From Algibacter lectus (GTDB taxonomy: Bacteria; Bacteroidota; Bacteroidia; Flavobacteriales; Flavobacteriaceae): a stretch of 64,000 nt of DNA. This document shows, in pieces, positions 1-64,000 of this stretch (position 1 is its first letter; each line of letters begins with the position of its first letter). The notes beneath the pieces are model-generated. The model made no database searches. It saw only the letters and a list, made by a program, of their open reading frames with translations, and was not told the DNA's origin. The stretch covers positions 62,001 through 126,000 of the forward strand of contig NZ_FOLN01000011.1 of NCBI RefSeq assembly GCF_900112395.1, in the 5' to 3' direction. The translations under genes and the position numbers were made by a program.

Positions 1-3000
1 GATTCATCATTGTAGAGTGAAACGCATGACTCGTTAATAAAAGCTTATTAGCAATATTTTCTACATCTAATACTTTCGAAAAACTTTCAATTTCATTATC
101 AGGTCCTGACACTACAATTAATCGATCTGAATTGATAGCAGCAATGGATAGTGTTTTAGGAATTATATTTTTAACAAGTTCAACATTAGATCGAACAGAT
201 AACATGCTGCCTCCAGGAAGTTCACTAACTAGCTTACCTCGCATTGTAATAAGATGTAATGCATCTTCTAAAGTAAATATACCCGCTAAATGAGCTGCTA
301 CAAATTCCCCAACACTATGGCCACAAAATAATGTTGGCTTTACCCCCCAACTCATCCATAGTTGTGAAAGTGCGTACTCTACAACAAATAATGCAGGCTG
401 TGTGTATTTGGTGTCTTTTAGCTTTAATTCAGCCTCTTCTGAGTTTTCATCAGGATAAATTATTTGTCTTATGTCTAATTTTATATAAGACTTTAATAAG
501 TCAGCACATTTGTCTACAGCTTCTTTAAATACTTTTTCTTCAGTATAAAGCGATTTACCCATTTGAAGGTATTGTGCACCTTGCCCTGGGAATAAAAAAG
601 CTAATTCACTAGAGGTAATATTTAGTAAATGTGTTTTAATGTTTTTATTGTCGTCTAATAATAATAATTTATGAAAAGCATCTTCTGTATTCTCAGCGAT
701 TATAAATCCTCTATTTGCAAACGAATCTCTAGTATTGACTAAAGAATGAGCAACATCAGCAAGGGAAAAATCAGTATTTGTTTTTAAATAATTCCCTAAT
801 TCAGATTGATATCCTTGTAAACTATTTTGTGTTTTAGCCGACCAAGGCAGAACCTGTAACGATCGCGAAGCACTAGAAACTTTTTGTTCATTTTCATATT
901 CTTCGACAACGATATGCACGTTTGTTCCTCCAACACCAAAAGAGCTAATTCCTGCTTTTCTGAGACCATCAGATTCCCAAGCGTTTAATTTGTTATTAAC
1001 GTAAAACGGGCTGTTTTCAAAATCAATAGATGGATTTGGTTTCTCAAAACCTAATGATGGGGGAATTTGACGATTTTTTAGTGATAATATTGTCTTAATT
1101 ACACCCGCAACACCAGCTGCAGCAGTAAGGTGGCCCATATTACTTTTAATAGTTCCAATAGCACAATACCCGTTAACAGGCTGTTTTCCAAAAGCCATTT
1201 TTAGTCCTTCAATCTCTATTGGGTCACCAATAGGTGTTGCAGTACCATGAGCTTCAATGTAACTAATTTCAGAAGGTTGTGCACCAGCATCAAGTAGCGC
1301 GTTAGATATAGCGCCAGCTTGCCCTTCTGTACTTGGAGCTGTAAAGCTTCCTTTATTACCACCATCATTATTTATACCAACACCTTTTATAACGCCGTAA
1401 ATAATATCTCCATCTGCTTTAGCATCTTCTAAGCTTTTAAGAAGAATTACACCAGCACCATCACTAAATACGGTGCCTTTTCCTTTTTCATCAAAAGAAC
1501 GGCAATGACCATCAGGACTAAGCATAGAACCTTCTTGATAAAGGTGTCCGCTATGAATAGGTGCTGTTATACTTGAGCCTCCTGCCAGAGCAACATCACA
1601 ACGACCATTTCTAATCGCATCTGCAGCTTCAGCTATTGCTAACAATGATGTTGAACAAGCAGAATGTATACTTACAGCAGGTCCTTTAAGGTTTAAATGA
1701 TATGCAGTTCTCGATGATATATAATCTTTTTCATTAACAGTATTTGCCTGAAGTACACCAACTTTATTTAGCAACTCTTTATTAGGCAGTACATTATTTT
1801 TATAATAGGTATTTGTGCCCGTACCCGCATAAACACCAATACTTCCTTTGTAATGTTTAGGTAGGTGACCTGACTGTTCAAGAGTTTCCCAAGCTATTTC
1901 TAAAAATAAACGTTGTTGCGGGTCCATTGCTTCAGCTAGCTTTTGGTTTAGACCAAAAAACTTAGCATCAAACTCCTTTACTGAAGGAACAATCCCTCTT
2001 GCTTTTACATAAAGTGGATCATTTCTTAAAGATTCTGAAATAGAATTATCAAGTTCCTCATAAGTAAAAAATGATGTAGTTTCTTTTCCATTTTTAAGAA
2101 CATCCCATAGCTCATCAATTGATTCAGCTCCGGGGAATCTTCCTGCCATACCAATAATAGCGACATCGCTAGATGCTTTATTCTTTTTTACTTTTGAATA
2201 ATCAATAGAAGGTGCTGTTTTGCCGTCATTTTCAATATACGTTGCTATTTCTTTTATAGTAGGGTGTTGGTAAATTTTTGTTACTGGTATTTTTAGTTTG
2301 AAACGCTTCCTCATTAAGGTTGCTACTTTTTGAGTAAGGAGTGATGTTCCTCCCATTTCAAAAAAGTTGTCATCAATACCTATGCTTGGCACCTGAAGTT
2401 GCTCGCTCCATATCGATGCGATATCTTTTTCTAACTTTGTACGCGGCTTTCTAAAAAGTGGTGCAGAATCTGGCCTTACATATTCTGGTTGTGGTAATTT
2501 TTCTTTATCAATTTTACCATTTGTAGTAATTGGAAATTCGTTTAACCAAATAAAAATTGAAGGAATCATAGATTCAGGAAGAATCTCTTCTAATTGATTA
2601 CGAACAATATTCGAGTCTTGATCAGCTGTTGCAGATTGTAAATAGGCAACCAACCTTGGTTCACCACTTTTTAAATTGTTAACTAAAACTGCGTTTTTTT
2701 TAATATTTGGCAGTGTTTCTATAACTTTTTCAATTTCTCCTAATTCAATTCGATGTCCTCTTATTTTTACTTGTTGATCTCTACGCCCTAAACACAGCAT
2801 TTGTCCATTAGGCAAAAGCTTCCCTAAATCGCCAGAAAAATACATTTTATTATTTGCAACGAAATGATCATCAACAAATGATGCAGTATTAAGTTCGGGC
2901 CTATTTAAATAGCCTAATGATACACCATCACCACCAATAACAATTTCACCTATTTCTCCTTCATTTACATGATTTCCTTTATCGTCTATTAAGTAAGCAT

Positions 3001-3997
3001 GTGTATTTGCAACAGGTTCTCCTATAGTAATTTGAGCCTGATCTTTAAAAATTCTTGTTAAAAAAGCACAAACAGAAGTTTCAGTTGGCCCATAAATATT
3101 CCATAATTCACTACAAAGCTCTAAGAGCTTATTGGCTAAATTTAATGGTACAGGTTCACCACCAATCAACGCTTTAATATTTAAAGGTATTTTCCAATCA
3201 GAATCTAAAAGTAATTGCCAAATACTTGGTGTTCCCCACATTATAGTGATTTGATGTCTCAAAGCTTTTTCCAATAACATCTCACCATCCAACTTTGTTT
3301 CTTCATCAACTAAAACAACACAAGCCCCATGAAGTAATGGAAGAAAAATTTCCAATACCATAATATCAAATGAAATACTAGTAAGTGCGAAAATCTTATC
3401 ATCTCTATTAATTCCGGGGTCTATTCCCATAGAAAAAACGAGATTGATAATATTAAGATGAGAAACCTGAACACCTTTAGGCTTCCCAGTAGATCCCGAA
3501 GTATAAATTATATAAGCAACCGATGATGGTTCTACTTTTAAACCAAGAGAATATGAAGGTTTATCTTTTATATGTTTAACAACATCTTCAACAAAAATAT
3601 TTTTAGACGTATCTGAAAGATCATTTTTAGTCGATTTGCAAATAATATAGCTTGCTTCCGAGTCAGCAATAATCATTTCAAATCTTTTTAAAGGATAGCC
3701 AGTATCAATAGGTACATAAGCAGCACCACATTGCAAAACAGCAAATATAGAAACAAACAGATCAAGAGACCTATCTAATGAAATTGCAACAATTTGACCA
3801 GGACAAACTCCTTTTTCTTTTAAATAATGAGCTGTTTTATTTATCTTAATTTGTAGCTCCTTATAAGAAATTTTAACGTCATCAAACTCTAGGGCAATTG
3901 CATTTGGATAAGCTTGAGATTGCTTTTCTAAAAGTTCATGAAGAGTTGATTTTGGATATTCGAGACTAGGTCCTTTTATTCTGTATGTAGGCTTCAT
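1..3997 (-). CDS. Hybrid NRPS-PKS, A-T-KS-AT (5' part; continues beyond left edge)
   Basis: This is a partial gene of at least 1332 codons, read from ATG at 3997 and open to the window edge. Domains in order: adenylation (about residues 1-510; IIYTSGSTGKPKG, NIYGPTETS, YFSGDLG, LGRRDQQVKIRG), carrier protein (serine in FFEMGGTSLL, about 549), ketosynthase (about 612-1040; SACSTS active cysteine near 779, EAHGTA near 915, KSNMGH near 952) and acyltransferase (from FLFPGQGAQ near 1137, GHSVGE near 1225). The AT carries HAFH at 1322-1325, a motif known to go with malonyl-CoA rather than methylmalonyl-CoA. No condensation domain precedes the A domain, so this looks like a loading module that passes an aminoacyl starter straight to a PKS extension. 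The product is unknown. Domain calls are secure; the loading role is inference. Confidence 0.95.
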   Translation of the reverse strand, partial: MKPTYRIKGPSLEYPKSTLHELLEKQSQAYPNAIALEFDDVKISYKELQIKINKTAHYLKEKGVCPGQIVAISLDRSLDLFVSIFAVLQCGAAYVPIDTGYPLKRFEMIIADSEASYIICKSTKNDLSDTSKNIFVEDVVKHIKDKPSYSLGLKVEPSSVAYIIYTSGSTGKPKGVQVSHLNIINLVFSMGIDPGINRDDKIFALTSISFDIMVLEIFLPLLHGACVVLVDEETKLDGEMLLEKALRHQITIMWGTPSIWQLLLDSDWKIPLNIKALIGGEPVPLNLANKLLELCSELWNIYGPTETSVCAFLTRIFKDQAQITIGEPVANTHAYLIDDKGNHVNEGEIGEIVIGGDGVSLGYLNRPELNTASFVDDHFVANNKMYFSGDLGKLLPNGQMLCLGRRDQQVKIRGHRIELGEIEKVIETLPNIKKNAVLVNNLKSGEPRLVAYLQSATADQDSNIVRNQLEEILPESMIPSIFIWLNEFPITTNGKIDKEKLPQPEYVRPDSAPLFRKPRTKLEKDIASIWSEQLQVPSIGIDDNFFEMGGTSLLTQKVATLMRKRFKLKIPVTKIYQHPTIKEIATYIENDGKTAPSIDYSKVKKNKASSDVAIIGMAGRFPGAESIDELWDVLKNGKETTSFFTYEELDNSISESLRNDPLYVKARGIVPSVKEFDAKFFGLNQKLAEAMDPQQRLFLEIAWETLEQSGHLPKHYKGSIGVYAGTGTNTYYKNNVLPNKELLNKVGVLQANTVNEKDYISSRTAYHLNLKGPAVSIHSACSTSLLAIAEAADAIRNGRCDVALAGGSSITAPIHSGHLYQEGSMLSPDGHCRSFDEKGKGTVFSDGAGVILLKSLEDAKADGDIIYGVIKGVGINNDGGNKGSFTAPSTEGQAGAISNALLDAGAQPSEISYIEAHGTATPIGDPIEIEGLKMAFGKQPVNGYCAIGTIKSNMGHLTAAAGVAGVIKTILSLKNRQIPPSLGFEKPNPSIDFENSPFYVNNKLNAWESDGLRKAGISSFGVGGTNVHIVVEEYENEQKVSSASRSLQVLPWSAKTQNSLQGYQSELGNYLKTNTDFSLADVAHSLVNTRDSFANRGFIIAENTEDAFHKLLLLDDNKNIKTHLLNITSSELAFLFPGQGAQYLQMGKSLYTEEKVFKEAVDKCADLLKSYIKLDIRQIIYPDENSEEAELKLKDTKYTQPALFVVEYALSQLWMSWGVKPTLFCGHSVGEFVAAHLAGIFTLEDALHLITMRGKLVSELPGGSMLSVRSNVELVKNIIPKTLSIAAINSDRLIVVSGPDNEIESFSKVLDVENIANKLLLTSHAFHSTMMN

Positions 3998-4326
3998 TTT
4001 TTACATTTATCAATACTTTACAATAATATATTAGTGGGCTCCATTTTTTCGAACTATAAAACATAGTTTTATAACAAGAAACAGGTTGTCACTATTTCAA
4101 AAAAACATATTATTTAAGTATCTTTTTAATAATTTACAAAGTTTGGATTTATTTGAGAGGGGGAAGTTTTATCTTTATAATTGTATTACAAATCAAAAAT
4201 AATTACTATTTCAATGAACAACAATAATTTCCTTTTTGCAGTATTTATTAACGTTAAAATGCAACATCCAAAATAAACAAACCCTCAAAATGCTTTTTTC
4301 ACATTAAAAAGCAGATTTCATAACAT
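3998..4326. other. Gene-free gap between methyltransferase and NRPS-PKS
   Basis: This is AT-rich spacer with no convincing reading frame. Its left half should hold the promoter and leader of the NRPS-PKS gene, which begins at 3997 on the minus strand. Its right edge holds a weak hairpin after the methyltransferase stop. I see no clear -33/-7 promoter pair. Confidence 0.5.
4291..4313 (-). terminator. Weak hairpin after methyltransferase gene
   Basis: An 8-bp perfect inverted repeat (TGCTTTTT / AAAAAGCA, 7-nt loop) lies 13 bp downstream of the methyltransferase stop. On the minus strand it is followed by TTTT, as an intrinsic terminator would be. The stem is AT-rich and short, so terminator strength is uncertain. 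Confidence 0.4.
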
Positions 4327-5175
4327 TTAGCTTTTTGCACCGACAAGACATTGAATATATTGCTCATTCCAATCCTTATGAGACATATGCCATATTGTAA
4401 ATCCTGCATTTTTAAAAAGCTTGGAGTAATTATGAGAGAAGGAACGCTCATGTCCGTAAAGCTGTGAATTTGGGTTTAATCCAAAATCATGATCTAGACC
4501 ATTAGGTTCCATGGCCACAAAATAACTTTTGCCTAAATTATTTATTTGTTTTAAAAAATCATTTAATTGCTCCTCTGTAAAATACTCTAAAACGCCTCCT
4601 GCTGTCAGAAAAACAGTATTAGGCTTACCATTTTTTTCAACCCACTTAACAGCATCTGAAGCGACAAATTCTAACTTAATATTGTTTGAAAACTTATCCC
4701 GATTACTACTTATTTGATCTTCACTAAGATCGATACCTACGAAGCGATTAATCTCAGGAAACTTTGAACTTAAATAGTTTAAAACATTACCTTTTCCCGT
4801 ACCAATCTCCACAAATGTTGTAAAAGCCTCAGGTTCACTAGATAACTCTTCCTTAAGAAGATCCAATATATAAGAACAATTGGGTAAAAAATGACTATTA
4901 AAATTATCGTCTGTAGATGAGAAAAAAGCATTCCCCTGATTTTTCCAAAAATTTTGATGCAAATTTGCTAAAGTATCATTATCGGCCTTGCCCTCAACTT
5001 TTTTCATAATAGCATCACGCATGAGACGTTCTGAAATACTTAAACTATTCTTCATAACAAGCGTCATTCCTTTTTCTGATAATTCCTTAGCCTTTCTAGG
5101 AAACAAAAAAACAAGAAAATTACCAACGGTAAATGATAAAACTCGTAAAATGGTAGAGCGTAATTTTTTAATCAT
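4327..5175 (-). CDS. Class I SAM-dependent methyltransferase
   Basis: A 282-residue protein with a Rossmann-type SAM-binding core. Motif I is FVEIGTGKGN at residues 121-130, followed by VGIDLSEDQ at about 146-154, whose acidic residue would bind the SAM ribose, and by VFLTAGGVLEYF further on. The hydrophobic stretch at residues 8-25 could be a membrane-associating segment. It lies on the same strand as and downstream in orientation to nothing else; the NRPS-PKS follows after a 329-bp gap, so a tailoring role for the NRPS-PKS product is possible but unproven. The substrate cannot be read from the sequence. Confidence 0.8.
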   Translation of the reverse strand: MIKKLRSTILRVLSFTVGNFLVFLFPRKAKELSEKGMTLVMKNSLSISERLMRDAIMKKVEGKADNDTLANLHQNFWKNQGNAFFSSTDDNFNSHFLPNCSYILDLLKEELSSEPEAFTTFVEIGTGKGNVLNYLSSKFPEINRFVGIDLSEDQISSNRDKFSNNIKLEFVASDAVKWVEKNGKPNTVFLTAGGVLEYFTEEQLNDFLKQINNLGKSYFVAMEPNGLDHDFGLNPNSQLYGHERSFSHNYSKLFKNAGFTIWHMSHKDWNEQYIQCLVGAKS

Positions 5176-5577
5176 ATAATATGTTCTTTTTCAAAACTAA
5201 TTTAAGCTTTAGAGTTAAATTTTTATTCTATTTAACACCTCAAATTCTATTATTTAGTTTCTGTAACTCTTTACAATAATAACAAAATACAACAAATTAA
5301 CTATCCTGATTGAGTATAAAACCACTACACATGTTGTACTCAAAACTCACTTTAAGTCTAAAAACCAGAACCTTATGATGAGATTAAAATATTAGAATAA
5401 AAACCAAATTTCTAATACCCAAACCTTTTTAAACTCAGCAATACAGAATTACAACTAAAAAAAACACTCAATACAACACCCATAAAAGGAGATACGTCGA
5501 ACAAAGAAAACTTAAAGCTTTGTTAAATCTTATTTTCCATATATTTATTTTTTTATTAAAATAATCAAGATAATGAT
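5176..5577. other. Divergent intergenic region, methyltransferase / giant adhesin
   Basis: 402 bp of AT-rich DNA between divergently transcribed genes. It must contain both promoters, but I could not identify a convincing TANNTTTG box. There is no supported reading frame, RNA gene or terminator-like hairpin. Confidence 0.4.
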
Positions 5578-8500
5578 ATGTGGCACTATAGGTCCCTCCT
5601 TATATCCCTAATACTACCAAGCATACTTTTTTCACAAAATATCACCCCTTCAATTGAAATTAGCGATGTGGGAGGTTTAACAGATATTTTGGTAGATTGT
5701 GATTATCCCACGGATGCTGACCGTTGTTTTGTTTTACAAGCCAATTATACCACTATTTACGAAACCACTTCTTACCAAGTAAACAGTATACCTTTTACTA
5801 ACTTATCTGGTTTAACAAATGAGAATTCGGTAACCGTTTCTGCTGACGATAAATGGAGTTCTGTTTTACCCTTACCTTTCGATTTTTGTTTTTATAACGA
5901 AGGTTTCAATTCCTTTATTCTTGGAGATAATGGTCTAATCAGTTTCAACACGACACTGGCTCTTGCAGATAGCCCTTATTTTTCAGGAAGTTTACCAAAC
6001 TCATCCATGCCAACCAATGCTATATTTGGTGCTTATCACGATTTAACAAACGATAACAATGTATTTGGTTGCACCGACGACCCGAGCACACCAGAAAACG
6101 AATGTGGCGAAATTAAAACCTATATTACAGGCACCGCTCCACAACGAACCTTTGTTATTAGTTACGAAAACTTAAACCATTTTAATTGCGAAAACACAAG
6201 GTCTACAACTCAAATTGTACTCTACGAAACTTCAAATATTATTGATGTTTATATCAAGGACAAACCAATTAACTGCGAAACAACATCTGGAGCTTATCGA
6301 AAAAATGCTTTAATAGGAATTCAAAATGAAGATGGAACTTCTGCAACAACGCCTACCGACAGAAATTCTGGTATATGGAGCGCCACTAATGAAGCTTGGC
6401 GGTTTACACCAAACGGAATTCCAACAACGGTAGTTCAATGGCGAGATGCTAGCAACACACTCATTGCAACAGGCGATCAAATAACCATTTGCCCAGAAGA
6501 ATCGACAAGTTATACCGCAAGAGTTACTTACGATATGTGTATTGGCACCGATGTTGTTTTAGAAGATACCATAGATATTACCATTGATTTCTCTTACCCA
6601 ATAGCTATAGACAATGTGCAAACCGTATGCGACATTGACTTGGTTGGAGAAGAGACTATAGATTTAACAACCTATGCGCCATTAATGGTTGGTACACAAA
6701 CTGGTTTAGTGTTGAGTTATTATAATTCTCCAGACGATGCAAAAAATGAAACTAACCCTATACCTACTCCAGAGAACTACCTATTAACAAACCCAACAGA
6801 AAACATATATGTTAGATTACAACGTGGCGTTGGTTGCTTTGATGTAGGTACATTAACCGTTAATCTAGAAGAATTAGCAACCTCACAACTCTCTCAAATT
6901 TCAGAATGCGATGTAGATAATGATAATTCAGAAATTATAACATTTTCCGATTACACCACGCAAATTATTGGTAGCCAATCTAGCGCTACACTTACGTATC
7001 ATTTAAATCAAAATGAAGCTGAAAACAATCTAAATCCGCAAACCAATCTAACCGCTGCAAATGGCGATTCTGTTTTTGTTCGCTTAACGCTTCAACCCGA
7101 TGAATCTTGCCCAAATATTGTAGAAATACCCATAGTTCTAAATCCTGTTCCCGTTGTTGCACCTATTGAGGTTACGCTTTGTTCTAATATTGCTATTTAC
7201 AATTTAACACAACATGAAACAGATGTACAATCGAACAATACCGCGGCTTTAAACTTTAGTTATCATCTTTATGAAAGTTGGGCGGAAAGAAACATTTATC
7301 CTTTTGATCCAAATGCCACGAGCAATCCTATAGACCCAGAAGTTTACCGTTTAAATAGCGCTTCTCAAATTTGGGTACGATCGTACACATCAAATGGTTG
7401 TGTTGAAGTTTTCCCTATAAATTTCACATATATTGATGGTGTAACCGTCCAAAACGATAACCAAGTCAGTACGGGAACTATTTTCGATTTAACCACATCT
7501 ATCAATGATATGGTAACCGATTTAACAGGTATTACTGTTCAATATTACGATTCTGAAAATGGAGCACAAATACAAGATCCGAGCAGTTTAATAAGTGATC
7601 CTGCTAATTTTGGGGTTACCAATCCTGAAACCGAAGTCTTTGTTGTTTTCACCAATACAGATTCTGGCTGTATCACCATAGGAAGTATCGAATTAGAGTC
7701 TGTTGGATTTTCCGGAGGAGCTATCGATGGAGATTTTCAAATTTGTGATACCGATAACGATTCCGAAGAATTAGTAACATTGAGCGCATATGATGATAGC
7801 TTAATTTCTAGTTTTGATGATTCTAGACACATGATTGTTACCTATCATATTTTAGAAACCGATGCCAATGCCAACACGGGGGCTATTACCGAAATAAACA
7901 TTACTACACCTACAACCCTTTATGCTCGTATTGCATTAGTTTTTGAAGGAACAGAACTCGATTTTACTGTGGAAGAAGTTAATTTAGATTTTCAAACCAC
8001 CATACTTCTAAATCCAGTTTTAGCAACTATTTGCGACGAATTTGGTAACAACAGAGAAATACATGACATTACTCAATATGAAGACGACATCACTACAGAA
8101 ACAGGTGCCATTTTCGAATATGAAGACATTTACGGACGAGACATTAGCTCACCAGAAACCTACAACATTATTGGACCAACACGAATTATTAATGTCTTTG
8201 TAACTACTCCTGACGGCTGTACAACAGAAACCGATATTACGTTCGATTTTTACCCAATAATTACTACAAACGACGCCGAAATTGAAGCTTGTGACAGCGA
8301 CAACAATAATGAAGAGTTAATTAACCTAAACGATGCTTTACCAGATGTAAACATAAATTTTATAAACTATGAAGCTTCTTTTTACAATACCGAAGCGGAA
8401 GCAGAAACAGGCGAACCTACAGCACAAATACCAACACCTGAAAATTATTTAGCAACATCTAACCATTCCGTTTTTGTTCGTTTATATAATACAACCACAA

Positions 8501-11500
8501 CATGCTATAACATAGCCGAAATAGAAATAACAATTGTCTCCATACCCGAGTTGCGATCTAATATGCTAAGTCTTTGTGATTTTGAAAATGATGGTATTGA
8601 AAACAATGTTGATTTATCCAATTTCAACTCAGAGATAATTGGAACTCAAAACAACATCAATTTAACGTATTACAACAGTTTAGATGATGCAAATAATAAA
8701 AACACACCAATAACTACGGCGAATATAACAAACACCACAACCCTATTTGTTAATCTTTCCGCGCCAGATGGTTGCGATATTTCTGGAGCCATTAACTTCA
8801 GCTTAATTTCCTCACCAGTAGTTAACAACATTGATGTTACCGTTTGCGATAACTTCACCGATGGCAGCGAATATTACGACTTGCGCTTAAGTCATGACGC
8901 TATCATTTCTGACCCTGCAAATCATACATTCCGTTATTTTACTTCAGAAAACAATGCTATTAATAACAGTGGAGCAATTTCATATAGATATCTAATTACT
9001 AGTGTTCCGCAAACTATTTATATAAGGGTTACAAATAGAACCACGGGATGTTTTTCAATTGCTGAAATAACATTAAATTTCTCTTTTCCTATCACTGTAA
9101 ACGACACCGAACTTACGGCTTGCGACGATGATTTCAACCTTTCCGAAGAGTTTGATTTAACCACTGCTATTCCGGCTATGTTAGCCAATACTACAGGACT
9201 TGATATTACTTATTACTCCGATGAAGTAGGCGCACAAACCGCAAATACAACTTTTCTAATTTCAACACCCGAAAATCACAATACAGCTTCAGAAACCGAT
9301 AATATTTTTGTTAGATTCGACAATACATTAACGGGCTGTTTTTCTATAGGTCGCGTTATTTTAAAAGTACTCGCTACACCTAAATTAATTGATAGCAGTC
9401 ATACTATTTGCGATACCGATTTCGACGGATTTTACACGCTAGACTTAAGCGACTTAAATGCATTAATCATCCAAGACCACACCAATCTAGTGTTCGCATA
9501 CTTCACCTCATTCTCAAATGCTGAAAATGAAACAGGAGCTATTTCTAACACTACAAATTATGCCATTCCAAATGATAATCATACTGTATATATTCGAGTA
9601 GAAAATCAATTTGATTGTTGGGCTGTTGCAGCAGTTAATATCAGTATTAGAACATCTACCAATGTTAATACTGTTACCGAAACTTTAGAAGCCTGTGACG
9701 ATGATTTAGACAATTACTCCTTTTTCGATTTAACGTCTTTCGAAAATTTATTCACTACCGAAATTGGAGCTACTTTTAGATATTTTAACACCAGAATGGA
9801 TGCTAATTTGGAGCAAAGCCAAATTCCAAATCCAACAGCACATCAAAATGTAAATCCAAATTCGCAAACTGTTTTTGTTCGAGTGTCTGTTCCCGATAAA
9901 TGTGATAATATTACGAGTTTCAATATTGAGACTATCCATATTACCCCACCAACGCTAACCAAAGCAACCTTTTGCGCGGGCACTTCTGTGGTTTTAGATA
10001 TGGGTCCAACTTACTCAACGTATACCTGGAGCACAACAGAAACCACACAATCCATTGAAGTTTCCGTTGCAGGAACTTACAGCGTAACTTTAGAAGATAG
10101 CGATGGCTGTATTGGTACATTTGATGTTGAAGTTGAAGAGTTACCTCTACCAAACGTAATTGCAACATCCATTACAGAATGTGATTATACAGGTATTGCC
10201 GATGGATTAATGCAATTTAACCTTCATGATTATGACATTCAAGTTACAGGCAACAACAGCAACGTTACAACTCACTTTTACTTATCGCAAAGTGAATTAG
10301 ACAATGATTCCAACGAACAAAGCGCAACATTTACAAACACTACAAATCCGCAAACTGTTTACGTAAAAGTAGTAGATAATACCACAGGCTGTTTCGATTC
10401 TACAACGCTTACATTAAATAGTAGTTTTATAGAGTTAACGCCAAATACTTATGAAATTTGCGATACCGATTTCGATGGTAATTACAGCTTCAACCTTAGC
10501 CAATTAAACACTCTAGTAGTTGCAAACACCACTAACCTAGCTTTTGAATATTACAATTCGCAAACCAATGCCGAAAACCAAAATTCAGCACTTTCCGGTA
10601 TTTACACCATCCCGAATAATAATCATGATGTTTATGTTCGAGTAGAAAACAGTTTAGGTTGTGCCTATATCACTTCCGTGGAAATACAACACAGAGCGGA
10701 CACTTCCGTGGAAACGGTTACCGAAATACTAGAATCTTGTGACGATGATTTAGATGATTATGCCATATTCGATTTAACATCTTTTGAAAACTTATTTACT
10801 ACCGAAATTGGAGCTACTTTTAGATATTTTAACACCAGAATGGATGCTAATTTGGAGCAAAGCCAAATTCCAAATCCAACAGCACATCAAAATGTAAATC
10901 CAAATTCGCAAACTATTTTTGTTCGAGTATCTGTTCCCGATAAATGTGATAATATTACGAGTTTCAATATTGAGACTATCCATATTACCCCACCAACGCT
11001 AACCAAAGCAACCTTTTGCGCTGGCACTTCTGTGGTTTTAGAGATGGGGCCAAATTACTCAACGTATACCTGGAGCACAACAGAAACCACACAATCCATT
11101 GAAGTTTCCGTTGCAGGAACTTACAGCGTAACTTTAGAAGATAGCGATGGCTGTATTGGTACATTTGATGTTGAAGTTGAAGAGTTACCTCTACCAAACG
11201 TAATTGCAACATCCATTACAGAATGTGATTATACAGATATTGCCGATGGATTAATGCAATTTAATCTTCATGATTATGACAATCAAGTTACAGCAAATAA
11301 CAGCAACGTTACAACTCACTTCTACTTATCGCAAAGCGAATTAGACAATGATTCCAACGAACAAAGCGCAACGTTTACAAACACTACAAATCCGCAAACC
11401 ATTTACGTAAAGGTAATTGATAATACTACCGGTTGTTTCGATTCTACAACGCTTACATTAAATAGTAGTTTTATAGAGTTAACGCCAGCCATATTATATG

Positions 11501-12489
11501 TTTGTGATGAATTAAATTCTGAAGACGGATTAAACACCTTCAATTTAAGCTTAGCGTCTCCTCAAGTTTTAATAAATTCAACTGAAAATTTTAATGTAGC
11601 TTATTATGAAACTTATCAAGATGCAGAACAGCAAATAGATCTATTAGCAAATAATTATCAAAATACTGAGGCTTATTCTCAAACCATTTACGCTCGTGTT
11701 GAAAATAACGAAGGTTGTTCATATATTGAAGAAGTTCTACTAGTTGTAAATAGCTTACCTAATATTGAAGTTACTCATGAAACTATTTATTGTCTAAACA
11801 CCTACCCTGAAACGATCACCTTAGATGCTGGTTTAATTACGGGTTCTACAAATAATTTCACTTATTTATGGAACACTAATGAGACAACTCCTGAAATTGA
11901 AATTAACGAAATTGGAACATATAGCGTAACTGTAATATCTTTAGAAGGCTGTTCGAAAACAAGAGATATTATTGTTTCACCTTCAACAATACCAACCATA
12001 GATCGCGTAGATATTATAGATGCTATGGACATACAAACCGTTACCGTTTATCTTAACGAGAATAGTATTGGAGACAATGAATATGCCATAGACAGTGAGC
12101 TTGGACCATACCAAGACAGCAATATATTTAATAATGTAGAAGGCGGATTGCACACCATTTACGTTAGAGATAAAAATGGTTGTGGTATAAATTCTGAAAA
12201 AATTTCGGTTATTAGCATTCCTAAATTCTTTACTCCAAATGGAGATGGTTTTAATGATACATGGCTGCCTTTAGGCATATCTAGAGAATTCCAAACAAAT
12301 GTTTCTATTTACATTTATGATAGGTATGGAAAACTATTAAATATTTTAGATCCCTTTGGTCCAGGATGGGATGGCTCTTTTAAAGGTTACCCAATGCCAT
12401 CTTCTGATTATTGGTACACCGTTGATTTTCAAGAAATTTTCAGCCAAAAAAATCGTCAATTTAAAGGCCATTTTACTTTAAAACGATAA
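5578..12489 (+). CDS. Giant repetitive surface protein with type B T9SS sorting domain
   Basis: A 2303-residue secreted protein. Residues 1-20 form a signal peptide ending LFSQ. The N-terminal part (about 80-330) includes a globular region with PLPFDFCFYNEGF. The middle is a long array of about 90-residue modules, each opening with a Cys-Asp-x-Asp signature (for example ICDTDFDG) followed by FDL and closing with a VYIRVEN-like strand. Two Ig-like modules (TLTKATFCAGTSVVL) interrupt the array. The last about 85 residues (FFTPNGDGFNDTW to FKGHFTLKR) are the CHU_C / gliding-motility-associated C-terminal domain, known as the type B signal of the type IX secretion system. It is probably a cell-surface or released adhesin; the ligand is unknown. 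It is transcribed alone. Confidence 0.92.
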   Translation: MWHYRSLLISLILPSILFSQNITPSIEISDVGGLTDILVDCDYPTDADRCFVLQANYTTIYETTSYQVNSIPFTNLSGLTNENSVTVSADDKWSSVLPLPFDFCFYNEGFNSFILGDNGLISFNTTLALADSPYFSGSLPNSSMPTNAIFGAYHDLTNDNNVFGCTDDPSTPENECGEIKTYITGTAPQRTFVISYENLNHFNCENTRSTTQIVLYETSNIIDVYIKDKPINCETTSGAYRKNALIGIQNEDGTSATTPTDRNSGIWSATNEAWRFTPNGIPTTVVQWRDASNTLIATGDQITICPEESTSYTARVTYDMCIGTDVVLEDTIDITIDFSYPIAIDNVQTVCDIDLVGEETIDLTTYAPLMVGTQTGLVLSYYNSPDDAKNETNPIPTPENYLLTNPTENIYVRLQRGVGCFDVGTLTVNLEELATSQLSQISECDVDNDNSEIITFSDYTTQIIGSQSSATLTYHLNQNEAENNLNPQTNLTAANGDSVFVRLTLQPDESCPNIVEIPIVLNPVPVVAPIEVTLCSNIAIYNLTQHETDVQSNNTAALNFSYHLYESWAERNIYPFDPNATSNPIDPEVYRLNSASQIWVRSYTSNGCVEVFPINFTYIDGVTVQNDNQVSTGTIFDLTTSINDMVTDLTGITVQYYDSENGAQIQDPSSLISDPANFGVTNPETEVFVVFTNTDSGCITIGSIELESVGFSGGAIDGDFQICDTDNDSEELVTLSAYDDSLISSFDDSRHMIVTYHILETDANANTGAITEINITTPTTLYARIALVFEGTELDFTVEEVNLDFQTTILLNPVLATICDEFGNNREIHDITQYEDDITTETGAIFEYEDIYGRDISSPETYNIIGPTRIINVFVTTPDGCTTETDITFDFYPIITTNDAEIEACDSDNNNEELINLNDALPDVNINFINYEASFYNTEAEAETGEPTAQIPTPENYLATSNHSVFVRLYNTTTTCYNIAEIEITIVSIPELRSNMLSLCDFENDGIENNVDLSNFNSEIIGTQNNINLTYYNSLDDANNKNTPITTANITNTTTLFVNLSAPDGCDISGAINFSLISSPVVNNIDVTVCDNFTDGSEYYDLRLSHDAIISDPANHTFRYFTSENNAINNSGAISYRYLITSVPQTIYIRVTNRTTGCFSIAEITLNFSFPITVNDTELTACDDDFNLSEEFDLTTAIPAMLANTTGLDITYYSDEVGAQTANTTFLISTPENHNTASETDNIFVRFDNTLTGCFSIGRVILKVLATPKLIDSSHTICDTDFDGFYTLDLSDLNALIIQDHTNLVFAYFTSFSNAENETGAISNTTNYAIPNDNHTVYIRVENQFDCWAVAAVNISIRTSTNVNTVTETLEACDDDLDNYSFFDLTSFENLFTTEIGATFRYFNTRMDANLEQSQIPNPTAHQNVNPNSQTVFVRVSVPDKCDNITSFNIETIHITPPTLTKATFCAGTSVVLDMGPTYSTYTWSTTETTQSIEVSVAGTYSVTLEDSDGCIGTFDVEVEELPLPNVIATSITECDYTGIADGLMQFNLHDYDIQVTGNNSNVTTHFYLSQSELDNDSNEQSATFTNTTNPQTVYVKVVDNTTGCFDSTTLTLNSSFIELTPNTYEICDTDFDGNYSFNLSQLNTLVVANTTNLAFEYYNSQTNAENQNSALSGIYTIPNNNHDVYVRVENSLGCAYITSVEIQHRADTSVETVTEILESCDDDLDDYAIFDLTSFENLFTTEIGATFRYFNTRMDANLEQSQIPNPTAHQNVNPNSQTIFVRVSVPDKCDNITSFNIETIHITPPTLTKATFCAGTSVVLEMGPNYSTYTWSTTETTQSIEVSVAGTYSVTLEDSDGCIGTFDVEVEELPLPNVIATSITECDYTDIADGLMQFNLHDYDNQVTANNSNVTTHFYLSQSELDNDSNEQSATFTNTTNPQTIYVKVIDNTTGCFDSTTLTLNSSFIELTPAILYVCDELNSEDGLNTFNLSLASPQVLINSTENFNVAYYETYQDAEQQIDLLANNYQNTEAYSQTIYARVENNEGCSYIEEVLLVVNSLPNIEVTHETIYCLNTYPETITLDAGLITGSTNNFTYLWNTNETTPEIEINEIGTYSVTVISLEGCSKTRDIIVSPSTIPTIDRVDIIDAMDIQTVTVYLNENSIGDNEYAIDSELGPYQDSNIFNNVEGGLHTIYVRDKNGCGINSEKISVISIPKFFTPNGDGFNDTWLPLGISREFQTNVSIYIYDRYGKLLNILDPFGPGWDGSFKGYPMPSSDYWYTVDFQEIFSQKNRQFKGHFTLKR
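9400..11487 (+). repeat. Internal tandem duplication in adhesin, period 1044 bp
   Basis: Two copies of a 348-codon unit lie in direct tandem. The near-identical cores are about 9750-10443 and 10794-11487, with exact offset 1044 at both ends. Homology extends left with more divergence to about 9400 and 10444. Each unit holds one full Cys-Asp module, a second module and an Ig-like module. Identity at DNA level, including synonymous positions, points to recent duplication or ongoing gene conversion. Confidence 0.95.
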
Positions 12490-12591
12490 AAATCAATTAT
12501 TTAAATGCTTCTTAAAATATATAAAAATCTAATTTTAAAAATATTTCAATCACAACAGAATCCATAGCTACATATTAAAGCAATTATTGCT

Positions 12592-12599
12592 TACATTTG
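12592..12599 (+). promoter_or_regulatory. Putative -7 promoter box TACATTTG
   Basis: TACATTTG matches the Bacteroidetes/Flavobacterium -7 consensus TANNTTTG exactly and lies 72 bp before the ATG of the exonuclease/GIY-YIG gene. A clear -33 TTTG at normal spacing is not evident. Confidence 0.45.
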
Positions 12600-12670
12600 T
12601 AGTACAACAAGAAAAACACTTCATTTAAATTTAGTGTAGTATTCCTTAAGAATTTAGAAAGATTAACATA

Positions 12671-14032
12671 ATGATTTATACCGTAATTGATGTTGAAACC
12701 GCTGGACCAGGAAATAAACTTACCGAGATTTCTATTTTTAGATATGAAGACGATGAGTTAATAGATGAATTTACATCGCTTGTTGATCCTCAACAGTTAA
12801 TCCCTGAATACATTACCGATTTAACAGGTATTGACGATTTGATGGTTGCTAAAGCACCAACATTCGCAGAAATTGCAGAAGATATTTTATCGATTACCCA
12901 AAACGCCATTTTTATAGCGCATAATGTGAGTTTTGATTATAACGCCATACAAAATGAATTTGCGGCAATAGATATAAAATTTGTTAGAAAGAAACTATGC
13001 ACCGTTAGACTTTCTAGAAAATTATTACCAGGCCACAAAACCTATAGCTTAGGTAAATTGTGTGCTAAATTAGACATCCCGATAGTAGGTAGACACCGCG
13101 CAAGAGGCGATGCTGAAGCTACTGTTATTCTATTTAAAATATTGCTAAAACAACCTACAGCAGCAGAAGTTATTGAGTCTTTTTTAAAGAAAGCTACTAA
13201 AGAAACTAAAGTACCAAAACATCTTAAACAAGAAACTTTTGATCAGCTACCAAGTACCACCGGAATCTATTATTTTAAAGATGAAAACGATGCTATTATC
13301 TACGTAGGCCGAGCTAAAGATATAAAAAAACGCGTGCTAAGTCATTTTTCGAGTAAAGCAGAAAAAGAGATTAATTTATCTAAAGAATTAACCGATGTAG
13401 ATTACGAGCTTTCAGGTAGTGAAACCATTGCATTACTTATGGAAGATGCTGCGCTAAAGGAACATCTTCCAAAATACAATCAAGCACCAAAACGTGCTCC
13501 TAAAGCGTATGCTATATTCAGTTACCAAGATAGAAATGGCATATTACATTTAGCTTACAACACGCTAAAATCGACGCCAAATGCCATACAAATATTATAT
13601 AGTATTCAAGAATGTAACCATTACTTAGAGGTGCTTTGTAAACAGTTTAATTTGTGTCCAAAATACACGCATTTACAAGAAGGCACTGCAAATTGTTCGC
13701 TCTACCCTATTCAATCTTGCAAAGGTATTTGTGATAAAAAAGAATCGATGGCTTTATATAATCTTCGTGTTAAACAAGCTATAGATTACCTTAAAAATAT
13801 ATCTAAAAATGTAATTGTAAAACAAAAAGGACGATATGAAAATGAAGAAGCTTTTATTTTAATTGAAAACAGCAGCTACAAAGGTTACGGTTTTATCGAT
13901 AAGTACGAGCAAATTAATACTTCGGAAGATTTAGAACCTTTTTTAATTCCTCAACAAGACAACATAGATATTCAAAGAGTTTTGAATAAAATATTGATTA
14001 GTCCTGATCAAAGTGTCGTGCAAACCCAGTAA
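12671..14032 (+). CDS. DnaQ-like 3'-5' exonuclease fused to GIY-YIG (UvrC/Cho-type) nuclease
   Basis: A 453-residue cytoplasmic protein. Residues 1-165 form a DEDDh exonuclease of the DNA polymerase III epsilon type, with acidic motif VIDVETAG at 5-12, HNVSFDYN near 91-98 and the final HRARGDAEAT, which gives the catalytic His and Asp. Residues about 195-275 are a GIY-YIG nuclease domain (TGIYYFKDENDAIIYVGRAKDIKKRV) like the N-terminal incision half of UvrC or Cho. The remaining about 175 residues resemble the region that follows GIY-YIG in this fusion family and contain four cysteines in a cluster (LCPKY to CKGICDKK). The fusion is known in Bacteroidetes. A role in DNA repair is likely; the exact substrate is inference. 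Confidence 0.88.
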   Translation: MIYTVIDVETAGPGNKLTEISIFRYEDDELIDEFTSLVDPQQLIPEYITDLTGIDDLMVAKAPTFAEIAEDILSITQNAIFIAHNVSFDYNAIQNEFAAIDIKFVRKKLCTVRLSRKLLPGHKTYSLGKLCAKLDIPIVGRHRARGDAEATVILFKILLKQPTAAEVIESFLKKATKETKVPKHLKQETFDQLPSTTGIYYFKDENDAIIYVGRAKDIKKRVLSHFSSKAEKEINLSKELTDVDYELSGSETIALLMEDAALKEHLPKYNQAPKRAPKAYAIFSYQDRNGILHLAYNTLKSTPNAIQILYSIQECNHYLEVLCKQFNLCPKYTHLQEGTANCSLYPIQSCKGICDKKESMALYNLRVKQAIDYLKNISKNVIVKQKGRYENEEAFILIENSSYKGYGFIDKYEQINTSEDLEPFLIPQQDNIDIQRVLNKILISPDQSVVQTQ

Positions 14033-14059
14033 CATATTTTATATCTACATAAAACAAAA

Positions 14060-14081
14060 AAGCAACCTAATTAGGTTGCTT
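14060..14081. terminator. Bidirectional terminator between convergent genes
   Basis: A perfect 22-bp palindrome with arms AAGCAACCTAA / TTAGGTTGCTT. It is preceded by an A-run and followed by a T-run, so it can act in both directions. It lies between the stop of the exonuclease gene and the stop of the convergent desaturase gene. Confidence 0.9.
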
Positions 14082-14112
14082 TTTTTGTTTTTGCTATATA
14101 ATACCGAATTTA

Positions 14113-14847
14113 CTAACTAACGGCTTTCTTCAATTTAATAATATGTAGTTTATCTAAAACAACCATAATACAATACGTAATATCAACCTCAAACCAACGC
14201 ACTCCAAAATTTGCACGTCCACTGTGAGAATGATGATTGTTATGATAACCTTCACCCATCATTAAAAAATCGAATGGTAATAAGTTTTTAGACGTATCGG
14301 CAACTTTAAAATTTCTGTACCCATAAATATGAGCAAACCAATTTATAATTACGCCGTGTATTGGTGCCATTAAAAAAGCTACAGGTAAAAATAACCATTG
14401 CCACCAAGCAGTTGCAAAGAAAATAAAAAACACAGTGTATAATGCAGCCCAAACTAATCGAGATACTCTAGAACTTGCAAATTTATCGAAAGACTCCCAT
14501 TGTGGAACGTTTTTGGTAAACTTATCGGCAACCTCAATTCGTTTTTGATTTATGTCTTGATATATGTTTTTTGTACGCCACATCATAGAAAACACATTGG
14601 CATCATATTTAGGCGAATGCGGATCTTTTTCTGTGTCGGCATAAGCATGATGCATTCTATGCATAACGCCATAACCATAAGCACTTAAGTAATTAGAACC
14701 TTGAAAAACCCAAGTTAAAAAGAAACATATACGTTCTGCTATTTTAGACATGGTAAAGGTTTGATGCGCCGCATAACGATGCAAAAAGAATGTTTGAAAA
14801 AACAAACCTGTATACCATAAAATGATAATAAAAATAAGAATACTCAT
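14113..14847 (-). CDS. Membrane fatty-acid (acyl-CoA/acyl-lipid) desaturase
   Basis: A 244-residue membrane protein with the three histidine boxes of the di-iron fatty-acid desaturase family: HRYAAH at 23-28, HRMHH at 63-67 and YHNNHH near 200. These ligands bind the two irons that activate O2 to introduce a double bond in an acyl chain. Hydrophobic segments lie at about 2-20, 40-60 and 130-175. It is short for the delta-9 desaturase family but all boxes are present. The Crp/Fnr-type regulator gene ends 58 bp upstream on the same strand, so co-transcription or regulation is plausible. Position specificity cannot be told. Confidence 0.88.
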   Translation of the reverse strand: MSILIFIIILWYTGLFFQTFFLHRYAAHQTFTMSKIAERICFFLTWVFQGSNYLSAYGYGVMHRMHHAYADTEKDPHSPKYDANVFSMMWRTKNIYQDINQKRIEVADKFTKNVPQWESFDKFASSRVSRLVWAALYTVFFIFFATAWWQWLFLPVAFLMAPIHGVIINWFAHIYGYRNFKVADTSKNLLPFDFLMMGEGYHNNHHSHSGRANFGVRWFEVDITYCIMVVLDKLHIIKLKKAVS

Positions 14848-14905
14848 AATCTTTGTTTAGATAACAAAGGTCTTATTACTTTATGGAAATTACAATGAAC
14901 CTAGG

Positions 14906-15478
14906 TTAAGAAATTCGTTTCCTAATTCGGCTTAAAGCCTGTGCTGTAACCCCTATATACGAAGCAATGTATTTTAAAGGCACCTCTTTTATTAAGTTTG
15001 GGCGCTCTGTAAATAACTTAAGGTAACGCTCTTCTGCAGTTTCATTTAAAAGCGACTGTTCTCGTTTAGATTTTATAAGAAATAAACGCTCTGACGACAT
15101 GCGCCCTATAACATTACCAACAAAACTTTTTTGATATACCTCTTGTAAATCTTCATAAGAAATACTCCAAATAACCATATTGGTAAGCGCCTCTATTTGG
15201 TAGAGCGATGGTTTGTGTGTTAAAAACGAATCGTAAGCGCTTATAAATTCATTTTCGAAACAAAACCCAAAAGTGATTTCTTTCTCTTTATCTTCCTTCG
15301 GAATTAAAAAACGTGCAATACCAGATTCTATAAAAGAGATGTAGTTCTCCACCTGACCAACTTCGGTAAGTTTATCTTTTTTATTAAACTCGCGCTTAAT
15401 TAATTTAGATGAAAACAACGTCCAATCGGTATCATTTACCGTTATGGTCTCTTCTATATAGGCTCTAATATTTTTCAT
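14906..15478 (-). CDS. Crp/Fnr-family transcriptional regulator
   Basis: 190 residues. About 20-110 form a cyclic-nucleotide-binding-like beta-roll ([14 protein letters not shown], then [15 protein letters not shown]), and the C-terminus (about 160-188; [19 protein letters not shown]) is the winged-helix recognition region. The conserved Arg and Ser of true cAMP-binding pockets are not obvious, and no Fnr-like cysteine cluster is seen, so the effector is unknown. This short Crp-like type is common in Flavobacteriia. It is followed by the desaturase gene, which may be a target; that is inference from neighbourhood only. Confidence 0.82.
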
Positions 15479-15528
15479 TTAAAACTATTCTAGTTCTCGA
15501 AAAACTCTGGATAAAATATTAATTAAAA

Positions 15529-16293
15529 TTATTTTATATACGCATTAAGTAACTCTTTCAAAAGTAATATATCTTGTTCTTTATTACGTACTAAACGATT
15601 TTCTTTATCATTTTCAAAAGCAGCATAATCAATTTCAACTAAATCGATTTCTTTCTTTTGCAGTACATCTCTACGTCTTTTGTTATATTTTTTTATTTGT
15701 TCAGCTCTAGTTATACCACTAACGGTCATTACATTTAGCTTCTCTTCATCTTGATCGGCTTCACTTTCCTTTTCTAAAAACTCTATAACTAAATTAGCTT
15801 CTTTATAAAAAGCTGCTAAAGGCAATTTCGTTCTCGTTTTTCCTCTTTTATGCATATCTCCTAGTAAAAAAGGAAAGGTATGCTTACGCGATGCTTTTTC
15901 GTTAAGCACCTCATCGCATAGGTCTAAAACATAAAACTCATCACTATTTTCTCTAGTTTCTTGAGCTTTTTCTTTTTTAGAAACCGCACCAATAGCTTCA
16001 TTCGGTACAAACTCTGCTCCTTCTCTTAATAAATACCAATAAACAGCTGTTTCTGTACGTTCTGCATGTACAGCAGGAATTTTATCTAATGCTTTTTCTT
16101 TATCTAAAGCTCTAAAAACCTTACGAAGCGGTAACCCTTTTTTTGTGTCTTTTGTAAAAACACCTGCCTCTATTAAATCGGACATAATATCCTTAGCCGG
16201 AATAGAGTTTTTTTCCGTATTTGTATTAAAATAATTCTCTATTACTTTATTAATTTGAGCGACTTGATCTTCGCTAATATTACTATTCTTCAT
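15529..16293 (-). CDS. Conserved-type unknown protein, possible PD-(D/E)XK-like fold
   Basis: I do not recognise this 254-residue protein with certainty. I place the start at the ATG at 16293 because the 20 residues gained by starting at 16353 form a hydrophobic run unlike the very polar remainder. Residues about 1-110 are helical and charged. The C-terminal third has LVIEFLE followed by [16 protein letters not shown] and IDLVEIDY; an acidic strand, a basic helix and a final strand in this order recall restriction-endonuclease-like (PD-(D/E)XK/Vsr-type) folds. That resemblance is by eye only. It stands between the Crp-like regulator and the first sulfatase with no evident functional tie. Confidence 0.6.
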
Positions 16294-16463
16294 GATTATA
16301 ACTTTTATGCTAATTGTAGCAACTACAATTAAAACGGCCGCAAGATAAGCCAATATTATTACGATGTAATTATACTACTGGTTTTATTAATCTTAAACAC
16401 ATCATTTTACCAGCTAGAACGTAAAAGTCGTACTAATCTAGAAAAAATATCACCGTAACGCCA

Positions 16464-17915
16464 TTACTTTTTAGAAAGTACCGTTTTCATTTGCGCAGGA
16501 TTAGAATATAATACCTTTTCGTTCTGCATTAATTGTTTATGAATGTGGTGCGTAACATCCATCCAACTCCGTTCTTCAATCCATAACGGATCCATCATTT
16601 TAGATTCCCACAGCTTCAATTCATTTTGTAATAATTGATACTCTTCCTTTTTGAATGTTTTTAAGTCTGTGGTTTCCCCTAAATCATTTTCTAAATTATA
16701 AAGCGTTGCTCCAAAATCTTGCAATCTCACCATTTTATAATCACCTATTCTAGCTCCTGCTTCTTCCAGTTTTCTCCAGAATAATTTATCGTGCGGATTT
16801 CCTGTTTTTTCTCCTTTTAAATACGGCAATAAATTAGCTCCGTCTAAAATTAAATCATCGGCCTTTTTAATGTTTGCTGCGGCCAAAGATGTTGTAAAAA
16901 TATCTAAAGATGAAGATAATCCACCAAACGTTTGACCACCTTTAATGATTTTAGGCCAACTCACAATAAAAGGCACGCGATGTCCGCCTTCAAACTTATT
17001 ACCTTTCCAACCTTTTAAAGGTCCTCCGCTAGAACTATTATTTGCCGCACCACCATTATCACTTAAAAAATATATAAGTGTATTATCTGCTAAGCCCAAT
17101 GCTTTTAATTTTTGCTGAAGCTTCCCTATATTTTCATCTAAAGCCCAAGTCATGGCTGCCAATTCTTGTCTTGGATGATTTTTATACTTTTCTAAATGCT
17201 CCGTTTTGGCTTCCATTGGTGTATGCACGGCGTTATAAGCCAAATACATAAAAAAGGGTTGCGCTTTATTTTCTTCAATAAACTTTACAGATTGATCTCC
17301 TAAAACATCAGTTAAATACCCATCGAACATAACTCGTTTACTATTATGCTGAAGCATTTTTTCTTTCTTAGGATTTTTATAAGAAAAGTAGGAACGACTC
17401 CCGGCTTCGAAACCAAAAAACTCATCGAAACCTCTTTGATTTGGATGATCACTTTTATCTGCTCCTAAATGCCATTTCCCTAAAGCTAGTGTTTTATATC
17501 CATTGGCTTTAAACACATCGGCCATTGTAGAAACATCATCCGAAAGGCCAATATCACCAGAATCACCAAAGCCTGTTCCATTAGCCTCAAAACCAAAACG
17601 TTGTTGATATTTACCTGTCATTAAGCCCGCTCTAGATGGAGCACAAACGGTAGCGCTTACATGAGCATCAGTTAAAATAACACCACTTTTTGCTAAAGCA
17701 TCAATATTTGGTGTTTCTAAATCTTTACTCCCCATAAAACCAAAATCGGCATAACCGGCATCGTCTATAAGAATAACGATAACATTGGGTTGCTCTTTAG
17801 GTTTCACAACACTTTCATCTTTGTTTTCTTTACAAGATGACACAAAAATTAACAAAAGGATAAATAAACCAAATGCTTTTGAAACACTTTCTTGTATTCT
17901 GAAAAAGACTGTCAT
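16464..17915 (-). CDS. Sulfatase, S1 family, lipoprotein (arylsulfatase type)
   Basis: 483 residues. A signal peptide ends in a lipobox with Cys28 (FVSSC). The formylglycine motif is CAPSR at 91-95, where Cys91 would be converted to the catalytic formylglycine. The calcium ligands LIDDAG (49-54) and SDNGG are present, as are the HTPM and EGGHRVPFI segments typical of arylsulfatase A-like enzymes. It should hydrolyse sulfate esters of a glycan at the cell envelope. A strong terminator at 18002-18038 separates it from the upstream susC operon, so it is its own transcription unit. The sulfated sugar position cannot be assigned from sequence alone. Confidence 0.9.
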   Translation of the reverse strand: MTVFFRIQESVSKAFGLFILLLIFVSSCKENKDESVVKPKEQPNVIVILIDDAGYADFGFMGSKDLETPNIDALAKSGVILTDAHVSATVCAPSRAGLMTGKYQQRFGFEANGTGFGDSGDIGLSDDVSTMADVFKANGYKTLALGKWHLGADKSDHPNQRGFDEFFGFEAGSRSYFSYKNPKKEKMLQHNSKRVMFDGYLTDVLGDQSVKFIEENKAQPFFMYLAYNAVHTPMEAKTEHLEKYKNHPRQELAAMTWALDENIGKLQQKLKALGLADNTLIYFLSDNGGAANNSSSGGPLKGWKGNKFEGGHRVPFIVSWPKIIKGGQTFGGLSSSLDIFTTSLAAANIKKADDLILDGANLLPYLKGEKTGNPHDKLFWRKLEEAGARIGDYKMVRLQDFGATLYNLENDLGETTDLKTFKKEEYQLLQNELKLWESKMMDPLWIEERSWMDVTHHIHKQLMQNEKVLYSNPAQMKTVLSKK

Positions 17916-18001
17916 TTTTTGATGTTTGTATTTTAAATGACAAGTTATAAATTTATGCTTAAGTTAAATATAAAGATCTAAATTTATTATATATGATAAA
18001 A

Positions 18002-18038
18002 AAACATCCCTTTACAGAATGACTGTAAAGGGATGTTT
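18002..18038 (-). terminator. Strong intrinsic terminator of the sulfatase-PUL operon
   Basis: Perfect 16-bp stem (AAACATCCCTTTACAG / CTGTAAAGGGATGTTT) with a 5-nt loop, 29 bp downstream of the racemase stop. On the minus strand an A/T-rich tail follows. It closes the susC1-to-racemase operon before the separate sulfatase gene. Confidence 0.88.
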
Positions 18039-18066
18039 AGATGGTTTGATTTTCTTAAAACATTAG

Positions 18067-18879
18067 TTATTTATTTAGAATATAATTTACGCCTGCCATG
18101 GCATGAATGTCTGTGGTATTAAAAGCCGGAATATCTAAATCTTCATCAAAAATCATTAAAGGAAACTCAGTACAACCTAAAACAATTCCTCCTGCTCCTC
18201 TATCCACAAAACCCTGAATAACCGCTAATACATAGGCTTTCGATTCGGGTTTAACTTCTCCATAAGTAAGTTCTTCTTGTATAATTCTATGTAATTCATT
18301 CAACACAACTTTATCTTCAGGAACTAAAACTTCTATACCGTTATCAGCAATTCTTTGGGTTACAAAATCGGATTCCATAGAGTAAATAGTTCCTATAAAA
18401 CCAACACTTTTAATACCTTTATTATGAATTGCCTTAGCGGTAGCATCTGCAATATGTATTACCGGAAAATCTAATTGCCCCTGCACGGTTTGATATACTT
18501 TATGTGGAGTATTGGCACAAAACATAACAGACTCTGCTCCTGCTCTATTAAGGCTTAATGCAGCTTCCGTCAACATACCAGCTATAGAATCCCATTTATC
18601 TTCCTTTTGAAATCTATGAACCTCAGCCTGATTGAGCGTATAAACTAATAAAGGCGGATTGGTGTTATTCCCATAATAATCGTTGATAGATTGATTAATT
18701 GCCGCATAATACTCGATTGTAGAGTGCCAAGAGGTGCCACCTATTAGCCCCAGGGTTTTCATTTCTTTTTGATTCATTTTTGATTTTTCATTTAAAACCG
18801 TAATTTTTTCTATAGGTTTATTACATGCTATAGCCACTAAAAGCACTAAACAATATAGCCGTTTTTTTAGTAGAGCCAT
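18067..18879 (-). CDS. Aspartate/glutamate racemase-family protein, predicted lipoprotein
   Basis: 270 residues. The racemase domain starts near residue 41 (MKTLGLIGGTSWHST) and has both family cysteines: Cys121 in FCANTPH and Cys236 in GCTEFPL, the two-base pair that swaps the alpha-proton of Asp or Glu without cofactor. The N-terminus (MALLKKRLYCLVLLVAIAC) looks like a lipoprotein signal with Cys19 as the lipidated residue. That is unusual, because these racemases are normally cytoplasmic; an internal ATG at residue 35 or 40 would give the ordinary form. It is the last gene of the susC1 operon, 12 bp after the sulfatase. Its link to glycan breakdown is unclear. Confidence 0.85.
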   Translation of the reverse strand: MALLKKRLYCLVLLVAIACNKPIEKITVLNEKSKMNQKEMKTLGLIGGTSWHSTIEYYAAINQSINDYYGNNTNPPLLVYTLNQAEVHRFQKEDKWDSIAGMLTEAALSLNRAGAESVMFCANTPHKVYQTVQGQLDFPVIHIADATAKAIHNKGIKSVGFIGTIYSMESDFVTQRIADNGIEVLVPEDKVVLNELHRIIQEELTYGEVKPESKAYVLAVIQGFVDRGAGGIVLGCTEFPLMIFDEDLDIPAFNTTDIHAMAGVNYILNK

Positions 18880-18891
18880 GAAAAAAATAAA

Positions 18892-20457
18892 TTAATTATT
18901 AAACCCTTTGTTTAACACTTTTGCCATTTGTGCTATAACTACTTTATTTTCAGAATTATTAGCAATATTAATATTCTCCTGAGCATCTATTTCATGATCA
19001 AAAAGTTCACTTGTTATAAAATCACCTCGTGTTTTACTCTCTGGTTTCCACTCATACCACTCCACATAACGGTATTGACCTGTTCTAACGGTATAACCCA
19101 TTCTTTCAATACCTCTGAGTGCTTTTGGACCATATCGCCCTAATAGAAATTGACTATATGCAGCATCTTTAACACTAGCTTCTGGGTTTTCTAATAAAGG
19201 TTTTAAACTTGTTCCATGTAAATGTTTAGGCACTTCAAAGCCAGTTACATCGCAAAGTGTTGGGTAGATATCAACGAGCTCGGTTAAGGCTTTACTTGTT
19301 TTACCTTTTCCGTTAACGTTATTACCACTTATAATTAATGGCACACGAGTATCTATTTCATAATTGGTTTGTTTTCCCCAACCATTGTGTTCGCCTAATT
19401 TCCATCCATGATCTCCCCATAAAACAACAATAGTATTTTCCATAAGCCCAGAACGCTCTAACTCATCCATTAAACGACCTATTTGTACATCGACGTAAGA
19501 TATACAAGCATAATAGGCATGTATTAATTCCCTTTGCTCCGCTTCAGATAATGATGCTTCATTTGGTTTTGGTAAATCGTGTCTTTCAGAATACCCTCTA
19601 AGTTCTGCATCACCATGCATACTAAAAATCGGACTATCTTTAGGAGTAAATCGATTTGTTGCCAAAGGAATATCCTCACTATTATACATATCCCAATATT
19701 TTTTTGGAGCTGTAAATGGTAAGTGTGGTTTATAGAAACCTACCGATAAGAAAAATGGTTCATCTGATTCGCCTAATTCACGCATTTTTTTCAGTGCCAT
19801 AGTTGTTTGTGCACCGTCGTAATAATCGTCATCATTGACTTCTGCCATTTCAATAGAATTGGCTTTTGTATAAATAAAACCGTATTTATCGAACTTAGCT
19901 GTTCCTTTTTTTACACGATTAAGCTCTTGCTCTTTTTGAATAATTAAATTCTCTTGATTAATATAAACAGCATCCGGATCGAAAGGAAAACCATCGACAT
20001 GTAAATATTCATTCCAAGCAACAGAATCTTGTAACGTATTATGAAATGTTTTCCCTAAACCTACGGTATGATAGCCGTTATTTTTGAAAAACTGAGGTAA
20101 TGAAACAATATCTGGTAAAACATCTCTAAAGTGTTTTTTTAAATCCCAAACCTGAGTAGAGTCAGGCCTTAAACCCGTCAACAAACTTGTTCTAGAGGGT
20201 GTACATACTGCTTGCTGACAATAAGCGCGATTAAAAACAACACCATTACTAGCGAGTTTATCGATGTTAGGTGTTTTTACAATACTGTTTCCATAGCATC
20301 CCAAATCTGGTCTTAAATCGTCTACTGGAATAAATAAAATATTCGGCCTTTTTACCTGTGTAGTTTTAGCTAATTTTCCTTTTTCCTGATTACATCCACT
20401 TAAAACTAAAATAGCTAAAAGCCATAATGCATTGAGGATTTTTATTTTTTTTCTCAT
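18892..20457 (-). CDS. Sulfatase, S1 family, iduronate-2-sulfatase-like lipoprotein
   Basis: 521 residues with a lipobox at Cys22 (LSGC). The formylglycine motif is CTPSR at 85-89. The metal-binding opening FIPVDDLRPDLGCYGN (43-58) and the later LWGDHGWKLGEHNGW segment are hallmarks of the iduronate-2-sulfatase-like branch of S1 sulfatases. It is predicted to act in the periplasm or at the outer membrane on a sulfated polysaccharide. It sits in the operon after its close relative at 20504-22084 (46 bp gap) and before the racemase gene (12 bp gap). The two paralogues probably remove sulfate from different positions; that is inference. Confidence 0.9.
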   Translation of the reverse strand: MRKKIKILNALWLLAILVLSGCNQEKGKLAKTTQVKRPNILFIPVDDLRPDLGCYGNSIVKTPNIDKLASNGVVFNRAYCQQAVCTPSRTSLLTGLRPDSTQVWDLKKHFRDVLPDIVSLPQFFKNNGYHTVGLGKTFHNTLQDSVAWNEYLHVDGFPFDPDAVYINQENLIIQKEQELNRVKKGTAKFDKYGFIYTKANSIEMAEVNDDDYYDGAQTTMALKKMRELGESDEPFFLSVGFYKPHLPFTAPKKYWDMYNSEDIPLATNRFTPKDSPIFSMHGDAELRGYSERHDLPKPNEASLSEAEQRELIHAYYACISYVDVQIGRLMDELERSGLMENTIVVLWGDHGWKLGEHNGWGKQTNYEIDTRVPLIISGNNVNGKGKTSKALTELVDIYPTLCDVTGFEVPKHLHGTSLKPLLENPEASVKDAAYSQFLLGRYGPKALRGIERMGYTVRTGQYRYVEWYEWKPESKTRGDFITSELFDHEIDAQENINIANNSENKVVIAQMAKVLNKGFNN

Positions 20458-20503
20458 AATTAAATATAAATTTTGATAATTCTATTTGGTTCTAACTGTA
20501 TCT

Positions 20504-22084
20504 CTAAGATTTACTTTTTGGTAATGCGCCTCTCCAACCTTTTGCCAATTGCGCAGATAAACGTTTAACAATATCCTCCTGCTCGGAATTTTTAGCCACA
20601 TTAACAGTTTCGTTACTATCTACAAAATGATTATATAATTCAACGTCAGCAAAATCGCCTTTCAATTTTTTATCATTATCCCAATGGTACCATTCAATAT
20701 AATGGTATTGCTTGGTTTGCATGGAATAACCCATGTATTCGTTACCATCTTTAGAAACACGTGCACGTCTTCTAAACTGTGTAAAAACAGCATCTTTCCA
20801 TTCTAAATCTGGGTTTTCAAAAACAGGAATTAAACTAGTACCTTGTAAATAATCAGCTTTATCTATACCTGTTAAATCGCAAAGTGTTGGGAAAATATCT
20901 ACTAATTCTGAAAGAGCTTCAATACGTTTTCCTTCTGTTTGATAAGCTTCTTTTATAATTAATGGTACATGGGTGTCGATATAAAAGTTAGTCATTTTTC
21001 CCCATCCATTATGGTCGCCTAATTTCCAGCCGTGGTCTCCCCATAGTACAATAACGGTATTTTCATAAAGGCCTCTTTCTTTTAATCCTTCTATTAGTTT
21101 TCCTACGCAAGCATCAATGTAACTTACACTAGCATAGTAGCCCCTTTTTAGAGAATCGGCATAGGTTTCTGGAACTGGGGTATCTTCTGGGCGTCCAATT
21201 TTATAAGGATTAGTGTATGCTCTTAACTCATAATTAGAATTAGCAGACATTACTGTCGCATTTTTGGGTAATTTTGGGTTGGCTGCTGGTGAAACAGATC
21301 CAACAGGGTAAAGATCCCAATATTTTTTTGGTGCTACAAAAGGAAGGTGAGGTCTATAAAGTCCAAGTCCCATAAAAAATGGTTCATTTTTGTCTTTAAT
21401 TCTATCTATGGTTTCTAATGCTAATTGTGTTTGCATAGCATCAAAATATAGTGAGTCCGGAACATCTGCTGCCTCTATTGCAGGGCCTCGATTCCAGCCA
21501 TCGCCATATACTTTTTGACCTTTTCTTTTTTCTAATAAAAGTGCTCTTTTTGTTTTTTGATCTTCTAGAGCTTCTTCAGTGTAATAATAAGTTTCAGCAT
21601 CGCGCAATGCGTAGGCTTTGGTATTGTAAGGATGTGGTTTTAAATCTGGTTCGTCCCAAGAAATAGAGTCGGGCATATAATTATGGAAAATTTTACCAAT
21701 ATTAACCGTGTAATAGCCCGCTTTATTGAAGTATTGCGGCATAGTAACGGCATTGGGGTTTATTTCTCTAAACTTGTCGCCTAAATGCCAAACTCTAGTA
21801 GAATCTGGTCGGTAACCTAACATGGTGCTTGCTCTCGATGGTGCACAAACTGCAGCTTGGCAATGTGTGTTTAACATGACCATGGAGGTTCCTGCTAAGG
21901 CATCTATATTTGGTGTTTTTATTTCGCTATTGCCATAGCTTCCAAGATCGGCTCTTAAATCGTCTATCGATAAGAAGATGATATTGGGCTTTTTTGTAGG
22001 GCCTCCATTTTTTAGAGAGGCGGCTTTATTTCCGCAAGAAAGAAATAAAAAAAATAAAGAAATACATGTTAATAAAATTCTCAT
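20504..22084 (-). CDS. Sulfatase, S1 family, iduronate-2-sulfatase-like lipoprotein (paralogue)
   Basis: 526 residues, lipobox at Cys17 (LFLSC). The formylglycine motif is CAPSR at 80-84, the metal-binding opening is FLSIDDLRADLGSYGN at 37-52, and LWGDHGWKLGDHNGW is present. It is clearly paralogous to the protein encoded at 18892-20457 over its full length. It follows susD1 after a 176-bp gap that holds a possible internal promoter, and begins the enzyme part of the operon. Activity depends on formylglycine generation by an anaerobic-type or FGE maturase encoded elsewhere; none is in the window. Confidence 0.9.
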   Translation of the reverse strand: MRILLTCISLFFLFLSCGNKAASLKNGGPTKKPNIIFLSIDDLRADLGSYGNSEIKTPNIDALAGTSMVMLNTHCQAAVCAPSRASTMLGYRPDSTRVWHLGDKFREINPNAVTMPQYFNKAGYYTVNIGKIFHNYMPDSISWDEPDLKPHPYNTKAYALRDAETYYYTEEALEDQKTKRALLLEKRKGQKVYGDGWNRGPAIEAADVPDSLYFDAMQTQLALETIDRIKDKNEPFFMGLGLYRPHLPFVAPKKYWDLYPVGSVSPAANPKLPKNATVMSANSNYELRAYTNPYKIGRPEDTPVPETYADSLKRGYYASVSYIDACVGKLIEGLKERGLYENTVIVLWGDHGWKLGDHNGWGKMTNFYIDTHVPLIIKEAYQTEGKRIEALSELVDIFPTLCDLTGIDKADYLQGTSLIPVFENPDLEWKDAVFTQFRRRARVSKDGNEYMGYSMQTKQYHYIEWYHWDNDKKLKGDFADVELYNHFVDSNETVNVAKNSEQEDIVKRLSAQLAKGWRGALPKSKS

Positions 22085-22194
22085 TTGGTAAGGTTTAAGT
22101 TGTGTTAACCTATTTTTATAAGTGGTGATTTCCTGAAATATAGACAGTTAAAATACGAATTAAATAAGCCAGCGATTTTTATTTCCTTATGAAA

Positions 22195-22202
22195 CAAAAC
22201 TA
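22195..22202 (-). promoter_or_regulatory. Possible internal -7 box before the sulfatase genes
   Basis: Read on the minus strand, TAGTTTTG matches TANNTTTG exactly, 110 bp before the sulfatase ATG in the 176-bp gap after susD1. No -33 TTTG at normal spacing is seen, so this may be a chance match. Confidence 0.3.
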
Positions 22203-22260
22203 ATTCAAAGTCTAAAATCTACTGGCTCACTATTAACAGAACAAAGGGAGTGTGCTCTAT

Positions 22261-23700
22261 TTATTTTTCGAACCACATAGGATCCTCGATAGTTACTTCT
22301 GTAGGTATGTTTATGTTCGCTGCAGCTTCATTGCTAGAATATGTATATCTTCTGATTATATCTGTTGCTCCAGAAAGGTTAGGGACATCAAAATCAACCG
22401 ACTTTGTTCTTTTCCATAAATTCCATGCTTCTATTCCGTTACCAAATAAAGCGATATAATGCTGATCGTTAATGTAATCCAAAGCCTCTTCTTTTGTTAA
22501 AGTCGATAAATCGGGTAAACTAGCGATGTAGGTATCTTTATCTGTTTGTGAAATCTCTCCTAGAGAACCATCGAAATAATCTAAAGCCAATGTAACGCCT
22601 TCTAGAAACCATGTGTTTGCTTGAGCTAAACCTCCAGAAATATATTCGTTTGCGGCAGCATCTGCTAATAAAAAGTAGGTTTCAGATGCTGTTGAGTATC
22701 TATCAGGTGTTTCTGCTAGAATATTGTTTACATTTATTTTTGAAGCAAATGCGACACCTGTAAATCCTTGAACTAAACCAACATAAACACCATTTGTATT
22801 TTGATCAAAATAGGTTGCTCTGCGGGGATCGTCTAAATCGTTCATAAGGTTTACTAGTGGGCTTCCTGCGTACCATAAATTAATATTTCCACCCCAAAAA
22901 TTATTTATAAAAGTATACTTAGGGTTTTCGTTACCAATTTCAGAACTGTATTGTAATTTGGCTTCTTGTTCGTTAGTGAAGATTAATGCGCTATTTGCTA
23001 CCTCCTGAAGTCTACTAGAAACTTCACTAGGCTTTTTGTTTGCCATAAACATAAGCATTTTTAACTTTAATGAATTTGCCCAACGAATCCATGCTGCTTT
23101 ATCGCCTTCAAAAATTAAATCATCAACAATATTAGAGTCTACATCTTGTTCTAAAATTGCAATAGCCTCATCCATTAAAGTTACGATACCCTCCATTACA
23201 GTTTCTTGAGAATCGAACACTGGATATGGATATTCTGCTGGATTTCCTGCTTGGGTAAAAGGAACTTCACCCCATACTTGCGTGATATTAGAATAAATAA
23301 AACCTTCTAATATTTTTGCTTGAGCAACAATATATATGTCATCTGGATAATCTTTTTCAACTAATAATTCTACTAAAGATAAATTTTTTAAACAGGTAGT
23401 ATACCAGTTGGTCCATGCGTTATTTACTGAGGGTACACCAAGTGTATATCTACTTCTACTTCTCCAGGTGCCACCACTACCTGCCCATTGTTGGGCGTGC
23501 ATATTAGAACCTGCAAATTCAATAACTCTTTGTGAAGACATATTCACTATGACCTCTGGAAATAAAAGATAAGGAGGTACTGTTGTTACTGCTAATGGAT
23601 CTTCATTAATATCTGTGATATCCTTAGTACATCCGTTTAAGCTGAATATAATTATCGATAATATTAATAAATACTTTGCTTTTATGATTGTATTTTTCAT
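22261..23700 (-). CDS. SusD/RagB-family outer-membrane glycan-binding lipoprotein (SusD1)
   Basis: 479 residues. The signal peptide ends in a lipobox (SLNGC, Cys24), followed by DITDINEDP, a sequence typical of the SusD-like_2 subfamily. The fold is mostly helical TPR-like, and the C-terminus (RRYTYSSNEAAANIN to MWFEK) matches the conserved end of this subfamily. SusD proteins sit on the cell surface as the lid of the SusC transporter and bind the glycan. The gene follows susC1 by 11 bp. Together with two sulfatases in the operon, the ligand is probably a sulfated polysaccharide. Confidence 0.92.
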   Translation of the reverse strand: MKNTIIKAKYLLILSIIIFSLNGCTKDITDINEDPLAVTTVPPYLLFPEVIVNMSSQRVIEFAGSNMHAQQWAGSGGTWRSRSRYTLGVPSVNNAWTNWYTTCLKNLSLVELLVEKDYPDDIYIVAQAKILEGFIYSNITQVWGEVPFTQAGNPAEYPYPVFDSQETVMEGIVTLMDEAIAILEQDVDSNIVDDLIFEGDKAAWIRWANSLKLKMLMFMANKKPSEVSSRLQEVANSALIFTNEQEAKLQYSSEIGNENPKYTFINNFWGGNINLWYAGSPLVNLMNDLDDPRRATYFDQNTNGVYVGLVQGFTGVAFASKINVNNILAETPDRYSTASETYFLLADAAANEYISGGLAQANTWFLEGVTLALDYFDGSLGEISQTDKDTYIASLPDLSTLTKEEALDYINDQHYIALFGNGIEAWNLWKRTKSVDFDVPNLSGATDIIRRYTYSSNEAAANINIPTEVTIEDPMWFEK

Positions 23701-23711
23701 CTTTTTCTTAT

Positions 23712-26700
23712 TTAAAATTTAACGTTTACACCAAACCCAATACTACTTGTTGAAGGCAAACCATTATATTCTATACCTCCTCCATTACTACTTGAGCCAA
23801 ACAAATTTGTTTCTGGATCAATATGAGGAATACTCGTGTTAAAAATGGCTATGTTTCTTCCTTGCAGACTAAATCTTAAACTGCTAAAAGGCGTCTTTTT
23901 TAACTGCTTTTTATTTAATGAATAAGACAAGGCTAGCTCTCTCCATTTTATATAAGTAGCATCAAACGTGTTGCTTTCATGAATTCTGGCGGCAGAATAG
24001 TTACTCCAATAACTTTGAACGCTTGGTATTGGTGTTGTGTTTTCAGAGTAAGTGCCATCTCCATTATCAACAAAGGTGTTGGGGTCTACAAAAAGTGTTT
24101 CTCTATCTACAGCTGTTTCTGCAGCCAAACCACTAGTTCTTAGGTTAGATACGGTTTGCGAATACAAAACACCGCCTTCTTTCCAATCGAAAGTTGTGGA
24201 TAGTCTCCAACCTTTATAACTAAATACAGAAGTAAGCCCCATAGTAAAGTCTGGCATTATATCTCCTAAGCGTTCTGTGTTACCTTCATAACGTAAACCG
24301 GTACTTCCTACTAGTATTTGATCTTCTATAGTATCTCCGTTTTCATCTACAGCTCTAGCAAATCTATTTCCATATAGGCCTATACTTTGTCCTTCTCCGG
24401 CAGCTACTGTTAAACCGTTATAGGTACTTGCCATAGTATATACACCTAAATCGCCTAAATCTTCAATAATGGTTTCATTAGTTGTAAAATTGTAATTTAC
24501 GTCCCATTTAAACCCTTTAGCTCTAATCAGTTTTATTCCTAATTCCAGTTCAAAACCTGTGTTTGAGATTTCTCCTAAATTAGTCCAAGCAGAACTATAC
24601 CCTGTAGAAGGCGAGGTAGATAATGCTATAATTTGATCGGTAGTATTAGTCTTATAATAAGTTGCATCTAATGTAAATCTGTTTTTAAAAAATCCTAATT
24701 CAATACCAATTTCTTTACTTAATTGATTTTCTGGTTTTAAGTTTGAATTTGGTAGGGAGTTTGGACCAGAAAAAGCGAGCTGACCATCAAAAGGAAATGT
24801 TCCTCCTGTACTAAATTGTCCATACCAACTTGATTGAGGATAATACAAATAATCTAATTGATATGCGCTTGTATCACTCCCTACGTTAGCCCAGTTTCCT
24901 CTTAATTTACCATAACTAAAAATATTACTCTTAATATTAAAGGCATCGGAAAAAATAAAACTTAACGCTACAGATGGGTAGAAATAACTGTTATCAGCTT
25001 CTGGTAATGTAGAAGACCAATCGTTTCTAGCGGTTGCATTTAAGGTAAGCCATTTTTTATAAGTCATTGTAAAATCTCCAAAAGCTCCAAAAACACGTGT
25101 TTGAGAATAATTGTTAAAAGGGACATTACTTGCTACATTACCTGGGGCAAAAAGTTCTGGGATGGTAAGCGTTTCACCAATATTACCAATAATATCAGTT
25201 GTTCTTTGGTTCCATTGCATTCCTCCTCTTAAAGTGACATCAAAATCTTCAAAAGAATTATCATAAGTTGCTAAATAATCTAAAGTTATTTCGTTTCTGC
25301 TTGTAGTAGATTGTCTGTAATTACCTTCAAGAAGTCCTATGGTTCCTTTATGGTTATTTCTAAAATATTTTGTGTTATAGGTATCATATCCCACTCTTCC
25401 TAACATAGAAAAATGATCTATAGGACTATAAGTAAGCGCCACATTTCCAAAAAATCTTTCGGTATCGGCTGTTCTTTGATTTTCATTAACAATCCAATAC
25501 GGGTTATTGGTTCCATCAGCATCAACAGGAGATAGCTGTGTTACTCCATCATCGGCTACCCATGGTTTAAAAACATCTATATTGGTAATTCTTGGTAAAG
25601 TATTTATAATACTTGTTAATATATTCGGGTCATTTGCCCCTGTTGCCACTGCACCATCTATACCTGTGTTAATATAATTTATGCTGAATACAGAGTTTAA
25701 TTTATCGGATAATTCAGAACCTGCTTTAAGTCCTAAATTCAATCTGTCTAGAGACGATCCAGGTAAAATCCCTTCATTTGAACTATAAGAAGTACTTACT
25801 CTATAATTGTTTTTTCCTTCGTTTGAAGTTCCTGAAATTGAAAAACTATTTACCTTAGTTGAACCTAAATCATAAAAATCTTTTTGAAGATCTGGATTCG
25901 ATGTAAAGGTTTGTAAATTACCTGCATAATCTGTGTAGGCTGTTCCGCTAGAAATTGCAGGTCCCCAACCTTTAGAGGCGTCTTTTATATTATCGCCATC
26001 AGCCTCACTATAAACTCCTAAACTACCTGGGCCATAGCTGTTTTGGAAATCTGGAAGTCGTAGAGGAGAATCGAAACGCATGGTTGAACTATAGGTAATG
26101 GTTACGCCTTTTCCTTTCCCTTTTTTAGTAGTTACCACAATAACACCATTAGATGCTCTTGAACCATATAAAGCTGCGGCTGATGCACCTTTAAGTACGG
26201 TTAATGTTTCAATATCATCTGGATTAATATCTTGGGCTCTGTTTCCATAATTTGCTCCTCCTGAAATACCACCGTCTGAACTATTACTATCTGATATAGG
26301 AACCCCATCAATGACCCATAAAGGGTTATTATCTCCAAATATACGAGTAAGCCCCCTTACTGTTATCTTTGTAGAAGTTCCTACACCGCCGCCGCCGCCG
26401 GTAATTTGAACCCCCGATAGTTTACCTTGTAATGCTTGAAGTACATCGGTTTCTCTTGCTTCTTCAAAATCTTCAGATTTTATTGAACTAACGGCATAAC
26501 CTAATGTTTTTTCGGCACGTTCAATGCCCATTGCGGTTACTACAACTTCGTCTAAGGACTGCGCATCTTCTTTCATGGTAATATTTATAGTAGCGGAAGT
26601 ACCAATAACTTGTTCCTGGGTTTCCATACCTAAATATGAAAAAATTAGCGTTTGCCCTGGGCTGGCTTTAATGGCATAATTTCCATCGAAATCAGATTGA

Positions 26701-26867
26701 GCACCTCTTGAAGTTCCTTTTATTATAATGTTAACTCCGGTAGCAGGCAATCCTGTTTCATCTACAACATTTCCTGAAATTGTTTTTTCTTGAGAAAAAA
26801 TATGTTGCGTACTTAATAGGTGAGTGACTAGAAATAGAATAAGTAATTTTGCAGTTCTTGTTTTCAT
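23712..26867 (-). CDS. SusC/RagA-family TonB-dependent outer-membrane transporter (SusC1)
   Basis: 1051 residues. A signal peptide (to about residue 25, IFSQ) precedes a carboxypeptidase-regulatory-like domain (about 28-105), then the DEVVV element, the plug domain (about 115-240, including GVPISDSNSSDGG) and a TonB-dependent beta-barrel ending in GFGVNVKF. It imports oligosaccharides across the outer membrane with SusD1. It is the first gene of an operon susC-susD-sulfatase-sulfatase-racemase. A run of five glycines in the plug is encoded by GGC/GGT repeats (near 26387-26401). Regulation is probably through the tandem 9-mer at 26998-27017. Confidence 0.95.
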   Translation of the reverse strand: MKTRTAKLLILFLVTHLLSTQHIFSQEKTISGNVVDETGLPATGVNIIIKGTSRGAQSDFDGNYAIKASPGQTLIFSYLGMETQEQVIGTSATINITMKEDAQSLDEVVVTAMGIERAEKTLGYAVSSIKSEDFEEARETDVLQALQGKLSGVQITGGGGGVGTSTKITVRGLTRIFGDNNPLWVIDGVPISDSNSSDGGISGGANYGNRAQDINPDDIETLTVLKGASAAALYGSRASNGVIVVTTKKGKGKGVTITYSSTMRFDSPLRLPDFQNSYGPGSLGVYSEADGDNIKDASKGWGPAISSGTAYTDYAGNLQTFTSNPDLQKDFYDLGSTKVNSFSISGTSNEGKNNYRVSTSYSSNEGILPGSSLDRLNLGLKAGSELSDKLNSVFSINYINTGIDGAVATGANDPNILTSIINTLPRITNIDVFKPWVADDGVTQLSPVDADGTNNPYWIVNENQRTADTERFFGNVALTYSPIDHFSMLGRVGYDTYNTKYFRNNHKGTIGLLEGNYRQSTTSRNEITLDYLATYDNSFEDFDVTLRGGMQWNQRTTDIIGNIGETLTIPELFAPGNVASNVPFNNYSQTRVFGAFGDFTMTYKKWLTLNATARNDWSSTLPEADNSYFYPSVALSFIFSDAFNIKSNIFSYGKLRGNWANVGSDTSAYQLDYLYYPQSSWYGQFSTGGTFPFDGQLAFSGPNSLPNSNLKPENQLSKEIGIELGFFKNRFTLDATYYKTNTTDQIIALSTSPSTGYSSAWTNLGEISNTGFELELGIKLIRAKGFKWDVNYNFTTNETIIEDLGDLGVYTMASTYNGLTVAAGEGQSIGLYGNRFARAVDENGDTIEDQILVGSTGLRYEGNTERLGDIMPDFTMGLTSVFSYKGWRLSTTFDWKEGGVLYSQTVSNLRTSGLAAETAVDRETLFVDPNTFVDNGDGTYSENTTPIPSVQSYWSNYSAARIHESNTFDATYIKWRELALSYSLNKKQLKKTPFSSLRFSLQGRNIAIFNTSIPHIDPETNLFGSSSNGGGIEYNGLPSTSSIGFGVNVKF

Positions 26868-27214
26868 AAAGTTAATTAATTTGAGTGAGAGTTAGTTTTG
26901 AAGTAGAGTGTAACTAGCACTATTTTATCATGCAGTTTAGCCTTAGCTTCTACGTAAATAAACATAAAAACCGTAAAAAAGACCGTGTTTTGGAGGTTAC
27001 ACTTATACTACATCTATTGTAAACACAGATGTTTTGCTATATTTTAAATATAGATTGAAGATATTAGGAGATTATAAAAATGGCGGGTTTAAAATTATGG
27101 ATATCTAAAATGAAATTCCATGGCGTATTTTTAAAAACAGACGGCGGAATGACTAGTTGTATGCTTTATATTTAAATAGAGTGTGGTAGAAGAATGTGTT
27201 TTAAGCAACAAATA
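26868..27214. other. 347-bp gap between regulator gene and susC1
   Basis: It holds the susC1 leader and promoter with the tandem 9-mer (26948-27017). I see no gene or terminator-like hairpin in 27018-27214, so read-through from the regulator gene cannot be excluded. Confidence 0.5.
26948..27017 (-). promoter_or_regulatory. Promoter/operator of susC1: tandem 9-mer with 11-bp period
   Basis: On the minus strand ATAGATGTA (27009-27017) and ATAAGTGTA (26998-27006) are separated by GT. An 18-bp block (26995-27012) is identical to one before the esterase gene (29823-29840), and a downstream ACGTAAAT block lies exactly 44 bp away in both places. About 38-40 bp after the repeat starts there is a TA..GTTT -7-like box. 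This shared composite is the only conserved element in the 347-bp gap 26868-27214. Binding by the adjacent TPR/LuxR-type regulator is inference. Confidence 0.7.
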
Positions 27215-28654
27215 TTATAAGTTTTTAATCCAAACGTAAAGATTGGTGCCTTCTGGAAGGTCTAGTTTTTTACGTAATCTATATTTTTTAGTTTGCACTG
27301 TTTTTGGTTGAACATGAGTGTATTGTGCAATATTTTTTGAAGAAAAGTTAAGCCAAATCATAGCACATAATGATAATTCTGTGTTGACTAGTTTCGAATT
27401 AACTTCCAAAAGTTTTTCGCATACTTTGGGATACACCTCTTGAAATCTAATTAAAAAAGAAGCATCATTTTCTTTCGCTAAAGAAATCACCTCATCAAAA
27501 GCTACGTTAAGCTTTTGTTTAAGTTTATCACGCTCTAAGTTTTTCTGCTTTATAACGTTTTCTTTATCTTTTATTAAACCCAAACGTTTTTTCCTATAGT
27601 AATAGATAACAAACCCTGTTATTGTAATGAAGAGTAAAATCCCACCCCCTAACAAGTAACTAAATTGTTTTTCTTTTTCTTTATGGTTTTGCTCTTGACT
27701 TTTTAAAAACCCACTTATTACAACATCTACGTTTTTTTTATATATTATATTTACGCTATCATTAAAAGTGGTGTATTTCAAAAGATACTCATGCGCTCGG
27801 CTTTCTTGATTAAGCAACTCATAGGTTTCAGAAAGGAGCTTATACACCAATTTAACCTCTATATATTTCTTCATTCTAATAGAAATATTTAGGCATTCTT
27901 CATAATAATCTATAGCTTTTTGATATTCTTTAATAGATTTATAAAAGTTACCCTGCGCTTGTAATAAAATAGATTTATGGTATGCCGAAACCTTTTTTCC
28001 CTGCATGAACATCTTAGACTTATTTAGGTAATACCTCGCAGAGTCAATATTTCTATTTGTTTTTAAATAATAATTTGAAATCACGGCATACTTAAAAGAT
28101 GATTCCTTAATTTTTAAGCTTTTATGAAGATAAAATAATGAAGAATCTATTTTGTGTTTTGTATTTAAAAAAGCAGATGCTTTATTAATATATAACGTGG
28201 CTAAGAGTTCGGAGGAAGTTGTTTTTTTGGTTTCATAAAGACGAAGTCCTTTATTCAGAAATTTAATGGATTTATCATTTAGTTTTAGTGCAGAATAATT
28301 TCTACCATAATTTTCGTAAATTTTAATTTTTGCTGTCACTAATTTTTCTTCGGAAATTATTTGGTCTGCTAAATCCAAATACTGCAAACTCTCCAAATGT
28401 TTCCCTATAGTACATAGTATACCCGAAATTTGGATATACCCTAATGCAACGGCATCATCTTCATTATGCTTTTTTGCCTTTTCAATAATATCGATACTTA
28501 ACATTAGGGCTTGTTCCATTTCCCCTTGATTGACTAAAACTCTTACTTTTTTTCGTTGTTGCGAATAATCAATATGCTTTTCCTCATGCTCCTGCCCAAA
28601 TATGCTATTTGAAAAAGCTATTAAAAAAAATATATTGATATATATATTACGCAT
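27215..28654 (-). CDS. TPR-containing membrane regulator with LuxR-type HTH
   Basis: 479 residues. A signal peptide (to about 20, IFGQ) is followed by tetratricopeptide-like helical repeats (about 30-310), one transmembrane helix (about 328-348, GGGILLFITITGFVIYYYRKKR), a coiled-coil stretch rich in Lys and Glu, and a C-terminal LuxR/GerE-type helix-turn-helix (about 412-479; ELSLCAMIWLNFSSKNIAQ, then KTVQTKKYRLRKKL). The sensor part is periplasmic and the DNA-binding part cytoplasmic. This one-component layout is common next to PULs in Flavobacteriia. It lies between the susC1 operon and the esterase, both of which share the tandem 9-mer, so it is the best candidate to control them. Confidence 0.85.
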   Translation of the reverse strand: MRNIYINIFFLIAFSNSIFGQEHEEKHIDYSQQRKKVRVLVNQGEMEQALMLSIDIIEKAKKHNEDDAVALGYIQISGILCTIGKHLESLQYLDLADQIISEEKLVTAKIKIYENYGRNYSALKLNDKSIKFLNKGLRLYETKKTTSSELLATLYINKASAFLNTKHKIDSSLFYLHKSLKIKESSFKYAVISNYYLKTNRNIDSARYYLNKSKMFMQGKKVSAYHKSILLQAQGNFYKSIKEYQKAIDYYEECLNISIRMKKYIEVKLVYKLLSETYELLNQESRAHEYLLKYTTFNDSVNIIYKKNVDVVISGFLKSQEQNHKEKEKQFSYLLGGGILLFITITGFVIYYYRKKRLGLIKDKENVIKQKNLERDKLKQKLNVAFDEVISLAKENDASFLIRFQEVYPKVCEKLLEVNSKLVNTELSLCAMIWLNFSSKNIAQYTHVQPKTVQTKKYRLRKKLDLPEGTNLYVWIKNL

Positions 28655-28796
28655 TATAAAGAACTATAAGTTTAAAAAAAGCATGGGTTTCTACGTAAAA
28701 GTACCTCCTTTTTATTAAAAAAAATAGCCTCTAAAAAAATTTACAGATACCGCATTTTTATTATAAAAAAAATCAAGAAATAAAAATTATTGAAGC

Positions 28797-29687
28797 TTAA
28801 TTACCCTTACCCAATAATTCTATCCAATCATTTACATATCCAATATTTCTAACACCGTTAGAATGGCCTTTTTTACCTTCTGGAACAGGTAAATTAAAAG
28901 GATAAATATGGCTTTCTGGAATCCCCATAGCGTCATAACTTTCTTTTATTATTTTGGCTGCAGGTTCTGTAACATGATATGTACCATACCAAACATCGCT
29001 TGGTGTTACACTTGGTGAATAATACCATTTCGCTATTTTTGGTTTATCTGAATAATCCCAGCCTCCGGAAAAATCTACTACACGCGATACCAATTGTTCT
29101 TTAGCTATAAAAGCGGCCATTCCGCCTCCTTGAGACTGACCAGAAACTGCAATTTCACTCCATTTAGGAACTCCATTTTCTAAGTAAGTATCCCAATTAC
29201 CTGTTTTATCATGTTCCGATAGATAAATAAGTAACTTAGTTAATCTATTCACTATGGCATCTTGAGGAGCATCATCAATTAATGAGAAATTATTATTTCC
29301 ATAAATACGTCTAGTTCTGAATTCTTTAGTACAATTAGAATTTTCAGCAAGCACTTTTCCTCTACAAATTTGCGCCACTGCTGGTGTGTTAATGTATGAT
29401 ATATTAATAACGTGATAGCCTTGATTTACGGCTGTAGCAAATAAGCTCTTTGGCCCTTTTAGTGCAATCCCTCCTGTTCCTGGCATAAAGAAAAGAAGCT
29501 TCCCTTGTTTAGCCTCTGGATTATAAACTACTAAATGTGGTGAATTTGCTTCTGAGATTGTAGAATCTGTTTTAGAAGGTTCAATATGTAAAACTTTATA
29601 TTCTTCTGGAAACCCAGTTGAAGTTTGCGAAAAAGAACTGCTATTAATAACTACAATTAAAAGAAGTGATGTAAAAATCTGTTTCAT
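28797..29687 (-). CDS. Secreted alpha/beta-hydrolase, probable esterase
   Basis: 296 residues. A signal peptide ends near residue 20 (SSFSQ). The nucleophile elbow is SGQSQGGG, with the Ser of GQSQG as the likely catalytic residue. An oxyanion-type segment (FFMPGTGG) and a late His (KKGHSNG) complete a plausible triad. It is related to the BPSS1187-type alpha/beta-hydrolase family. It could remove ester substituents, such as acetyl groups, from the polysaccharide handled by the sulfatase PUL. It has its own promoter, which shares an operator-like element with susC1. A decayed copy of its first about 74 codons lies just upstream. Confidence 0.82.
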   Translation of the reverse strand: MKQIFTSLLLIVVINSSSFSQTSTGFPEEYKVLHIEPSKTDSTISEANSPHLVVYNPEAKQGKLLFFMPGTGGIALKGPKSLFATAVNQGYHVINISYINTPAVAQICRGKVLAENSNCTKEFRTRRIYGNNNFSLIDDAPQDAIVNRLTKLLIYLSEHDKTGNWDTYLENGVPKWSEIAVSGQSQGGGMAAFIAKEQLVSRVVDFSGGWDYSDKPKIAKWYYSPSVTPSDVWYGTYHVTEPAAKIIKESYDAMGIPESHIYPFNLPVPEGKKGHSNGVRNIGYVNDWIELLGKGN

Positions 29688-29777
29688 TATTTTTTTGATT
29701 TAAAATTAGGCATTATTGGTTTTAGTAAAAAACTATCTACAATTTGGTAAAGCAGTTAATTCTCGCTCCAAACAACA

Positions 29778-29845
29778 ATACGTAAATTAACAAAAAACCT
29801 ATGTAAACCATTAATAAAAGGGGGTTACACTTATACTACACTTTA
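29778..29845 (-). promoter_or_regulatory. Promoter/operator of the esterase gene, shared with susC1
   Basis: On the minus strand TAAAGTGTA (29837-29845) and ATAAGTGTA (29826-29834) form a tandem repeat of 11-bp period. The 18-bp block is identical to the one before susC1, with the same 44-bp spacing to an ACGTAAAT block at 29780. TAGGTTTT, 7 of 8 to TANNTTTG, lies about 39 bp after the 18-bp block begins. Confidence 0.7.
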
Positions 29846-29914
29846 TGTAATAAGTCTGTTCTTTTTGTTATGAAATGAGAAAATTGAGAAATTATGGAGA
29901 TTAGCCTTTTGCTT

Positions 29915-30141
29915 TGGTATTGTAATCCCTCATGCTCCTGTTATAAAAGAATAAGATTCCCTTGTTCAGCCACTGGATTACAAACCACTAAATATGGCTA
30001 ATTTAATACTGAAATTGTGGTGTCTATTTTAGAATGGTTAATATGCAAAACTCTTTATTCTTATGGAAATCTAGTAGAGGGTTGTAAAAAACAATTATTG
30101 AAAGCAAGAATTAAAAGACGCCATGTAAAAATCTGTTTCAT
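29915..30141 (-). pseudogene. Decayed duplicate of the esterase 5' end
   Basis: Read from ATG at 30141, the first codons give MKQIFT, identical to the esterase start. Then come LLIL, ST.FP and a stop codon where the intact protein continues. After frameshifts, VVCNPVAEQGNL matches the intact VVYNPEAKQGKL. DNA similarity to 29461-29687 runs the whole length. The relic has several in-frame stops and frameshifts and no 3' part. It lies in the 533-bp gap 29688-30220, upstream of the live esterase promoter. Confidence 0.88.
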
Positions 30142-30160
30142 TGTTTTTTTATGATAAAAC

Positions 30161-30197
30161 AAAAAGCTCAACATCAAAATTTGATGTTGAGCTTTTT
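30161..30197 (-). terminator. Intrinsic terminator after susD3
   Basis: Perfect 18-bp inverted repeat (AAAAAGCTCAACATCAAA and its complement) around one base, 23 bp after the susD3 stop. Terminal U-runs are built into the arms, so it could act in both directions. Confidence 0.88.
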
Positions 30198-30220
30198 AAT
30201 TAAAAACTAATTATTAAATT

Positions 30221-31927
30221 TTACCAACCTGGATTTTGTGGCAACAAATTAGGGTTAAGTATTAATTCATTACTTGGTATAGGCAATAAATAAGCTTTAG
30301 TTTCATCAAAATTATAAGGATCTGAATTAATAAATGGTGCAATATAACCTTCAGAATCTAGCGTTACATTTGATTCGGGTGTATCTGAATTTACAATACC
30401 ATCATAAAAATACGCACCTCTAGGGGTTGTTCCATTAACTAATTCATGAGCTCTCCAACGTAATAAATCATCAAGTCTAAAGCCTTCTGCCATAAGTTCA
30501 ACAGTACGTTCTCTACGGACTTCATATAAAATATCTGTAAGGTCATAGCCATAATTTGGCCAATCAGGATCTGTAGTTATTGATCCTAACGTTATACCAG
30601 GCATACCTACGCGGGTACGTAGCTTATTAATAGACTTTTCTAAATGGGCCTGAGTAATAGTACCTAATTCTGCTTTAGCTTCAGCAAAAATTAATAACGC
30701 TTCAGCATAACGCATTATAACCTTAGACGTGTTTTTAGTAAAATCGCTAGTAACAGGATCTATGTCAATATTTCTATATTTTTGTGATTCATACCCCGTA
30801 AGTCCTGCATTGGCAGTAGTAAAATCAGGAGCTATATAAGCAACAGTTGAGCTACCATCTCTTTTAATTAAATCTCCAGGCACCATTATTAAAGCCGCTA
30901 ATCTTGGATCTCTGTCTACTTCTATGGTCGCTAAAGACTTATCTCCTTCATCATATAAATCACTTACTGAAATAGGGTCGCCATCAATACATAAATAGGT
31001 ACGTATTGCTTCCCTAGTATAAGCACAACGGTTAGGCCAAGAAATTTGTAAGCTATTATTAAAACCTAAATCGTCATTAAAATCTCTCCAAAGCATCACT
31101 TCGCTATTACCGCTAAGCCCAATTTGGTTAAATAAAGTAGAGTAATCATCATGAAGCGTAAACACACCACTATCGATAAGTTCTTCAGAAGTATCTGCAG
31201 CGATTTCCAAATAAGCAGAGCCATTAGACCCAGCTACTCCAAAAGCTGTACCATTGTGATATTTTTCCCATGTACCTTCATAAAGAGCAATCCTTGCTTT
31301 TAGCAATAGTGCAGCTTCTTTACTTACACGAGGACTTGTTGCGATATCTGGAAAAGATTGTAATAAAGAAATAGCAGTGGTTAAATCTGAAAGTATAAAA
31401 TCGGCTACTTCATTTCTTGGTTCTCTAGCAGCAAATAAAAACTCTTCATCCTTATCATCAAAATATTTATCAAATATTGGTAAATCACCATAATCAACTA
31501 AAAGATTAAAATAATAATACGCTCTAAAGAAATAAGTTTCTCCTATATATTGGTCAATTTCTGTTTGATCACCTTCTGCTTGATCTACATGATCTAAAAG
31601 CCAATTAACTTCTCTTACCTCGTCCCAACTCCAAACTGAGTTTGAAGACTCTGTAGCTATACCTGTTTGACCACTAAGTCTAGAGTTAATATTTTCAGCA
31701 ATACCCATATCAGAATCGAGATCGGGTAATACAGAAAAACCTACAGAAGTATTTGACCAACTTGGCAAATCATTATAAAAAGCATTAACGGATGCTCTTA
31801 AATCACCAGGTGTGCTATAAAAATCAACCTCCGAGACAACATCTAAAGGTGTTTTTTCTAAAAAGTCATCGCAAGACGACAAAGTCACTGCTGTACTTAA
31901 AATAAATAATTTTAATATATTTTTCAT
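30221..31927 (-). CDS. SusD/RagB-family outer-membrane glycan-binding lipoprotein (SusD3)
   Basis: 568 residues. A lipobox (LSSC, Cys19) precedes DDFLEKTPLD, the classic start of mature SusD/RagB proteins. The C-terminal SusD-type sequence (YLLPIPSNELILNPNLLPQNPGW) is intact. It forms the surface lid of SusC3, whose gene ends 18 bp upstream. It is expected to bind an oligosaccharide; the N-glycan setting makes mannose- or GlcNAc-containing glycans likely, but this is inference. The gene is followed by a strong terminator. Confidence 0.93.
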   Translation of the reverse strand: MKNILKLFILSTAVTLSSCDDFLEKTPLDVVSEVDFYSTPGDLRASVNAFYNDLPSWSNTSVGFSVLPDLDSDMGIAENINSRLSGQTGIATESSNSVWSWDEVREVNWLLDHVDQAEGDQTEIDQYIGETYFFRAYYYFNLLVDYGDLPIFDKYFDDKDEEFLFAAREPRNEVADFILSDLTTAISLLQSFPDIATSPRVSKEAALLLKARIALYEGTWEKYHNGTAFGVAGSNGSAYLEIAADTSEELIDSGVFTLHDDYSTLFNQIGLSGNSEVMLWRDFNDDLGFNNSLQISWPNRCAYTREAIRTYLCIDGDPISVSDLYDEGDKSLATIEVDRDPRLAALIMVPGDLIKRDGSSTVAYIAPDFTTANAGLTGYESQKYRNIDIDPVTSDFTKNTSKVIMRYAEALLIFAEAKAELGTITQAHLEKSINKLRTRVGMPGITLGSITTDPDWPNYGYDLTDILYEVRRERTVELMAEGFRLDDLLRWRAHELVNGTTPRGAYFYDGIVNSDTPESNVTLDSEGYIAPFINSDPYNFDETKAYLLPIPSNELILNPNLLPQNPGW

Positions 31928-31945
31928 ATTTCTACAATTTTATAA

Positions 31946-34900
31946 TTAGAATGATACATTTAATCCCATGGATACAATTTTCTGTAACGGGTAAGATATG
32001 GCACTACCTGTTACACCAGCTGTAATATTTTCTGGATCAAAGAAGAGCATATCATTAACTGTAAATAGGTTTTCTCCAGTAACATAAAGTCTAAAATTGG
32101 TTATACCATGCTTGCTAGTTACATCTTTAGGAATTGTATATCCTAATTGTAAACTTTTTAATCTGGCATAAGCTCCATTTTGTATATAACGGTCAACTAC
32201 TTGACTATAATTTTTGTTATTTCTACCTGGGTTAGCAGAGTATGGTGCTGGGAAATAAGCATCTAAATTTGGCCCTAATGGATTTGTAGTATCTTCAGGT
32301 CTAAAGTAATCTAAGTGTTCTACCCAAACATTAGCATGGAATGCACCTTGAGCAGGACCTCTAAATCTTTGGTGATTAGATACTACGACATCTCTTTTTC
32401 CAACACCTTGTATAAAAGCATTAAAGTCTAAATTTTTATATACAAAACCAAGATTTACTGCATATTGATAACGAGGCGTGGTATTACCAAGTACACTCCA
32501 ATCTCCAGTGTCGCCAACTTCCCATGCGCCTCTGTTTATAGATCCGTCACCATCAAGATCTTTATATTTTGTATCACCAGCTGAATAAGCCCAACCAGTA
32601 ACTGCACTTTGATCTACAGGGTGATTTGCAGCTTCTTCATCTGTTAAAAACCAGCCATCCCATGTAAGACCGTAAATCGCACCTAAATCCTGTCCTGGGT
32701 AGTAGGTTTGAGTTAAAGATTGTGTTGCTGTTCCATCAGGAACAGGGTAATCTACAATGCTTCTTGTATAGTCAGAAAGTACAGCTCTAATATTATAACT
32801 AAAATCTTTACCTATATTTTGTCTCCATTTAGCCTCTACTTCCCATCCTTGAACTCTTGAAATTCCAGCGTTTGCTACAGGAGCACCTGTTCCTAACTGT
32901 GCAGGTAAATTAAGACCACTTGTAGCCATGTCTTCGATATCTGTGCGATACCAAGAAAAACCTATATCCAGTTTGTTGTTAAATGCGCTAAGATCAAAAC
33001 CAATATCGGTAGTTTTTACTTTTTCCCAAGTTAAGTTTTCACTGCCTAAACCTGGCGTAAAAGTGTAAGTTTCGCGCTGACCATCAAACAAATAGCTTGT
33101 TCCGCCAGTATTTAATTCTATATTAGATAAATATAAATAATTACTAACATTTTGATTTCCTAATGTACCATAAGACCCTCTTAATTTGAAGGTACTAATA
33201 GCATCTATAGGCCAGAAATCCTCTTTAGCTACGTTATATCCAGCCGAATAACTTGGAAAACCAGCCCATCTATCCTCTGGAGCAAATCTAGAAGCACCAT
33301 CTCTTCGGTAGCTAAATTCTAATAAATATTTTTCTTTGTAATTATATCTAAATCTACTAAATACACTTTGTGTTGCCCAATGTGTTATAGCTTCACTTAC
33401 AAGTTGGTCATCATCCAAAGATGCATTTATAGAAACTACATTATCAGAAATTAAATAATCGGTCTGTGCACCTAAACTATGAAAATTGTTTACCTCACTT
33501 TGGTATCCTACGGTAGCATTAACAGTATGGTTCCCAATTACTTTATCATAAGTCGTAAAAATGTTTGGAGAAAAATATTCGGTTGTTGCGAAAGCCGGAG
33601 AATAAGAAGTGTTTTGCTGCGCTACTCTATCAATAAAGCCGTTAGGTCTTATTTCTTGAACTGATAAAATACTCTCTTCTTCATAGTTATTACTTCTTTT
33701 ATAATTAAGATTAACATTTAATTTCAAGTCTTTAATAGGCTCAATAATAAATCTTGGTAATAAAACAAGTTGATTTTTTTCTGTTTTAACACGTTGAGTA
33801 TCCCAAAACGGAAAATAAGAGTGTCCAAGCCATTCTTCTCCATAAATAGGATCTACTAATGGAAAGGTTGGTTTTATTTTAGATAATAAGTCTAAAACTC
33901 CTGATAAGTCATTATCTGTCCCTCCTTGCGTTGGGTAATCTGAGTAGCTTTTTAAAACTTTAGTTAATAACTCTATTTTTAACCATTTATTAACTTGTGA
34001 AGAAATTTTTGCATCAAGATTGTATCGTTGAAAAGATTCATTTCCTACTTTCAAAAGACCACCTTCATCATAAGCCCCTGCAGAGAAATAATAGTTTATT
34101 TTTTGATCTCCACCTGATATACTTAAGTTATGTTTAGTTCTTTCAGCCCAATCTTTATATAAAACATCAGTCCAATCGGTAGCACCTGTAGCATCAATTC
34201 CAATACTGGTATAGTTCCAGTTTGTACCCGCAGCATTAACACCTAATGATGGCGCACTTCCAGGGTTTGCCATATTGGCCAAAATATTAGCTAAATCTGT
34301 TTCATCGTGATATGGATTTTGATTATTATTTATACGAGAATCATTAACTGTATAAGCAAAATCAATAGCGCTGGCTAATTCAGGTATTTTTGTTGGTTTC
34401 GTTAAAGCGAAGTTAGTACTATAAGTTACTCTCATCTTCCCTTTCATATTACTACCACTTTTTGTGGTAATCAATATAGCCCCACCAGCAGCTTGCGACC
34501 CATAAATAGATGCTGCTGCAGCATCTTTAAGTACAGAAACAGTTTCGATACTTTCAGGGTCAATATCATTTAAATTCATTTCAATACCGTCTACAAGCAC
34601 TAATGGCGAAGATTCTTGAACATTACCACCGCTACCTGCGCTAGTTAAAAAACCACGTATATTTATATTGGTATCAGCACCAGGTGCTCCACCAGAAGAC
34701 GAGTTACTAATTTGTAAACCTGGTACAGAACCTTGTAATGAACGAGCAACGTTTGCTGAAGGTCTGTTTTCAAAAGTTTCTGCACCAATTTGAGATACTG
34801 CTGCGGTTAAATTTACTTTTTTCTGAGTACCATACCCAACAACAACAACCTCATCAAGAGCAGCAATATCTTCTTCCAAAGTTATTTTTAAAACTTTTTG

Positions 34901-35245
34901 ATTAGTTACTGTAACTTCTTGAGTTTTAAATCCAACAAATGAAAACACTAACACAGCATTTTCTTTAGACGGTGTTATAGCGAAGCCTCCATCAAAATCT
35001 GATTGCGCTCCGTTTCCTGTTCCTTTCTCCCTAATATTAACACCTGGTACAGGTTGCCCATTAACATCGGTAATTGTTCCTGTTATTTGTTGCTGCAAAT
35101 AACTACGCGTTACTTTTAAATCTGCACTCGTGTTTGGCGCCAAACCAAAACTTGCAGAAACACACGAAAAAGCCAAAACACTCAAGAAAAAACCTAAGTG
35201 CCTTTTTTTTCGATAGAAAGCGAAATTGTGTAATTTAATTTTCAT
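31946..35245 (-). CDS. SusC/RagA-family TonB-dependent outer-membrane transporter (SusC3)
   Basis: 1099 residues. A long N-terminus (MKIKLHNFAFYRKKRHLGFF, then a hydrophobic run to about residue 36) is the export signal. It is followed by a carboxypeptidase-regulatory-like domain (about 54-135), DEVVVVGYGTQ, a plug (about 145-265) and a beta-barrel ending MGLNVSF. Its first about 140 residues closely resemble those of SusC2, and even the DNA around the start codons is similar, showing paralogy. Expression is probably driven from a promoter with the 21-bp-period direct repeat at 35440-35469, leaving a leader of about 150 nt. Confidence 0.95.
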   Translation of the reverse strand: MKIKLHNFAFYRKKRHLGFFLSVLAFSCVSASFGLAPNTSADLKVTRSYLQQQITGTITDVNGQPVPGVNIREKGTGNGAQSDFDGGFAITPSKENAVLVFSFVGFKTQEVTVTNQKVLKITLEEDIAALDEVVVVGYGTQKKVNLTAAVSQIGAETFENRPSANVARSLQGSVPGLQISNSSSGGAPGADTNINIRGFLTSAGSGGNVQESSPLVLVDGIEMNLNDIDPESIETVSVLKDAAAASIYGSQAAGGAILITTKSGSNMKGKMRVTYSTNFALTKPTKIPELASAIDFAYTVNDSRINNNQNPYHDETDLANILANMANPGSAPSLGVNAAGTNWNYTSIGIDATGATDWTDVLYKDWAERTKHNLSISGGDQKINYYFSAGAYDEGGLLKVGNESFQRYNLDAKISSQVNKWLKIELLTKVLKSYSDYPTQGGTDNDLSGVLDLLSKIKPTFPLVDPIYGEEWLGHSYFPFWDTQRVKTEKNQLVLLPRFIIEPIKDLKLNVNLNYKRSNNYEEESILSVQEIRPNGFIDRVAQQNTSYSPAFATTEYFSPNIFTTYDKVIGNHTVNATVGYQSEVNNFHSLGAQTDYLISDNVVSINASLDDDQLVSEAITHWATQSVFSRFRYNYKEKYLLEFSYRRDGASRFAPEDRWAGFPSYSAGYNVAKEDFWPIDAISTFKLRGSYGTLGNQNVSNYLYLSNIELNTGGTSYLFDGQRETYTFTPGLGSENLTWEKVKTTDIGFDLSAFNNKLDIGFSWYRTDIEDMATSGLNLPAQLGTGAPVANAGISRVQGWEVEAKWRQNIGKDFSYNIRAVLSDYTRSIVDYPVPDGTATQSLTQTYYPGQDLGAIYGLTWDGWFLTDEEAANHPVDQSAVTGWAYSAGDTKYKDLDGDGSINRGAWEVGDTGDWSVLGNTTPRYQYAVNLGFVYKNLDFNAFIQGVGKRDVVVSNHQRFRGPAQGAFHANVWVEHLDYFRPEDTTNPLGPNLDAYFPAPYSANPGRNNKNYSQVVDRYIQNGAYARLKSLQLGYTIPKDVTSKHGITNFRLYVTGENLFTVNDMLFFDPENITAGVTGSAISYPLQKIVSMGLNVSF

Positions 35246-35401
35246 AGAAATGTGAGTTAATTAATAGTTAAAAAATTTTGTGGTTAGTAGTAGCTTTTCG
35301 TCTTTAAACATCTTCTAAAAAAAACAAACGAAAGCAAAAAAATTCTTAAAGGAATTCGGTTTTGCAGCGTTTATTTTCATAAAACAATGTTAAAAACATA
35401 A

Positions 35402-35469
35402 TAAACCTATATATTCTAAACGTAATGAAGATAAGAATTTCGACAAACAACACCTGCCATTCGACAAAT
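35402..35469 (-). promoter_or_regulatory. LytTR-like direct-repeat promoter of susC3
   Basis: On the minus strand, 9-mers ATTTGTCGA (35461-35469) and GTTTGTCGA (35440-35448) are 21 bp apart (12-bp spacer). TAGGTTTA (35402-35409), 7 of 8 to TANNTTTG, starts 39 bp after the second 9-mer starts. The same layout occurs before susC2, the first GH20 gene and the NagB fusion. LytTR-domain proteins are known to bind 9-bp direct repeats with 12-13 bp spacers, and a LytTR regulator lies at 47632-48342. Confidence 0.72.
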
Positions 35470-35599
35470 AAGTATTAAAATCATGTTAATTTTTTATTAA
35501 CTAAAAAAGAACCCTTTTTATACAGACAATAGAAAATTGATTAAATTATGGTATTGGGGTATATAAAATTTTAATATTCTAGGTGTTTAAACCAAATTA

Positions 35600-35634
35600 A
35601 AAACCTCCAATGATTTAAAATCATTGGAGGTTTT
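35600..35634 (-). terminator. Orphan intrinsic terminator behind the susD relic
   Basis: 17-bp inverted repeat (AAAACCTCCAATGATTT and complement around one base). It lies 23 bp after the stop of the susD relic, just where a susD gene's terminator would be. No intact gene now ends here. Confidence 0.85.
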
Positions 35635-35657
35635 ATTATGAATAAATACTCTGAATT

Positions 35658-35708
35658 TTAGTACCCAGGATTCTGTGTTAGATTAACATTATCATCTAAA
35701 ATTAATAT
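35658..35708 (-). pseudogene. Remnant of a lost susD gene (last 17 codons)
   Basis: On the minus strand the frame reads ILILDDNVNLTQNPGY and then a stop. This matches the C-terminus of the neighbouring SusD2 (FLDANTNLTQNPNY-stop) and the NPGW end of SusD3. An in-frame stop lies just upstream, so nothing more of the gene remains. The following hairpin is its old terminator. Confidence 0.8.
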
Positions 35709-35893
35709 TGATTAATATATGTACTAAAAAAATTAGGAAGTTTGTTTCTTTAAAGTTATGATCTATTTAATTAGTCTCTTAAGTAAAGCTTAATATTGGT
35801 TTGAGAAACCTGCAAAATGATTTTTTGTTAAAAAATAAGTTCTAATTAATCTATACCCTCTCCCTTTAACACACTTAAATTTAATGGAATAAA

Positions 35894-35947
35894 AAAAGTT
35901 ATCAAAAAAGTAATATAAACATATATATTACTTTTTTGATAACTTTT
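35894..35947 (-). terminator. Long-stem terminator after susD2
   Basis: Perfect 24-bp inverted repeat (arms 35894-35917 and 35924-35947) with a 6-nt loop, 17 bp after the susD2 stop. The arms contain A- and T-runs that provide the U-tract on the minus strand. Confidence 0.88.
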
Positions 35948-35963
35948 ACTAATTTAACTATTT

Positions 35964-37679
35964 TTAATAGTTAGGGTTTTGAGTTAAATTAGTATTCGCA
36001 TCTAAGAATGGTAAAAATATTGGTAATAAGTAATATTTATCATCCCATACTCTTTCAAAACTGTCATTATTACTAGCTCTATATTTTTCACCTACTAAGT
36101 CTCCTGGTTCTGCTTCACTTACAGGGATACCAAATACAGGCTTTATAACTTGGTCGGCTAATTTATATCTCCAGATATCAAACCATCTTTGTGGGCCTTC
36201 ACCTGCAAATTCATAACGTCTTTCTAAAAGGATTGCATCTATCATTTGATTACCTGTTGTTCCTCTAGTAACAGTTGGTAAACCTATATCTGCGTATTTT
36301 GGCATACCAACGCGATCTCTAACTTCATCTAAGTACGGTAATGCTTCAGCATCTCTACCTTGACCAGCTAAAGCTTCAGCATACATTAATAGAACTTCAG
36401 AATACCGAATTATTTTTAAATCGGTTTCAGCATCTTCCATATCAACCGCTGTGTAATCTAAATATTTTCTAAAAAGATAACCTGTTGGACTGTTTACGGT
36501 TTCTATATTATCTCTCGAAGGATCAATATTTGGGTGTGGTTGAAATTCATATTCATCATCTAGACCACTTGTTGCAGGCACTATATCTCCAGATAAAACA
36601 GCTGAAGCTCCAAGTCTTGGATCTCTATTTATCCAAGGATTAGTGGGATCATAACTAGGATCATCTTTAGGAAATAATCCATTTATAGTTTGTACTTCTT
36701 CTATAAAATCAGAACTATAACCAGCTCGTCTTTGTCCAGTACCGCTATTTGCATAAGAGCCTCTAAGTGCAATTTGTCTTGATAGTTTGTTGTCTTCTCT
36801 ATCCGTTCCTGTTTCTAGTGCACAATGTCTAGCAAGAATAGTTTCTGGAGAAACCAAATCACTCTCAACAGTGAATTGGGCTTTAAAACCCTCTATACCT
36901 GGAACTAAAGCGTAAACACCAATATCATTAATTATTTCATCACAAGCAGTTTCAGCACCAGCATACATTGCGTTAACGTCACTAACCCAGCCAATAGCAT
37001 TTAAATACGTTCTTGCCTTTAAAGCCAGCGCAGCTCCTTTTGTAATACGACCTAAGTTTTCAGCATTATATGAGTTTGGTAATAAATCGTCAATTTCATC
37101 TAACTCAGTAATTACAAAATCAAAAATTTCTTGTCTAGGGGTTCTAGTTGGTTGTTCTGTTGGCGCAATGGTATTTGTTAAAAGAGGGACATCTCCATAA
37201 GCAAATAGCATAGATTCGTATATCCAAGCTCTTAAAAACCGTGCTTCGGCACCAAATCTAGCCCTGTTAGCTTCTGTTGTAAAACTTGCTCCTGGAAGTG
37301 CTTCTAAGAAAAAGTTAATATCAGCGATATCTTGATACCTATAAAAGGACCTTAAAGCTCTCGTATTTTCGCTCCATACAAAGTCCGATCCGTTAAAACC
37401 TGCACCATTAATATTTCTGTGGGTTGCATCATCTGTCCAAAAATAAGGCAATAAATAAGCCTGATCACTGTCTATAGCAAATACATTGTCTTCAAGGTTT
37501 GCTGTTGGAAGAGAAAAGTATAAAAAATCTAGAGCAAAAGTTAAATCTTCTTCTGTTTGATAAAGATTCGTGAGTTCATACTGATCAAGATCTTCCACTT
37601 CTAAGAAATCATTACAAGACACTAACGTGCTAAGTAATGTAACCAAAAGTATAATCTTATATGTTTTTATATATTTCAT
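35964..37679 (-). CDS. SusD/RagB-family outer-membrane glycan-binding lipoprotein (SusD2)
   Basis: 571 residues from the ATG at 37679. I prefer this start to the one at 37727, because it places a normal signal peptide (MKYIKTYKIILLVTLLSTLVSC) directly at the N-terminus, with the lipobox Cys followed by NDFLEVEDLD. The C-terminal SusD region is intact and ends NLTQNPNY. It is the surface partner of SusC2, encoded immediately upstream. The paired susC2/susD2 operon shares its promoter type with the susC3/susD3 operon, so both pairs should be induced together; they may take up different glycan sizes or glycopeptides. Confidence 0.93.
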   Translation of the reverse strand: MKYIKTYKIILLVTLLSTLVSCNDFLEVEDLDQYELTNLYQTEEDLTFALDFLYFSLPTANLEDNVFAIDSDQAYLLPYFWTDDATHRNINGAGFNGSDFVWSENTRALRSFYRYQDIADINFFLEALPGASFTTEANRARFGAEARFLRAWIYESMLFAYGDVPLLTNTIAPTEQPTRTPRQEIFDFVITELDEIDDLLPNSYNAENLGRITKGAALALKARTYLNAIGWVSDVNAMYAGAETACDEIINDIGVYALVPGIEGFKAQFTVESDLVSPETILARHCALETGTDREDNKLSRQIALRGSYANSGTGQRRAGYSSDFIEEVQTINGLFPKDDPSYDPTNPWINRDPRLGASAVLSGDIVPATSGLDDEYEFQPHPNIDPSRDNIETVNSPTGYLFRKYLDYTAVDMEDAETDLKIIRYSEVLLMYAEALAGQGRDAEALPYLDEVRDRVGMPKYADIGLPTVTRGTTGNQMIDAILLERRYEFAGEGPQRWFDIWRYKLADQVIKPVFGIPVSEAEPGDLVGEKYRASNNDSFERVWDDKYYLLPIFLPFLDANTNLTQNPNY

Positions 37680-37731
37680 ATTAAACTTTTTAATTAATTG
37701 TATGGATTTATGTTGTGTATTATTCATAATA

Positions 37732-40700
37732 TTAGAATTTAATATTTAGACCAACTGCAGTTGTAAAAGGTAATGGATATTGCACTGCACTTACACCAAG
37801 TTCTGGATCCCAACCACTATCGTATAGCGGACTGTTTGTCCAAATAACACCTAAGTTTTCAGCAGATACGTATAAGTTCATACTTTTTATGAATGAAATT
37901 TTACTAAGTATATCTTGGCCAAAATCATAATTAAGAGTAATGTTTTGTAATTTGATATATTCTGCATCTATTATAAGGTGGTCTACTCCAAGGTTCCAAT
38001 CTTGTAATGGACCAGTTGTAGTAAGTGCAGGATATAATGCATTTGTGTTAGTTGATGACCATACATCTGTTTGGTAAGAAAAAGGTACGGCATCTCCTAA
38101 AAATGGTTGTGATGCATTAGTCGTGTTTAAGTACTGGTTATTATCTAGTGCACCATAAAAACGAGCAGATAAAGATAAGTTTTTGTATGAAAAACCTAGA
38201 TTAAAACCGAAGTTGAAATTGGTGTCACTGTTACTGTCAATTATAATACGGTCATCACCATTAATGATGCCATCACTAGCATCCATAGTTCCATCACCAT
38301 CGGTATCTACGGTTAATTGATCGACAAATTTGAAATCTCCAACATCAGAACCTCCTACACCACTTTGATCTATAAGTGTTGCCCCATCACTAGACACATT
38401 GGCTGCAACTTCATTGGCATCATCAAAGAAACCATCAGTAACATAACCTAAACGATTATTAGCACTTAATCCAACTTGAAAATCAGGATCTGTAGAATCT
38501 TCTTGAATACGAGTGATTTTGTTGTCATAACTAGAAATATTTCCAGAAACTCTATAACCAAAATCTCCAATTTTATTTTTATGAGTTAAGTTTAATTCCC
38601 AACCCCAACTTTGTAAGTCGTAAGGGTTACCTTGGGCATCACCAAAGCCATATTCATATGCTGTTCCTTCTATATTTGAAAGAATGTCTTTACGCTTATT
38701 ATCGAAGTAATCTAATTCGAATTGAAATTTACCTCCAAATAATGAAGCATCAACTCCTATGTTGGTAATTGTAGATGTTTCCCAAACTAAATCTGGGTTT
38801 ACAAAAGTAGCTACGTTAAGTGACGAACCTATTGTCCCTCCTATAGGATAACCTCCTGCAGAAAAATTAACTAATTGTTGTGTAACAGCTCCTAAACCAC
38901 CATCATCTCCGGCTTGTCCAATAGAAGCTCTAAATTTTAATAAACTTATAAAGTTAGCATTGCTTAAAAAATTTTCTTTCGAAGCAACCCACCCAACAGC
39001 TACTGAAGGGAAGTAGGCCCATTGATTACTTTCTAAAAAATAAGAAGAACCATCAGCTCTAAAGGCAGCTTCAATTAAATATTTATCATCAAAACTATAA
39101 TTTAATCTTCCAATATAAGATAATGTAGTTTCATTTCCATTTCTAGTTTCTGCATTACCTGTACTATTTCCTACATCAGCATCTGCAATATCTCCTAGGG
39201 ACAATGAAAGGATATTATCAAAAAAGAAACCTGTTCTTGCGGCTTGAAATGCCTCATCTTCACCCGTTTCCGTTTGAATGGCAGCAAAGGCTTTTGCTGC
39301 ATGCTTACCTTTTTCGAAATCGTAAGTTGCAGAAGTTAAAGATCTAATGGTTTTACCAGTAAAAGAGGTTAAAGAAAGTCTTCTGTCTTGTGTTAGTCCA
39401 TTTATATACGTTCTGTTTGCTGAATCTGGATTTGTATATGAATCTGGATCCGACGCATCAAATGTAACAATGTCATATATATTATCCCAATCTCTTCTTA
39501 ATGAGTTTGTTTTAATTATTGAAACACGTTCCTCAATGGTTAAGCCTTTTACAGGTTTAAGTTGTGCAAATAATTGTAAGTTAACACGATCTAAATCTGT
39601 CGTATCAAAAGAACCCGAACCAGCATCTGCTACGTGATTACTATTGGCACTCGAACCATTACCTACCCATAAACCATCTTCACTCTGCACTGGAAAAAAT
39701 GGTAAACCTCTAACATTACTACCTGTAACAGTAATAACACTTGTATCAGTCCTATTACTAATTAAAGCATTAACTCCCACTGTTAACCAATCGGTAACAT
39801 CTGTATCTATTTTTAAACGTAGATTTAATCTTTCAAATTTATCATCACCTAAAGATAGACCGTCTTGTGTTAAATAACTAGCAGACATTAAGTACCCTGT
39901 GTTTTTTGACCCTCCTGTAAGTGTTAAATTGTGAGATTGTTGTAATGCCGTGTTTTCATAAAGTTCATCTGCCCAATTTGTATCTGGATAAAACCCACTT
40001 CTTGCAAGGTCTAATGCTGTATCATCCCATTTACCAGGTTCTACTGTATTCTGAAACTCCATATACTCTAATGAGTTTAATGTTGAAGGTAAATCTGGTT
40101 TAGATTGTATCGATGAGCTAAAGTTATAACTTACAGCTACTTTTTCGTCTCTATTAGTTCTTTTAGTTGTTACAAGTAGAACACCGTTAGCTCCACGAGC
40201 ACCATAAACAGCAACAGCAGATGCGTCTTTTAATACAGATACACTTTCTATACTTTGTGGATCAATATCTGATAGAGAGCCTTCAAACCCATCTATTATA
40301 ATTAGTAAAGTACCATCGTTAAGAGTACTTGTTCCTCTAATTGAAATATTTGGTACAGCACCAGGAGAACCATTATTATTGCTTAGTACCAAGCCAGGAA
40401 CAGCTCCTATTAAAGCAGAGTACCCACTAGTTACCGGTCTTTGATCTATTTTTAGCTCTTCAGCAGTAACTTGAGCAATAGAACTAACAACTTTGCTTGA
40501 TTTTTGAGAACCAAAACCAACAATTACAACTTCATCTAGTTGAGATATATCTTCTTCTAGTATAACTGTAATATCTGTTTGGTTACCTATAGGGATTTCC
40601 TTTGTAAGAAAACCAACAAATGAAAACACCAAAACGGCATTCTCGTTTGATGGACTAATAAAAAAGCCCCCATCAAAATCAGATTGAACTCCGTTTGTTG

Positions 40701-40926
40701 TACCTTTTTCAACAATATTAACACCCGGAATAGGTTGCCCGTTAACGTCTGTAATAAGTCCTTTTACTTGTTGTTGTAAATAGTTTGTAGTTTTTTTAGA
40801 TTCTACACTCTTAATAGGTTCCAAACCGTAACTGGCAGAAACGCACGAAAAAACCAATACGCTCAAGAAAAAACTTAAGTGCTCTTTTTTTCGATAGAAA
40901 GAGAAATTTTTTAATTTAATTTTCAT
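37732..40926 (-). CDS. SusC/RagA-family TonB-dependent outer-membrane transporter (SusC2)
   Basis: 1064 residues. The N-terminus MKIKLKNFSFYRKKEHLSFF plus a hydrophobic run is nearly the same as in SusC3. A carboxypeptidase-regulatory-like domain (about 54-135), DEVVIVGFGSQKSSK, a plug (about 145-260) and a barrel ending VGLNIKF follow. The acidic turn DGDGTMDASDGIINGDD in the barrel is a calcium-binding-like loop often seen in long SusC proteins. It is first in the susC2-susD2 operon and divergent from the GH20 operon at 41532. Its promoter at 41073-41140 carries the LytTR-like direct repeat. Confidence 0.95.
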   Translation of the reverse strand: MKIKLKNFSFYRKKEHLSFFLSVLVFSCVSASYGLEPIKSVESKKTTNYLQQQVKGLITDVNGQPIPGVNIVEKGTTNGVQSDFDGGFFISPSNENAVLVFSFVGFLTKEIPIGNQTDITVILEEDISQLDEVVIVGFGSQKSSKVVSSIAQVTAEELKIDQRPVTSGYSALIGAVPGLVLSNNNGSPGAVPNISIRGTSTLNDGTLLIIIDGFEGSLSDIDPQSIESVSVLKDASAVAVYGARGANGVLLVTTKRTNRDEKVAVSYNFSSSIQSKPDLPSTLNSLEYMEFQNTVEPGKWDDTALDLARSGFYPDTNWADELYENTALQQSHNLTLTGGSKNTGYLMSASYLTQDGLSLGDDKFERLNLRLKIDTDVTDWLTVGVNALISNRTDTSVITVTGSNVRGLPFFPVQSEDGLWVGNGSSANSNHVADAGSGSFDTTDLDRVNLQLFAQLKPVKGLTIEERVSIIKTNSLRRDWDNIYDIVTFDASDPDSYTNPDSANRTYINGLTQDRRLSLTSFTGKTIRSLTSATYDFEKGKHAAKAFAAIQTETGEDEAFQAARTGFFFDNILSLSLGDIADADVGNSTGNAETRNGNETTLSYIGRLNYSFDDKYLIEAAFRADGSSYFLESNQWAYFPSVAVGWVASKENFLSNANFISLLKFRASIGQAGDDGGLGAVTQQLVNFSAGGYPIGGTIGSSLNVATFVNPDLVWETSTITNIGVDASLFGGKFQFELDYFDNKRKDILSNIEGTAYEYGFGDAQGNPYDLQSWGWELNLTHKNKIGDFGYRVSGNISSYDNKITRIQEDSTDPDFQVGLSANNRLGYVTDGFFDDANEVAANVSSDGATLIDQSGVGGSDVGDFKFVDQLTVDTDGDGTMDASDGIINGDDRIIIDSNSDTNFNFGFNLGFSYKNLSLSARFYGALDNNQYLNTTNASQPFLGDAVPFSYQTDVWSSTNTNALYPALTTTGPLQDWNLGVDHLIIDAEYIKLQNITLNYDFGQDILSKISFIKSMNLYVSAENLGVIWTNSPLYDSGWDPELGVSAVQYPLPFTTAVGLNIKF

Positions 40927-41072
40927 AGAAATTCGAGTTAATTAACAATATTTTTTTTTAGATATTCTTAATTTTATTTTCAGGCAAAAATATTAATCAA
41001 CACTCAATATTGATTAAACAATATAGAATACTTTTAATATTAATACTTTTAAAATTTACATTAAGAATGTAA

Positions 41073-41140
41073 TAAATTTATAAGTTCTTTAAAGTTAACA
41101 GGTAACTATTTCGACCAATGACCTCTAGCTCTCGACAAAT
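41073..41140 (-). promoter_or_regulatory. LytTR-like direct-repeat promoter of susC2
   Basis: Minus-strand 9-mers ATTTGTCGA (41132-41140) and ATTGGTCGA (41111-41119) are 21 bp apart, and TAAATTTA (41073-41080) starts 39 bp after the second. The first 9-mer is identical to that before susC3. The leader to the ATG is about 147 nt. It lies in the 600-bp divergent region between susC2 and the GH20 operon, which otherwise shows no structure apart from the opposite promoter. Confidence 0.72.
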
Positions 41141-41369
41141 AATCAAAACACAACCTAAAAGCCCATTATCACTAGGATAATCCCTAACACAAAACGTATT
41201 TTTTATCTTACAAAAAGCAGTATTTACCCCCAAATACGCACCTAAACACAGCATAAATTCTCGCTCTTAAAACCTACAAATACAACTTAGTACGCTATAA
41301 TCTACATGATTACTGAATAATATTCCTTTAACCTTTTATAAAACCTTAAAGACGTAAGACGAAAACGAC

Positions 41370-41436
41370 TTTTATCTATAACCCTAAGTTATTGGTCGAA
41401 ATTTAAACTCATAAAACAGAAATAAGTATATTTTTA
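41370..41436 (+). promoter_or_regulatory. LytTR-like direct-repeat promoter of the first GH20 gene
   Basis: Plus-strand 9-mers TTTTATCTA (41370-41378) and ATTGGTCGA (41391-41399) have the 21-bp period. TATTTTTA (41429-41436) starts 38 bp after the second 9-mer starts. The second 9-mer is identical to the one of the susC2 promoter; the first is degenerate (3 mismatches to ATTTGTCGA). Confidence 0.65.
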
Positions 41437-41531
41437 TAACAAACTAATATGTGAAGATAAAATCAGTTTATTTTTTTACACCGCTAAAAAGTAAACGATT
41501 AACAACACTAACTTCTAACATCAACAAAAAC

Positions 41532-43886
41532 ATGAGTACCCCTTTTAGAAAGATAAAAAGCACATTAACCCCATACTTATTATGTTTCTTACTAGCACTT
41601 ACATCATGCGATAAAAAAGAACTAAAAATAGGAGAAACTGCAATTATCCCGTTACCAGCAGAATTAATAGAAGGCGACGGACATTTTATCATTAACGATA
41701 AAACAACTGTGTCAGTTAATAACAAAGAACAACAAGCCATTGCAACCAATTTTTTAAAAAAATTTGAAACCGCATCCGGATGGATCCCAGAAATAAGTAT
41801 AAATAATGAACAAGCAGATATTATTTTTTATACTGAAAAATCTCTCAACCCTGAAGCTTACGAATTAGTCGTAAATACAGGTGGCATACATATAAAATCG
41901 GCTTCAGGAGCCGGTTTTTTCTATGCTATGGAAACCATTGGACAATTACTGCCTACAACATTTTATTCCAAAGAAAAACAAACAAATACCATTTGGGGAA
42001 TTCCCGCTGTTACCATTAAAGACGAACCGGCTTTTAAATGGCGTGGTTATATGCTCGATGTTTCTCGTCATTTTTTCACAAAAGAAGAAGTAAAAGATGC
42101 TATTGATTTTATGGCAGAAGTAAAATTAAATCGTTTTCACTGGCATTTATCAGACGATAATGGATGGCGCATAGAAATTAAAAAATATCCAAAATTAACA
42201 GAGATTGGCGCTTGGCGTGTAAACCAAAATGATAAAGATGAAAACACTTCTAATTGGTGGGGACGCCCAACACAGCAACCTGGCGAAAAAGCAACATACG
42301 GCGGTTTTTACACGCAAGACGATATTAAAGAAATTGTAGCTTACGCCAAAGCACGATATATAGAGATAATTCCAGAAATAGACATGCCTAGTCACTCTTT
42401 AGCAGCTATTGCATCTTACCCAGAAATTTCGTGTTCTACAGGCCCTTTTTACGTAGGTACAGGTGGTGTAGTTAGAAACAACACTTATTGTCCTGGCAAA
42501 GAAGTCACCTTTGAGTTTGTTGAAAATGTTTTAGGTGAAGTTATGGATTTATTTCCTTTTGATTACATGCATATTGGTGGCGATGAATGTAATAAAGAAG
42601 CATGGGAAGTCGATCTAGATTGCCAACTCCGCATGAAAGAAGAAAATCTTGCCGATACACACGAGCTACAAAGCTATTTTGTTAAACGTGTAGAAAAAAT
42701 AGTAAATACCCACGGTAAAAATATGATTGGCTGGGACGAAATTCTAGAAGGTGGTTTAGCTCCAAACGCAACTGTTATGTCTTGGCGCGGAGAAAAAGGT
42801 GGCATTGCAGCAGCTAGACAAGGACACGATGTAATTATGACACCTTCACGATACTGCTATTTCGATTTAAAACAAGGTGACGACGACTTAGAACCGAATC
42901 TTGGTTACGCCTACTCTTTTTTAAAAGACACTTATAATTATAAAATAATTTCCGATAGCTTAACTACCGAACAAGGCAAACATGTTTTGGGTCTTCAAGG
43001 TAATTTATGGACAGAATCGCTTAGAAATTGGAGCCAAATAACCTACATGACATTTCCGCGTTTATACGCTGTAGCGGAAAATGGTTGGACCAGTCAAGCC
43101 GATAAAAACTGGGATGATTTTACAAACCGTTTACTTAACCAATTTAAACGTTTAGATCAAAAAGGCGAACGTTATGCAACAAGTGCTTATAATGCTAGAA
43201 TATACCATACTGGACAAAAAAATGGTAGTATAGAAATTGCTCTTAAAACCGAAGTTAATGGCATGGATATTTACTACACATTAGATGGTACAGAACCTTC
43301 GCTAACTTCTATAAAATACAAGAATCCTTTCTATATTCAAAATACAACCACTTTAAAAGCAACCACTTTTTATAAAGAAGAACAAATAGGCAATATTTCA
43401 GAAAAAACCTTTCCTATACATAAAGCCGTTGGCGCCAAAGTTGTTTATAATACACCAAAAATTACCGGTGCAAAAGAAACAAACAAGCTCATAGATTTAA
43501 ACTTCGGAAAATTAAACCGTGGCGATCGTAATTGGCAAAACATAAGAGGTAATTTAGATGTCGATTTAATCTTCGAAAAACTTACAGACATTCAATCTCT
43601 AGAAGTTACAAGTCTTAGGTTTACAAACTCTAGCGTTTATGTTCCCGAATACATTGAAATCTATGGCTCTAAAGACGGCAAAACCTTTACCAAACTAGGC
43701 GAAATTAAACAACTAGAAGCCAGCCATACTCAAGGCAGAAACAAAGTAAAATCTACTATAGAATTCGAAAAAACACAAGTAAAAGCCATAAAAGTTAAAG
43801 CTAAAAGCGTTAATCCAATACCAGAAGGGCATCGCAGAGCTGGTAACGCTTCGCTAATTCTAATCGACGAACTTATTGTTTTTTAA
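41532..43886 (+). CDS. GH20 beta-N-acetylhexosaminidase lipoprotein with C-terminal accessory domains
   Basis: 784 residues from ATG 41532. I prefer this to the GTG at 41451, because it puts a lipoprotein signal (lipobox Cys26 in LALTSC) at the N-terminus and leaves room for a leader after the promoter. Domains: GH20b alpha/beta domain (about 40-160), GH20 catalytic barrel (about 165-520) with the Asp-Glu pair D351-E352 in HIGGDEC, a chitobiase/hexosaminidase C-terminal domain (DGTEPSLTSIKYKNP), and a discoidin (F5/8 C)-like domain at the end. It removes terminal beta-GlcNAc by substrate-assisted catalysis, probably from N-glycan antennae. It is followed 27 bp later by a second GH20 gene. Confidence 0.95.
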   Translation: MSTPFRKIKSTLTPYLLCFLLALTSCDKKELKIGETAIIPLPAELIEGDGHFIINDKTTVSVNNKEQQAIATNFLKKFETASGWIPEISINNEQADIIFYTEKSLNPEAYELVVNTGGIHIKSASGAGFFYAMETIGQLLPTTFYSKEKQTNTIWGIPAVTIKDEPAFKWRGYMLDVSRHFFTKEEVKDAIDFMAEVKLNRFHWHLSDDNGWRIEIKKYPKLTEIGAWRVNQNDKDENTSNWWGRPTQQPGEKATYGGFYTQDDIKEIVAYAKARYIEIIPEIDMPSHSLAAIASYPEISCSTGPFYVGTGGVVRNNTYCPGKEVTFEFVENVLGEVMDLFPFDYMHIGGDECNKEAWEVDLDCQLRMKEENLADTHELQSYFVKRVEKIVNTHGKNMIGWDEILEGGLAPNATVMSWRGEKGGIAAARQGHDVIMTPSRYCYFDLKQGDDDLEPNLGYAYSFLKDTYNYKIISDSLTTEQGKHVLGLQGNLWTESLRNWSQITYMTFPRLYAVAENGWTSQADKNWDDFTNRLLNQFKRLDQKGERYATSAYNARIYHTGQKNGSIEIALKTEVNGMDIYYTLDGTEPSLTSIKYKNPFYIQNTTTLKATTFYKEEQIGNISEKTFPIHKAVGAKVVYNTPKITGAKETNKLIDLNFGKLNRGDRNWQNIRGNLDVDLIFEKLTDIQSLEVTSLRFTNSSVYVPEYIEIYGSKDGKTFTKLGEIKQLEASHTQGRNKVKSTIEFEKTQVKAIKVKAKSVNPIPEGHRRAGNASLILIDELIVF

Positions 43887-43913
43887 AAAATTAATACTAA
43901 CAACACACTCATA

Positions 43914-45554
43914 ATGAAAAACACTCTACTAATTGCGCTGTGCATCATTGTTTCAGCCTGTTCAAACAAATACGCAAAGGTCATCAATGCCGAAGCAGAT
44001 TACCACATTATTCCAAAACCTACATCTTTAAAAATTTCCGAAGGCAGATTTTTGCTAGATAAAAACACTGTAATTACTGCAGAAACGGCATTAGAAAATG
44101 AAGGACAATACCTTTCTGAAATGCTAAGTACTGTTTCTGGTAAAAGCATTCCTTTTTCTAAAGAAACCCAAGGAAACATTCTATTAAAGCTAGATGAAAC
44201 CATAGAAAACAATGAAGGTTATACCCTTTCTGTAAGCTACAATCAAATTACAATTACTGGTAAAACAAGCGCTGGTGTGTTTTATGGAATTCAAACCTTA
44301 AGTCAGTTAATTCCTTTACCTGCAACTGCTAGTAACACTCAAACAGAAGTTTCAATTCCTGCAACAAGTATTGTCGATAGTCCAAAATTTGTTTACCGAG
44401 GCATGCATTTAGATGTTGCTCGTCATTTTTTCCCAGTATCGTTCGTTAAAAAATACATAGACATATTGGCCATGCACAAAATGAACACTTTTCATTGGCA
44501 CTTAACCGAAGATCAAGGATGGCGTATAGAAATAAAAAAATATCCAAAACTTACTTCTATTGGTAGCATTAGAAAAGAAACTATTGTTGGTCATGGCAAC
44601 ACATGGAATAAACCAGACGTGAAATACGATGGTAAACCTTACGGTGGTTTTTACACTCAAGAAGATATTAAGGAGGTTGTCGCTTACGCGGAAACAAGAC
44701 ACATTACCATAATTCCAGAAATAGAATTACCAGGACACTCTCTTGCTGCCATTACGGCTTACCCAGAACTTGGAAACACAGGCGAACAATATGAAGTTGG
44801 AAAAAGATGGGGCGTATTTCCAGAAATATATGCACCAAGCGAAGAAACCTTTAAATTCCTAGAAGATGTTTTAACAGAGGTTATTGCGCTTTTCCCTAGT
44901 AAATTAATACATATTGGAGGCGATGAAGCTCCAAAAAAACAATGGGAAGCCAGTAAATTAGCTCAAGATATTATTAAAAGAGAAGGCTTAAAAGACGAGC
45001 ATGAATTACAGAGTTATTTTATTCGACGTATTGAAAAATTCTTAAACTCTAAAGGACGAAATATTATTGGTTGGGATGAAATTCTAGAAGGTGGTTTAGC
45101 ACCAAACGCAACCGTAATGTCTTGGCGTGGTGAAAAAGGAGGTATTCAAGCTGCAAAAATGCATCATAATGTAGTGATGACGCCTACTCGTTTTTGTTAT
45201 TTTGATTTCTACCAAACAAAAGATAGAACTAACGAACCTCTTGCTATTGGCGGAAACACTTCCGTAGAACAAGTTTATAGTTACAACCCGTTACCAAAAG
45301 AGTTAACCAAAGAAGAACAAAAATACATTTTAGGCGCACAAGCCAATGTATGGACCGAATACATCAAAACACCAGAACAGGTTGAATATATGGTTTTACC
45401 AAGGCTTACAGCGTTATCTGAAGTAGTATGGTCTAGCTATGAAACTAAAGATTGGAACGATTTTCAAACACGCCTTATTCATCTAACAAAAAGGTATGAA
45501 GCACTTGGTTTAAATTATGCAAAACACAGTTTAGAGATTAAAACCGAAAAATAA
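43914..45554 (+). CDS. GH20 beta-N-acetylhexosaminidase lipoprotein (short form)
   Basis: 546 residues. The signal peptide has a lipobox at Cys16 (VSAC). An N-terminal GH20b domain (about 25-150) precedes the GH20 barrel (about 155-510). The catalytic Asp-Glu pair is D337-E338 in HIGGDEAPK, and GWDEILEGGLAPNATVMSW is conserved as in the two other GH20 proteins here. It lacks the extra C-terminal domains of its neighbours. It is second in a two-gene unit with the larger GH20. Three GH20 enzymes in one locus suggest different linkages or different cleavage steps. Confidence 0.95.
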   Translation: MKNTLLIALCIIVSACSNKYAKVINAEADYHIIPKPTSLKISEGRFLLDKNTVITAETALENEGQYLSEMLSTVSGKSIPFSKETQGNILLKLDETIENNEGYTLSVSYNQITITGKTSAGVFYGIQTLSQLIPLPATASNTQTEVSIPATSIVDSPKFVYRGMHLDVARHFFPVSFVKKYIDILAMHKMNTFHWHLTEDQGWRIEIKKYPKLTSIGSIRKETIVGHGNTWNKPDVKYDGKPYGGFYTQEDIKEVVAYAETRHITIIPEIELPGHSLAAITAYPELGNTGEQYEVGKRWGVFPEIYAPSEETFKFLEDVLTEVIALFPSKLIHIGGDEAPKKQWEASKLAQDIIKREGLKDEHELQSYFIRRIEKFLNSKGRNIIGWDEILEGGLAPNATVMSWRGEKGGIQAAKMHHNVVMTPTRFCYFDFYQTKDRTNEPLAIGGNTSVEQVYSYNPLPKELTKEEQKYILGAQANVWTEYIKTPEQVEYMVLPRLTALSEVVWSSYETKDWNDFQTRLIHLTKRYEALGLNYAKHSLEIKTEK

Positions 45555-45589
45555 GCGCTTAGCAAATAAACACGTCACTCAACTGATTT

Positions 45590-45656
45590 TTTTGTCTATA
45601 ACTAGAAGTTACTGGTCGAAATTTTAAGACATTAAAACAATAAAAAGATAGTTTTG
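45590..45656 (+). promoter_or_regulatory. LytTR-like direct-repeat promoter of the NagB-fusion gene
   Basis: Plus-strand 9-mers TTTTGTCTA (45590-45598) and ACTGGTCGA (45611-45619) have the 21-bp period, and the full-consensus -7 box TAGTTTTG (45649-45656) starts 38 bp after the second. GGTCGAAATTT is shared with the GH20 promoter. The start codon is 27 bp after the -7 box, giving a short leader. Confidence 0.72.
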
Positions 45657-45683
45657 GATAACTAAGGACAAATTACACGTAAT

Positions 45684-47597
45684 ATGCAAACAGAACCAAT
45701 TAAATACAGAGAAGCCGGTAAATTTGAAGAAACACGTTTTGAGAAAATACATAATGTTATTTTCGAATCTTCGCAAGATGCTTCAATTATCGTTGCTCAA
45801 GAAATAGCTACTTTAATTAAAGAAAAAAGCGCAGCAAACAAACCTTGTGTTTTAGGTCTTGCAACTGGGTCTTCGCCTATAAAAGTTTACGAAGAACTTG
45901 TAAGAATGCACAAAGAAGAAGGTTTAAGTTTTGCTAACGTGGTATCTTTTAATTTGGATGAATATTATCCAATGGATAAAAACAACATCCAAAGTTACTA
46001 TTACTTCATGCACGAGCATTTGTTTAATCATGTTGATATTCTTCCTGAAAATGTTAACGTTCCAAATGGTACAGTAAGCCCAGAAGATTTACATCAATAT
46101 TGCATTGATTACGAAAACAAAATTACAGAACTTGGAGGTTTAGATTTCCAATTACTAGGTATAGGTAGAACAGGTCATGTTGGTTTTAACGAACCTGGAT
46201 CGCACTTTAATTCTAGAACACGAAGCATTATTTTAGATCACATTACAAGAGCCGATGCGGCACCTTCATTCTTAGGTATCGATAATGTGCCTAGAAAAGC
46301 TATTACAATGGGTGTTGGTACCGTAAGAAGTGCTAAGCGTATTGTTTTATTAGGTTGGGGTTTAAATAAAGCTAGTATTTTAAAAGAAACTATTGAAGGT
46401 GAAATTACAGGGCAAGTTCCTGCAACATACTTACAAGAACATGATAATACTACATTTGTTCTAGATCAAGGTGCAGCGGCAGAACTTACTCGTGTTAAAA
46501 CACCATGGTTAGTAGCGTCTTGTAAATGGACCGAAGAGTTAGAACTTAGAGCTGTTGTTTGGTTAAGCCAATTAACAGGTAAACCTTTCTTGAAATTAAC
46601 CGACAAAGATTATAACGATAACGGCATGTCCGATTTGTTAGTTGAAGAAGGTTCTGCATACGATTTAAACATTAAAATGTTTAATAAAATGCAAAAAACC
46701 ATTACTGGTTGGCCAGGTGGAAAACCTAATGCAGACGACTCTAATCGTCCAGAAAGAGCAACTCCAGAAAGAAAACGTGTTATTATTTTTAGTCCACATC
46801 CAGATGATGATGTTATCTCTATGGGCGGTACTTTCGATAGATTAGTACAGCAAGGACACGATGTGCATATTGCATACCAAACCTCTGGAAACATTGCTGT
46901 TTCTGATGAAGAAGCTTTAAAATTTGCTGAAATAGCAAAAACATTTAACGCAGATGCTAAAGAACCTCAAGCTATTATAGATTACCTAAACGATAAAACA
47001 GGTAATGAAATAGACTCTCTTGAAGTAAGAAAACTAAAAGCACTTATTAGAAGAAGTGAATCTCTTGGAGCTACACGCTACTTTGGATTAGACGATGACC
47101 ACGTTCACTTTTTAGACCTTCCTTTTTACGAAACAGGAACTATAAAAAAGAATAATTTAGGTCAAGATGATATTGCCATTGTATGCGAATTAATAGACAC
47201 TATTAAGCCTCACCAAATATATGCCGCCGGCGATTTAGCCGATCCACATGGTACTCACAAAGTTTGTTTAGACGCCATTTTTATAGCCTTAAAAGCTTTA
47301 AAAAGCAATAGCTATATGGACGATTGCTGGGTTTGGTTATACCGTGGTGCATGGCACGAATGGGAATCTTACGAGATTGAAATGGCTGTACCAATGAGTC
47401 CAGACCAAGTTTTAAGAAAAAGACATGCTATATTTTATCACCAATCGCAAAAGGATGGTGTTATGTTTCAAGGAGACGATAACAGAGAATTTTGGGTAAG
47501 AGTTGAAGATAGAAATAGACTAACAGCAAAAAAATACAACGATTTAGGCTTAGCTGATTATGCAGCTATTGAAGCCTTTAAACGTTATCATTTTTAG
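45684..47597 (+). CDS. nagB: Glucosamine-6-phosphate deaminase fused to PIG-L (LmbE-like) deacetylase domain
   Basis: 637 residues, cytoplasmic. Residues about 20-290 are a NagB domain with LDEYYP (Asp92) and GIGRTGHVGFNEPG (His165, Glu170), which converts GlcN-6-P to Fru-6-P and ammonia. Residues about 365-630 are a PIG-L/LmbE domain with the zinc motif PHPDDD (371-376) and a late DPHGTH. PIG-L enzymes remove N-acetyl groups from GlcNAc derivatives. The fusion is known in Bacteroidetes, and deacetylation followed by deamination in one chain is plausible, but the activity of the second half is inference. The gene has its own promoter with the PUL's direct repeat. Confidence 0.93.
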   Translation: MQTEPIKYREAGKFEETRFEKIHNVIFESSQDASIIVAQEIATLIKEKSAANKPCVLGLATGSSPIKVYEELVRMHKEEGLSFANVVSFNLDEYYPMDKNNIQSYYYFMHEHLFNHVDILPENVNVPNGTVSPEDLHQYCIDYENKITELGGLDFQLLGIGRTGHVGFNEPGSHFNSRTRSIILDHITRADAAPSFLGIDNVPRKAITMGVGTVRSAKRIVLLGWGLNKASILKETIEGEITGQVPATYLQEHDNTTFVLDQGAAAELTRVKTPWLVASCKWTEELELRAVVWLSQLTGKPFLKLTDKDYNDNGMSDLLVEEGSAYDLNIKMFNKMQKTITGWPGGKPNADDSNRPERATPERKRVIIFSPHPDDDVISMGGTFDRLVQQGHDVHIAYQTSGNIAVSDEEALKFAEIAKTFNADAKEPQAIIDYLNDKTGNEIDSLEVRKLKALIRRSESLGATRYFGLDDDHVHFLDLPFYETGTIKKNNLGQDDIAIVCELIDTIKPHQIYAAGDLADPHGTHKVCLDAIFIALKALKSNSYMDDCWVWLYRGAWHEWESYEIEMAVPMSPDQVLRKRHAIFYHQSQKDGVMFQGDDNREFWVRVEDRNRLTAKKYNDLGLADYAAIEAFKRYHF

Positions 47598-47631
47598 GAT
47601 TTATTAATAGCAAATAAAACCAACCAAGGTC

Positions 47632-48342
47632 TTATATAGAGGAGTTCAATATTTTTTGTTTAACTTCTTCAACATAAGACCTTCCTATTACATACCTAAG
47701 CCCTTCTATTTCTACACTATTGCCTTCTACAGCATCAATTTTATCAATAGCTACGGTATAAGATCTATGAATTCTAATAAAATCATTAGAAGGTAATAAA
47801 TTAGTAAAATCTGATAATGTACTGTGGATAATATATTTCCCCGTAAGGGTATTTATTTTTAAATAATCTTTTAAAGATTCTACGGTTAAGATTTCATCTA
47901 AAAAGATTTTTTTCATTTTCTTCTTATCAATTTTAACAAAGATATATGGTCTATCTTTAGAGGTATCTACTATTACTTTGTTATTCTCTAACCTCCTATT
48001 CACCTTATTTAAGGCCTTCATAAACCTCGGAAATTCTATAGGTTTAATAAGGTAATCTAGAACATCTAGTTCGTAGGTTTCTACAGCAAACTCATCATAA
48101 GCACTTGTAATAATTAAAAGTGGCGGATTCTCTAAACTCTTAATAAAGTTTAAACCATCGAGTACAGGCATGTTAATATCCAAAAATATAACATCTACCG
48201 TGTTACTCTTTAAAAAATTTAAACCATCAATAGCATTACTAAATGTATTAATAAGTTCAAAATCTTCTATTTGCTCCAAATAGTTTTTAATGACATTTAT
48301 AGCAAGAGGTTCGTCGTCTATTATTAAGCATTTTACCTTCAT
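47632..48342 (-). CDS. LytTR-family response regulator
   Basis: 236 residues. The receiver domain (1-120) has acidic pocket DDE at 9-11, phospho-acceptor Asp55 in FLDINMP, and Thr/Ser and Lys switch residues (ITSAYDEFA, LIKPIEF). A LytTR DNA-binding domain (about 135-235) has FLDEILTVESLKDYLKI and NDFIRIHRSYTVAID. LytTR domains bind 9-bp direct repeats about one and a half to two turns apart. It is encoded just downstream of its kinase (15-bp gap) and is convergent with the NagB-fusion gene. It is the best candidate to bind the four 21-bp-period repeats of this PUL. Confidence 0.93.
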   Translation of the reverse strand: MKVKCLIIDDEPLAINVIKNYLEQIEDFELINTFSNAIDGLNFLKSNTVDVIFLDINMPVLDGLNFIKSLENPPLLIITSAYDEFAVETYELDVLDYLIKPIEFPRFMKALNKVNRRLENNKVIVDTSKDRPYIFVKIDKKKMKKIFLDEILTVESLKDYLKINTLTGKYIIHSTLSDFTNLLPSNDFIRIHRSYTVAIDKIDAVEGNSVEIEGLRYVIGRSYVEEVKQKILNSSI

Positions 48343-48357
48343 GAGTTTGTATTAGTT

Positions 48358-49446
48358 TTAAGAGACTTTTATTTTAAGCTTAACAACAAACATGTCATCA
48401 TCACTTTTAATATCTAATTTATAATCATTTTTTTCATAGCCTAATGCTAATCGTTTCTTCACGTTTTCTAAACCAATCCCACTAGATTCAGAAAACGTTT
48501 CCTGATACTCTGTAATTACAGGCATAGGATTTGAAATCGTAAAATACAGAAAATCTTCTTTAATAGATAAATCAATTTCAATTTTAACTTCTCCTATATT
48601 TTTGTGTACACCATGTTTAAACGCATTTTCTATAAAAGAAAGCAATATTATAGGTGCAATTTCCTTATCGGAAATATCTCCAGAAATAGACATATCTATC
48701 TCTAATTGATCATTATGCCTAACGCGTTCTAGGTCTAAATAATTTTGAATACAAAGAATTTCGGCTTCTAAAGATTGGCGTTTATTTTTTGTTTCATAAA
48801 GCAGATATCTCATCAATTCTGCCAATTTTAAAATGATTTTTGGCGTTTTTTTCGATTTCTCTACAGATAACGAGTAAATATTATTTAAAGTATTGAAGAA
48901 AAAATGCGGTGAAATTTGAGTTTTTAGAAATAATAATTCGGTTTCTAATTGTGTTTTTTCAAGATCTGCAACACGCTTATGTTCTTCTAAAAAATCTAAA
49001 GTAATTTTAATGGCGGTAACAAACGTAACCACATAAAGTTCTCCAAACATCATATCTATGGTATAATTTAACGATAGATTTGTAATGGTTGCAGGACCTT
49101 CTGGCCATACATTTTGATTTACCATAAAGTATGTTAAATTGAACTTTACCACTACCATAATAAAGATAGCCGATAGCATAATTACAATATAAGATACGTA
49201 CTTTTTCTTAAAGGCAAGCTTAGGCATTAGCACATAAATATTAAGGTAACATAATATCATGTGTATCGGAAAACCAAGCGTATTTGTTTTTAAAGAGTAC
49301 CAATAAGGGAACTCTAAAACGCCTTCAAATGAAACATCGTCAAAGTAACTACCCCAACGTAAAGTGTTTAGAGTAAAGTATCCTAACCAAAAAAGAATAT
49401 GATGTTTTAAGGATACTTTGTAGAGGTGATTTGATATAAAATCCAC
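48358..49446 (-). CDS. LytS/YehU-type sensor histidine kinase
   Basis: 362 residues. The N-terminal half has about four transmembrane helices (about 15-35, 45-70, 80-105 and 118-140). A short coiled coil leads to the His_kinase domain with the phospho-acceptor His in ISPHFFFNTLN (about residue 180), an N-box (SFIENAFKHG) and a G-box (GIGLENVKKRL). There is no extracellular sensor domain, so the ligand is probably sensed in the membrane or via a partner. It forms a two-component operon with the LytTR regulator and is divergent from the first GH92 gene. Use of a LytS/LytTR pair for PUL control is less common than HTCS, SusR or ECF systems. Confidence 0.92.
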   Translation of the reverse strand: MDFISNHLYKVSLKHHILFWLGYFTLNTLRWGSYFDDVSFEGVLEFPYWYSLKTNTLGFPIHMILCYLNIYVLMPKLAFKKKYVSYIVIMLSAIFIMVVVKFNLTYFMVNQNVWPEGPATITNLSLNYTIDMMFGELYVVTFVTAIKITLDFLEEHKRVADLEKTQLETELLFLKTQISPHFFFNTLNNIYSLSVEKSKKTPKIILKLAELMRYLLYETKNKRQSLEAEILCIQNYLDLERVRHNDQLEIDMSISGDISDKEIAPIILLSFIENAFKHGVHKNIGEVKIEIDLSIKEDFLYFTISNPMPVITEYQETFSESSGIGLENVKKRLALGYEKNDYKLDIKSDDDMFVVKLKIKVS

Positions 49447-49572
49447 GAGAGTAAAATAAAATTAGAGGTATTTTTTGATGTTTACCTGAGTTAATGCGTT
49501 ATCCGTCTAAATAACTTTTAATATTCGCTAAATTTATGAAAATTTAAATAATTAAACCGCTTAAATCATTTT

Positions 49573-51828
49573 ATGAAAAACTTTACTCTACTTTTTCTCG
49601 CTACCTTTTTAATCATTAGTTGTAACAAAAGTACCGAAAAAAAACAAGCTAAAAATGATTCTATAACCAAACATGTAAACCCTTTTATAGGTACAGGTGG
49701 TCATGGTCATACTTACCCTGGTGCAACAGTACCTTTCGGAATGTTACAAGTAAGTCCGGTAAACGGGAAAAGCAGTTGGGACTGGTGTTCTGGTTATCAT
49801 TACTCCGATTCTATTGCTGTTGGTTTTAGTCATTTAAGTTTAAGTGGAACAGGTATTGGCGATCTAGCCGATGTTTTATTTATGCCAGTGAATAAAGCTG
49901 TAGACATCACGAACACACCAAAATCACGAGATTCATTAAGTTATAAGTCGACTTACAACCATAACAACGAGAAAGCTACTCCGGGTTATTATCAAGTTTT
50001 TCTTGAAGACCATGATATTAATGTAGAATTAACAACATCGTTACGCACAGCGTACCACAAATACACCTTTAAACCTGCCGATACACAAACGGTAGTAGTA
50101 AACTTAGGTTTTGGGATTAACTGGGATAAAGCCACAGAGACCTCTATAAAAATTGAAGACGAACATACCATAAGCGGTTACCGTTACAGCACAGGTTGGG
50201 CCAGAAACCAAAAAGTGTTTTTTGTTGCTAAATTCTCTAAACCTATTACAAAACAGACTTTAGTTTCAGATAAAGAAATCATTGAAAATAATGTTGCCAC
50301 AGGAATACAAACAGCAACACAATTGTTCTTTAAAGCAGATGACAACAATGAATTACTTGCAAAAGTAGCCTTATCATCAGTAAGTATAGACAATGCAAAA
50401 GGTAATTTAGAAGCCGATGGTTTTAATTTTGAAACCGTTAAAAAACAGGCAGAATCTACTTGGGAAACAGCGCTTTCTAAAATAAAAGTAGAGACTGAAA
50501 TAGATTCTTTAAAAACTATTTTCTACACCGCAATGTATCATGCACAATTAGCGCCTGTTACCTTCAGTGATAAAAATGGTCAATTTAGAAAAGAGAACGA
50601 TAGCATAGTTACTGCTACAAATTACACCGCATACTCTACCCTATCACTTTGGGATACATTTAGAGCAGAACATCCCTTACTTACTCTAATTGCACCAGAT
50701 AAAGTTTCAGATATTACCAACACCATGTTGGCTTATTATGAAACTAAAAAGATTCTTCCGGTTTGGACGCTTTACGGCAATGAAACCAACACCATGACGG
50801 GCTACCACTCTATTCCCGTAATTGTTGAAGCTTACTTAAAAGGTATTCGGGGTTTTGATGCTGAAAAGGCATACGAAGCCATGAAAACTACCATGATGCA
50901 GGATGAACGTGGTTTAAAATTTTATAAAGAATTTGGATACATCCCTTATAATTTATTAGATGAATCGGTTACTATAACACTTGAATATGCTTATGATGAT
51001 TGGTGCGTGGCACAAATGGCAAAGGCTTTAGGAAAAACAGAAGATTACAATTATTTCTCAGAACGCTCAGAAGCTTACAAATTTTTATTTGATAATGAGT
51101 CGGGCTTTATGCGAGGAAAATCTGAAAACGGAAAATCTTGGAATACCCCTTTCGATCCTAAATATTCTAACCACAGAGAACATACAGATTATACAGAAGG
51201 TAACGCTTGGCAACACAGTTGGTTTGTACCACACAACGTAGAAAACTTTATTGAACTACACGGCAGTAACGATATATTTACCGACCGCTTAGAGCAATTA
51301 TTTACTGAAAGTTCTGAAATTACAGGAAGTAATACATCTGCTGATATTTCTGGTTTAATTGGGCAATATGCTCATGGAAACGAACCGAGTCATCATATTG
51401 CTTACATGTTTAATCATGCCGATAAACCTTGGCGCACACAATATTGGTCGCGCTATATTTTAGACACGCAATACAACACCACACCTAACGGATTAAGTGG
51501 TAATGAAGATTGTGGACAAATGAGTGCTTGGTATGCTTTAAGTTCTATTGGTTTATACCCAATGAATCCGGCTTCTACCGAATACGAAATTGGAAGCCCT
51601 ATTTTTGATAAAGCGATCATTAATCTTTCAGAAAACAAAAGTTTTACTATTGAAGCAGAACATGTTTCAGCCGAAAATATTTACATACAATCTGCCACTC
51701 TTAATGGCAGTCCTTTCAATCAATCCCTCATTTCTCACAAAACCCTTTTAGAAGGTGGAACACTTCATTTCACAATGGGAAATACACCAAACAAATCGTG
51801 GGGAATTAACACAAACAACGCAAAATAA
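49573..51828 (+). CDS. GH92 alpha-mannosidase lipoprotein (first)
   Basis: 751 residues. A signal peptide with lipobox Cys17 (LIISC) precedes the GH92 N-terminal beta-sandwich (VNPFIGTGGHGHTYPGATVP at 36-55) and the (alpha/alpha)6 catalytic domain. The general-acid Glu is E542 in TEGNAWQ, and the acidic pair of the base site is in GNEDCGQM (E645-D646). GH92 enzymes are calcium-dependent inverting exo-alpha-mannosidases acting on high-mannose N-glycans. It is first in a long operon (49573-62544) of eight genes. The linkage specificity (alpha-1,2, 1,3 or 1,6) cannot be told. Confidence 0.95.
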   Translation: MKNFTLLFLATFLIISCNKSTEKKQAKNDSITKHVNPFIGTGGHGHTYPGATVPFGMLQVSPVNGKSSWDWCSGYHYSDSIAVGFSHLSLSGTGIGDLADVLFMPVNKAVDITNTPKSRDSLSYKSTYNHNNEKATPGYYQVFLEDHDINVELTTSLRTAYHKYTFKPADTQTVVVNLGFGINWDKATETSIKIEDEHTISGYRYSTGWARNQKVFFVAKFSKPITKQTLVSDKEIIENNVATGIQTATQLFFKADDNNELLAKVALSSVSIDNAKGNLEADGFNFETVKKQAESTWETALSKIKVETEIDSLKTIFYTAMYHAQLAPVTFSDKNGQFRKENDSIVTATNYTAYSTLSLWDTFRAEHPLLTLIAPDKVSDITNTMLAYYETKKILPVWTLYGNETNTMTGYHSIPVIVEAYLKGIRGFDAEKAYEAMKTTMMQDERGLKFYKEFGYIPYNLLDESVTITLEYAYDDWCVAQMAKALGKTEDYNYFSERSEAYKFLFDNESGFMRGKSENGKSWNTPFDPKYSNHREHTDYTEGNAWQHSWFVPHNVENFIELHGSNDIFTDRLEQLFTESSEITGSNTSADISGLIGQYAHGNEPSHHIAYMFNHADKPWRTQYWSRYILDTQYNTTPNGLSGNEDCGQMSAWYALSSIGLYPMNPASTEYEIGSPIFDKAIINLSENKSFTIEAEHVSAENIYIQSATLNGSPFNQSLISHKTLLEGGTLHFTMGNTPNKSWGINTNNAK

Positions 51829-53726
51829 TGCATAGTATAGATGTAATAATAATTGTACTCTATATCCTATTAACCCTCGGTGTTGGTATTTGGATATCTA
51901 AACGTGCATCAAAAGGTTTAGACTCTTATTTTTTAGGAGGAAAAAGTATAAAATGGTACTACCTAGGGCTTAGTAATGGCTCCGGAATGTTCGATGTTTC
52001 GGGTACCGCCTGGATGGTTGGTTTACTCTTTTTATATGGTGCCAAAAGTTTCATGTTTATGTGGATGTGGCCAATATGGAATCAAATTTTCATCATGGTT
52101 TTCCTTGCCGTTTGGATTAGACGTTCTAACATCATGACGGGTTCAGAATGGATATTAACACGTTTTGGCGATGATAGAGCTGGCCGAGCTTCACACCTAA
52201 TTGTGGCTATATTTGCTATTGTAGCTTCCGTAGGTTTTATTGCTTACTTCTTTGAAGGTGTTGGTAAATTTATGTCGGTTATTTTACCCTGGGATATTCC
52301 TTTTATTTTAAACGATGCTGTGCTACTAACTTCAAGTCAGAGTTATGCATTAATCATTATATTTTTAACCACTATTTACACCATTAAAGGCGGTATGTTT
52401 TCGGTAGTTGCTACCGAAGTTTTACAATACGGCATCATGGTTTTATCAGGTGTATTAATTGCTATTTATGCTTTCGTTTCGGTATCCGATGTGGAAATAA
52501 ATAATATCATTTCTACGGAATGGAGTACTATTTTCTTCGGAAATTCTATTGAAGGCTCTTGGACCGGAAAACTCACTGCATTCAACGATTTGGTAGACAC
52601 ACAAGGTTACAAAATGTTCGGTGCTTTTATTGGCATGTGCTTGTTTAAAGGCTTTTTTGCAAGTATTGCTGGCCCAACACCAAGTTACGATATGCAACGT
52701 ATATTATCGACACGCTCGGTAAAAGAAGCCGCATACATGAGTGGTTTTACAAACCTTATTTTATTTATTCCGCGCTATTTACTTATTGCAGGTATTGTTG
52801 TTTTAGCTTTAGTATACTTAGCGCCATCTTTGGCAGCTTCACCCACATTAAGCTTAGACGATTTAGAAATTATATTACCTACCGTAATTAACAACCACGT
52901 TCCTGTTGGAATTAAAGGTTTATTACTTGCTGGGCTTTTAGCTGCGTTTATGTCAACTTTTTCAGCCTTTGTAAATTCCGGACCGGCTTATGTTGTTAAC
53001 GATATTTACAAAAAATACGTAAAACCAGAAGCCGAACCATCACATTATATTAAAGCCAGTCATATCACCTCTTTTGCTATTGTTATTCTTGGTGTTACTA
53101 TGGGCTTTTTTGCCGAATCTATTAACGCAATAACCTTATGGATTACTAGTGCGCTTTATGGCGGTTACGTAGCATCGAATTTCTTAAAATGGATTTGGTG
53201 GCGTTTTAATGGTTGGGGCTACTTTTGGGGTATGACTTCTGGCTTAATTATTGCGACTATTCAGTTTTTATTAGACATGAATAAATCGAATTTCGAAGTC
53301 GGTTCTTGGCTATACCACTGTGCACACATTGATGTTATTTACATATTTCCAATTATCTTCGCCGTGTCGTTATTGGGGTCTTTTTTAGGTACCTATTTAA
53401 CAGCGCCAACCAATATGGAAACCTTAAAAGCGTTCTACAACAACGTTCGCCCTTGGGGTTGGTGGCATCCGGTTTATAAAGCATTAAAAATAGACGAACC
53501 TGAGGTCACTAAAAACACAGATTTTAAAGCCGATATGTTAAATTGTCTAGTGGGTATAATCTGGCAATCGAGTATGGTTTTACTGCCAATTTACTTTATG
53601 ATTAGAGATTACCCTAAAAGTTTAATAGCATTGCTTATTTTTATAATCACATCGGTTATTTTAAAATTTACATGGTTAGATAAAGTCCGTCAAATTCCAG
53701 ACACCGAAGATTTATCTAACGAATAA
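51828..53726 (+). CDS. Sodium:solute symporter (SSS family)
   Basis: 632 residues with about 13 transmembrane segments. The N-terminal signature YFLGGKSIKWYYLGLSNGSG and the conserved SSS core (LLLAGLLAAFMSTFSAFVNS) are present. The start codon overlaps the stop of the GH92 gene (TAATG), showing translational coupling. It is expected to sit in the inner membrane and take up a sugar or short oligosaccharide with Na+. Because the next gene is a cytoplasmic Man-GlcNAc phosphorylase, the substrate may be Man-beta-1,4-GlcNAc or a related core fragment; this is inference. Confidence 0.93.
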   Translation: MHSIDVIIIVLYILLTLGVGIWISKRASKGLDSYFLGGKSIKWYYLGLSNGSGMFDVSGTAWMVGLLFLYGAKSFMFMWMWPIWNQIFIMVFLAVWIRRSNIMTGSEWILTRFGDDRAGRASHLIVAIFAIVASVGFIAYFFEGVGKFMSVILPWDIPFILNDAVLLTSSQSYALIIIFLTTIYTIKGGMFSVVATEVLQYGIMVLSGVLIAIYAFVSVSDVEINNIISTEWSTIFFGNSIEGSWTGKLTAFNDLVDTQGYKMFGAFIGMCLFKGFFASIAGPTPSYDMQRILSTRSVKEAAYMSGFTNLILFIPRYLLIAGIVVLALVYLAPSLAASPTLSLDDLEIILPTVINNHVPVGIKGLLLAGLLAAFMSTFSAFVNSGPAYVVNDIYKKYVKPEAEPSHYIKASHITSFAIVILGVTMGFFAESINAITLWITSALYGGYVASNFLKWIWWRFNGWGYFWGMTSGLIIATIQFLLDMNKSNFEVGSWLYHCAHIDVIYIFPIIFAVSLLGSFLGTYLTAPTNMETLKAFYNNVRPWGWWHPVYKALKIDEPEVTKNTDFKADMLNCLVGIIWQSSMVLLPIYFMIRDYPKSLIALLIFIITSVILKFTWLDKVRQIPDTEDLSNE

Positions 53727-53750
53727 CAATTAACTCAAAAGTTGAAAAGA

Positions 53751-54716
53751 ATGAAACAAATCCCTTGGCAAGAAAAACCTAGTCATTGTAATGATGTTAT
53801 GTGGCGTTATAGCGAAAACCCTATTATAGATAGGTATGCCATTCCATCGTCTAATAGTATTTTTAATAGTGCCGTTGTGCCTTTTGAAGATGGTTTTGCT
53901 GGTGTTTTCCGTTGTGATAACAAAGCAGTACAAATGAATATTTTTGCTGGTTTCAGTAAAGACGGCATCAATTGGGATATCGAACATGAGCCTATTAAAA
54001 TGCAGGCCGGAAATACCGAAATGATAGATTCTGATTATAAATACGACCCACGTGTTGTTTTTATTGAAGATCGTTATTGGATTACTTGGTGTAATGGTTA
54101 TAATGGCCCAACCATCGGTATTGGATATACTTTCGATTTTAAAGAGTTTTTTCAATGTGAAAACGCATTTTTACCGTTCAACAGAAATGGTGTTTTGTTT
54201 CCGAAGAAAATAAACGGGAAATTTGCGATGTTAAGCAGACCAAGTGATAATGGCCACACGCCTTTTGGTGATATTTATATTAGTTACAGTCCAGACATGA
54301 AATATTGGGGCGAACATCGTTGCGTTATGAAAGCCACAAACTTTGAAGATAGCGCATGGCAATGTACCAAAATTGGTGCTGGCCCAATCCCTATTTTAAC
54401 CGATGAAGGCTGGCTTATGCTTTACCATGGTGTTATAAATACTTGTAACGGGTTTAGATATGCTATGGGTTCTGCGCTTTTAGAAGAAGACGCTCCAGAC
54501 CAAGTTAAATACAGAACACAACCTTATTTATTAGGTCCTGCCGAAATTTACGAGCAAGTAGGCGATGTACCAAATGTGGTATTCCCATGTGCAGCATTAC
54601 ATGATACAGAAGAAGATAAATTGGCCGTATATTATGGCGCTGCAGATACAGTAGTCGCTTTAGCTTTTGGAAAATTAAGCGAAGTGGTAGAATTTACAAA
54701 AAACAACAGTTTATAA
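53751..54716 (+). CDS. GH130 phosphorylase, probable Man-beta-1,4-GlcNAc phosphorylase
   Basis: 321 residues without signal peptide, so cytoplasmic. I start at ATG 53751 rather than TTG 53742. The five-bladed propeller signature of GH130 is clear: [33 protein letters not shown] with the proton-donor Asp99, and GAGPIPI with LMLYHGV. The sequence resembles the GH130_2 branch (UhgbMP, BT1033), known to phosphorolyse Man-beta-1,4-GlcNAc, the core disaccharide of N-glycans, into Man-1-P and GlcNAc. It follows the symporter gene. Subfamily placement is by motif recognition and should be confirmed by tree. Confidence 0.9.
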
Positions 54717-54726
54717 AGCGATACAG

Positions 54727-55797
54727 ATGAAGTTGAAGGTCACATTTTTATGGTTATTAAGTTGTAGCATTTCGGCTTTAAGTTGTGCTCAAGAAGAAAC
54801 AACCACTATTCCCGAAACGTATACCGCTTATAAAACTTCGGAAGCTATAACTATTGATGGTGAATTTAACGAAGATGCTTGGACCAAAGTCGCTTGGACC
54901 AACCCGTTTATTGATATTGAAGGCAAAAAACAACCTAAGTATAAAACAGAAGTAAAAATGCTTTGGGATGATACTTATTTCTATGTTTTAGCCAAAATGG
55001 ACGAGCCACATGTTTGGGGTGATATCACGAAGCGCGATGCCATTATTTTTCATAATAATGACTTTGAAATTTTTATAGATCCAACTGGAGATACTCATAA
55101 TTACTACGAGCTTGAGATAAACGCACTAAACACCGCTTGGGATTTATTTGTAAGCAAACCATATAGAAACAACAACGTGGTGCTAAACGACTGGAATATT
55201 ACTGGTTTAAAATCTGCTGTAAAAGTTAACGGTACCATCAATAACCCAAACGATATCGACAAAGGTTGGGTTCTAGAAATTGCTATTCCTTGGGCAGCTT
55301 ATAAAACAGGTTATTTTCATAAAAATGTGCCTACCGATCAATTTTGGCGTGTCAATTTTTCTAGAGTCAATTGGGATCATCAAATTACCAATGGCAAATA
55401 CGAAAGAAAAAAAGACGCTAACGGCAAATTGTTGCACGAATACAACTGGGTCTGGTCGCCAATGGGTGTTATAAATATGCATGAACCCGAAAAATGGGCT
55501 TATGTTTTATTTTCTTCGGAAGCACCAAAAACAGAAAATACTTTTACCATTCCTCAAGATGATAAACTAAAATGGGAGTTGTATAAACTGTATCGCATAC
55601 AAACCGCACATTTCAAAAAAAATCAAACCTATTTTACTTCCATAGAAGATTTAACGACTTCAGAAATAAAAATAGACAAAAAATTAATAACACCAACTTT
55701 AGAAATGCACAGTACCGGATGGAATATTTCAGTTAAAAGTCCGTTCACAAATAAGGTACTCACCGTTACAGAAGATGGAAAATTTATATCAAAATAA
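54727..55797 (+). CDS. CBM9-like carbohydrate-binding lipoprotein
   Basis: 356 residues. The signal peptide ends at a lipobox (ALSC, Cys20). Residues about 35-245 form a CBM9/DOMON-like beta-sandwich (EAITIDGEFNEDAWTKVAW, then DDTYFYVLAKMDE and EIFIDPTGDTHNYYELEINA). The rest (to 356) is polar and of unknown fold. Such proteins bind sugars or act as accessory proteins of glycosidases. It is between GH130 and the GHL10-like gene in the operon with 10- and 6-bp gaps, so close functional coupling with the latter is likely. Confidence 0.85.
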   Translation: MKLKVTFLWLLSCSISALSCAQEETTTIPETYTAYKTSEAITIDGEFNEDAWTKVAWTNPFIDIEGKKQPKYKTEVKMLWDDTYFYVLAKMDEPHVWGDITKRDAIIFHNNDFEIFIDPTGDTHNYYELEINALNTAWDLFVSKPYRNNNVVLNDWNITGLKSAVKVNGTINNPNDIDKGWVLEIAIPWAAYKTGYFHKNVPTDQFWRVNFSRVNWDHQITNGKYERKKDANGKLLHEYNWVWSPMGVINMHEPEKWAYVLFSSEAPKTENTFTIPQDDKLKWELYKLYRIQTAHFKKNQTYFTSIEDLTTSEIKIDKKLITPTLEMHSTGWNISVKSPFTNKVLTVTEDGKFISK

Positions 55798-55803
55798 TAA
55801 CTC

Positions 55804-56913
55804 ATGAACGTATTAAAAATAGCATTTTTAAGCCTACTATTAAGTGTGGTATCTTGCGATAAAACAGTAAAAACTGAAACAGCAAGCGAAACTGAAACGG
55901 CAACTATTGAAGCTCCAGCAAAATTTAAATATTGGAACTGGATTACTGTTGGTCATAAAAAATCAGACTCTGCATACACGGCACATTTCAACAAATTAAA
56001 AAGTAATGGTATCGATGCCGTTTTAATGAACACAGGTGCCGATCCAAAACTATTAAAGCGCCTTGCTCCTCTTGCTAACAAAGCTGGTTTAGAGGTTCAC
56101 GCATGGATGTTTACTACAAACAGACCAGGCGATTCTATTGCTCTACAACACCCAGAATGGTATATGGTAAGCCGTAGCGGAAAATCTTGTTTCGATGAGC
56201 GTCCTTACGTAAACTACTACCAATGGTTATCACCAAGTCATCCAGAAGCTAGAAAACACATTTTAAGCTTGGTTGAAGGTTTGTCTAAAGTTGAAGGTGT
56301 TGCTAGTGTACACTTAGATTATATTCGTTACCCAGACATTTATTTACCAATAGGTTTACTTCCTAAATACGATTTAAAACAAGAAGAAGAATTACCAGAT
56401 TTCGATTTCGATTATTCTGATGCTAGTGTAGAAAAATTCATGGCGCTTCATCATAAAGATCCTCGCAAAATGGAAAACCCTGCTATAGATATTGAGTGGA
56501 AAAACTTTCGTTTAAACGAAATTAAATCTTTGGTTAACGAAGCTTATGATGTGGTACACAAACACAATAAAAAATTAAGTGCAGCTGTATTTCCTTATCC
56601 TGAAATGGCAGACCACATGGTTCGTCAACGTTGGGATAAATGGAAAATCGATATGGTTTTACCAATGATTTACTACAACTTTTATAACGAAGAATTAGAT
56701 TGGATTGGTTACGCAACAAAACAAGGTATTGACGATTTAGAAGGTCGCCCAACCGAATTGCATACCGGTTTATACACACCAAAATTAAGCGTACCCGATT
56801 TAAAATCGGCTATACAATTAGCGAAAGATAATGGCGCCAATGGTGTTGCTTTTTTCGATGATTATAGCATGTCTGACGAACAATTTGAAGTCATTAAAAA
56901 TTCTAAAGAATAA
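55804..56913 (+). CDS. GHL10-like putative glycoside hydrolase lipoprotein
   Basis: 369 residues with a lipobox at Cys18 (VVSC). A TIM-barrel-like domain (about 38-366) has features of the GHL10 / family-10-like glycosidase group: AGLEVHAWMFTT (94-105), HPEWYMVSRSG, LSPSHPEARKH (142-152), VHLDYIRYP (169-177) with Asp172 as a candidate catalytic acid, and LPMIYYN. The substrate is not known. Its place among N-glycan enzymes, and the lack of a recognisable endoglycosidase in this window, makes it a candidate for cleavage of the chitobiose core or another unassigned linkage. The GH10-like fold is fairly sure; the activity is inference. Confidence 0.8.
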   Translation: MNVLKIAFLSLLLSVVSCDKTVKTETASETETATIEAPAKFKYWNWITVGHKKSDSAYTAHFNKLKSNGIDAVLMNTGADPKLLKRLAPLANKAGLEVHAWMFTTNRPGDSIALQHPEWYMVSRSGKSCFDERPYVNYYQWLSPSHPEARKHILSLVEGLSKVEGVASVHLDYIRYPDIYLPIGLLPKYDLKQEEELPDFDFDYSDASVEKFMALHHKDPRKMENPAIDIEWKNFRLNEIKSLVNEAYDVVHKHNKKLSAAVFPYPEMADHMVRQRWDKWKIDMVLPMIYYNFYNEELDWIGYATKQGIDDLEGRPTELHTGLYTPKLSVPDLKSAIQLAKDNGANGVAFFDDYSMSDEQFEVIKNSKE

Positions 56914-56919
56914 ATTATC

Positions 56920-59166
56920 ATGAACAAAAGTGTTTATATCGTTTTACTAACCCTTTGTTTTTATGCTTGTAAAAAAGAAACACAAGTTGAAGCAAAACCA
57001 ACAACACTAACCGCTTTTGTTAATACATTTATCGGTACCGATGGCCCAGGGAATACGTACCCTGGAGCCACTGTTCCGTTTGGTATGGTGCAATTAAGCC
57101 CAGATCATGGCATACCAGGTTGGGATAGAATTGCAGGGTATTTTTATCAAGATTCTATCATTTCTGGATTTTCACACACACATCTTAGTGGTACAGGTGC
57201 CGGCGATATGTACGATATTTTGGTCATGCCAACTAACAGTCGTTTTTCAGAAAAAATTAAAGCCAATAACTTCAAACCGTTTTCTAGTTTCTCTCACGAT
57301 AACGAAACGGCTTCACCGGGTTATTACAGCGTAATGTTATCCGATTTCGGTATTAAAGCAGAAGTTACAGCAACGCGACGCACAGGTATTCATCAATATA
57401 CTTTCCCGAAGGATAGTTTATCACAAATTCATATTGATTTAGGGTATTCTCTAAACTGGGATAAGCCTACAGACACTCACTTTAAAGTGGTCGATAACGA
57501 AACTATAGAAGGTTACAGAATGTCTAAAGGTTGGGCTAGAGACCAACGTTTATTTTTTGTTATAAAATTATCAAAACCTTTTAAATCTTATAATCTTTTA
57601 GAAGATAACAAACCTGCAACTTCGCCATTAAAAGGAATAAACACCAAATTAATTCTTGATTTCGATACTAACGAAAACGAACAGATTGTTTTAAAAACAG
57701 GCTTATCTACAGGTAGTATTGACGGCGCATACAAATCTATTGCTACGGAAGCGCCTAGTTTCGATTTTGAAGCTTACAAACAACAAGCCGATAGCACTTG
57801 GAACCAACAATTACAAAAAATTACGATTGAAACTTATGATGTTGAAAAGAAAACTATTTTCTACACCATGCTATATCAATCGATGTTAGCACCAACTTTA
57901 TTAAGCGATTTAAATGGCGATTATAAAGGTGCAAACGACACCATAATGAACGCCAAAAACTACGATAGATACGATACCTTTTCGTTGTGGGACACCTATC
58001 GCGCGGCACATCCTTTACATACAATTCTGCACCCAAAACGTGTGTCTAACATGGTAAACTCTTTATTAGCGCATTACAACGAAACCGGTTTACTGCCCGT
58101 TTGGTCTATGCAAGGTAACGAAACCAACATGATGATTGGTTACCACGCTGTGCCTGTAATTGTTGATGCTTATTTTAAAGGTATTGAAGATTTTGATGCC
58201 GAATTAGCTTTTGAAGCTTGTAAAGCCAGCGCCATGGATCAGTCAAGACAAATTGATGATTACATGACTTACGGTTATGTACCTATTGATGAAAGTCACG
58301 AAAATTGGTCGGTTTCAAAAACATTAGAATATGCTTATGATGACTGGTGTATTGCGCAATTCGCCAAAGCTTTAGGTAAAACGAAAGACTATACAACATT
58401 TTCAAAACGTGCTAATTACTGGAAAAACATATACGACGATTCTAGCACTTTTATGAGACCGAAATATAAAAACGGTACCTTTATAGAAGATTTTATTCCG
58501 AAGGATTACACTCCTTATTTTTGTGAAAGTAACGCTTGGCAATATGTTTGGTCTGTACCTCACGATATTGAAGGTCTAGTATCTACCATAGGAAAAGAAA
58601 CAGCCTTCGAGAAAAAGTTAGATTCCATGTTTTCTTATTATCCTTTAAAAGAAGATAAACTTCCTATTTTTAGTACTGGAATGATTGGCCAATACGCCCA
58701 CGGTAACGAACCGAGTCATCATGTTGCTTACTTATACAACTACATTGGCAAACCATGGAAAACACAAGAAAAAGTTAGAGAAATTCTACAAACTCAATAT
58801 AAAAATGCACCTAACGGACACTGCGGAAATGAAGATTGCGGACAAATGTCGTCTTGGTATATTTTTAGTAGTTTAGGGTTTTATCCGGTAAATCCGGCAC
58901 AAGGTATTTATAGTTTTGGTGCGCCGTTGCACGATAAAGCAACCATTCATTTAGAAAATGGACATAGCTTTACGGTTTCCGCAGAAAATAATAGCGACAC
59001 CAATAAGTATATTCAATCTATTACCCTTAACGGAAAAAAAATCCATCAAAGTTATATTTCTCATAAAACCATTATGCAAGGTGGCGAGTTGGTTTTTGTT
59101 ATGGGGGACACACCAAACAAGGATGATAAATTCCTAATGGCACCATCATCAGAAGTATTTAATTAA
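56920..59166 (+). CDS. GH92 alpha-mannosidase lipoprotein (second)
   Basis: 748 residues, lipobox at Cys17 (CFYAC). The GH92 start VNTFIGTDGPGNTYPGATVP (at about 34-53), the catalytic-acid region CESNAWQYVW (Glu536) and GNEDCGQMSSW (E638-D639) are present. It resembles the first GH92 enzyme over its whole length but is divergent enough for a different linkage preference. In the operon it is 6 bp after the GHL10-like gene and 10 bp before the glycosylasparaginase gene. CESN replaces the TEGN of the first enzyme at the acid motif, which may bear on specificity. Confidence 0.95.
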   Translation: MNKSVYIVLLTLCFYACKKETQVEAKPTTLTAFVNTFIGTDGPGNTYPGATVPFGMVQLSPDHGIPGWDRIAGYFYQDSIISGFSHTHLSGTGAGDMYDILVMPTNSRFSEKIKANNFKPFSSFSHDNETASPGYYSVMLSDFGIKAEVTATRRTGIHQYTFPKDSLSQIHIDLGYSLNWDKPTDTHFKVVDNETIEGYRMSKGWARDQRLFFVIKLSKPFKSYNLLEDNKPATSPLKGINTKLILDFDTNENEQIVLKTGLSTGSIDGAYKSIATEAPSFDFEAYKQQADSTWNQQLQKITIETYDVEKKTIFYTMLYQSMLAPTLLSDLNGDYKGANDTIMNAKNYDRYDTFSLWDTYRAAHPLHTILHPKRVSNMVNSLLAHYNETGLLPVWSMQGNETNMMIGYHAVPVIVDAYFKGIEDFDAELAFEACKASAMDQSRQIDDYMTYGYVPIDESHENWSVSKTLEYAYDDWCIAQFAKALGKTKDYTTFSKRANYWKNIYDDSSTFMRPKYKNGTFIEDFIPKDYTPYFCESNAWQYVWSVPHDIEGLVSTIGKETAFEKKLDSMFSYYPLKEDKLPIFSTGMIGQYAHGNEPSHHVAYLYNYIGKPWKTQEKVREILQTQYKNAPNGHCGNEDCGQMSSWYIFSSLGFYPVNPAQGIYSFGAPLHDKATIHLENGHSFTVSAENNSDTNKYIQSITLNGKKIHQSYISHKTIMQGGELVFVMGDTPNKDDKFLMAPSSEVFN

Positions 59167-59176
59167 CTATTAAGTT

Positions 59177-60199
59177 ATGTCGAGTAGAAGAAAATTTATA
59201 AAAAAAGCAGCATTAGGTTCTGTGGCATTAAGCGCATTTAGTGCGTGCGGTGTTCAAGCCTCCAATGCAACAACAGCTCCAAAAGAAGCGCCAATAAAAA
59301 CCGCAAAAAAACCATTAATTATTTCTACTTGGAATCATGGTTTAGCGGCAAACCAAGCTACTTGGGAGGCACTAAATGCAGGTAAATCTGGACTTACTGC
59401 CATAGAAAAAGGCCTAAATATTTCTGAAGCCGATCCAAAAGTTCGAAGTGTTGGGTATGGCGGACTTCCCGATAGAGAAGGTAAAGTAACGCTAGATGCT
59501 TGTATTATGGACCAAAATAGTGATTGTGGTTCAGTATCTTTTTTACAAGGTATAAAACACCCTATTTCGGTTGCAAAAAAGGTTTTAGAAGAAACACCAC
59601 ACGTGATGTTATCTGGTCAAGGCGCTTTAAATTTTGCTTTATCCCAAGGTTTTAAAGAAGAAAACTTACTGACACCAGAATCTGAAAAAGCCTGGAAAAA
59701 CTGGTTAGAAAAATCGAAATACCAACCTGTAATAAACATTGAAAACCACGATACCATTAGTATGCTTGTTATTGATAAAGACGGAAACCTAACTGGTGGC
59801 TGTACAACAAGCGGAGCCGCATGGAAAATGCACGGTCGCGTTGGAGACTCCCCTATTATTGGTTCTGGATTATTTTTAGATAATGAAGTGGGTGCCGCTG
59901 CCGCAACAGGTTTAGGCGAAGCCGTAATTAGAACGGCCGGAAGCGCTATGGTTGTAGAACTTATGCGCCAAGGTTTATCGCCAAATGAAGCTTGTAAAAC
60001 CATTGTAGAACGCATTTACAACAAACATAAAAACCATAAAGACATGCCTTATTTGCAAGTTGGTTTTATAGCCATAAATAAGCAAGGTGAATATGGTGGT
60101 TATAGCTTACGTGGTGGTTTCAATTTCGCAGTTTGCGATGCCGATAACGGAAACCGAATGGAGAAACCTGATTTTAAAATGACTTGGAAAGATAAATAA
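59177..60199 (+). CDS. Glycosylasparaginase (N4-(beta-N-acetylglucosaminyl)-L-asparaginase)
   Basis: 340 residues. The N-terminus has a twin-arginine motif (SSRRKFIKKA) and then FSAC, which suggests Tat export followed by lipidation at Cys24. The Ntn-hydrolase fold matures by self-cleavage before Thr193 in NHDTISM, and this Thr becomes the nucleophile; GGCTTSG and RVGDSPIIGSG are the substrate loops, as in the enzyme known from Elizabethkingia (Flavobacterium) meningosepticum. It splits GlcNAc-Asn into aspartate and 1-amino-GlcNAc, so the locus should handle glycopeptides after proteolysis. Its stop overlaps the next gene's start (TAATG). Confidence 0.93.
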   Translation: MSSRRKFIKKAALGSVALSAFSACGVQASNATTAPKEAPIKTAKKPLIISTWNHGLAANQATWEALNAGKSGLTAIEKGLNISEADPKVRSVGYGGLPDREGKVTLDACIMDQNSDCGSVSFLQGIKHPISVAKKVLEETPHVMLSGQGALNFALSQGFKEENLLTPESEKAWKNWLEKSKYQPVINIENHDTISMLVIDKDGNLTGGCTTSGAAWKMHGRVGDSPIIGSGLFLDNEVGAAAATGLGEAVIRTAGSAMVVELMRQGLSPNEACKTIVERIYNKHKNHKDMPYLQVGFIAINKQGEYGGYSLRGGFNFAVCDADNGNRMEKPDFKMTWKDK

Positions 60200-62544
60200 T
60201 GACCCTAATGAAAAATAAATTATACAGACCCTTTTTAGCAACTGCTATTTACCTATTAACACTAACAGCTTGCCAAGAAAAAACACCTAAAATTTATACG
60301 GAAGCTGATATTAATATCATTCCTAAAATTGAAAAGGTTCAAATAAATCCGGGCGTTTTTGAATTTAATAAAAACACCACGTTTGCTGTTTCTAATGATG
60401 AACAAAAAAATGCTGCTACATTATTACAAGATAAATTTAAACTAGCAGCGAATTGGGATTTAGCAATCACCGATGCTTCAGAAAAAAGTAATACTGTTAG
60501 CTTTAAAGAAGACATAAACTTAGCGGAAGAAACTTATAAATTAACTGTTACAGATGCACAAATAACTATTGAAGCTTCTGGCAATTCAGGATATTTATAT
60601 GCTGTGCAATCTTTACGTCAATTACTACCAACAGCTATTGAAAGTAAAAACGTGGTGAGTGATATTTCATGGGAAATTCCAAATATTGAAATTGAAGATA
60701 GCCCGCGTTTTCAATATCGCGGCTTAATGCTCGATTTATCACGTCATTTTTTCGACGCAGCTTATATCAAAGAAACAATCGATGCCATATCTATGTTAAA
60801 AATGAATGTATTGCACCTTCATTTAGTAGACGATCAAGGTTGGAGAATCGAAATAAAAAAATATCCAAAACTAACTGAAGTTGGTGCATGGCGTGTAGAC
60901 CAAGAAGATATTCCTTGGAATTCTAGAACTAAAAATAGCCCTGATGATGAAGCTACTTACGGTGGTTTTTTAACACAAGAAGAACTTAAAGATATTGTAG
61001 CTTACGCACAATTAAAAGGTATCGATGTAATACCAGAAATAGAAATGCCTGCCCATGTTTCTAGTGCTATTGCAGCATACCCAGAATTATCATGTTTAGC
61101 AGAACCTATTGGTGTGCCATCGGGAGCCTTATGGCCAATTACAGATATTTATTGTGCAGGTAAAGAACATACTTTTGAGTTTTTAGAAGATGTTTTAACT
61201 GAAGTTATGGATATATTTCCATCAAAATACATTCATATTGGTGGTGATGAAGCCACAAAAACCAATTGGAAAACCTGCCCGCATTGTCAAAAAAGAATTA
61301 AAGATGAAGATTTAGAAGGTGTTGAAGAACTTCAAAGTTATTTCATCAAAAGAATAGAAAAATTTATCAATTCTAAAGGAAAAAAACTTGTAGGTTGGGA
61401 TGAAATTTTAGAAGGCGGTTTAGCTCCTGACGCTACTGTAATGAGCTGGCGTGGTTTTAAAGGTGGATTAGAAGCTGCAGCGCAAGGTCACGATGTGATT
61501 ATGACACCTGTTTCGCATTCTTATTTCGATTATTTCCAAGGCCCACCAGAGCAAGAACCTGCTGGAGGTGGTGGTTTTACACCTTTAAACAAGGTATATC
61601 AATTTGACCCAGTTGTAGAAACGATGAGCGATGCCGAAGCGAAACACGTTTTAGGCGGACAAGCCAATTTATGGGCTGAACATGTGCCAACAACTTCGCA
61701 TTCTCAATATATGATTTTCCCAAGATTAACGGCTTTAGCCGAAACCGTTTGGAGTTCTAAAAACTTAAGAGATTGGGACGATTTCTCTAGACGATTACCA
61801 GCTGCTTTTGAGCGTTATGAATATTTAGGCATAAACTATTCAAAAAGTTCATTTATTGTAACCTCTAAAATGGAAACGAGTGTTGAAAACAAAACGGTAT
61901 CGTTAGTTTTACAAAATGAATATACAGTATCTGATATTCGTTATGCTTTAAATGATGAACCTTTAAATAGCGGTTCAAAACATTATACAGAACCTATTAT
62001 TTTATCTAAAACGACTGCTGTAAAAGCTGGCTTATTTAAAGATGATGTTTTAGTTGGAAACGTTTTTAAAGACACAGTGAAGTTCCACAATGCAGTAGCT
62101 CATAAAACCACTTACCAAACAGAATACCATAAAAGGTACCAAGGTGTTGGCGCATATAATTTAGTAAATACACTAAGAGGTACTAAAAACTTTAGAGATG
62201 GTAGATGGCAAGGTTGGTTAAATTCTGCTACCGAAATCACTATCGATTTAGAAAAAGAAACGCCAATCAACAAGGTTACTATTGGTAGTATGGAAAATCA
62301 AAAAAATGGCATCTACTACCCAACTTTAATTCAGGTTTTCACCTCTAAAGATGGTGAAACATTTAAAGAGACCGTTGCTTTTAAAAGACCATACGTCGAT
62401 AGCTCTGAACCTGAACTGAAAGATTTTATATTAGAGTGTAAAGCAGAATCTGCACGATTTGTGAAAGTAAAAGTAAGCACTTCTAAAAATGAAAAGAATA
62501 CCAACGAAGGTTGGTTATTTATAGACGAAATACTAATCGATTAA
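60199..62544 (+). CDS. GH20 beta-N-acetylhexosaminidase lipoprotein (third)
   Basis: 781 residues (or 778 from ATG 60208). The lipobox is at Cys25 (LTAC). The architecture equals that of the first GH20: GH20b (about 35-160), GH20 barrel with D350-E351 in HIGGDEATK (catalytic pair), chitobiase C-terminal-like domain and a final discoidin-like domain (RYQGVGAYNLVNTLRG to WLFIDEILID). It has an extra CPHCQ cysteine pair at 360-364 next to the active-site loop. It is the last gene of the long operon, its start codon overlaps the glycosylasparaginase stop, and a terminator begins inside its last codons. Confidence 0.95.
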   Translation: MTLMKNKLYRPFLATAIYLLTLTACQEKTPKIYTEADINIIPKIEKVQINPGVFEFNKNTTFAVSNDEQKNAATLLQDKFKLAANWDLAITDASEKSNTVSFKEDINLAEETYKLTVTDAQITIEASGNSGYLYAVQSLRQLLPTAIESKNVVSDISWEIPNIEIEDSPRFQYRGLMLDLSRHFFDAAYIKETIDAISMLKMNVLHLHLVDDQGWRIEIKKYPKLTEVGAWRVDQEDIPWNSRTKNSPDDEATYGGFLTQEELKDIVAYAQLKGIDVIPEIEMPAHVSSAIAAYPELSCLAEPIGVPSGALWPITDIYCAGKEHTFEFLEDVLTEVMDIFPSKYIHIGGDEATKTNWKTCPHCQKRIKDEDLEGVEELQSYFIKRIEKFINSKGKKLVGWDEILEGGLAPDATVMSWRGFKGGLEAAAQGHDVIMTPVSHSYFDYFQGPPEQEPAGGGGFTPLNKVYQFDPVVETMSDAEAKHVLGGQANLWAEHVPTTSHSQYMIFPRLTALAETVWSSKNLRDWDDFSRRLPAAFERYEYLGINYSKSSFIVTSKMETSVENKTVSLVLQNEYTVSDIRYALNDEPLNSGSKHYTEPIILSKTTAVKAGLFKDDVLVGNVFKDTVKFHNAVAHKTTYQTEYHKRYQGVGAYNLVNTLRGTKNFRDGRWQGWLNSATEITIDLEKETPINKVTIGSMENQKNGIYYPTLIQVFTSKDGETFKETVAFKRPYVDSSEPELKDFILECKAESARFVKVKVSTSKNEKNTNEGWLFIDEILID

Positions 62545-62559
62545 AATTCGATTAGTATT
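62529..62559 (+). terminator. Terminator of the long N-glycan operon
   Basis: 12-bp perfect stem (AATACTAATCGA / TCGATTAGTATT) with a 7-nt loop, starting within the last codons of the GH20 gene and followed by a short T-run. It separates the operon from the following GH92 gene. Confidence 0.75.
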
Positions 62560-62627
62560 TCTGTTATACTAAGTAAATACCGCTTAATTTAGATGCTGTA
62601 ATAACCATCTATAAACATCCCTACACG

Positions 62628-64000
62628 ATGATAAAAAAGCTTTTTATTGTATCTATCCTAATAAACACCTTGGCTGTAAATGCGCAAGAATTCACTAAAT
62701 ATGTAAATCCGTTTATAGGAACTTCAAACTTTGGAGCCACCAATCCTGGAGCCATTGCACCACGAGGTATGGTAAGTGTATCTCCTTTCAACGTGGCGGG
62801 AACTCAAAATACATTAGAAAAAGATAGTCGATGGTTATCTAACCCTTATGTGAACGAAAACACCTTTTTAACAGGCTATTCCCACGTCAATTTAAGCGGT
62901 GTTGGTTGTCCAGATTTAGGTGTTATCCTTTTAATGCCAACCACAGGTGATGTTGAAACCAATCATTTAAAATACGGAAGTACCTACACCAACGAAACAG
63001 CCAAAGCAGGTTATTACTCTAATGTTTTAACAAAATATAATATTAAGGTTGAAACCACAACAACTACCAGAACGGGTATTTCTAGATATACATTCCCGAA
63101 AGGACAATCGAACATTTTATTAAATTTAGGATTAGGCTTAACGAATGAGGAAGGTGCCGCTATAAAAATAGTATCGCCAACAGAAATTGAAGGTATGCGC
63201 ACTGTGGGCTCATTTTGCTATTACAAACCCGAAGAAGCCTATCCGGTTTATTTCGTTGCAAAATTTAGTAAACCTGCAACAAATTATGGTGTTTGGAAAA
63301 CTCCTAAAAAATATAAGGGCGCTGAAGCTGCTTGGATGCCATACAATGGAAAACCAAGACTTATGGAAGGTTATCGCAAAGAAGTTTTAGGCGATAGTAT
63401 TGGGAGTTATTTTTCTTATCAATTTGAAAAACCAACCCAAGTAGAAGTTAAAATTGGAGTTTCATATGTGAGTATTGAAAATGCACGCGAAAATTTAGAG
63501 CAAGAAACACAAGATTTCAGTTTTGAAACCATACACCAACAAGCCGAATCAAACTGGGAACAACAACTATCTAAAATCAAAGTTGAAGGCGGCACGGAAG
63601 ATGATAAAACCATTTTTTACACAGCTCTTTACCACACGCTAATTCACCCAAATATTTTAAATGATTTTAATGGTGAATACCCAAAAATGGCAACCCGAGA
63701 AACTTTAAAGACTGAAAACACCCGATTTACAGTGTTTTCATTTTGGGATACCTACAGAAACCTTCACGCTTTGATGTCTTTGGTTTACCCGAAGCAACAA
63801 TCGGATATGGTTAAAAGTATGCTTGATATTTATGATGAAAGTGGCTGGTTACCAAAATGGGAACTCAACGCTACCGAAACCACAACTATGGTGGGAGATC
63901 CTGCAGGTATTATTTTAACGGATACCTATTTAAAAGGCATCACCGATTTCGATATTGAAAAAGCCTATGAAGCTATGGTAAAAAGTGCCGATGCTTTAGA
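62628..64000 (+). CDS. GH92 alpha-mannosidase (third; continues beyond right edge)
   Basis: At least 457 codons, open at the window edge. ATG 62628 gives a signal peptide (IKKLFIVSILINTLAVNAQ) without a lipobox, so this enzyme is probably soluble or further exported, in contrast with the two lipoprotein GH92s. KYVNPFIGTSNFGATNPGAI is the GH92 N-terminal signature; GYSHVNLSGVGCPDLGVILL and FSFWDTYRNLHALMSLVYP are conserved family segments. The NATETTTMVGDPAG segment is intact. It has changed loops relative to the other two copies and so may cleave another mannose linkage. Catalytic Glu and Asp lie beyond the end. Confidence 0.93.
   Translation, partial: MIKKLFIVSILINTLAVNAQEFTKYVNPFIGTSNFGATNPGAIAPRGMVSVSPFNVAGTQNTLEKDSRWLSNPYVNENTFLTGYSHVNLSGVGCPDLGVILLMPTTGDVETNHLKYGSTYTNETAKAGYYSNVLTKYNIKVETTTTTRTGISRYTFPKGQSNILLNLGLGLTNEEGAAIKIVSPTEIEGMRTVGSFCYYKPEEAYPVYFVAKFSKPATNYGVWKTPKKYKGAEAAWMPYNGKPRLMEGYRKEVLGDSIGSYFSYQFEKPTQVEVKIGVSYVSIENARENLEQETQDFSFETIHQQAESNWEQQLSKIKVEGGTEDDKTIFYTALYHTLIHPNILNDFNGEYPKMATRETLKTENTRFTVFSFWDTYRNLHALMSLVYPKQQSDMVKSMLDIYDESGWLPKWELNATETTTMVGDPAGIILTDTYLKGITDFDIEKAYEAMVKSADAL

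Follow-up and report, generated by a model that had tools for sequence, protein, structure and literature searches.

The window, a 64,000-nucleotide stretch of the Algibacter lectus genome, encodes SusCD pairs, GH20 and GH92 proteins and a two-component pair, arranged as follows:

31946-35245, minus strand: susC2, with susD2 after it at 30221-31927
37732-40926, minus strand: susC3, with susD3 after it at 35964-37727
41451-45554, plus strand: two GH20 genes, the true start of the first being probably ATG 41532
45684-47597, plus strand: NagB/PIG-L fusion (domain searches)
47632-48342, minus strand: response regulator with receiver and LytTR domains (Pfam), the proposed binder
48358-49446, minus strand: sensor kinase of the His_kinase family (Pfam and sequence boxes)
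49573-62544, plus strand: GH92, SSF, GH130, CBM9, GHL10, GH92, glycosylasparaginase and GH20 genes, taken as one operon because of their spacing

Pfam assignments across the cluster comprise two GH92 and three GH20 proteins, SusCD pairs and a sodium symporter. The GH130 protein is closest to UHGB_MP (515 bits), which we take to be an N-glycan phosphorylase, and the asparaginase-family protein matches glycosylasparaginase (413 bits). Together with the GH92 and GH20 sets and the symporter, these two matches make it likely that the cluster is a polysaccharide utilization locus (PUL) serving the use of N-glycans. A LytTR response regulator and its kinase had been placed at 47632-49446 by the first-pass annotation, and domain searches agree: the receiver and LytTR domains scored 72.5 and 63.5 bits against Pfam cut-offs of 30.2 and 22.6, whereas the adjacent kinase matched PF06580 with 81.5 bits and carries the family boxes ISPHFFFN, NAFKH and GIGL. 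Neither Pfam nor NCBIfam named a sensor domain in the kinase. The LytTR regulator was the only transcription factor named by Pfam among 18 ORFs between 28.8 and 62.5 kb (ORFs of at least 120 aa, two antisense ORFs excepted). For the first GH20 gene, GTG 41451 is only 15 nt downstream of the -7 box of the GH20 promoter described below; a start at ATG 41532 gives 784 aa, which is also the length aligned by two relatives' regions, and is the likelier one.

Four promoters of the cluster had been described as carrying paired 9-mers 21 bp apart (start to start) followed by a TANNTTTR box 38 to 39 bp further on, and all four were recovered at their positions. That list was nevertheless incomplete, as it missed a fifth, diverged site at 49480-49512 (plus strand). 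The predicted elements are given below, with scores from a weight matrix that was built from 17 sites (the four in the window and 13 from other genomes) and controlled with reversed sequences.

35440-35469, minus strand: predicted operator upstream of susC2, ATTTGTCGA (35461-35469) and GTTTGTCGA (35440-35448), 21 bp apart; 43.3 bits, training site
35402-35409, minus strand: predicted -7 box TAGGTTTA of the susC2 promoter, by sequence reading, its offset class tallied in 53 sites
41111-41140, minus strand: predicted operator upstream of susC3, ATTTGTCGA (41132-41140) and ATTGGTCGA (41111-41119); 41.9 bits, training site
41073-41080, minus strand: predicted -7 box TAAATTTA of the susC3 promoter, by sequence reading
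41370-41399, plus strand: predicted operator upstream of the GH20 genes, TTTTATCTA (41370-41378) and ATTGGTCGA (41391-41399); 38.3 bits, training site
41429-41436, plus strand: predicted -7 box TATTTTTA of the GH20 promoter, by sequence reading
45590-45619, plus strand: predicted operator upstream of the NagB/PIG-L fusion, TTTTGTCTA (45590-45598) and ACTGGTCGA (45611-45619); 44.4 bits, training site
45649-45656, plus strand: predicted -7 box TAGTTTTG of the NagB promoter, by sequence reading
49480-49512, plus strand: fifth, diverged site in the gap that separates the kinase gene from the GH92 operon, GTTTACCTG (49480-49488) and ATCCGTCTA (49501-49509), 21 bp apart
49539-49546, plus strand: possible degenerate -7 box AAAATTTA at +38 of the fifth site, a weak assignment by sequence reading

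The 21-bp period is common to all four strong promoters and leaves a 12-bp spacer, in keeping with LytTR direct-repeat geometry (9-bp repeats, 10- to 13-bp spacer); a LytTR-type operator had been claimed for them. Measured from the first base of the second 9-mer, the box begins at 38 bp in the plus-strand sites and at 39 bp in the minus-strand sites. The 9-mers are only near the consensus first proposed, as had been said of them, and the exact consensus pattern has a single match in the 4.81-Mb genome. The LytTR half-site consensus of other bacteria is not evident in the repeats of the window. A possible inverted repeat, ATAAC...GTTAT or GTTAC, lies between the 9-mers of the GH20 and NagB sites (41378-41394 and 45598-45614, plus strand).

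The distance to the -7 box was tallied in 53 non-redundant sites (less than 80% identity over 83 nt), drawn from 81 sites of at least 12 bits; the box columns lie outside the matrix score. TANNTTTR started at +38 in 27 of them and at +39 in 18 (45/53), the next offset being represented by 4 sites. An offset of 44 to 50, guessed at the outset, accounted for just 5 of the 53 and was discarded for the 38/39 that the free tally gave. Bacteroidota promoters have the consensus -7 element TANNTTTG and a -33 TTTG, and the TANNTTTR box agrees with this -7 element. If transcription is assumed to start about 6 bp after the box, the repeats span approximately -72 to -43, upstream of the expected -35 and without overlap with the -7 box. 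According to the available part of one account, LytTR operators consist of 9-bp repeats 10 to 13 bp apart, and the regulators are mostly activators that bind upstream of -35 (PMC11347149). The placement in the window is close to that of the AgrA repeat, whose center is put near -60 in the available text of another (PMC4227749).

A pattern fitted to the four window sites (TTTGTCKA-N13-TTGGTCGAAA) had four matches with at most one mismatch in the 4.81-Mb genome, all at the four window promoters, compared with none for the control, i.e., the pattern read backwards. One match was added at two mismatches and 12 at three, and the latter tier is noise because the control gives 44 matches at up to three. 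Since the pattern was derived from the window sites, independent support must come from relatives. With the own genome left out, 397 family genomes yielded 28 matches with at most one mismatch versus 13 for the control; 10 of the 28 adjoin orthologues of the N-glycan PUL, and the remaining 18 are near background. The two-mismatch match in the own genome (C30:12015, equivalent to position 7966 of L046, minus strand; 21 bits) lies after pnp and was taken as chance because the ORFs of at least 100 aa include none downstream of it on its strand. Another match, C25:728378 (three mismatches), overlaps the gap between two long same-strand ORFs.

Scanning named genomes for the response regulator gave at least 80 loci with 59 to 86% identity; for the short loci L128-L157, the analysis covered three lengths. 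Many of the matches listed are from Flavobacterium, and others are from Tamlana, Maribacter, Formosa, Gelidibacter, Tenacibaculum, Wenyingzhuangia and further genera. Among the 80 loci of the matches listed, a GH92 or SSF gene diverges within 500 bp of the kinase gene in 72, regulator and NagB fusion are no more than 3 kb apart in 49, and the matrix found 54 sites of at least 14 bits (8 of them training sites) versus none in reversed sequences, or 64 versus 1 at a threshold of 12 bits. The motif is kept at most nagB promoters: among the matches listed, 43 of 51 nagB upstream regions held a site of at least 8 bits (three of them training sites), and none of the 51 reversed regions did. At the same threshold, among the matches listed and with zero reversed hits throughout, a site preceded GH92a in 7 of 71 cases (no training site), the SusC1-like gene in 1 of 10 and SusC2 in 4 of 4, which is no independent evidence because all four trained the matrix. 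Upstream regions of the other genes held no such site among the matches listed: SSF (0/77), GH130 (0/76), CBM9 (0/75), GHL10 (0/70), glycosylasparaginase, GH92b and GH20c (0 each), and, in sense, regulator (0/80) and kinase (0/78). Twenty further regions from 19 family genomes, examined together with two stretches of the own genome, contained 22 sites above 8 bits versus none reversed; 21 of these are spread over 16 regions, which include training genomes, and one is in the own-genome stretch L046. A genome of the same genus (G335) has the site at all four strong promoters. The motif thus keeps company with orthologues of the LytTR pair across genera.

A search of 249 family genomes gave NagB fusions in 141, and 157 of 397 genomes encode the regulator at E<=1e-50; nagB promoters were compared by regulator status. 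A motif of at least 5 bits was absent from all 20 nagB promoters of genomes without a regulator match (hand-picked, roughly best NagB matches first, from genomes outside the 157), whereas it was present at 6 of 20 (L271, L273, L279, L283, L285 and L287) where the regulator is present but not directly beside nagB (Fisher one-sided, 0.010). The latter set includes three genes from genomes without a regulator closer than ∼48% (G189, G217 and G227) and two near a chitin-type regulator (L275 and L276), and its other 14 nagB promoters are without the motif at this threshold. Of the six motif-bearing genes, three are either ∼50 kb from the regulator or on another contig (not necessarily distant when the genome is a draft), and the others lie at ∼10 to 30 kb. 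The comparison is confounded in that regulator-free genomes may also be without the PUL. These patterns point to a trans-acting factor that co-occurs with the pair, but the remainder of the PUL shares this co-occurrence.

More distant regulators also have repeats beside them. Those with 55 to 61% identity (L208-L226, plus L227 with 50%) are mostly found beside the same mannosidase operon; an example of their sites is TTTAGCTTTTGAATATTGTTATTGGTCGAAATTTTA in L217, and in L224 and L227 a site precedes a SusC gene. Regulators with 46 to 54% identity (L188-L207) are mostly in loci with SusC, SusD and a NagB fusion, often with GH20, and the NagB fusions of 19 of these 20 loci are 69 to 83% identical. 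When the half-site of the window's group, GTTRTTKGT, chosen after inspection of both groups, was applied to this chitin-type group, a pair at lag 21 matching at least 14 of 18 positions appeared in 17 of 21 kinase-divergent regions, compared with 10 for the next lag and at most 8 for reversed sequences; at 15 or more, the counts were 9 versus 4. A blind lag scan favored 21 bp only in the chitin-type group, many rows of which are close kin. Such kinship holds for L189-L197, and the diverged L202, L203, L204, L207 and Flavobacterium johnsoniae also hold the lag-21 pair. In a tree of 72 rows, for which 28 rows of the window's group were drawn at random, this group and the 55 to 61% group were united (99/99), L125 of the window's group fell in the next group, the chitin-type group did not resolve as a single clade, and two outgroup rows, one probably in a wrong frame, sat on very long branches; the regulator groups are otherwise identity bins. 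The kinase-susC intergenic regions of L191, L195, L196 and their kin share an element, CTTATCGA, ∼17 bp upstream of the first repeat.

The chitin-type group includes the regulator of F. johnsoniae. Its locus (strain CI04) runs GH20, NagB/PIG-L, SusD-like, SusC-like, GH18, SusD-like, SusC and, divergently, kinase and LytTR regulator; we equated it with the published chitin locus by gene content and order, and the contig ends inside the gene expected to be ChiA. The response regulator has a LytTR domain and is 47% identical to that of the window (kinase, 38%), and the repeat GTCGTTTGT-N12-GCCGTTTGT lies at the promoter beside it, that of the divergent susC. A cusS-cusR deletion mutant no longer grew on chitin and lacked ChiA (PMC5127042); the main text of that paper contains neither "LytTR" nor "histidine kinase". 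LytTR control of a PUL, first regarded as outside the standard schemes, therefore has a precedent in this regulator, although one that the available text does not label as LytTR. Like the window, the F. johnsoniae CusS/CusR locus combines a kinase and LytTR regulator with two SusCD pairs, GH20, NagB/PIG-L and a 21-bp repeat, there at the divergent susC promoter; it differs in its substrate, chitin, and in its diverged half-site.

The fifth site of the window scored -6.4 bits with the 17-site matrix, and its first repeat is poorly conserved. A block resembling GTTTAGCT...GTTnTCCGTCTAAA recurs in the kinase-divergent regions of relatives; its anchor was present in 82 of 98 regions (41 non-redundant) and absent from 16. 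The family pattern of this site matched the own genome once, without mismatches, and nothing else with up to three mismatches, the control giving none. Lag tests did not single out the 21-bp period at kinase/GH92 promoters: in blind scans it ranked fourth, behind 24, 51 and 15 bp in the window's group and behind 24, 30 and 27 bp in the next group, and with the half-site, lag 14 equaled or exceeded lag 21 and reversed sequences of the window's group resembled the real ones (22 versus 26 of 78). TANNTTTR offsets in 41 such regions were split (28 in 10, 12 in 7, 7 in 7 and 38 in 6), so that a fixed promoter distance is less clear for this class than for the main sites. The operon running from GH92, SSF and GH130 to GH20 probably also belongs to the regulon, via a weak, diverged site.

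The lag-21 repeats beside distant LytTR regulators, the box distance and the co-occurrence all fit the reading of the repeats as LytTR operators. We therefore consider it probable that the linked response regulator binds the repeats and activates the N-glycan PUL as one regulon, as the first-pass annotation had proposed; conservation, the 0/20 in regulator-free genomes, the box distance and the related repeats support its proposal, which had left out the GH92 operon. Binding, dimerization, phosphorylation, activation and the signal are what we infer from sequence. A signal from N-glycan breakdown would lead the kinase to phosphorylate the response regulator (47632-48342), which, as a dimer, would bind both 9-bp repeats and bring RNA polymerase to those promoters whose -7 box is TANNTTTR. 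The resulting regulon would comprise two SusCD importers, the GH20 enzymes and the NagB fusion, and the weaker fifth site would add the GH92/GH130/glycosylasparaginase operon.

Another transcription factor encoded elsewhere, for instance of the LytTR or AraC type, might instead bind the repeats while the linked pair controls something else. The genome does encode seven further response regulators that match the LytTR query over most of its length, and an AraC-type protein would suit direct repeats ∼21 bp apart. This alternative is nonetheless unlikely, considering that the motif tracks orthologues of the linked pair across genera and is missing from the 20 regulator-free nagB promoters, and that related pairs have related repeats next to them. 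Still less credit is due to the idea that the regulator binds the repeats but represses, or works with a second activator: LytTR repressors such as CoxC are on record in the available part of PMC11347149, but the repeats lie upstream of the expected -35 and clear of the -7 box, and expression requires CusSR, a related pair (PMC5127042).

Two further proteins encoded in the window were considered as binders, namely, a TPR protein (27215-28654, minus strand), whose C terminus looks HTH-like by inspection (Pfam names only TPRs), and a Crp-like protein (14906-15478). This is very improbable, as a comparison with 140 relatives' regions returned no match for the TPR protein and four weak ones (23 to 30% identity) for the Crp-like protein, and with the 17-site matrix nothing in the PUL next to the TPR gene scored above 4 bits. 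The TPR gene adjoins SusC1/SusD1 and three sulfatase genes, and its product perhaps regulates that separate PUL. Chance or shared promoter ancestry without regulatory function could be suspected because nagB promoters of close species are alike throughout and the sites themselves had shaped the first pattern, but it has a negligible probability given that motif and box distance are kept in 53 sites with less than 80% identity, before different gene families (susC, GH20 and nagB) and with reversed controls near zero.

The best-supported description is that of a predicted operator with ordinary LytTR geometry and a half-site of its own, serving a flavobacterial N-glycan PUL. AgrA and other LytTR regulators, as far as the available sources describe them, share with that of the window the combination of receiver and LytTR domains, 9-bp direct repeats, a 12-bp spacer and a center near -60; they differ in their half-site, and the window's regulator serves a glycan PUL with TANNTTTR promoters. 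Known PUL regulators of Bacteroides include SusR, hybrid two-component systems and ECF sigma/anti-sigma factors. As in those, the sensor-regulator is encoded with the cluster it would control; unlike them, the window has a separate kinase and LytTR regulator, and Pfam named no SusR, hybrid or ECF protein in this PUL. Among the matches listed, the open-licence literature on LytTR and the chitin locus yielded no LytTR operator of a PUL; one paper (PMC5320581) reportedly mentions LytTR for PULs of Firmicutes. Compared with Cyanobacteria and Proteobacteria, Flavobacteriaceae have a greater abundance of LytTR domains (PMC7440613).

On balance, we lean toward the broader view that, in flavobacteria, LytTR two-component systems whose kinase is a separate protein are an additional type of PUL regulator, specialized for glycans that contain GlcNAc (chitin and N-glycans). 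The branches of this class would use direct-repeat operators with a 21-bp period and a constant spacing from the -7 box, and their half-site would have changed along with the diverging regulators. With operator, regulon and promoter spacing defined, the control of N-glycan use can be put to a direct test and is linked to a chitin regulator established by genetics, and the operator pattern can be used to predict such regulons from sequence.

Among the relatives' loci, L021, L022, L039 and L040 have in common an element like TTTGTCTAA...ATCTATTGGTCGAAAAAATAG, which in L021 coincides with the beginning of a 129-aa ORF resembling a STAS protein by inspection. The window also contains a 2303-aa ORF at 5578-12489 (plus strand).
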